From a virus: DNA of 31,425 nucleotides. The stretch lies in IMG/VR virus record IMGVR_UViG_3300032224_001565, positions 1-31,425 of that record. The stretch is one strand, 5' to 3'. The translations under genes were made by a program, and so were the position numbers. The notes below the pieces were generated by a model. That model was not told the DNA's origin. It ran no database searches and was given only the letters and a program-made list of their open reading frames with translations. This document shows positions 1-31,425 of this stretch, one piece after another (position 1 is the first letter of the stretch; every line of letters begins with the position of its first letter).

Positions 1-185
1 AAATTATTACAGATGAAATCAACAATTATGTTCCTGGTGTAACTGTAAATAAAGTGGATATTGGTATATCTAATCAAGAAAAAAATGAACTTACAGATAG
101 TTATATATTATATATAAAAATACAATTTACGGTTAATAATCAAACAGATACACTTAATTTGACAGTTAATCAAAATAATATTTAA
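1..185 (+). CDS. Baseplate wedge protein, gp25-like (C-terminal end, partial)
   Basis: The third frame is open from the window edge to a TAA stop at 183-185 and gives about 60 residues, so the 5' part of the gene lies outside the window. The visible tail reads IITDEINNYVPGVTVNKVDI followed by an amphipathic beta-rich end. This resembles the C-terminus of the GPW/gp25 family, small baseplate wedge proteins that link the sheath to the baseplate in contractile tails. The neighbour supports the call: a gp6-like gene starts 2 bases after the stop, and gp25 and gp6 act together in the T4 wedge and lie close in T4-like genomes. Family assignment rests on a short stretch plus context. It could be another beta-rich baseplate protein. 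Confidence 0.7.
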   Translation, partial: IITDEINNYVPGVTVNKVDIGISNQEKNELTDSYILYIKIQFTVNNQTDTLNLTVNQNNI

Positions 186-187
186 TT

Positions 188-2170
188 ATGGCAGACATTA
201 TACAAAAGTCTTTTAATAGTTCCCGTAGAGAAATTAAGTATCTCAATAGAGACTTTTCTTCTTTCAAAGCATCTTTGATTGAATATTCAAAGACATATTT
301 TCCAAGAACATATAAAGATTTTAGTGAAGCATCTCCTGGTATGATGTTTATTGAAATGGCATCTTATATTGGAGACGTTCTTTCATATTATACCGATTAT
401 CAATTTAAAGAAAGTTTAATGCCATATGCGGAAGAAAGAAAGAATGTTTTGGCATTAGCCAACTATCTTGGATATAAAACAAAACCTACTAAATCTGCTA
501 CCACAAATATTGATTTATATCAATTAATTCCTTCCACTAAAGATTCTGATAATAACTATATTCCTGATAATAACTATGCTCTTAAAATAAGAGAATATAT
601 GGAAGTATCTAATGAAAGTGGAGTAAGTTTTATTACAACTGATCCTGTGGATTTTTCTCTTGATAGTAAGTTTTCTCCCAGAGAAGTTACGGTATATTCC
701 AGAGATGATTATGGTATACCACAATTTTTCTTATTAAAGAAGTCAACAAAAGTGATTGCTGGTAAAATCACTACAACATCATTTACAATAGGTTCATCAG
801 TTCCATTTTATAAAATATCATTATCAGAAAATAATGTAATTGATATAATAGATGTAAAAGATAGTGACAACAATAAGTGGTATGAGGTTGATTATTTAGC
901 ACAAGATTTAGTATTTACCGAAACAGAAAATACGGATTTTACTAATAATACTTATGTTCAATATTCCTCTGATGTTCCAAAGTTAATTAAAAGTTTTAAA
1001 ACATCAAGAAAATTTGTAGTAAATGTTACTGCAAATAACACAACATATCTTGAATTTGGTGCTGGTACAGATGCAACTTCTGATGAAGTGATATATCCAA
1101 ATTCTGAATTGGTTGGTGTGGGATTGAGAAATATCAGTAATTTAAATTTAAATTATGATACAAGTAAATTATTAAATTCTGAAACATTTGGGCAGTCTCC
1201 ATCAAATACCGTATTAACAGTACAATATTTAATTGGTGGTGGTTTAACATCAAATTCTCCATCAGATACTATCAAAAATATATCTTCGGTTACATATTTG
1301 AATGATACTAGCGGATTAACACCTTCTCAAAATTCATTGTTAACTACAGTTAAAAATTCATTGAGAATATCCAATCCAAATCCTGCCGTTGGTGGACAAA
1401 ATGAAGAAAGTGTAGAAGAAATAAGACAAAATGCTTTGGCTAACTTTGGTTCTCAAAATAGAACAGTAACCGTTGATGATTATGTTTCTAGAATATATTC
1501 AATACCACCAAGATTTGGTTCCATTGCAAAAGTAATGGTGATTCCAAATTCAAACTTATCAATTTCTACAAATCAAACATTATTAAATGGTTTTGTAAAT
1601 AATGAAAATCAAACAACATTGATTAATAACGGTTTAGAAAATAACTTTAGAAAAGTAAATTTTGATGTTTCCAATCCATTTAGTTTGAATTTATATGTTT
1701 TGAGTTACAATTCAAATAAAAATTTGACTCAATCTAATGAAGCATTAGTGTACAACATCAGACAATATTTACAAAAATACAAAATTATATCGGATAGTGT
1801 TAATATTATTGATGGTTACATCATTAACATTGGAATAGATTTTAAGATTTTGGTTTATAACAATTTTAATAAAAAAGAAGTTTTAGACCAATGTATTCAA
1901 AAATCCAAAGATTTTTTTAATGTTGACAAATGGTATTTTAATCAACCAATCAATATCAATCAATTGGAATTAGAATTGGCTAAAGTTGAAGGTGTACAAT
2001 CCGTCGCAGAAATAAAATTTAAGAATCTTACTCAAAATGACGGAGATTATTCTCCACACGAATACAATTTATCCGAAGCAACTCATAATAAGATTATATA
2101 CCCATCATTAGATCCTTCGGTATTTGAAGTTAAATATCCAGATAATGATATTAGAGGTGCTGTAATTTAA
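188..2170 (+). CDS. Baseplate wedge subunit, gp6-like (baseplate J family)
   Basis: This 660-residue protein has the same length as T4 gp6, which forms the inner ring of the baseplate and joins neighbouring wedges. The N-terminal part (residues about 25-110) has the signature EYSKTYFPRTYKDF, then SPGMMFIEMASYIGDVLSYY and a following YAEERKNVLALANYLGY. These are hallmark positions of gp6 homologues. The central baseplate-J part (about 395-450) has NPAVGGQNEESVEEIRQNAL, then QNRTVTVDDYVSR and the PPRFGSIAKVMV stretch. The C-terminus ends with a small alpha/beta domain containing INQLELELAKVEGVQSV. It follows the gp25-like gene with a 2-base gap and has no visible Shine-Dalgarno, so it may be translationally coupled. 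No internal defects are seen. Confidence 0.93.
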   Translation: MADIIQKSFNSSRREIKYLNRDFSSFKASLIEYSKTYFPRTYKDFSEASPGMMFIEMASYIGDVLSYYTDYQFKESLMPYAEERKNVLALANYLGYKTKPTKSATTNIDLYQLIPSTKDSDNNYIPDNNYALKIREYMEVSNESGVSFITTDPVDFSLDSKFSPREVTVYSRDDYGIPQFFLLKKSTKVIAGKITTTSFTIGSSVPFYKISLSENNVIDIIDVKDSDNNKWYEVDYLAQDLVFTETENTDFTNNTYVQYSSDVPKLIKSFKTSRKFVVNVTANNTTYLEFGAGTDATSDEVIYPNSELVGVGLRNISNLNLNYDTSKLLNSETFGQSPSNTVLTVQYLIGGGLTSNSPSDTIKNISSVTYLNDTSGLTPSQNSLLTTVKNSLRISNPNPAVGGQNEESVEEIRQNALANFGSQNRTVTVDDYVSRIYSIPPRFGSIAKVMVIPNSNLSISTNQTLLNGFVNNENQTTLINNGLENNFRKVNFDVSNPFSLNLYVLSYNSNKNLTQSNEALVYNIRQYLQKYKIISDSVNIIDGYIINIGIDFKILVYNNFNKKEVLDQCIQKSKDFFNVDKWYFNQPININQLELELAKVEGVQSVAEIKFKNLTQNDGDYSPHEYNLSEATHNKIIYPSLDPSVFEVKYPDNDIRGAVI

Positions 2171-2208
2171 TAAATTTATCATTAAAAGTCTTATAAATTT
2201 CATACTTA

Positions 2209-2216
2209 TATTTATA
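2209..2216 (+). promoter_or_regulatory. TATTTATA leader motif before the DNRLRE-like gene
   Basis: The octamer TATTTATA lies in a 55-bp gap after the gp6-like gene and ends 9 bases before the next ATG. The same octamer, in the direction of the gene, occurs upstream of several other genes in the window. It could be a phage promoter element or part of an A/U-rich translation signal. It is the reverse complement of the T4 late promoter box TATAAATA. Confidence 0.35.
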
Positions 2217-2225
2217 TAATAGAGT

Positions 2226-3854
2226 ATGCACACATTTATATTTCCAAAACAAGACACATTCATAACTAACGAGGTAGGTTATGCCGATAAAAATTTTGGA
2301 ATTGATGAAATTTTAGAATTAAAAGCACAAAATCAATTAATAAGTAACGTTGCATTTTATAGTTCCGCCAGTCTTTCTGGCAGTTATTCTACATTTGATG
2401 TATTAAACTATACTGGAAGTGTTTCTGGAAGTTATATATCAGGCGCTGCAGAATCATCAAATATATATGTTAGTGGATCTTCACAATTTAGATCCACTAA
2501 TTATAATGGATATGTATCAGGAACATATGGTGCGGGTATACCAATTACATCAAGTTTAACTAATTATAATGGTACTGTAACAGGTAGTGTAAGTGGAAGT
2601 ATAATAGGATCTTTTACAGGTTCAATTTTCTTTGCGAGTGGATCTTTAACTAATTTTAATGGATGTATCAATGGAAAATTACAGGGTACACAAAGTATTT
2701 ACAATCCAACTACAACATTCACTAATGATCCGGAATTTAGTAGAATTTTAATTCAGTTTGATTTGACCGATATTTCAAGTTCTCTGTTAACGGGAGATAT
2801 AAATAATGGATCTAAATTTTTCTTAAAATTAAAGGCTTCTTCTACAAGTGAAGTACCGTTAGATTATAAAATTTATGCATATCCAGTAAGCAAAAGTTGG
2901 GATATGGGTATAGGGAGATATGATACTGACGGACTTGGTAGTTTTGGTGCTAGTTGGTATTACAATACTACGCAAAATACCGCTAGTTTGTGGTATTCGC
3001 CTACAGCATCTACCGTAACTTATAATTTCAGTGACTATCTATTGACAGCTAGTTTAGGTCCATCTGCATCATTCCAAAATGGTGGAGCTACTTGGTTTTA
3101 TAATGTACCGTCAACATATTCACAACCAACATCTAATATATCCTCATCATTTTATAATGTATCAAGTGCATCTGTTTATATATCCTCATTTTGTTCATCA
3201 TCATTGAGTGGTAGCTCATTGATATGTTCACAATCATATTCATATAGTACATCTGATATTTATATGGATGTAACAAGTATAGTTAAGGGTTGGATATGTG
3301 GGTGTGTTCCTAACAATGGATTTATTTTGATAAGTTCACTTGAATTGGTCCAATCAGATGATATCAATTCTAGTATTAGATTCTTTAGTAAAGAAACAAA
3401 CACTATTTATCAACCATATTTGGATGTAAAATGGGATGATAGTACATATTCTACTGGCAGTTTAATACCATTAACTGGATTTAATCCTTATACAGTAGTT
3501 GTTAAGAATGTGGGTAGAGAGTATAAATTTGGAAGTGTACCTCGTATAAATATATTTGCGAGAGAAAAGGCACCACTTAAAAACTTTGTCAAGGGATATC
3601 AACAAAGTCAATATTTAAGTTCAAGTTTATTACCATCTGATTCTTATTATGCTATTAAGGATAATGAAAGTGAAAATTTCGTAATTGATTTTGATGATTA
3701 TACAAAATTAAGTTGTGACGGTGCAATTCATTATTTTAGATTGGATACAACTGGTTTACCTGTTGAAAGATATTATAGAATTTTAATAAAAACAGAAATT
3801 AACGGTGAAATCGTAATATTTGATAACGGAAACATATTTAAAGTATCAAGATGA
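2226..3854 (+). CDS. Virion protein with DNRLRE/CBM96-like beta-sandwich
   Basis: This 542-residue protein is probably a baseplate or tail component. It opens with FPKQDTFITNEVGYADKNFG, the usual start of DNRLRE-type beta-sandwiches. After a Ser/Gly-rich insertion (about residues 50-155, many SGS and VSGS units) the fold resumes with RILIQFDLTDI (about 172). It continues with KIYAYPVSKSWDMG (about 215), DVTSIVKGWICGCVPNNGFI (about 348) and YQPYLDVKW near 400. In other proteins this architecture binds polysaccharide or acts as a surface adhesion domain. A second beta-rich region (about 406-542) follows. It is preceded by a 55-bp gap with the TATTTATA motif and overlaps the next gene by 4 bases (ATGA), which suggests coupled translation. 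The fold call is by motif order only. Placement in the tail is inferred from the neighbours. Confidence 0.6.
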   Translation: MHTFIFPKQDTFITNEVGYADKNFGIDEILELKAQNQLISNVAFYSSASLSGSYSTFDVLNYTGSVSGSYISGAAESSNIYVSGSSQFRSTNYNGYVSGTYGAGIPITSSLTNYNGTVTGSVSGSIIGSFTGSIFFASGSLTNFNGCINGKLQGTQSIYNPTTTFTNDPEFSRILIQFDLTDISSSLLTGDINNGSKFFLKLKASSTSEVPLDYKIYAYPVSKSWDMGIGRYDTDGLGSFGASWYYNTTQNTASLWYSPTASTVTYNFSDYLLTASLGPSASFQNGGATWFYNVPSTYSQPTSNISSSFYNVSSASVYISSFCSSSLSGSSLICSQSYSYSTSDIYMDVTSIVKGWICGCVPNNGFILISSLELVQSDDINSSIRFFSKETNTIYQPYLDVKWDDSTYSTGSLIPLTGFNPYTVVVKNVGREYKFGSVPRINIFAREKAPLKNFVKGYQQSQYLSSSLLPSDSYYAIKDNESENFVIDFDDYTKLSCDGAIHYFRLDTTGLPVERYYRILIKTEINGEIVIFDNGNIFKVSR

Positions 3855-4303
3855 GTATAAAATCACAAATCAATGACTTTTTATTAACAGGCCAATTCAC
3901 TAATAATATTGATGAATTTGGTAATGTAAATTTGTATATTAATTCAAGTGACGCAAATGAACAATATATTGCATTTGAATTGATAAATTTTAATTATAAA
4001 AAAGATGAAATTGAAAATTTATACGATGTAGGTATTACAGAAATACAAACAGAACCCGTAATTCAAAAACAAGTATTTGATCAAACATTTTTAACTGAAT
4101 ACAATAAAGTATTGTATGAAAACCAAGATTTGAAAGAAAAGTTGAATCAATTGGTTGATGAAATACAATCTGATTCATCCAAGTCACAATTAAGTGCGGC
4201 AAGAGATTTAATCGTAGAATTAAGAATTAAATTAAAACAAGGAAGTAAACCCGAGGATTTTTCCAGTGAATTTCCATTTAATTTGAAATCTGAAAATCAA
4301 TAA
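3851..4303 (+). CDS. Hypothetical virion-cluster protein with C-terminal coiled coil
   Basis: This is a 150-residue protein of unknown function. The N-terminal half is mixed alpha/beta (NVNLYINSSDANEQYIAFEL). Residues about 85-135 look like a coiled coil, with heptad-compatible LTEYNKVLYENQDLKEKLNQ and LSAARDLIVELRIKLKQG. The start overlaps the stop of the preceding beta-sandwich gene (ATGA), and the next large tail gene begins 3 bases after the stop, so it is translated within the baseplate operon. No catalytic motif, signal peptide or membrane segment is seen. It may be an assembly factor or a minor structural protein. This is inferred from position only. Confidence 0.75.
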   Translation: MSIKSQINDFLLTGQFTNNIDEFGNVNLYINSSDANEQYIAFELINFNYKKDEIENLYDVGITEIQTEPVIQKQVFDQTFLTEYNKVLYENQDLKEKLNQLVDEIQSDSSKSQLSAARDLIVELRIKLKQGSKPEDFSSEFPFNLKSENQ

Positions 4304-4306
4304 TTT

Positions 4307-7300
4307 ATGGCATTTCCATTTCCAACAATATCATCTAACAGTGGATCATTAAATAGTGGTTCTTACTTTTTACAAAATGATTTGGATACATTTGTTGATG
4401 TACCATTTCAAGAATATTATTTTGGAAATTCGGAACAAGATATTATTGAATTTAGTGTATATGATATTGAAGGTAATATCAATATATGGAAATATTTGCC
4501 GGTGTCAACAACATATAGTGTATTAAATAAAACATATAAAGATGTTGATAACAACACTTTAAATTACAGTTACAAACAGTACAACAGTAGTTATACGATT
4601 GCATTTAATAAAAATATATTATTAAGTACACTTCAAGATTTTTCCGGTTCAAATATTAATTCTGGCAATCACGTTGCAAGTTATAATTTTATTAGAAATG
4701 TTGCTGGTAATCCTGATTATCAACTTTATATTAAAGAAATTTCTCCAAGTAGAAGAGAAATTAAATTAACCCCATCATTTAAATTAGATTTAACAAAAGA
4801 AGAAAACATACTTGTAAATCTTCAATATCAAGCATTTGCTAGAAAAGCAGTATTGGTCAGAGATACAATTCCATTGTTCAATTACTTTTTGGATTCATAT
4901 CAAATCTATAAAAATAGTGATACTTTAATTAACAATAATAAAGCAATTTTTACACTATTAAGAACCAATTTTGGATTCAAATCAGATGCAGATATACTTG
5001 CATTTTTAGATGACACATACAATGGTTTTAATCGTCCTTTCATTAATTCTCAAAATGGACAATTGATTCAAAATAGTTTTGAAGGTGCTAAAAATTATAT
5101 TAAAGATTGGTTGTATACATATTATAAGTCAATTTATTCATTTGAACAGATTAAGACTCAATTTAAGTATATAGTTCAAAAGTCTATATCAATTAGATTG
5201 AATCAGCTCAATTCATATTATACAAGTAATATTGAATTGACAAATCAAGTTGAGAATTTCATTACTGATTTATTTTTTACAAATTTCATTTTAAATGTTG
5301 TTGATACTGTTCAAACGTATCACAATAATAAATTGTATGCATATTTGAAAAATGCATTAAATTTTGGTAATGATATATTTTACACTATATTAAATTATAC
5401 ATTTGTAGAAGAAAATGGTAATACAAATATTATTGTAAAATTGTTTAATGAATTGCCATTGGATGTTTCATTAAGAGATAAGTGTTGGATATCAAACATT
5501 TCACTTGTACCTACAATTCAAAAGTTTGTAATTAATGTTCCGACAATTAAGAAAAATTTTAAAATATCCGGTCCAAATTTCAAAGTACCAACTGATTCTT
5601 ATAAGAGTTCTCCTGTAAATTATCAAAATTCAAATGATTTAAAATTGGATAATACTACGAAAAATGACGTAGAATTTTATAAGAAATTAAATAATCTTAA
5701 TGTTGATTACTCCGATTTTTCTAATTTCATTGTATTTGGTTCTGCTGAATTGAGAACCAAGTTATTTTTAAATAAGGTTACGTCAATCAATCAACTCAAT
5801 AAGTCAATTAATTCTATATTGACTACATTATCCGCATCTGCAGCAAATAGTGCGTCATCTTATACATTATTAACATCATATCCATTCATTAGCGCATCAT
5901 ATGCAGAAGAAGTAAATGGATATCAATCACAATTAAATACAATTTTCAATTCATTTGACGGATATGATTCCTATTTGTATCAAAATATCACTTTAGTAAG
6001 TGGTAGTACAACATCATTTGTCAGTGGTGCATATGTACAAAATTACAATTATCCAGACTACATTGAAAATGCAATTGAATTTGATAAAAATAACAGAGAT
6101 AGTCTTGTAAATAATACACCAGAGTACATTTTATTGGATGATAACAATACTGATTATTTGATATTCTTGTCAATGATTGGACATCATTTTGATAACATTT
6201 ACTTGTATATTAAGAATTTTCCAACTCAACAATATGTTGAAAATAATCTATCCTCAAGTTATGTAAGTACAATTGCTAATAATTTATTAAAACAATTTGG
6301 ATGGAATCCAATTAGTTCATTTGATAATTCATCTATTGAATCTAATTACTTGACGGGTTCAAATGCTTATTCTGATTATGATAAATTAAAGATAATTTGG
6401 AATAGAATTCTAAAGACTCTTCCATTGATTTACAAGACTAAGGGAACGGAAGAATGTATTAGAACAATATCTAACATTTATGGAATTCCTCGTAGTTTAT
6501 TAAATGTTAAAGAATATGGCGGTAATAAGATTTCTGATGAAGATAATTCATCTTACACATATCAAAGTAAATATTACTTTACAAAATATACCAGAAATGG
6601 TGATGCAATAGTAATACCAGTATTTGGTACATCAAGTTATGTCAATTCAATAGAATTTAAATTTAGAATTGATTCTGATTATATTTATCCACAAAATACC
6701 AAAGTTTATTTGTTAAAAACAACTAATTGGGACGTATCAATCAAAAAGGAAGTTAAAGATACTTTTGGAAAATTAAAATTTGATATGTCGGTTCCGAATG
6801 GAAAACCAACTGACTATATTGAAACAGATTCATTGCCATTGTTTAATGGAAATGTATTCAATGTACTAATTAAACAGATTAATTTATCTGCAAGTTATGA
6901 CACAGGATCTGGCGGACAATTACCATATCAATATTCATTAAGAGTAACATCCGTAGATAATGATGAAATTGTATTTGATGATAATAAATCAATCATTAGT
7001 GGAACTGAAGGAATTAATGATGTATTTAATAGTTTTGGTTTACTTTACGTAGGAAATTATACAGGCGGTGGCAATTTATTCCAAGGAAATATTGATAAAA
7101 TAAATCTATGGAAACACGAATTAGATGATGAATCTTTTATAGAACACTGTAAGAATTTTGATTCTTACAAAACAAACAATGACAGTACAACATATGATAA
7201 TTTGTATTTTAGATACAGTTATGATTATCCAGTTAATATGTACACCGGTTCATTTTTTGTTGTAAGAAACGCTAACAAGTTGTATTCGCAATATAGTGCA

Positions 7301-8533
7301 TCTGCATATAATTTTGCACAAAATACAACTACACAATCAAATTGTTTGACTGTATCTGCATCTTTATATCCATATCAATTTGATGAAATTGAAATCAATC
7401 AAAACATTAAATTGGGACAATATGGTCCTAATAAATTTAAGAATGCAAAGATTAATAAAGCAACACAAACAGTTGAAGCTAGATTAATGCCTAATGAAAC
7501 TAGTGTTGTAAACAATTTAGTAACTACCGATTCGAATTTATTAGCTGTATATATTTCACCGTTTAAAGTAAGAGATGATGATATTTTAAATTTCTTGGGT
7601 GAATATGATATGATGGATTTAATTGGTAATCCATCTAATATTTTCTCTGACAATTATGAAAGTTTACAAACATTAAGAGACAATTATAACAAATATAATT
7701 TGTCCGAACAAGTTTTATATCAAGAGTTTATTACTCTTTATAAGAATTATTTTGACGGTTCTTTCTTTGAAACCGTAACACAATTGCTTCCAGCAAGAAG
7801 TAAAGTGATTGATGGTATATTGATTGAACCAAGTTTATTGGAAAGAAATAAATATCAAAACCGCTCTATAGACAGTGCTATTGCTTATGATTTAAATAGT
7901 TCGTATCAACCACTAAGAAACTTTTCTGCTTCTTTTGAAAGAAATTATAGAAGCACAAGTCAAGTTAATTTAAGTAAAAACGGACTAAACTTTCCATTAA
8001 CATCTTCTACATATAGTACATTGACATCAATGCATCCTGCATCATATACATCTAATAACTACACAACATTCCAGTTTTCTAGTTTGAATTATGATAAGAG
8101 ATTAAGTATATTTTCTGTTAGTGGTTCGTTTTTTGATAAATTTGAAAGTAATTATATTTACAGAAACAATAAAAATGTATATTTGTTTGGTACAAATCCA
8201 AATACCAGTTTAGAAAATTCTAGTAGTAAATTTGTAAATACATATTCATATGTAAATGTCAATTCTGCATCTTTATTTACTACATATGACAATAATTCTT
8301 CTGTTTTTGATACCGATTCCTATCCTATAGGACATTATTCATTGAAAAGAAAAATTTCAAGGTTTTCAACTAATCAATATTTCGTTAATTCTGCAACATC
8401 CTCATTTTATAAAAAATCTAGTCAAACTAGATATACAACTGTAGATGATAAGGGAAACACTGATAACTCATCACCAATTGAAAGAACTCAAATAAATCTA
8501 CAAGTTTCTGAAAATTCATTGATTAGTTCATAA
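4307..8533 (+). CDS. Giant tail/baseplate protein with LamG-like domain
   Basis: This 1408-residue protein belongs to the tail module. It contains a conserved tail-protein stretch near residues 698-730 (LKTLPLIYKTKGTEECIRTI, then NIYGIPRSLLNVKEYGG). The KGT and YGIP elements recall tail proteins that connect baseplate to fibres (P2 gpI-like or gp7-position proteins). From about 770 to 960 there is a concanavalin/LamG-like sandwich: SIEFKFRIDSDYI, GLLYVGNYTGGGNLFQGNID and KINLWKHELDDESFIEHC. Near residue 1145 a third segment reads FETVTQLLPARSKVIDGILI, followed by EPSLLERNKY. The C-terminus is Ser/Asn/Tyr rich. It lies 3 bases after the coiled-coil gene. The LamG-like part suggests carbohydrate binding. 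The exact tail position is inferred, not shown. The size and the adhesion fold fit a wedge-to-fibre connector. Confidence 0.72.
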   Translation: MAFPFPTISSNSGSLNSGSYFLQNDLDTFVDVPFQEYYFGNSEQDIIEFSVYDIEGNINIWKYLPVSTTYSVLNKTYKDVDNNTLNYSYKQYNSSYTIAFNKNILLSTLQDFSGSNINSGNHVASYNFIRNVAGNPDYQLYIKEISPSRREIKLTPSFKLDLTKEENILVNLQYQAFARKAVLVRDTIPLFNYFLDSYQIYKNSDTLINNNKAIFTLLRTNFGFKSDADILAFLDDTYNGFNRPFINSQNGQLIQNSFEGAKNYIKDWLYTYYKSIYSFEQIKTQFKYIVQKSISIRLNQLNSYYTSNIELTNQVENFITDLFFTNFILNVVDTVQTYHNNKLYAYLKNALNFGNDIFYTILNYTFVEENGNTNIIVKLFNELPLDVSLRDKCWISNISLVPTIQKFVINVPTIKKNFKISGPNFKVPTDSYKSSPVNYQNSNDLKLDNTTKNDVEFYKKLNNLNVDYSDFSNFIVFGSAELRTKLFLNKVTSINQLNKSINSILTTLSASAANSASSYTLLTSYPFISASYAEEVNGYQSQLNTIFNSFDGYDSYLYQNITLVSGSTTSFVSGAYVQNYNYPDYIENAIEFDKNNRDSLVNNTPEYILLDDNNTDYLIFLSMIGHHFDNIYLYIKNFPTQQYVENNLSSSYVSTIANNLLKQFGWNPISSFDNSSIESNYLTGSNAYSDYDKLKIIWNRILKTLPLIYKTKGTEECIRTISNIYGIPRSLLNVKEYGGNKISDEDNSSYTYQSKYYFTKYTRNGDAIVIPVFGTSSYVNSIEFKFRIDSDYIYPQNTKVYLLKTTNWDVSIKKEVKDTFGKLKFDMSVPNGKPTDYIETDSLPLFNGNVFNVLIKQINLSASYDTGSGGQLPYQYSLRVTSVDNDEIVFDDNKSIISGTEGINDVFNSFGLLYVGNYTGGGNLFQGNIDKINLWKHELDDESFIEHCKNFDSYKTNNDSTTYDNLYFRYSYDYPVNMYTGSFFVVRNANKLYSQYSASAYNFAQNTTTQSNCLTVSASLYPYQFDEIEINQNIKLGQYGPNKFKNAKINKATQTVEARLMPNETSVVNNLVTTDSNLLAVYISPFKVRDDDILNFLGEYDMMDLIGNPSNIFSDNYESLQTLRDNYNKYNLSEQVLYQEFITLYKNYFDGSFFETVTQLLPARSKVIDGILIEPSLLERNKYQNRSIDSAIAYDLNSSYQPLRNFSASFERNYRSTSQVNLSKNGLNFPLTSSTYSTLTSMHPASYTSNNYTTFQFSSLNYDKRLSIFSVSGSFFDKFESNYIYRNNKNVYLFGTNPNTSLENSSSKFVNTYSYVNVNSASLFTTYDNNSSVFDTDSYPIGHYSLKRKISRFSTNQYFVNSATSSFYKKSSQTRYTTVDDKGNTDNSSPIERTQINLQVSENSLISS

Positions 8534-8579
8534 AAAAGATTTAATGAATAATATTTATTGATAAATATACTTATATTAT
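8534..8579 (+). promoter_or_regulatory. AT-rich leader, possible promoter
   Basis: This 46-bp gap is entirely A/T rich and contains TATTTATT, GATAAATA and ATACTTATATTATATG leading into the next ATG. ATACTTATATT is also found in the gap before position 2226. GATAAATA resembles the late promoter box of T4-like and cyanophage genomes. No Shine-Dalgarno sequence and no terminator hairpin are visible. Confidence 0.3.
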
Positions 8580-9209
8580 ATGGCATATCTAGATAACAAA
8601 ACTATAACAGTTGATGCGATTTTAACCCAAAAAGGTAGACAATTGTTAGCAAAGAACGGTTCTTTGAATATTACATCATTTGCTCTTGCGGATGATGAAA
8701 TTGACTATAACTTATACAATTCAACACATCCACTAGGCAGTGCTTTTTATGATATTTCTATAAGAAATACACCAATATTGGAACCATTTAGTGATGAAAC
8801 ACAAGTAATGAAATATAAGTTGGTTACATTACCATCCGGCGTTACCGCAATTCCAGTAATTTCTATCGCACAAACAAGTATTATAACCAATAGATTGAAT
8901 ACAAGTGAATTTATAATTTCTCCAAGTACCAATCCAACATATAATACAACACTGGGATATACTGCTATATTGGGTAATAAGAATGCTGGAACATTATTGG
9001 TTACTGAAACAAATAGTATTAATTCTACAAGTGCTACGGTTCCAAGTTTTGCAGGTGATGCCGTTACTGCTGCTTCTCAAGTGGTAGTTGGTAATAAATT
9101 TAAATTTGTACCAAATAACGCTTTGATATCTACCATAACTACAACATTGACTATCATTGGAAATGAAAGCGGTGGTAGTTTAACAATTCCAGTTACCGTA
9201 ACAGTTTAA
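8580..9209 (+). CDS. Conserved virion structural protein (T4-like tail cluster)
   Basis: This is a 209-residue protein. Its N-terminus (MAYLDNKTITVDAILTQKGR, LLAKNG, ITSFALADDEIDYNLYN) matches from memory a family common in structural clusters of marine and freshwater T4-like myoviruses, where it is annotated only as a virion structural protein. The middle has the conserved NTPILEPFSDETQVMKYKLV stretch. The last 40 residues (LTIIGNESGGSLTIPVTVTV) look like a single Ig-like beta domain. The next gene starts 14 bases downstream. There is no enzymatic motif. Membership of the tail cluster is clear from context, but the molecular role is unknown. Confidence 0.7.
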   Translation: MAYLDNKTITVDAILTQKGRQLLAKNGSLNITSFALADDEIDYNLYNSTHPLGSAFYDISIRNTPILEPFSDETQVMKYKLVTLPSGVTAIPVISIAQTSIITNRLNTSEFIISPSTNPTYNTTLGYTAILGNKNAGTLLVTETNSINSTSATVPSFAGDAVTAASQVVVGNKFKFVPNNALISTITTTLTIIGNESGGSLTIPVTVTV

Positions 9210-9223
9210 CCGCTTAATAAAAT

Positions 9224-10330
9224 ATGATTTTTAAAAACTTTGAATCTACAGACATCGTAGCCGGAAGAATCAATAAGGTTTCTTCTGGATTTTGGGTTGA
9301 CGGCAATTATGCTGTAACACAATCATCTTTTACAACATCATCTACTCAAGTGGTATTGACTGGTTCAAACCAATATGATGTTCAAAATGGGTTGTATTAT
9401 TACAATGTATATTACCAAAATCAACCACACTTTTCAATAACATACGGTGATTATTATGGGTCAGGATCATCCATAACAGATTCAACATCATTATATATTC
9501 GTCCTACTCAAACAATTTATAATCAATACAAGAATATATTATTGACTCCAGATGATGCGTTTTTTAACTTTAAATCTGGTAATTATACAGTAGCTACGTC
9601 TACCGATTCTACTACATCTGTTACTTCATCTGGTATAGTAGTGTTGAATTTCTCAGCAGATAAATATAAAGATCGTGTAGATGAAGGACAAATCGAATTT
9701 AGTATTAGTGGTGCTAAAGGACAATTTACATTTATTGATGATTCTTCCGTAGTTAAGAAACAATTAGATGTTTATAATATTATCAGTGGTAGTGTAAATG
9801 ATGGTGTACCATCTGCATATTCAAGTGGAGGAGTAATCACATATAATTCAATTGGATTGTTTTATCCAAAAACAGGTACAATTGTATTAAATGCAAGTGC
9901 AATTAGTTCATCAGTTGGTGTATCATTGACTGGATCATTCGCAAATGTTCCTGATCAAACCAATACATACGCATTGAATCAAAGAACTATGTTCCAAGCA
10001 ATTACTAAATGTACAACAAAAACATTTAAAGTAAGAAAATCTGAATATTTACCATCCGCTCAATATTTCGTAAGAGTCAAGAATCAAGACTTTAATTATA
10101 CAAACAACCCAACATTCATTGCAAATGGCACTACTGATAGTTTTAATGGTACAGTATTAACAAGAGGTTCTATTAAAATTAGTGATTTTGTAAATAATCC
10201 TACAACATATATTACTACAGTTGGTTTGTATGATAGTGATAATGAACTTGTAGCTGTTGCTAAATTGAGTCAACCAACACAAAAAACTTTTGACAGTGAA
10301 TTGTTGGTGCGTGTCCGCCTAGATTTTTGA
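9224..10330 (+). CDS. Conserved virion structural protein with TVGLY C-terminal module
   Basis: This is a 368-residue structural protein. The segments FSITYGDYYGSGSS, IYNQYKNILLTPDDAFFNF and KYKDRVDEGQIEFSISG follow the pattern of a virion protein shared by cyanophage-like T4 relatives. The last 80 residues form a module (FNYTNNPT at 290, YITTVGLY at 329, LVAVAKLSQP, ending LLVRVRLDF). This module recurs, interrupted, at the end of the propeller protein at 12043-14358, so both may dock to the same partner through it. The reading frame is intact although a homing endonuclease gene has entered 50 bp downstream. No Shine-Dalgarno is visible. Its function beyond being structural is unknown. Confidence 0.72.
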   Translation: MIFKNFESTDIVAGRINKVSSGFWVDGNYAVTQSSFTTSSTQVVLTGSNQYDVQNGLYYYNVYYQNQPHFSITYGDYYGSGSSITDSTSLYIRPTQTIYNQYKNILLTPDDAFFNFKSGNYTVATSTDSTTSVTSSGIVVLNFSADKYKDRVDEGQIEFSISGAKGQFTFIDDSSVVKKQLDVYNIISGSVNDGVPSAYSSGGVITYNSIGLFYPKTGTIVLNASAISSSVGVSLTGSFANVPDQTNTYALNQRTMFQAITKCTTKTFKVRKSEYLPSAQYFVRVKNQDFNYTNNPTFIANGTTDSFNGTVLTRGSIKISDFVNNPTTYITTVGLYDSDNELVAVAKLSQPTQKTFDSELLVRVRLDF

Positions 10331-10372
10331 CATTGAAGTTTTAATAAGTTTATGTTTGGATAGTATCAAAAC

Positions 10373-10380
10373 TATTTATA
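10373..10380 (+). promoter_or_regulatory. TATTTATA motif abutting the endonuclease start
   Basis: TATTTATA directly precedes the first ATG of the endonuclease gene (10381) and is 6 bases before an alternative ATG at 10387. The 50-bp leader also holds a weak hairpin, ATAGT-ATCAAA-ACTAT, partly overlapping the motif. If the motif is a promoter box, the transcript would have almost no leader, so a role in translation is as likely. Confidence 0.3.
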
Positions 10381-11421
10381 ATGTATATGTCAAAGTATTT
10401 TAATTGTAAATATTGTAATAAGTCTTTTTATCACCGAATTTTTAAAAATCACATAGAAAAAACACACAACGAGTTATATAATGATTATATAAAAAATAAT
10501 ATTACCGATTTTTCAGAAACAGATTATAAAATTTGTGTGGAATGCAAAGATATTCACCGTGGTAGATCTGATAAATGTGGACGGTGTTTTACAAAATCCC
10601 ACGATATAAAAGAAAATAAAAATATAGAATGTAAATTGTGTAATAAACAAATATACACAAAACTAATTTCTTTACATTTAAAAAAAGAACATAATATAAA
10701 ATTAAAAGAATATATAAAAATAAATTTAGATGATTTTAAATTATTTGGTTGGTGTAAGTGTTGTATGTGTGAAAATGTTACAAAAAAACAAGGAAACAAA
10801 CATGAACCTACATGTTCTATTAACTGTTTAAGTAAATTAAGAAAAAAAATATATAGTGGTCGTGTTGGTGTCCGACACACAGACGAAACAAGAAAAAGAC
10901 TTTCAAATAGTCAAATACTACGATTACAAAATCCTCTAAATTGTCCTTTTTATGGAAAAATACATTCTTTAAATTCAAAAAATAAAATTTCTAAAACAAG
11001 AATTGTTCGTGGAGTTGCAAAAGGTGAAAAGAATCCGATGTATGGAAAGACCCATACACCAGAAGCAATAGAAAAAATTTTTTCCCATCGAAAAATGAAT
11101 AAATTAGAAAAAATAGTTGCTAATTTATTAGATAGAGAAAAAATTCCATATAAATTTCAATTTTTTATAAATAAAAACGGGATATGTAAATCATATGATT
11201 TTAAACTATTAAACAATAATATAATACTAGAAATAGATGGAGATTTTTGGCATGGAAATCCAAATACAAAAAATCACTATATAAAATCAAATGAAATAAA
11301 TATAAATGATACATTAAAAGAAAAAATTGCTACGGAAAATGGATATAAAATTTTAAGATTTTGGGAATCTGATATAAAAAACAATCCGGAAATTATATTA
11401 AAGGATATACTTATTAAGTAA
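10381..11421 (+). CDS. Free-standing homing endonuclease (zinc fingers, NUMOD3, Vsr-like nuclease)
   Basis: This 346-residue protein is likely a site-specific DNase that spreads its own gene. The N-terminal half has cysteine/histidine fingers: CKYC (10-13) with H24 and H29, CVEC...CGRC (52-69), CKLC (84-87) with H99 and H104, and CKCCMC...C (125-149). The middle shows NUMOD3-type DNA-binding repeats: VRHTDETRKRLSNSQ (164-178), FYGKIHSLNSKNKISKTR (190-207) and NPMYGKTHTPEAIEKI (218-233). The C-terminal 100 residues resemble the Vsr-like/EDxHD nuclease fold: D273, then LEIDGDFWHGNP (283-294) and YKILRFWESDI (322-332). It sits between two structural genes, both intact. Its stop is 1 base before the next start. 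It looks more AT-rich and lysine-rich than its neighbours, as expected for a mobile gene. M1 or M3 could be the start. Confidence 0.85.
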   Translation: MYMSKYFNCKYCNKSFYHRIFKNHIEKTHNELYNDYIKNNITDFSETDYKICVECKDIHRGRSDKCGRCFTKSHDIKENKNIECKLCNKQIYTKLISLHLKKEHNIKLKEYIKINLDDFKLFGWCKCCMCENVTKKQGNKHEPTCSINCLSKLRKKIYSGRVGVRHTDETRKRLSNSQILRLQNPLNCPFYGKIHSLNSKNKISKTRIVRGVAKGEKNPMYGKTHTPEAIEKIFSHRKMNKLEKIVANLLDREKIPYKFQFFINKNGICKSYDFKLLNNNIILEIDGDFWHGNPNTKNHYIKSNEININDTLKEKIATENGYKILRFWESDIKNNPEIILKDILIK

Positions 11422-11422
11422 G

Positions 11423-12046
11423 ATGATTAAAAGTCTAAACAGAGATGATGTTCAAGTTACACCATTTGTTGCTAAAAAACTCTGGAATCCTACAAATATT
11501 GAAGCTACGGATTTGATATTATGGATGTCTGGATCATTAAGTGGATCAATATCTCATATTTATATTGATTATGGTGACGGTACAAGTTTACCTACAACAA
11601 ATAGTTATTGTGATTTAGCGTTACAACAACAAAGCAATGATTTTGTTCAATATCATCGTGGTTTAAACATTACAGGCACATTTTTTCCAGTTGGTAATCA
11701 ATACTACAATTCGGCATCTAATCCAACTAATACTGATGGTACTTATATGCGATTAGTGTATAATACCAATAAACAATTATTCTATAACACATATAATAAT
11801 CCAACTCAATTATGGGGTGTAGAAAATTTCAATTTAGATACTACATATAGACTCCTGACAGATGTAATGGATGTATTCACAATTCCAACAATTAATTTTG
11901 GAGAAAAAATTTCCCCATATAGTGTAACAATAATTGACGATCAAGATGATGCCAATTATATAATAGTAGATGACGGAAATGAAAATTTAATACTTAGTGG
12001 AAGTTATTTTTCTACTTATCAAGAAATAGAATTCACTGATATATGA
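11423..12046 (+). CDS. Virion-cluster protein of unknown function
   Basis: This is a 207-residue protein beginning MIKSLNRDDVQVTPFVAKKL, which looks like a natural N-terminus (compact, no truncation). It has short motifs such as HIYIDYGDGT and MRLVYNTNKQLFYNTYNNPT and no enzyme signature. It starts 1 base after the homing endonuclease stop, so its original leader was probably displaced or is now supplied by the endonuclease tail. It overlaps the next gene by 4 bases (ATGA at 12043), which implies coupled expression with the propeller protein and perhaps a shared complex. A structural or assembly role is inferred from position only. Confidence 0.7.
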   Translation: MIKSLNRDDVQVTPFVAKKLWNPTNIEATDLILWMSGSLSGSISHIYIDYGDGTSLPTTNSYCDLALQQQSNDFVQYHRGLNITGTFFPVGNQYYNSASNPTNTDGTYMRLVYNTNKQLFYNTYNNPTQLWGVENFNLDTTYRLLTDVMDVFTIPTINFGEKISPYSVTIIDDQDDANYIIVDDGNENLILSGSYFSTYQEIEFTDI

Positions 12047-14358
12047 CCGATCCAATTTATAAATTAAAAACAGGATATTCAATTGCTGCTGATGGTGATT
12101 ATGTAGCAGTTGGAAATCCTACATCATTTTTATCTGGATCGTTTGTATTAAACAATAAAGGATCAGTTGAATTATTTAAATATTCTAAAACCACGGATTT
12201 ATACAATCCTAATTTTATATTTTATAAATACATAAATCCAAATGATTTTCCAGGATATTTGTCAGCCGACACTAGTAGTGTAGATACCACATATATTAAT
12301 GCGGATACATCATCTGTTCCTGTTTTAGGATTGAACATAGAAATTGATTTAGGAGGATGGAATCCTATTATTTATGATGATTCTTATGGTGTATCTGTAG
12401 ATGTATCAGGATCGGTAGTAGTAATTGGAAATCCATATTATAGATTTTCATTAATTAACGGTTCCACAGTTTATACAGGTTCTTGTGTAGATATCTATGA
12501 TTTATCGGATTATTCAAGTAGTTATGTATCTGGAACAGTTTATTATCCAAAATATAGTATTACAAATTCATTTGATAATCTAGAATATTCTACATTTGGT
12601 GAATCTGTTTCAATTTATCAGAATAAGTTAGTAGTAGGTTCCAGTAAAAATAATTGCGCTTATATATACACACAATCACTAGGCGTTTGGAATCATTATC
12701 AAACATTATCTCCTGCGGGATTGTCATCAAATTATTATTATGGAAGTGTTGTTAAGATTGACCCAAGTGGTTCAAATAGAATAGTAGTTGGTAATAAGTC
12801 AACCGGAAGCGCTGTTTATGTATATGAATTAAATACAACTACAAATCAATGGGTAGAGAATGATATATTGAATCAAGACAGAAATATTACTGGTTCATTA
12901 AATTTTATTAATACTAAACCATATTTTCCTGGCAGTCAACCAAGTGGTAGTAATTATGGCAATTCAGTATCAATCTATGGAGATACAATCATAGTAGGAT
13001 CTCCAAATGATATGTATTATTATGAATGGAGTGGTTCTACAGTTTTAAGAAATAGAGGAGCAGTTTATTTTTGGAAAAAATGTTCGGATGCAACTGATTG
13101 GTTTTTATTAGAAAAATCATTTGGCAATGAAAATATTTTAGAGTCAAATAATTTAGGATATTCCGTTGACATTTATAACGGTAATGCAATTGTTACTAGT
13201 ACAAAAGATATTAGTCAATTTAGTTCCAGTTATATTAAAAATACAATTAATAAAAGATTTGATTGTAACCCAAATGACAGTATAATTGATACTTTAGGTC
13301 AATTTGTTTATTATACATCATCATTATCTACATCGTTATGGGAAATTAAGTCTGTAATAACTAAAAAGAAACAATATGGTTATCCATATACAACATTTGG
13401 ATATAGTTCTGCAATTACAGATAATATAGTGTCTATTGGTTCTCCATTATTCTTAGTAAATCCATCTGAAATGTCATCATCTGTATATGATACCATCAAT
13501 GGTTATTCATATATTTATAATTTTAATGATATTGTTACCGATTATCACATTGGAAATGTATTTTATAGAGACGGTAAGATTATTTTGTCAAATAGTGGTT
13601 CTATTTTTGATAATTTATTAAAAAATCGTTCTAATCCATTACAATCTAAGTATGACATTGAATATAAGAGCAATGTTAAACTATATGAAAAACAAGTATT
13701 ATGTAGGATTGAATCTGGTGAATTTAACTATAGTACAAATCCTACATCATTAGTTCCAAATACATTTGATTTTGATATTGACGGTAATAAATATTTTGAT
13801 TTTACCGACCTAGATTTGATTTTAAAGTATATTAACTATCAAATCAATAATTCATATAATTGGTGGGATTATATGACATTCACTAGTGAAGAACAATCAT
13901 TGTTTAATCTATATTCTGTAACCTACAACATTTCATCCAGTTATACAACCAATTATACGTCGTTATTGTCATCAAACTATTATAATTTTGATGTTGATGG
14001 TAATAACAAAGTTAATTTGAATGATATGTACATACTTTGGAAATATTTCAATGATAATTTGAATCAAACAGAATTATTTAAGTATGTAGAGCCAAAGTCT
14101 AGTAGAAAAACCGTACAACAAATAGTAAGTTATATTGAACAAAAGACTGGTAAATTTGGGGGTAAGACTATAAAACGAGATTTCTTTGAATTTAATTATA
14201 GTTCATCAATTGACCCAACTGGTTCTTATTTAGCACCATATATAACAACTGTAGGACTTTATAGTGGTGCAGATTTGGTTGCAGTTGCTAAATTAGGTAT
14301 GCCAATTAAAAATAGTGGCGAATTACCATTAAATATTTTGGTAAAATGGGATATTTAA
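12043..14358 (+). CDS. FG-GAP beta-propeller virion protein with dockerin-like calcium loops
   Basis: This is a 771-residue protein. Seven FG-GAP-type repeats start near residues 11, 115, 185, 233, 305, 371 and 452, for example YGNSVSIYGDTIIVGSP and FGESVSIYQNKLVVGSS, often followed by a YIY/AVYFW strand. Seven repeats fit a seven-bladed propeller like those of integrin alpha chains. Two dockerin-like loop-helix units follow: DIDGNKYFDFTD (578-589) with LDLILKYI, and DVDGNNKVNLND (650-661) with MYILWKYF. Each has acidic or Asn residues at calcium positions 1, 3, 5, 9 and 12. The C-terminus (YITTVGLY at 733, LVAVAKLGMP, NILVKWDI) matches the end of the protein at 9224-10330. It is probably a tail adhesin or fibre-attachment protein. 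The propeller call is strong, the dockerin call good by pattern, and the ligand unknown. Confidence 0.75.
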   Translation: MTDPIYKLKTGYSIAADGDYVAVGNPTSFLSGSFVLNNKGSVELFKYSKTTDLYNPNFIFYKYINPNDFPGYLSADTSSVDTTYINADTSSVPVLGLNIEIDLGGWNPIIYDDSYGVSVDVSGSVVVIGNPYYRFSLINGSTVYTGSCVDIYDLSDYSSSYVSGTVYYPKYSITNSFDNLEYSTFGESVSIYQNKLVVGSSKNNCAYIYTQSLGVWNHYQTLSPAGLSSNYYYGSVVKIDPSGSNRIVVGNKSTGSAVYVYELNTTTNQWVENDILNQDRNITGSLNFINTKPYFPGSQPSGSNYGNSVSIYGDTIIVGSPNDMYYYEWSGSTVLRNRGAVYFWKKCSDATDWFLLEKSFGNENILESNNLGYSVDIYNGNAIVTSTKDISQFSSSYIKNTINKRFDCNPNDSIIDTLGQFVYYTSSLSTSLWEIKSVITKKKQYGYPYTTFGYSSAITDNIVSIGSPLFLVNPSEMSSSVYDTINGYSYIYNFNDIVTDYHIGNVFYRDGKIILSNSGSIFDNLLKNRSNPLQSKYDIEYKSNVKLYEKQVLCRIESGEFNYSTNPTSLVPNTFDFDIDGNKYFDFTDLDLILKYINYQINNSYNWWDYMTFTSEEQSLFNLYSVTYNISSSYTTNYTSLLSSNYYNFDVDGNNKVNLNDMYILWKYFNDNLNQTELFKYVEPKSSRKTVQQIVSYIEQKTGKFGGKTIKRDFFEFNYSSSIDPTGSYLAPYITTVGLYSGADLVAVAKLGMPIKNSGELPLNILVKWDI

Positions 14359-14361
14359 ATA

Positions 14362-14369
14362 TATTTATA
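14362..14369 (+). promoter_or_regulatory. TATTTATA motif in the leader of the 80-residue gene
   Basis: TATTTATA ends 17 bases before the ATG at 14387, followed by AAAAGAAAGTATAATATATG. The AAAGAAAG stretch is at most a weak ribosome binding site. Same octamer and orientation as at the other leaders. Confidence 0.3.
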
Positions 14370-14386
14370 AAAAGAAAGTATAATAT

Positions 14387-14629
14387 ATGCCAACACCAGT
14401 AAATAGAGACTCTTTAAATAAAAGTTTAGAAGAAAGATATAAAACTCAAAAAGTTGGTGGAGCTTTTGATGCTAAAAAGGCTACTCCTGATATTTTTGGT
14501 CAAGCAGAAAAAGATTGGACTAAACCAGGATTCGCAAAAGAAGGTGAAGAAGGTCTTGGAATTGCAGGAATTAAAAAAGGACAATCTCTTTATCTAAAAG
14601 GTTTTAATAATAAAAAATATAAAGGTTAA
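14387..14629 (+). CDS. Small hypothetical protein (80 aa)
   Basis: This is an 80-residue, lysine-rich, soluble-looking protein: MPTPVNRDSLNKSLEERYKT, a central KATPDIFGQAEKDWTKPGFA, and a glycine/lysine end (GIAGIKKGQSLYLKGFNNKK). It has no signal peptide or membrane segment. It stands between the propeller gene (28-bp gap) and the DNA-metabolism cassette (21-bp gap), so it could belong to either group. I do not recognise a family. The regular codon structure and the leader with a TATTTATA motif support a real gene. Confidence 0.65.
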   Translation: MPTPVNRDSLNKSLEERYKTQKVGGAFDAKKATPDIFGQAEKDWTKPGFAKEGEEGLGIAGIKKGQSLYLKGFNNKKYKG

Positions 14630-14650
14630 ACATATACTATATATTAGTAT

Positions 14651-15217
14651 ATGGTTATATTAGGTTTAGATTCATCTACATCAGTTACAGGTTGGGCATT
14701 TAGTAAAGACGGAAAAGTCTTAGATGCCGGTTATATTGATACCAAAAAGTTTGAAACAACAAAAGAAAAAACTTATTTTGTTATATCTGAATTAGAAAAG
14801 AATCCGTTAATTAAAGATATTACCGTCATTAATTTAGAAGCCGCTCTAAGTAGTTTTGCTGGTGGTTTTACGTCACAACAGGTGATTATTACTCTAGCTA
14901 GACATAATGCCGTCTTTTCATATATTATTGAAGAACACTTTAAAGTCAAGGTAAATCTGTTATCTGTTAATACCATGCGTAAACAGTTATTTGGTAAATG
15001 TAGAATTAAAGGCGTTAAATCAAAACAATTTGTAAAATCAGAACTAGAATCACTTTGTCCAGATGTAGTTAAATTTACGGTTCTTAACAAAAAGGGTAAT
15101 TGGGATGAAAGAAATGGTGATATGTATGATGGTATAGTTTGCTCATTATTCAAAGATGAACCGCAACAAAATAATAGAATTAGCAAAAAAGATAAAAACT
15201 CTAGCCGAAAAAGGTAA
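14651..15217 (+). CDS. RuvC-like Holliday junction resolvase
   Basis: This is a 188-residue RNase H-fold nuclease. The RuvC catalytic set is visible: D7 in ILGLDSSTSVTGWA, E63 in VINLEAALSSFAGG, and D157/D160 in NGDMYDGIVCSL. The spacing agrees with RuvC-type resolvases (D, E, then D-x2-D near the C-terminus), which cut four-way DNA junctions made during recombination-dependent replication. T4 uses an unrelated enzyme, endonuclease VII, for this step. It heads a four-gene DNA cassette. Its 3' end overlaps the next gene by 62 bases, and the last 20 residues (basic, RISKKDKNSSRKR) may be shaped by that overlap. The start context is GTATATGG, with no Shine-Dalgarno. Confidence 0.87.
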   Translation: MVILGLDSSTSVTGWAFSKDGKVLDAGYIDTKKFETTKEKTYFVISELEKNPLIKDITVINLEAALSSFAGGFTSQQVIITLARHNAVFSYIIEEHFKVKVNLLSVNTMRKQLFGKCRIKGVKSKQFVKSELESLCPDVVKFTVLNKKGNWDERNGDMYDGIVCSLFKDEPQQNNRISKKDKNSSRKR

Positions 15218-15821
15218 GGGCGGTGAAAAAATTGCAGCTAAAGAAAGATTAGATAGGATATGTGAAAAATATAATATATCCCTAGACGAAATTTCTGTAT
15301 CAGAAGAATCGACGGATTATTATATTGTTATAAACGATAAAAATGAGAGAGAATTGCTCATTAATATTTGTTGTATGATAATGGATGTTCCTGGATTAAA
15401 GTGGAAAGAAAAAAATAATTGTGTTTGTATTCGTATAAAATTGTCAGAATATGAAAATATTACCAGTGCATTTGAATATTATAGAGATATGTACAATGAC
15501 TATAAAAGATATTTAATGCAGGGAATAATTGCCAGAAATGCAATTGGTTATATTCCAAAACCTCAAACATATACACAAGAAAATATTCAACAAGATACTC
15601 CACCGACACCTCCTCCCGAAGATGTATCTGAAAAAGAAAAAGACAACAATTCCGAAGAAAAAGATGAAAAAACATCAAGTGAAAACAAAAAATCCGAAGA
15701 TATATCCGAAGATGTTAAAAAGGAAGATTCAATAGACCCAATCAAATTAATGAAAATTGCTGTTGCATTAGATAAAAAACCCTGGGTTAAAAATGACCCA
15801 AATAAAAAGTTGATAGAATAG
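15156..15821 (+). CDS. DUF2786-like protein with charged C-terminal tail
   Basis: This is a 221-residue protein. Residues 1-45 (IIELAKKIKTLAEKG...EKIAAKERLDRICEKYNISL) match the helical pattern of DUF2786: a K-I-x2-L helix, then an A-x4-L-x2-I-x2-KY-x-I helix. The middle (about 50-125) is alpha/beta, with two adjacent cysteines (INICCMIM) and another pair in NNCVCIRIKL. From about 135 on there is a low-complexity tail with TPPTPPPED and alternating Lys/Glu/Ser, ending in IKLMKIAVALDKKPWVKNDP. The tail may be a flexible linker to a short binding peptide. It lies between resolvase and primase. DUF2786 proteins have no settled role. A part in DNA replication or recombination is inferred from context. 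It begins inside the resolvase gene. Confidence 0.6.
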   Translation: MNRNKIIELAKKIKTLAEKGKGGEKIAAKERLDRICEKYNISLDEISVSEESTDYYIVINDKNERELLINICCMIMDVPGLKWKEKNNCVCIRIKLSEYENITSAFEYYRDMYNDYKRYLMQGIIARNAIGYIPKPQTYTQENIQQDTPPTPPPEDVSEKEKDNNSEEKDEKTSSENKKSEDISEDVKKEDSIDPIKLMKIAVALDKKPWVKNDPNKKLIE

Positions 15822-15845
15822 AAATTTTACGGTAAAGTACCATTG

Positions 15846-16796
15846 ATGTTGTTATATCAAGAGACAATAATATCTGTTTTAAATAAACTGTTGAATCAGA
15901 CTCCCAAGATTCGTAAGGGAACTGATGCAGTGTATCATTGTCCATCTTGTAAACATTATAAAAGAAAACTAGAGATTAATTTACATACAGGCAAATATAA
16001 TTGTTGGGTATGTGGATTCAGTGGTACAAGTTTCAAAACTCTATTTAAGAAATTAAATGCTCCATCAGAGTATTATACATCTATTGGATTAAATCAGAAA
16101 TCTTTTTCTAAGAAACTAACCACGGAATTTTCTATTTCTTTTGAAGATGAACCAGAAGAATTAAAACTGGTAAAATTACCAAAAGAATTTAAACCTATCA
16201 GTGAACCGGTAAATGAACTGGAATATAAACACGCTTTAAAATATCTTAAATCTAGAAACATCACTAAGAATGATATTATAAGATACAATATTGGATATTG
16301 TATTGAAGGTGATCTAAAAAATAGAGTGGTAATACCATCATATGATAACAATGGCACGTTAAATTTTTATACAGCTAGAAGTTTTTTTGAAACTAAAGGA
16401 CTAAAATATGTTAGTTGTTCTGCATCAAAGAATATAATTGGGTTTGAATTATTTATTAACTTTGAACAACCAATCACATTAGTTGAAGGACCATTTGATG
16501 CAATTGCAGTTAAAAATAATTGTATTCCATTGTTTGGAAAGACAATGAGCAAACAGTTAAAATTAAAATTATTAGAACACGATGTTCCGATGGTAAATAT
16601 TTTATTAGACAATGATGCAATAAAAGATTCCATCAAAATCTGTGAATTTCTAATCAAGAATAGTATTCCTACAAAACTAGTAATGTTAGACGGAAAAGAT
16701 CCAAGCGTAATAGGTTTTAAAAAAACTTGGCAACTGATAGACAGTTGTGATACGATGGACTTTGAAAAGTTGTTTAAGTTAAAACTAAGAATATAA
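15846..16796 (+). CDS. DNA primase (zinc finger + TOPRIM), gp61/DnaG-like
   Basis: This protein is 316 residues from the ATG at 15846. A TTG at 15843 could add one residue. Primases of this kind make RNA primers for lagging-strand synthesis. The N-terminal zinc ribbon has C32-PS-C35 and C53-WV-C56. The TOPRIM core shows ITLVEGPFDAIAV (E214, D218), which holds the catalytic glutamate, and VNILLDNDAI with D255 and D257, the metal-binding acidic pair. The length is close to T4 gp61 (342 residues) and there is no fused helicase domain, so a separate helicase should lie elsewhere in the genome. The gene lies 24 bp after the DUF2786-like gene and 1 base before the nuclease-ATPase fusion. No strong Shine-Dalgarno is visible. 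Confidence 0.88.
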   Translation: MLLYQETIISVLNKLLNQTPKIRKGTDAVYHCPSCKHYKRKLEINLHTGKYNCWVCGFSGTSFKTLFKKLNAPSEYYTSIGLNQKSFSKKLTTEFSISFEDEPEELKLVKLPKEFKPISEPVNELEYKHALKYLKSRNITKNDIIRYNIGYCIEGDLKNRVVIPSYDNNGTLNFYTARSFFETKGLKYVSCSASKNIIGFELFINFEQPITLVEGPFDAIAVKNNCIPLFGKTMSKQLKLKLLEHDVPMVNILLDNDAIKDSIKICEFLIKNSIPTKLVMLDGKDPSVIGFKKTWQLIDSCDTMDFEKLFKLKLRI

Positions 16797-16797
16797 T

Positions 16798-19700
16798 ATG
16801 GCAAAATATCTTAAATCAGATATAAAAGAATTCAAGAATGTATTTCACATTGCGGATATTCATTTGCGTCTTACAAAGAGACACGATGAATACAATCAAG
16901 TATTTGAAAGATTGTATAAAGCAATAGAAAAGACACCTGCGGAAACTGTAGTTACCGTATTAGGAGATGTCTTGCATTCAAAGAGCGATCTTTCACCTGA
17001 ATGTGTAAAGATTACATCTGAATTTTTACAAAATCTAGCAGATAGAAGACCAACGATATTGATTTCAGGTAATCACGATGCTACTTTGGCCAATAAAAAC
17101 AGATTAGATAGTTTGAGTCCAATTGTTGATGCGATTAATCATAAAAATTTATTTTATCTAAAGGATTCTGGACTTTATATCTTGGGAGATATTTTGTTTA
17201 ATCACTATAGTGTATTTGATGAACCGGATAAATATATTAAAGTAAAAGACATTCCAAAGATTTATTTAAATGAAACCCGTTATAAAATTGCTTTATTTCA
17301 CGGTCCAGTAAACAATGCAATTACTGATGTAGGATATAAAGTTGCGAGTAGAACTATTACAAACGAAATCTTTAACGGTCACGATATTGTATTGTTGGGA
17401 GATATTCACAGACATCAAGTTCTAAGTCAATCTGACCCAATAATTGTTTATTGTGGTTCACTGATCCAACAGAATCATGGCGAAGAACTTAAAGGTCACG
17501 GATTTGTATTTTGGGATTTAAAGACCAAAGTATTTAAACACTTTGAAATTCCAAATGATTATGGATTTTATACTGCTGAAATCAATAAAGGTAAGTTGAC
17601 TACTGATATTTCTAATATGCCTAAAAAGGCAAGACTTAGATTAAAGTGTTTTGAAAGTGTTGCAACTGAAGTTAAATCTGTATTATCACATATTCGGGAA
17701 AAATCCGATGTTACGGAAGTAACTTATGTTCGTGTAGATTCACCAAATACATCATCTAACAATATTATTGACAACAACAATTTTAATTTGACTGATGTAT
17801 CTGATGTAGATTATCAAAACAAGTTGATTACCGATTATCTTAATAATAAAAACATAAGTCCTACAAAGGATACGCTTGAAAAAATTTATAAGATAAATAA
17901 AGATTTAAATGCATCTTTAGAAAAAGAATCTATCGTTAGAAATATTAGATGGAAACCTAAGAAGTTTGAATTTGACAATATGTTTAGTTATGGTGAAGAC
18001 AATGTTATTGACTTTACCAAGATGCACAATGTAGTTGGATTATTTGCGAATAATGCGGCTGGTAAATCAAGTGTATTGTCTGCATTATCTTTTTGTATTT
18101 TTGATAAATGTGATAGAGCATTCAAAGCATCTCACATTCTTAATACACAAAAGATGACATTCCGTTGTAAATTTAATTTTGAAGTTAACGGTGTAGATTT
18201 CTTTATTGAAAGAAAAGGACATGCGGATAAAAAGGGAAATGTCAAAGTAGATGTAAAGTTTTGGAAAGAAGAATGTGGTAAAGTTGTAGAACTTAATGGT
18301 GAAGCTCGTAGAAGTACTAATGATATCATTCGTGATTATGTTGGTACATATGATGACTTTATTTTAACTGTCTTGAGCATCCAAAATAATAAAGTTGGTT
18401 CATTTGTAGATATGGGACAAACAGAAAGAAAAGATTTGTTGGCCCAATTTATGGGACTAACTATATTTGATAGTTTGTATAACGATGCATCTGACAAAAC
18501 CAAGGAAATCAATTCATTATTAAAGAATTTCAAGAACAATGATTATACTCAGAAATTGTTGAATTTAAATGCCGACATAGAAAACTTTTCTGGTTCACTT
18601 AGAAATGAAAATTCTAATTTAGAAAAACTATCCAATCAAAGAGACTCTGAAAATGATAGACTGTTAGATGAAACAAAAAAACTAATTAATGTTAACGGTA
18701 ATATTATTGATATTGTTTCAATTGAATCAAAAAAGGTTTCATTAGAAAATTCTATATCAACACAATCGTCTAGTTTAAATTCATATAAATCTCAATTATC
18801 ATCTATCGAATCAATATATAAGGAATATGATGAAATTATAAAGAATTATGATAATGAAAATGTTACAAATAAGTATGATTCGTTCAAAGAATTGGAAACA
18901 TCTTTAAGTCAAAAAGAACAGTTTATTGAAAAAAAGAAGATTGTTGTAACATCTAAATTACAAAAACTAAAGAAATTGGAAGAACATAAGTATGACCCAA
19001 ATTGTACTTTTTGTACAACCAATGTATTCGTTAAAGATGCAATTAAAACAAGAGAAGAACTTGAATCAGACAAAGTTGAAGCTCAAAGTCTTGTTGGAGA
19101 ATATACTAATCTTAAAAATAAAGTTGGAGAATTGTCTTATATAAAAGATGATTGGAAAAAATATAATGATATTCATAAGTTATATGTTGAAACACAGATT
19201 AAAATTAACAAATTAAATACTGAAATTCTAAAAATATCAAATAATATTAGTTCCAATCAAAATTCATTAATTAATATTGAAAGTCAAATCAAAGAATATT
19301 ATAATAATAAAGATGCAATTGAATTTAACAAAACTGTTAAAGATATAATTGATTCAATTAAATCTAATATTAAAACAATTGACTTGGAAATTAAGAATGT
19401 AAATAATAACATTATTAATTATAATACTAAGATTTCTGGGTTTGAAGAACAACGTAAAACTATTCAAAAGTCAATTGAAGATGTAAAAGTACTTGAAGTT
19501 GAGTATGAAGCATATCAATTGTATACAAATGCAATATCTAGAGATGGTATTCCATATGAATTGATTAGTCAGGCTTTACCAACTATTGAAAAGGAAGTAA
19601 ATAACATATTAAACCAAATAGTAGAATTTACGGTAATCTTACAGACGGATGGTAAAAATGTAACTACACATATTAATTACGAAGATAAACGCTGGCCATT

Positions 19701-19983
19701 AGAATTGGCTAGTGGTATGGAACGATTTGTGAGTTCATTGGCTATGAGAGTAGCGTTAATTAACATTAGTAATCTACCAAGACCCAACTTTATAGCTATA
19801 GATGAAGGATTTGGATGTGCTGATGCTGATAATTTATCATCTATGGGTGCTTTATTTGCGTTCTTAAAGACCAATTTTGATTTCGTATGGATTATCAGTC
19901 ATTTGGATAGTATGAGGGATATGGTTGACAATAGACTTGAAATTAAGAAAGAAAACGGATTTTCTAAAGTTAATTATGTATAA
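16798..19983 (+). CDS. Fused Mre11-like nuclease and Rad50-like ATPase (gp47-gp46 type)
   Basis: This is a single 1061-residue chain. The N-terminal 270 residues are a complete metallophosphatase: D20-x-H22 (HIADIHL), G56-D57-VLH60, GNHD (91-94), H168 in ALFHGP and D202-IH-R-H206. After a linker (about 310-390) the Rad50/SMC part begins: Walker A-like ANNAAGKSS (417-425), helical arms (about 580-920) and a zinc-hook CTFC (C736, C739). It ends with the signature region LASGMERFVSSLAMRVAL, Walker B FIAIDEGFG, D-loop CADADN and switch His in IISHLDSM. In T4 these are two proteins, gp47 (339 aa) and gp46 (560 aa), which resect DNA ends. The frame is continuous through the join with no stop. Unusual points are the fusion and the Ala substitutions in the P-loop. 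It follows the primase by 1 base. Confidence 0.93.
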   Translation: MAKYLKSDIKEFKNVFHIADIHLRLTKRHDEYNQVFERLYKAIEKTPAETVVTVLGDVLHSKSDLSPECVKITSEFLQNLADRRPTILISGNHDATLANKNRLDSLSPIVDAINHKNLFYLKDSGLYILGDILFNHYSVFDEPDKYIKVKDIPKIYLNETRYKIALFHGPVNNAITDVGYKVASRTITNEIFNGHDIVLLGDIHRHQVLSQSDPIIVYCGSLIQQNHGEELKGHGFVFWDLKTKVFKHFEIPNDYGFYTAEINKGKLTTDISNMPKKARLRLKCFESVATEVKSVLSHIREKSDVTEVTYVRVDSPNTSSNNIIDNNNFNLTDVSDVDYQNKLITDYLNNKNISPTKDTLEKIYKINKDLNASLEKESIVRNIRWKPKKFEFDNMFSYGEDNVIDFTKMHNVVGLFANNAAGKSSVLSALSFCIFDKCDRAFKASHILNTQKMTFRCKFNFEVNGVDFFIERKGHADKKGNVKVDVKFWKEECGKVVELNGEARRSTNDIIRDYVGTYDDFILTVLSIQNNKVGSFVDMGQTERKDLLAQFMGLTIFDSLYNDASDKTKEINSLLKNFKNNDYTQKLLNLNADIENFSGSLRNENSNLEKLSNQRDSENDRLLDETKKLINVNGNIIDIVSIESKKVSLENSISTQSSSLNSYKSQLSSIESIYKEYDEIIKNYDNENVTNKYDSFKELETSLSQKEQFIEKKKIVVTSKLQKLKKLEEHKYDPNCTFCTTNVFVKDAIKTREELESDKVEAQSLVGEYTNLKNKVGELSYIKDDWKKYNDIHKLYVETQIKINKLNTEILKISNNISSNQNSLINIESQIKEYYNNKDAIEFNKTVKDIIDSIKSNIKTIDLEIKNVNNNIINYNTKISGFEEQRKTIQKSIEDVKVLEVEYEAYQLYTNAISRDGIPYELISQALPTIEKEVNNILNQIVEFTVILQTDGKNVTTHINYEDKRWPLELASGMERFVSSLAMRVALINISNLPRPNFIAIDEGFGCADADNLSSMGALFAFLKTNFDFVWIISHLDSMRDMVDNRLEIKKENGFSKVNYV

Positions 19984-19997
19984 TTAATGGGTATATA

Positions 19998-20005
19998 TAT
20001 TTATA
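19998..20005 (+). promoter_or_regulatory. TATTTATA motif before the fibre gene
   Basis: TATTTATA lies in the 28-bp gap after the nuclease-ATPase gene and ends 6 bases before the ATG at 20012. The wider string ATATTTATAGTATAT recurs in the leader of the partial gene at 30497. No Shine-Dalgarno is present. Confidence 0.35.
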
Positions 20006-20011
20006 GTATAT

Positions 20012-23000
20012 ATGCCCAGCATAAAGACAGGTCAAATTTTAGGTTTATCAAGTCAAAGTGTTAATATAGAAGATAAGACATACTTATCTGAGTATTTTAA
20101 CCTCACAGAGTTTTCTCCGGAATTCTCTGTGGGGAAAAATTCATTAGTAATTAATGGAAGTGATAAACTTAAAATTGGTGCTGAAATACTTACTGAAGCA
20201 TTTGATAGTAACGGCGTTTCTCTTTTTATAGAAAAAGCTATAAGTACCGATCAATTGACAAAAAAAAGAATTATTGTATTGTCAATTTATGTTTATGAAC
20301 AAAATTCGGTTGGTTCTGGAAAACTAATATTAGTTTCTACAACAACAGACAATAAAACTGTAAGATGGTCTGCTAATATAAATATAGATGTCAATAAAGT
20401 TACCGATTCAAAGATTAGATTTTATAATCAACCGTTGATTGAAGTAGAACCTATATTATCGTATGTAGTATCATCATCTGTAGAAAACAATCCAAAAACT
20501 ATTACTGGTAATTTTTTATCAAATCCTGTAAAACCTAAAGTAGATTTTGATATACAAAAATTTGGATATAGAAAAAACTTAGTAGATTATAGAATAACAG
20601 ATGTCACTGCGAATTTTAGTTCTAGTTTAAAGAATTTTCAAGTACAATTATACATAAATAAAATTAAAGAATATGCTAGTTTAAATGAAATTAGCATCAA
20701 TACTACTGCATCATTTTTAATTAAAGATGTATTAAATACTACCACATTAATTTTAGATACACCATTTACTTACAATAATAAAGTAGCTACAATTACAAAT
20801 GGAAATTATAAAATTGTTTATAACGATGTAACATATAATCCAAATTTATTTTTATCGTCAAGTTATTTACAAGAATCGTTGGGATTAAGTGGTGCAAAAC
20901 AATATAAGAAAATTTCTTATGCGAAGATAATTTATAAAAATATAAATACTTTTACTGGTAAACCAGTTAAACATAAAGTTTATAGAAAAAGTTTACGAAC
21001 ACTTGGAGATTTTGAATCGGTAATTGATGAAACATTTGGTGATACTGAAATATTAAAAGATCCAGTTACACCAAACAAAGCATATGAAAGATTAGGCACA
21101 TTTTTTAGTCAATTTCATATAAATAACTTTTGGTTTACAAGTTCAAATGATATAAATCTTAAATATGATAACGAAACATTTATTGACGGTTTAAAAATTT
21201 CCGGTAGTAATTTAAACGGTACATATGCAATTGTAAAATCAAATACATCATTTACAAACCGAAATCCATCTTATTTACCATATAATGAAAATGAACAATT
21301 AGCTCAATCAGGATCTAGTTTTGATAGCAATTTTTTAACTTTTTATAAAAATACCGATTATACTCTTTCGTTTAGAACATCTATAGTTGAAAAAATTCCA
21401 TCAACAACAACAAAATTAAAATTTTATATTACTAGTTCAATACCAAGTGTAAATAAAAATATAGGATATGATTCAAACCGAGGTGTATTAATTGCGGAAT
21501 TTGCTTATAGTGGAAGTACAGTTGGTAAATATTTTGATCAAAAACAAAATTTTGATTTTAAATTTCCAGAAGATCTTTATGGTACATTAGTAATTTATCC
21601 TGAAAATGTCAATCAAATAATTGTATCCGATATATCAATAAAAGTATCTGAACTATATGGATTTACAGGAAATTCATATTATGTAAAAGTTCCGTTTCCA
21701 GTAAATGTAGCGAATGAAGTTTTTGAAATAAAATCTGAATTATATGATGTCAATTCAAATCTTTCATATACCAATTTAAGAACCGTTCAAGTTTTTGATC
21801 CATCTGGAAGCAGTTCACCACCGGATTTTGGAAGTACAACTATAATTAATGCAGGAACAGTAAATACTAATATATTGAATGTAACAAGTAGTATTAGATG
21901 GGAAAATCCTTGTGGTGAAGGACTTGCAGCGAGTGCATTTAAATATTTTTTGATATGGAATGATAGTACTAAACAAATTTGTGTAATGACATCCAGTGCG
22001 GTTGCTTCTGGAAGTATAATATCTGGAAGTGGAGGTGGTAATATTACTTCTATAATTGGTGGTCCTGGAGTAACTATAATTAGTGGTTCTGGTCCGATTG
22101 TAACTATTAGTGCAAGTGCAGGCGGAACAGGAAGTGGATTTCCATTTACAGGAAGTGCAATAATTACAGGATCTTTAATTGTTACAGGATCAATATCAAC
22201 ATATAATATTACATCAAGCAATTTAGTATCTGTAAATAATATATTAACTTATATCACCGCTAGTAATATAAGTGCTTCAAACATTACCAGCAGTTTGTAT
22301 GGTACAAGCAGTTGGGCTACTAATGTTGTAAGCAGTAGTTATGCGTTGACTGCTTCATATGCATTAAATGGTGGAAGTGGGGGAACAACACTAATAACTG
22401 GCAGTACATATCCAATTACAAGCAGTTGGGCGAATAATGTAATTAGTGCTAGTTATAGTTTAAGTAGTAGTTATAGTGTTTATGCATTGACATCATCTTA
22501 TACAATATTATCTGAAACAGCGAGTTATTTGTTGCCACAAAATAGTTATTTTATTACTAATTTAAGCGCATCAGGCAGATTATCATCATCAAATGTTAAT
22601 GTCGGTACACCAAATTCATCATATCCGTGGGGTAATTCTATGACAGGATCTTATTTTTCTACTTGGACTTCTGACACTAATGTTTCTGATGCTTTAAGAT
22701 TTTTTGCGGGAGCATTTAGTGCAAGTTATCCTATTCCTTCCCCAAATACAAAAACTTTAAGTGGCATTTCAACAATCAATACCAATACAGGTTCTACAAT
22801 CACAATCAATGGTAGAGTACCAAGTGGTTCGACCGACCAATATATAAATTATTTAAAACCTCTTGGATGGGCAACAATCGGACAAACAATTTTTAGTGGA
22901 TATACATTTAGAAATGCTGCAAATTATGCATTGTATGGAAGTACGGTTGTTGGATCAACTACAATTAGTTCTAGTTTAGGAACAAATGCATTTGGGCAGG

Positions 23001-24604
23001 GATTATTAAACAACGGAGTATTAAATACTACAAGATTAAGTGGATCATTCACACTTACATTCGCATCAAGTAGTGTTGGAACAGTAAATTATACAAATAA
23101 TACCAATGTTGTAGTAAGTCAATCTAGTGATAATGATACTTTAAGTATTGCAACTCCAATCGCATTAAGAATAATTCCATCCGCAAATATGGCGGTCATA
23201 CCTCCGATATATCAAGATGGATATTTCAATAATTTTACAGGATCAAATTTAACAAACAGTGTCAGTTTATCATCAGTTAGTAGTTCTGGTATTTATATTA
23301 TATCGGGATATGTAGGAATCAATAGTGGTAGTTCTACTTATTCTTATTTTACAGGCAGTAATTTAACACAATATTATACTCCATTGACAGATGGCAACTT
23401 TACGCAAACAATTAGTTCTCCAGGAAGTACAATTACCGCATCATCTATTGTTACCAGAAGTTTAAGTGGCGCTCCTTACATCACAAGTGGATCATCTTAC
23501 ATATATACAATTACAGCAAGTAATGCATTCAATCCATTATATTTTAATGGAACAGTTTCAACAATAACGATTCCAAGTAACGTATTAGGTTTAACCACTG
23601 TAAATACAACAACTTTAACTACAAATCCAACCATACAAACCGCAAATGTTGTCAAATCATCCGATTATACAACAACAAGAGCTATTGGTTCATATCCATT
23701 TGAATCGGATATAATTATATTTGGTGTAACAATGAGTGCAGTTGGTACCGGAAGTACTGCTGCTTCATCCGGATCATCAATAACAACATTTGCTGTTAAT
23801 AATACTACATACAACAGATCAGGTTCAGGAACAACACTTGGAAATCAAACAGCAACTATTCATACTGCTGGTTCATTCGGAATTCCTAGTGCAAGTGGTA
23901 GTTTATTATACTACGGAAGACCTGAAGGATATACTACTGGTTCTTTAACGTTTAGTGCGACTCCAAATACGGAACAATTATTGGATGAAGCATATAGAAT
24001 GGTATTAAACGATAACTTATTGAATTCAAGCGGAAGTTATTTCAATAGTGCGTCATATCTACCAACCGCTAGTCTTCAAGTTAAGCCAGGATTTTTGGTA
24101 AATCAAGGTGGTGCAAATGGTTATTGGTATCCATCAGGATATGGTACTACTTACAAATATTATGTAAGATATTTTAAATCCACTGCTGTTGTAAATACAT
24201 TAAGAATTACACTTACTGGTAATACTACATTAGTTAAATGGGATGAAACTACATCAAATAGTATGGCAATTGGATTAATATTTGAAAGCGGTAATTCAAA
24301 TACTTATGCAAGATGCAGATTATATGATATTGCCAATTTAGCTAATAACATTGTTTCTTCAAGTATACCCACTTCCAATTTATCCACTGATGGTAAAAAT
24401 CCATTTAGTGTAAATATAGATTTATATGGAAACAATGGTAGTGGTGCAAGTAACAGTGGTGGTGTAATTAATATACCATTAAGAAATGTTGACGGTATGA
24501 CATTGGATAGTACTGTCGCAAGTAAAGATGAATTATATGTTATTGTAAGATATAATGGAAGTCCAACTCCATTAACAAGTTTGAAAATAGAAAAATCAGC
24601 ATAA
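20012..24604 (+). CDS. Large Ser/Gly/Thr-rich tail fibre-like protein
   Basis: This 1530-residue protein is likely an adsorption fibre or fibre-bearing virion protein. Residues 1-620 form beta-rich domains (SIKTGQILGLSSQSVNIEDK at the N-terminus). Near residues 670-740 there is a glycine-rich strand region with ITGSLIVTGSIS, then repeats such as SSWATNVVSSSYALTASYAL and SSWANNVISASYSLSSSYSV (about 770-840), common in trimeric phage fibre shafts. The last 200 residues form a separate domain, with LLDEAYRMVLNDNLL, KYYVRYFKS, NPFSVNIDLYGN and SKDELYVIVRYNGSPTPL. No intramolecular chaperone or protease motif is recognised. It starts 28 bp after the nuclease gene with a TATTTATA motif, and the next fibre-associated gene follows at 9 bp. 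The fibre call rests on composition, repeats and context. Confidence 0.72.
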   Translation: MPSIKTGQILGLSSQSVNIEDKTYLSEYFNLTEFSPEFSVGKNSLVINGSDKLKIGAEILTEAFDSNGVSLFIEKAISTDQLTKKRIIVLSIYVYEQNSVGSGKLILVSTTTDNKTVRWSANINIDVNKVTDSKIRFYNQPLIEVEPILSYVVSSSVENNPKTITGNFLSNPVKPKVDFDIQKFGYRKNLVDYRITDVTANFSSSLKNFQVQLYINKIKEYASLNEISINTTASFLIKDVLNTTTLILDTPFTYNNKVATITNGNYKIVYNDVTYNPNLFLSSSYLQESLGLSGAKQYKKISYAKIIYKNINTFTGKPVKHKVYRKSLRTLGDFESVIDETFGDTEILKDPVTPNKAYERLGTFFSQFHINNFWFTSSNDINLKYDNETFIDGLKISGSNLNGTYAIVKSNTSFTNRNPSYLPYNENEQLAQSGSSFDSNFLTFYKNTDYTLSFRTSIVEKIPSTTTKLKFYITSSIPSVNKNIGYDSNRGVLIAEFAYSGSTVGKYFDQKQNFDFKFPEDLYGTLVIYPENVNQIIVSDISIKVSELYGFTGNSYYVKVPFPVNVANEVFEIKSELYDVNSNLSYTNLRTVQVFDPSGSSSPPDFGSTTIINAGTVNTNILNVTSSIRWENPCGEGLAASAFKYFLIWNDSTKQICVMTSSAVASGSIISGSGGGNITSIIGGPGVTIISGSGPIVTISASAGGTGSGFPFTGSAIITGSLIVTGSISTYNITSSNLVSVNNILTYITASNISASNITSSLYGTSSWATNVVSSSYALTASYALNGGSGGTTLITGSTYPITSSWANNVISASYSLSSSYSVYALTSSYTILSETASYLLPQNSYFITNLSASGRLSSSNVNVGTPNSSYPWGNSMTGSYFSTWTSDTNVSDALRFFAGAFSASYPIPSPNTKTLSGISTINTNTGSTITINGRVPSGSTDQYINYLKPLGWATIGQTIFSGYTFRNAANYALYGSTVVGSTTISSSLGTNAFGQGLLNNGVLNTTRLSGSFTLTFASSSVGTVNYTNNTNVVVSQSSDNDTLSIATPIALRIIPSANMAVIPPIYQDGYFNNFTGSNLTNSVSLSSVSSSGIYIISGYVGINSGSSTYSYFTGSNLTQYYTPLTDGNFTQTISSPGSTITASSIVTRSLSGAPYITSGSSYIYTITASNAFNPLYFNGTVSTITIPSNVLGLTTVNTTTLTTNPTIQTANVVKSSDYTTTRAIGSYPFESDIIIFGVTMSAVGTGSTAASSGSSITTFAVNNTTYNRSGSGTTLGNQTATIHTAGSFGIPSASGSLLYYGRPEGYTTGSLTFSATPNTEQLLDEAYRMVLNDNLLNSSGSYFNSASYLPTASLQVKPGFLVNQGGANGYWYPSGYGTTYKYYVRYFKSTAVVNTLRITLTGNTTLVKWDETTSNSMAIGLIFESGNSNTYARCRLYDIANLANNIVSSSIPTSNLSTDGKNPFSVNIDLYGNNGSGASNSGGVINIPLRNVDGMTLDSTVASKDELYVIVRYNGSPTPLTSLKIEKSA
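22294..22545 (+). repeat. Degenerate repeats coding for SSxA/ASYAL fibre-shaft units
   Basis: Within the fibre gene the string ACAAGCAGTTGGGC recurs about 110 bp apart (starting near 22308 and 22418). Related AGCAGTAGTTATGC / AGTAGTAGTTATAG units lie between and after them, giving about eight SSY/ASY peptide turns. The units vary in length, so they are coding repeats of a shaft and not a tandem satellite. Confidence 0.55.
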
Positions 24605-24613
24605 TTATATTAT

Positions 24614-25477
24614 ATGGCATTTGATACTCTTACAAAAGCAATAAGACTTTTAGTTGGAAGACGATACACCAGTACCGATCTTACCGATTCTCAAGAAGCA
24701 TTTGCATCGACAATACAAATGGGTTCTTCAGAAATTTGGTCGCAAACCAATCTGATACCCAGTGCAAGTCTTCCATATTCATCAAGTGCAAATCCAGGCA
24801 CAACTATTACATCTGGTGTAATAAAATATTGGTATAAATGGCCACTAACAGTTGCAAACAATACTATTACTGCTAGTTCAGTCTGGTATTTTACTTCACC
24901 AACTGGCAGTGTATCTGGTATTGGTAGTCAATTAATAGATGCTGGACAACAAACCAATTTTATTAGTCCAAAATATATATCTGATTCAAATATAGTTAAT
25001 CAAAGTGCTGATGCTGATAACAACGGTAATCCTCCAGGCTATAATATAGCATTATTTACCTCCGCAAACGGTATAACATTTAGTCCTTTAAGTCCAAGTG
25101 CGTCATATCAATTTGATTATAAAAGTGGTATATTACAATTTACAACTACTACAGTACCGTCTAATAGAGTATATGCAACTGTGTATCAATATGTCGGTAG
25201 AATGTTATCAGACCAAAACGATATAATTACACTGAATATTAGTGCAAGTAATATCAGTGCAAGCGGTAATATCACAGGATCAAATGTATACGTAGAAAAT
25301 ACTATTACCGCAGACACTGGTTCGTTTATATATTTAAATTTAAATAATACTGGGTCTGCACCAACAAATTATACATCATCAGGAATGCCTGGGGAAATAA
25401 GATTTGACAACAATTTTATTTATATATATACTAATAATGTATGGGTAAGAACACCAATTGCTAAATGGACAACTTAA
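24614..25477 (+). CDS. Fibre-associated virion protein
   Basis: This is a 287-residue protein rich in Ser, Thr, Asn and Gly. The N-terminus MAFDTLTKAIRLLVGRRYTS is helical, then beta-rich with WYKWPLTV and ASYQFDYKSGILQFT. The C-terminal third has fibre-like NISASNISASGNITGSNVYV and ends GMPGEIRFDNNFIYIYTNNV-WVRTP, a pattern typical of fibre or appendage tips. It lies 9 bp after the large fibre gene with only TTATATTATATG before the start. Its TAA stop shares the palindrome TTAA with the stop of the convergent gene. It is possibly a fibre-tip or fibre-hinge protein that works with the preceding gene. The exact function is unknown. Confidence 0.68.
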   Translation: MAFDTLTKAIRLLVGRRYTSTDLTDSQEAFASTIQMGSSEIWSQTNLIPSASLPYSSSANPGTTITSGVIKYWYKWPLTVANNTITASSVWYFTSPTGSVSGIGSQLIDAGQQTNFISPKYISDSNIVNQSADADNNGNPPGYNIALFTSANGITFSPLSPSASYQFDYKSGILQFTTTTVPSNRVYATVYQYVGRMLSDQNDIITLNISASNISASGNITGSNVYVENTITADTGSFIYLNLNNTGSAPTNYTSSGMPGEIRFDNNFIYIYTNNVWVRTPIAKWTT

Positions 25478-25800
25478 CCTTTTAATAACGATTTGTTTTC
25501 AACAATAGGTTTTTCTTCATTTGGAATGCCCATTCTCATTTTAAGCATTCTTAATGCTGCTTTTGGATGCATTCGTCCACAATTAAACCCAAGTATACCA
25601 TACTTACGACAAAATGATTCCAATTCATTAATGTCATTTTCATCATAATTGACGACAGGAATATTAGTAGGGTCTTCCTGTTGTTGTTTTTTCTTAGTCA
25701 TTAATGCAACAGGATCAAAATCTGGGACTCTTGTTGCGGTAGGTCTTTGCATAGACATACCGTTAAACATTCCACTACCAATCGATGGCCATTCTTCCAT
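25474..25800 (-). CDS. Small hypothetical protein downstream of the lysozyme
   Basis: This protein is 108 residues from the ATG at 25800-25798 (MEEWPSIGSGMFNG). A longer reading from 25842 would add 14 residues but overlap the lysozyme gene by 41 bases, so the start 1 base after its stop is preferred. The N-terminal half is disordered-looking, with KKKQQQEDP. The C-terminal half has a compact conserved-looking helical unit, INELESFCRKYGILGFNCGR-MHPKAALRMLKMRMG, with two cysteines. It has no membrane segment, so it is not an obvious holin. It is translated with the lysozyme and may be a virion or lysis accessory. I do not recognise its family. Confidence 0.68.
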   Translation of the reverse strand: MEEWPSIGSGMFNGMSMQRPTATRVPDFDPVALMTKKKQQQEDPTNIPVVNYDENDINELESFCRKYGILGFNCGRMHPKAALRMLKMRMGIPNEEKPIVENKSLLKG

Positions 25801-25801
25801 A

Positions 25802-26941
25802 TCAACTTTTATTCTTTGCAAATTGTGCAAATGCCAATGCATTTGTATTCATTCTTCGTTTGATTTGTTCTGGTCCACTTCTTGCATTTTTATGATTTAA
25901 ATATTCTTTAGCGGCTGATCCCCAATTACCATTATTCATAAGAGTAATAGTCTTTGGACCCAAATCACCTCTATATAAAGCATTTATTACCGCATTCTTT
26001 ACTGATATTGGTAAACTATTGAAATTACTAATCTTAATTGATGCTAGTTTTTCTTTAATTTTTACATCTACATTGAATAGTTTTTCAATTTGATCTTTGG
26101 ATAGTTTTTGTTGACCGTTTAATACTTTATCATAATTAACTGCGTCACCAAATAATGATTTAAACAAATTTCTATCTTCTTGAGAATTATTTAAATAATG
26201 TCCGATACCAATTGTTGGTTTGTTTTCAGTATCTTTATAAACAGTATCTTTCATACCTTCCCAATGAGCGATATAATCACTGGTCTTTTTGTTTAATAAA
26301 GACGATTCTCCACTTTTTATTGCTGTTTGTACAATGGGAACTGTTTGTTTTACTTTAGATGCATCAACATTTCCAGTCAAAGCGCCTAATCCAATTGCAC
26401 CTGCGGCAACCCAATCTTTCCATCCTTCAGTAAGTTTAGATTCATCAAGATTAGTTAAATCTTTGATAATATCTCCTTTACCAGTGGCAGTAATCAAAAT
26501 ACTTTTTTCAGCAATAAAGTTTCTGATTGCATCTAATACATTTGATTTTACTGCAGGTACATTTTTATTTCCATTCATAGAAAAGTCATAATTTTCCAGA
26601 TTGGATATCGTCAAGAAATTATGACGCATATCCAAAACTGCTCTAACATAACCTTTTCTTATTGCATTATCGTAAGTATCAACTAAAGTATCACCTACCA
26701 AAGATGAATCGTTGTTTTTAATCCACTCTTCGTGACTATAACCGGCTTCGGCTACAGTACCATCTGGTTTAAACCAATATTTCTTTTCTGGAGTTGACAT
26801 TGTACTAAAACGAAATTGTCTTTTTTGTCTTTCTTTTTCTTTGTCTTCGTAATAACTTTCACCAATTTTTTTTCTGTTTACATAAAATTCATCTATTAAA
26901 TCAATCATTTGATTTTCTAATTTTTCTATAGGATACGACAT
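25802..26941 (-). CDS. GH24 (T4 lysozyme-type) muramidase with long N-terminal extension
   Basis: This is a 379-residue protein. Residues about 218-379 are a glycoside hydrolase 24 domain that cuts the MurNAc-GlcNAc bond. The catalytic triad spacing is exact for T4 lysozyme: E228 in HWEGMKDTVYKD, D237, and T243 in PTIGIGH (E+9=D, D+6=T). The C-terminal helices include AVINALYRGDLGP. The first 215 residues are an extra region: a charged helical start (IEKLENQMIDLIDEFYVNRK), GTVAEAGYSHEEW, then a weak hydrophobic stretch WVAAGAIGLGALTG (177-190). T4 lysozyme itself is 164 residues, so the extension may anchor it in the virion, or delay or target release. It is divergent from the sheath gene and upstream of a small gene 1 base away. 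It could be an endolysin or a baseplate-type lysozyme. Confidence 0.88.
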   Translation of the reverse strand: MSYPIEKLENQMIDLIDEFYVNRKKIGESYYEDKEKERQKRQFRFSTMSTPEKKYWFKPDGTVAEAGYSHEEWIKNNDSSLVGDTLVDTYDNAIRKGYVRAVLDMRHNFLTISNLENYDFSMNGNKNVPAVKSNVLDAIRNFIAEKSILITATGKGDIIKDLTNLDESKLTEGWKDWVAAGAIGLGALTGNVDASKVKQTVPIVQTAIKSGESSLLNKKTSDYIAHWEGMKDTVYKDTENKPTIGIGHYLNNSQEDRNLFKSLFGDAVNYDKVLNGQQKLSKDQIEKLFNVDVKIKEKLASIKISNFNSLPISVKNAVINALYRGDLGPKTITLMNNGNWGSAAKEYLNHKNARSGPEQIKRRMNTNALAFAQFAKNKS

Positions 26942-27115
26942 AATGTTTTATAAATATTACACAATTACCTATAAATATTAAATACTATAAAATTTAAGGT
27001 TTCATTTATCAATAATTTTAAAATTGTTTATAAATATTAACATCTTGAATTTTTTGAGAATATTTATATTTAGATTTTTTTATTAAAATTTCTACATTTG
27101 AAAGGAATTTAACAT
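26942..27115. promoter_or_regulatory. Divergent control region between lysozyme and sheath genes
   Basis: This is the only divergent gap in the window (174 bp), almost pure A/T. It holds three copies of TATAAATATTA on the + strand (26949-26959, 26970-26980, 27029-27039; the first two start 21 bp apart), which read TAATATTTATA toward the lysozyme gene. TATTTATA at 27061-27068 points toward the sheath gene. Read as T4 late boxes (TATAAATA), the roles would be reversed: 27029-27036 would drive the sheath gene. Both readings are possible, but promoters for both directions must lie here. Confidence 0.6.
27101..27106 (+). promoter_or_regulatory. Ribosome binding site of the sheath gene
   Basis: AAAGGA lies 9 bases before the ATG at 27116. 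It is the only clear Shine-Dalgarno-like sequence seen before any start in the window and it fixes the start of the sheath gene, the most strongly expressed product expected here. Confidence 0.65.
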
Positions 27116-30100
27116 ATGCCAATAACTGAAGGAGGAAAATTTAGTCCTGTTGACCGTATAGTCAGCCCAGGAGTATTTACAAGAGAAAACGACCTAAGCG
27201 GAGTAGCACAAGGTGTTGCCGAAATTGGAGCAGTAGTACTTGCTCCATTCCCAAAAGGTCCTGGATTCGCACCAACATTAATCACCAACGCAGCCGATCT
27301 TGAAGAAAAGTTCGGTGTTGCTGATGGTGTTTATTATGGTCCATACACTGCAAAAGAATACTTAAATGAAAAAGGATTCGTTACAGTTTGTCGTGTAGGT
27401 GCATTGACAGGATATAGACAAATTAATCCATTCGTAATCTGGGCACAACCAGGTACTTGGGCCAGAAGCGGTTCTGCTGGTGCTTTAAATAGTGGATCTT
27501 CATATGTACTATATGACAGTGCCAATATTTCCAGTACATTCACTTATGTATCAGGAAGTGGTCCGGACAATGGAACATTATCATTTATTTCTGGTACAAC
27601 ATTTACCGCAAAATTTAATTCTGTTGCTGGAGATGCTTCTGATTTAAATGTAAACTCTACAAGTGGAAGTTTATATAATAGTGGTAAAACTTATAGTTTT
27701 ACTATAGGTTCCGTATCATTTGCTACATCACACGTAACATCTTCTTATCAAGGAAATGGATCTTATACAAATAATGATAAATTATTGCAAGCAATTGCAG
27801 AATCCACATCAACCACATCAAATTTCAGTGCTTCACTTGCAAATAGTGTAACAATTACCAATTCTGATAGAAATTTGGTTGGTACTAATATTACATTGGT
27901 AAGTGGTAGTATATTTGCTCTAAGATCTTCAACTGGTTGTGGTACACAAGTATATCTTAAAGGTGTAATCAGTGGTTCATTCGGAAAAATTACTGGAGCG
28001 TTCAGTGCTTCTTGGTCAGCACCTGTCGATCCATGCAATCCAACCGCAGTAACTAATAAACCAAGAGTATTAGCAGTATTAGCAAATACTCAATATGGTA
28101 CATTGGATAGTAGTTTTAATGCTCCTGGTTTCAGTGGTTCTGTATTGAATCAAAAACTTGCTACATCTGGGACTTATACTGGTTCTGTAGATCCAACATC
28201 ATTGAGTAATTTCCAATTAATATTGGCTCAAAATGCATCTTTGATTGGATATTATGATTTCTCATTAAATCCAGCAGATTCAAATTATATTACAAATGTA
28301 TTTGGAAATGATGCAACGGTTGGTAATCAAGACGATCAAGTTTCTGGTGCCAAGATTGAAGCAGCTTACTTATACAAGACATTCGAAAATTCAATTCAAA
28401 AAGTAAATGATGAATTGAACAGTGGAAGTCCAGGTTGGAAAGTATATGGTGCATATCTACCATCCAGTTCATTCGCAACTGGTGAAGTATTAAAATTCAC
28501 CGATCAATATTCAACAAACTTGAATGCAGGTGATTCTCAATATGGATTGACCAGTGCAGCAACCCCTTGGATTCTTTCACAAGGAATTGCTCCTTGGAGT
28601 GGTAATGCAAATCCAGGTTCAGTAACAAAATATCAATTGTTCAAAGCACACACTTTGAGCGACGGTACAAATACAAACAAACAATATAAGATTGAAATCA
28701 GTAATATTAAATTATCTGGTACAGTTGCAGGAAGTGATTGGGGTTCATTCACACTTGCTGTAAGATCTTATAGTGATACGGATAAGAAACCAAAGTATTT
28801 GGAAATCTTCCAAAATTTGAGTCTAGATCCAAATTCTTCAAACTTCGTTGCTCGTAGAATTGGTGATAGATACAACTTCATCACTTACGCTGGTAAAATC
28901 ATTGAATTCGGTACTTATACAAACTTAAGTAAGTATATCAGAATTGAAATGAATACCGTTCCATATCCAGTAGCTTCAGTTCCTTATGGTAATGAAGCTT
29001 ATGTTACTCCATTAGGAGGTACAATTGGAAATTATGTTCCAGTAGTACAATATAGCAAGGCAAGTATTTATGGATTAGCCCCAGGCAAATATGCATCTGG
29101 TACAGTAATGAGTGATATTCCACTAGGTGCTGATTCAGAATTGACTGCTCTATATCCAACCAGTTCTGCAAATGCAGGTGTAAAGATTGATACAGAACAA
29201 TATTTTGCTCCTCTACCATTTGGTGCTACTGTAGGATACAATGTCGCATTTGATTTGGAATCAACAAGTTCAAATGTTGGAACAGGTTCATTACTTGCTG
29301 CTTCATTGAGTGGTAGTATTCCTTCAACATATGATGCAACTAACGAATCTACATATGTTAAGATGCGTAAGTTTGTAGTAGGTTTCCAAGGTGGATTTGA
29401 TGGACAATCTCCATCAATTCCAATCAATGTAGGAAGTGATATTATCGCAGGTAATACACAAGGTTTAAATTGTACAAATATCAACAGTGCAGGTTCAATC
29501 GCTTACAAACAATGTGTAGGTGCTCTTGGAAACGCTGATGAATTTGACATCAACTTGATTGTAACTCCTGGTATTTTCCACGAACAACACAGTTATGTTA
29601 CTGACTTGGTAACAGATATGTGTGAAGCCCGTGGTGATACATTCTACATTATGGATAACGTAGTATTCCCAGCAAGTAATCAAACTGTAGGATTGATTGA
29701 TGCAGCAGTAAATGATGTGTCTACAATCGATAGCAGTTATGTTGCTACATATTATCCTTGGGTTAAGATTCTAGACACTAACTTAAACAAGATTGTAAGT
29801 GTACCTCCTTCAGTAGTAATGCCAGCAGTTTATGCTGCTAATGACAATGCTGCTGCTGAATGGTTCGCTCCTGCTGGTTTAAACCGTGGTGGAATCGCAC
29901 AAGCAGTTCAAGTTCTAGATAGAACAACGCACGGTGAACGTGATACATTGTATGAAGGTCGTGTAAATCCAATCGCAGCATTCCCTGGTCAAGGTATCTG
30001 TGTATGGGGTCAAAAGACACTTCAAGTTCAATCAAGTGCTCTTGACAGAGTAAACGTTCGTAGATTGTTAATCGCACTTAAGAAGTTTATTGCAAGTAGC

Positions 30101-30364
30101 AGTAAGTTCTTGGTATTCGAACAAAATGTGGCTGCTACAAGAAACCGTTTCTTGAGTATCGTAAATCCATATTTGGAATCTGTACAACAACGTAGTGGAT
30201 TGTATGCTTTCCAAGTTGTAATGGATGATACAAATAATACTCCTGACTTGGTTGATAGAAATATCCTATACGGTCAAATCTATCTACAACCAACTAAGAC
30301 TGCTGAATTCATAGTGCTTGATTTCAATATCTTGCCTACAGGAGCAGTTTTCCCTGGCGCTTAA
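27116..30364 (+). CDS. Tail sheath protein, gp18-like, enlarged
   Basis: This 1082-residue protein is much longer than T4 gp18 (659). The N-terminal sheath core has VSPGVFTRENDLSGVAQGVA, EIGAVVLAPFPKGPGF and GPYTAKEYLNEKGFVTVCRV. The conserved C-terminal core (about 1000-1082) has RNRFLSIVNPYLESVQQRSG, LYAFQVVMDDTNNTPDLVDR and a final beta segment, the part that interlocks sheath subunits around the tube. Between them lie extra Ser/Gly/Thr-rich domains (notably about 110-340, with a GCGTQVYLKG stretch), which would project outward. The conserved ends use more C-ending codons (AAC, ATC, TTC) than the insertion and most neighbours. It has its own leader with a strong ribosome binding site and is closed by a rho-independent terminator, so it is a separate, highly expressed unit. 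A tail tube gene is expected downstream but is not in the window. Confidence 0.95.
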   Translation: MPITEGGKFSPVDRIVSPGVFTRENDLSGVAQGVAEIGAVVLAPFPKGPGFAPTLITNAADLEEKFGVADGVYYGPYTAKEYLNEKGFVTVCRVGALTGYRQINPFVIWAQPGTWARSGSAGALNSGSSYVLYDSANISSTFTYVSGSGPDNGTLSFISGTTFTAKFNSVAGDASDLNVNSTSGSLYNSGKTYSFTIGSVSFATSHVTSSYQGNGSYTNNDKLLQAIAESTSTTSNFSASLANSVTITNSDRNLVGTNITLVSGSIFALRSSTGCGTQVYLKGVISGSFGKITGAFSASWSAPVDPCNPTAVTNKPRVLAVLANTQYGTLDSSFNAPGFSGSVLNQKLATSGTYTGSVDPTSLSNFQLILAQNASLIGYYDFSLNPADSNYITNVFGNDATVGNQDDQVSGAKIEAAYLYKTFENSIQKVNDELNSGSPGWKVYGAYLPSSSFATGEVLKFTDQYSTNLNAGDSQYGLTSAATPWILSQGIAPWSGNANPGSVTKYQLFKAHTLSDGTNTNKQYKIEISNIKLSGTVAGSDWGSFTLAVRSYSDTDKKPKYLEIFQNLSLDPNSSNFVARRIGDRYNFITYAGKIIEFGTYTNLSKYIRIEMNTVPYPVASVPYGNEAYVTPLGGTIGNYVPVVQYSKASIYGLAPGKYASGTVMSDIPLGADSELTALYPTSSANAGVKIDTEQYFAPLPFGATVGYNVAFDLESTSSNVGTGSLLAASLSGSIPSTYDATNESTYVKMRKFVVGFQGGFDGQSPSIPINVGSDIIAGNTQGLNCTNINSAGSIAYKQCVGALGNADEFDINLIVTPGIFHEQHSYVTDLVTDMCEARGDTFYIMDNVVFPASNQTVGLIDAAVNDVSTIDSSYVATYYPWVKILDTNLNKIVSVPPSVVMPAVYAANDNAAAEWFAPAGLNRGGIAQAVQVLDRTTHGERDTLYEGRVNPIAAFPGQGICVWGQKTLQVQSSALDRVNVRRLLIALKKFIASSSKFLVFEQNVAATRNRFLSIVNPYLESVQQRSGLYAFQVVMDDTNNTPDLVDRNILYGQIYLQPTKTAEFIVLDFNILPTGAVFPGA

Positions 30365-30391
30365 TTAATATTTAAATAAATATGTAAACAC

Positions 30392-30423
30392 AACCTCACC
30401 TAGAAATAGGTGAGGTTTTTTAT
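30392..30423 (+). terminator. Rho-independent terminator after the sheath gene
   Basis: A perfect 10-bp stem AACCTCACCT / AGGTGAGGTT (30392-30401 and 30408-30417) closes a 6-base loop AGAAAT and is followed by a T-run (TTTTTTATTT counting the stem end). It is the only strong G/C-containing hairpin seen between genes in the window. It lies 28 bases after the sheath stop. Confidence 0.92.
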
Positions 30424-30460
30424 TTAACAAATAATTTTACAATTATAGTTTTATTTAATA

Positions 30461-30468
30461 TATTTATA
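30461..30468 (+). promoter_or_regulatory. TATTTATA motif before the partial endonuclease-like gene
   Basis: After the terminator, TATTTATA begins the string TATTTATAGTATAT, shared with the fibre-gene leader at 19998. It ends 28 bases before the ATG at 30497. Transcription must restart here because the terminator blocks read-through. Confidence 0.38.
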
Positions 30469-30496
30469 GTATATCATAGTAACACCATGACAATAT

Positions 30497-31425
30497 ATGC
30501 CTTATAAAAGATGTAATCAATGTAAAAAAAGATTGAGTGATAAAAATAATAATTCTTTTTGTAATAATATATGTGAAAATTTGTATATAAATTCAGCCGA
30601 TATTTTTTGTAAATTTTGTAATATATTATTGGGAAAACAGTCTACAATTAAAAATAAAATTTTTTGTAATAATGTATGTCATAATAAGCATCAACAAAAA
30701 ACAAATTTAGAAAATAGAAATTGTATATATTGTAATATTGATTTTGTAGTTACAAAAAGTTCTAAAAGAAAAAAATTATGTTCAATTAAATGTGAAAATT
30801 TATATACAAAAACATGTGATAGAAATAATAAACGAAAAAATACTTTAATAAAGAATAATTTAGAAAAACACGGAGTAGAAAGTATCTTTTCTTTAAAATA
30901 TATTCAAGAAAAATCTAAAAAAACTAAATTAGAAAAGTATGGTGATGAAAAATATAATAATTTAATCAAAGCAAACAAAACAAAATTGGATAGATATGGC
31001 ACTACAAACTTTAGTGATAAAGCTAAAAAAACTAAATTAGAAAAGTACGGTACACTAGACTTCAATGATAAATCAAAACAGACTAAACTAGATAAATATG
31101 GCACGCTAGATTTTAGTGATAAAGCAAACAAAACAAAATTAGAAAGATATGGCACTAAAAACTTTAGTGATAAAGCTAAAAAAACAACTATAGAAAAATA
31201 TGGGTCATATTCAAAAATTTTATTAAAAAAATCATTTAAACGATTAGAAGAAAAATATTCATCTATTGTTAAATTTTTATTTTCAGAAAATGAATATGTT
31301 GGTGTAAATGAATATAAAAAATATCAATTTGAATGTTTAAGATGTTCTAATATTTTTGTAGATGATATGTGCAATGGTAGTTCACCTATATGCAGAATTT
31401 GCAATCCAATAACAAGTAATATTTC
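30497..31425 (+). CDS. Homing-endonuclease-like protein with zinc knuckles and KTKLEKYG repeats (partial)
   Basis: The frame is open from the ATG at 30497 to the window end (309 codons), with no stop. The first 105 residues hold three treble-clef-like units: CNQC...C-x3-C, CKFC...C-x3-C and CIYC...C-x3-C. Next comes a tandem array of a 17-residue unit of the type KTKLEKYGTLDFSDKAK, six times. Then there is a zinc-ribbon-like FECLRCSNIF...CRIC. Such lysine/KYG repeats with cysteine pairs occur in DUF7487-type and other phage homing endonuclease DNA-binding regions, where a nuclease domain usually follows. That part is outside the window, so activity cannot be confirmed. It starts in its own unit after the sheath terminator and looks more AT- and Lys/Asn-rich than the structural genes. 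Confidence 0.75.
   Translation, partial: MPYKRCNQCKKRLSDKNNNSFCNNICENLYINSADIFCKFCNILLGKQSTIKNKIFCNNVCHNKHQQKTNLENRNCIYCNIDFVVTKSSKRKKLCSIKCENLYTKTCDRNNKRKNTLIKNNLEKHGVESIFSLKYIQEKSKKTKLEKYGDEKYNNLIKANKTKLDRYGTTNFSDKAKKTKLEKYGTLDFNDKSKQTKLDKYGTLDFSDKANKTKLERYGTKNFSDKAKKTTIEKYGSYSKILLKKSFKRLEEKYSSIVKFLFSENEYVGVNEYKKYQFECLRCSNIFVDDMCNGSSPICRICNPITSNI
30920..31213 (+). repeat. 51-bp tandem coding repeats (six units)
   Basis: Units begin at 30920 (57 bp), 30977, 31028, 31079, 31130 (51 bp each) and 31181 (partial). Each codes for a K-T-K-L-[ED]-[KR]-YG core. The second, third and fifth units share long stretches of near-identical DNA such as AAAAACTAAATTAGAAAAGT, while others differ at synonymous sites. 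This shows both duplication and protein-level selection. Confidence 0.85.

Follow-up and report, generated by a model that had tools for sequence, protein, structure and literature searches.

An FG-GAP propeller and a dockerin-like calcium-loop pair in a probable baseplate-anchored protein of an uncultured large phage

Type I dockerins (PF00404; e.g. PDB 2y3n, 4fl4, 2vn5) are built of two F-hand units, in each of which a D-x-[DN]-x-[DN]-x3-[DN]-x2-D loop is followed by a hydrophobic helix, and integrin-alpha chains, like FG-GAP_2 proteins (PF14312), carry seven FG-GAP units. Both patterns recur in the sequence of the phage protein described here, which has integrin-alpha headpieces as its best structural matches. 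A C-terminal domain of the same protein is found in the same part of the baseplate gene cluster in Microcystis phage Mel-JY01 (WWT39517.1) and Flavobacterium phage immuto (QQO91845.1). Our literature search returned no paper linking FG-GAP with a phage baseplate, or dockerin with a jumbo phage; the passages of PMC5967307 and PMC3558961 that mention dockerin alongside phages are unrelated to the present case.

The gene lies in a 31,425-nucleotide stretch of an uncultured large phage (the window) and occupies positions 12043-14358, with an ATG at 12043, a stop at 14356-14358 and a product of 771 aa. A three-part architecture of propeller, anchor domain and dockerin-like insert is evident from the translated sequence, and is listed here with two other genes of the cluster:

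188..2170, + strand: gp6-like baseplate wedge subunit, a tail-cluster marker (PHROG 219, E 1.1e-16)
9224..10330, + strand: gp8-like probable baseplate protein of 368 aa, three genes upstream of 12043-14358, with the same C-terminal module lacking the insert
12043..13542, + strand: seven-bladed FG-GAP (integrin-alpha-type) beta-propeller, the probable receptor-binding part, residues 1-500 (Pfam, profile and Foldseek)
13543..13755, + strand: first half of the putative anchor domain, residues 501-571, with GEFNYSTNPT at 559-568 (own-profile matches)
13756..14187, + strand: inserted dockerin-like pair, residues 572-715 (Dockerin_1 and solved-dockerin profile matches)
13774..13809, + strand: predicted calcium loop 1, DIDGNKYFDFTD, residues 578-589, exit helix 590-602, ligand positions 1, 3, 5, 9 and 12 conserved
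13990..14025, + strand: predicted calcium loop 2, DVDGNNKVNLND, residues 650-661, exit helix 662-674, ligands conserved
14188..14355, + strand: second half of the putative anchor domain (..YITTVGLYSGADLVAVAKLGMPIK..), residues 716-771 (tail-profile matches)

The protein is 89-93% identical to its close relatives, and most changes are synonymous. Since synonymous changes outnumber amino-acid changes in all of its regions in comparisons with five close relatives, it is apparently under purifying selection. Searching the PDB with the single 771-aa sequence gave no match.

The seven FG-GAP-type repeats that an earlier note had placed in a propeller within the first ~470 residues hold up well. Pfam FG-GAP_2 matches the protein in four stretches at E 5.5e-16 (58.9 bits against a cut-off of 23), and seven units of the form G-x-[SV]-hydrophobic...hydrophobic-G are readable at residues 11, 116, 186, 234, 306, 372 and 453; our own seven-repeat pattern caught 3 of the 7, the remaining four being assigned by reading. 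In the PDB, a profile of 15 sequences (A2) matched integrin alpha-M with an E-value of 0.0075. Structure prediction with AlphaFold2 gave a model with a mean pLDDT of 48, in which residues 180-280 stand mostly in blocks at 79-92, and Foldseek with this model returned integrin-alpha headpieces and propellers as its top matches (E 2.8e-9). Because Pfam, the profile match to integrin alpha-M and the structural matches to integrin alpha agree, we regard the propeller as well supported, with repeats above cut-off and a propeller fold. In two related records (L017 5983-8238 and L019 near 4300), the propeller gene starts late (MNDYC.. and MSNYC..), without the first strands of blade 1, and the sequence upstream is unrelated.

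Downstream of the propeller, residues of about 501-571 and 716-771 read as one conserved C-terminal domain, a frame around the loops that the earlier note had overlooked. A profile of the first half (residues 500-570) matched proteins in L029, L030 and L031 (6e-8, 9e-8 and 2e-8), in which the second half follows almost directly, and a profile of the tail (residues 715-771) matched the gp8-like protein of the window (1e-6), L029 (5e-15), and also L030 and L031. The two halves stand adjacent in single proteins of three phages, of 357 aa in immuto, 591 aa in Mel-JY01 and 306 aa in an uncultured 484-kb phage; many further contigs have a stand-alone protein of 116-126 aa made up of the second half and part of the first. 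The dockerin-like segment is missing at the same place from the L029, L030 and L031 proteins and from these stand-alone anchor proteins, so that the pair reads as an insertion of ~145 aa into a widespread C-terminal module, with ..FNYSTNPT before it and YITTVGLY.. after it. The final part of this module also terminates the gp8-like protein of the window, without the insert, as well as several consecutive Mel-JY01 genes, and its position and repetition suggest that it is probably a baseplate anchor. The anchor-domain profile matched nothing in the PDB or PHROGs. Among 50,697 phage records the insert found no convincing match (the matches obtained were to the anchor halves), and a dockerin-type insert in an anchor beside an integrin-like propeller occurs in no isolated phage searched here.

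Within the insert, both loops sit exactly where the dockerin calcium pattern had been read, at 578-589 and 650-661. Shuffling the 771-aa protein yields an expected 0.00055 strict-pattern matches per shuffle against the two observed, and none of 20,000 shuffles contained two. The proposed Pfam search, which recovered FG-GAP_2 readily, left Dockerin_1 below its cut-off of 22.9 bits in the window protein (17.2 bits for the whole protein and 22.0 for the isolated region, with 649-672 the best stretch) and placed it above the cut-off in full-length relatives (26.6 bits in L097 and 27.1 in L023/L026). Aligning the window with 16 relatives that are 32-52% identical to it in the dockerin region (A4, 17 sequences), we found Dockerin_1 matches at E up to 1 in all 17 (best E 3.5e-7), and the A4 profile matched the solved dockerins 2y3n (5e-4), 4fl4 (6e-4), 1daq and 2mte (0.011), as well as a sarcoplasmic EF-hand protein (E 3.2e-6). 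Positions 1 and 12 are invariant Asp in both loops, and ligands 1, 3, 5, 9 and 12 are kept throughout except for a His at position 3 of loop 1 in L097 and a Tyr at position 9 of loop 2 in L085. Mean entropy is 0.74 bits over the 10 ligand columns and 1.75 over the rest of the insert (permutation p 1.2e-4), with Asp/Asn fractions of 0.65-1.0 and 0.14, respectively.

The predicted structure has helices after the loops (587-602 and 659-672), in a C-terminal half with pLDDT <50, so the fold of the pair is tentative; the structural check bore out the propeller. Moreover, against a spacing of about 32 residues in the Dockerin_1 model, the loops start 72 residues apart in the window and 98 in L088, and the pair may therefore pack unlike a dockerin. 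We therefore classify residues 572-715 as dockerin-like, short of a proven dockerin. A single dockerin-like F-hand (DVNNDGKSDGTDQYLLKRR; DINNDGKVDKTDKYLKNRR) also occurs in another protein class, in L124 (1186-1836, - strand) and in L133 (near 1500), and the L124 gene adjoins genes resembling prohead protease and core genes.

The placement of the gene in a phage tail cluster, also claimed earlier, is supported by the gp6-like wedge, which is 42% identical over its whole length to that of Mel-JY01, and by synteny with Mel-JY01 (gp6-like wedge upstream, primase/SbcCD downstream) and immuto (wedge and neighbours). The model of the gp8-like protein (mean pLDDT 59) weakly resembles the C-terminal region of T4 gp6 (Z 3.3-3.7). 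Several other features of the window deserve mention in their own right. A NUMOD3/HNH-type homing endonuclease gene (10381-11421) lies between the gp8-like gene and a 207-aa gene; the space between the same two flanking genes in L007 has room for the 207-aa gene alone, and hence the endonuclease is absent there. One ORF (16798-19983) joins an SbcD-like phosphoesterase and an SbcC-like ATPase (PHROG 100, 77), which are usually two subunits. An ORF of 1530 aa (20012-24604) has no Pfam or PHROG match and adjoins a 287-aa ORF with weak tail-fibre similarity. The tail sheath (27116-30364, 1082 aa) confines its sheath domains to the last 280 residues, behind an N-terminal extension of ~800 residues without assigned function. 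When genome contigs were searched for a link to a host, they contained no relative of the 771-aa protein; one SbcCD relative lies on a contig of a Chloroflexi MAG, which may be a mis-binned phage.

Across related phages, the gene content at this place is exchanged. Mel-JY01 has a laminin-G-type lectin joined to the anchor, L104 a DUF5122 propeller near a stand-alone anchor gene, L111 and L113 YadA-head proteins near stand-alone anchor genes, and L063 an LRR ORF between propeller and anchor. Such swapping fits an interchangeable adhesin, and the baseplate cluster, the shared C-terminal module and the swappable adhesive domains would together place the product among tail or baseplate adhesins. 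The L063 locus (4022-8891) consists of the propeller gene, an overlapping 637-aa LRR ORF and then the anchor-dockerin gene, the LRR having been inserted, as a domain or a gene, where propeller and anchor meet.

In L082, L084, L085 and L087, the FG-GAP propeller has a gene of its own next to that of the anchor-dockerin protein, the two overlapping by ATGA in L085. An in-frame TAA lies between propeller and anchor in L082; we considered recoding there and dropped the idea, L084 and L085 being true gene splits. The calcium loops are kept in L082, L084 and L085 even though the propeller is a separate gene, which suggests contact between the propeller and the anchor-dockerin protein. The propeller gene of the split phages ends just short of the last strand motif (SGSAYIYDL in L082); this motif is found instead at the start of the anchor protein, and strand completion may thus also join the two. 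An FG-GAP propeller is present in all complete dockerin-bearing loci; FG-GAP_2 matches nothing in the records of 10 dockerin-less relatives (up to 484 kb), in which the few dockerin matches are all below cut-off and elsewhere than in this gene. In a tree built on the gp8-like protein, the phages with the dockerin insert fall into a single group that also takes in one undetermined row (support 97/96, one change), and since the co-occurrence of insert and propeller is confined to one clade, it is not independent evidence of contact.

Combining these results, the reading that we judge best, and hold with moderate confidence, is an adhesin that is anchored to the baseplate and carries a clip or docking element dependent on calcium. 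We infer a virion location for the product from the gene neighbourhood and shared domains, and likewise infer calcium binding by the loop pair and host binding. The C-terminal domain (501-571 and 716-771) would seat the adhesin on the baseplate or tail tip, with the N-terminal seven-bladed propeller pointing outward to bind the host surface. The inserted F-hand pair would form a calcium-stiffened clip holding either the propeller or a neighbouring subunit of the virion in place against the anchor (this contact surface is the least certain element), and would plausibly make assembly or adsorption calcium-dependent. More speculatively, and in our estimate unlikely, the protein could be a plug-in adhesin, in which a dockerin was taken into a baseplate anchor and dockerin-style calcium docking mounts an integrin-like propeller, sometimes a separate subunit, on the tail tip.

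The role of the pair is where the readings diverge most. It might be a calcium-stabilised structural loop that rigidifies the anchor domain and has no specific partner, a possibility that we consider doubtful yet serious: the loop spacing is odd and variable, general EF-hand models also score on the loops, and no cohesin was found in the records searched. However, the post-loop helices are conserved as well (LILKY / ILWKY), and the insert tracks the propeller even where that is a separate gene, a pattern that makes clipping or docking of the propeller, or of a neighbour, the likeliest role of the pair. The earlier note had suggested that the pair could bind a cohesin-like fold on the host or another virion protein. 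A true dockerin, plugging the adhesin into such a fold in cellulosome fashion, would accord with the relatives above the Dockerin_1 cut-off, with the matches to solved dockerins and with a Cohesin match in the L088 gp8-like protein that stayed below threshold at 13 bits. Yet that match is absent from the other records, the gp8-like family has no Cohesin match, the window itself has none, and no cohesin exceeded the cut-off in the 15 virus records (the window and 14 relatives, possibly fragments), leaving cohesin-type pairing unsupported. Type I dockerins often use a Ser-Thr pair at loop positions 10-11 in cohesin recognition, whereas the window loops have FT and LN there, and terminal cellulosomal dockerins differ from a pair inside another domain. 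We accordingly rate a true dockerin as quite improbable. The pair sits inside a probable anchor domain and accompanies the FG-GAP propeller across phages, which makes a virion partner more probable than a cohesin of the host.

It is also conceivable, if improbable, that the protein is no adhesin at all and that its propeller serves only the internal architecture of the baseplate. The anchor module is common to a probable baseplate protein, and the propeller is fairly well conserved inside the close group. Against this, the corresponding protein of another phage carries a laminin-G lectin, YadA-head, LRR or other propeller proteins stand beside the corresponding gene, and in L017/L018 the N-terminal propeller sequence is more diverged than the C-terminal half. 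The anchored adhesin with a calcium-dependent clip remains our preferred reading, and the initial observation is real, well conserved and was mostly read correctly from sequence alone.

A docking module of the calcium-binding kind, familiar chiefly from cellulosomes, thus appears to be built into a probable phage adhesin, within a domain that elsewhere bears interchangeable adhesins or occurs alongside them. The system lends itself to testing directly whether receptor-binding parts are mounted in a calcium-dependent way, and the anchor module provides a handle for finding adhesins in large uncultured phages, most of whose receptor-binding proteins lack annotation. Compared with type I dockerins, the phage loops lie 72-98 rather than about 32 residues apart, and so do not form a compact pair, and they are inserted within another domain, with no cohesin found. 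Compared with integrin alpha, the protein has no visible integrin leg or I domain and is joined to a phage anchor domain. WWT39517.1 of Mel-JY01 has a laminin-G-type lectin in the propeller's stead, and both it and QQO91845.1 of immuto have the same anchor halves without the dockerin insert. A phage adhesin with a swappable domain is already known, and it is the dockerin-like insertion in its anchor that is new.
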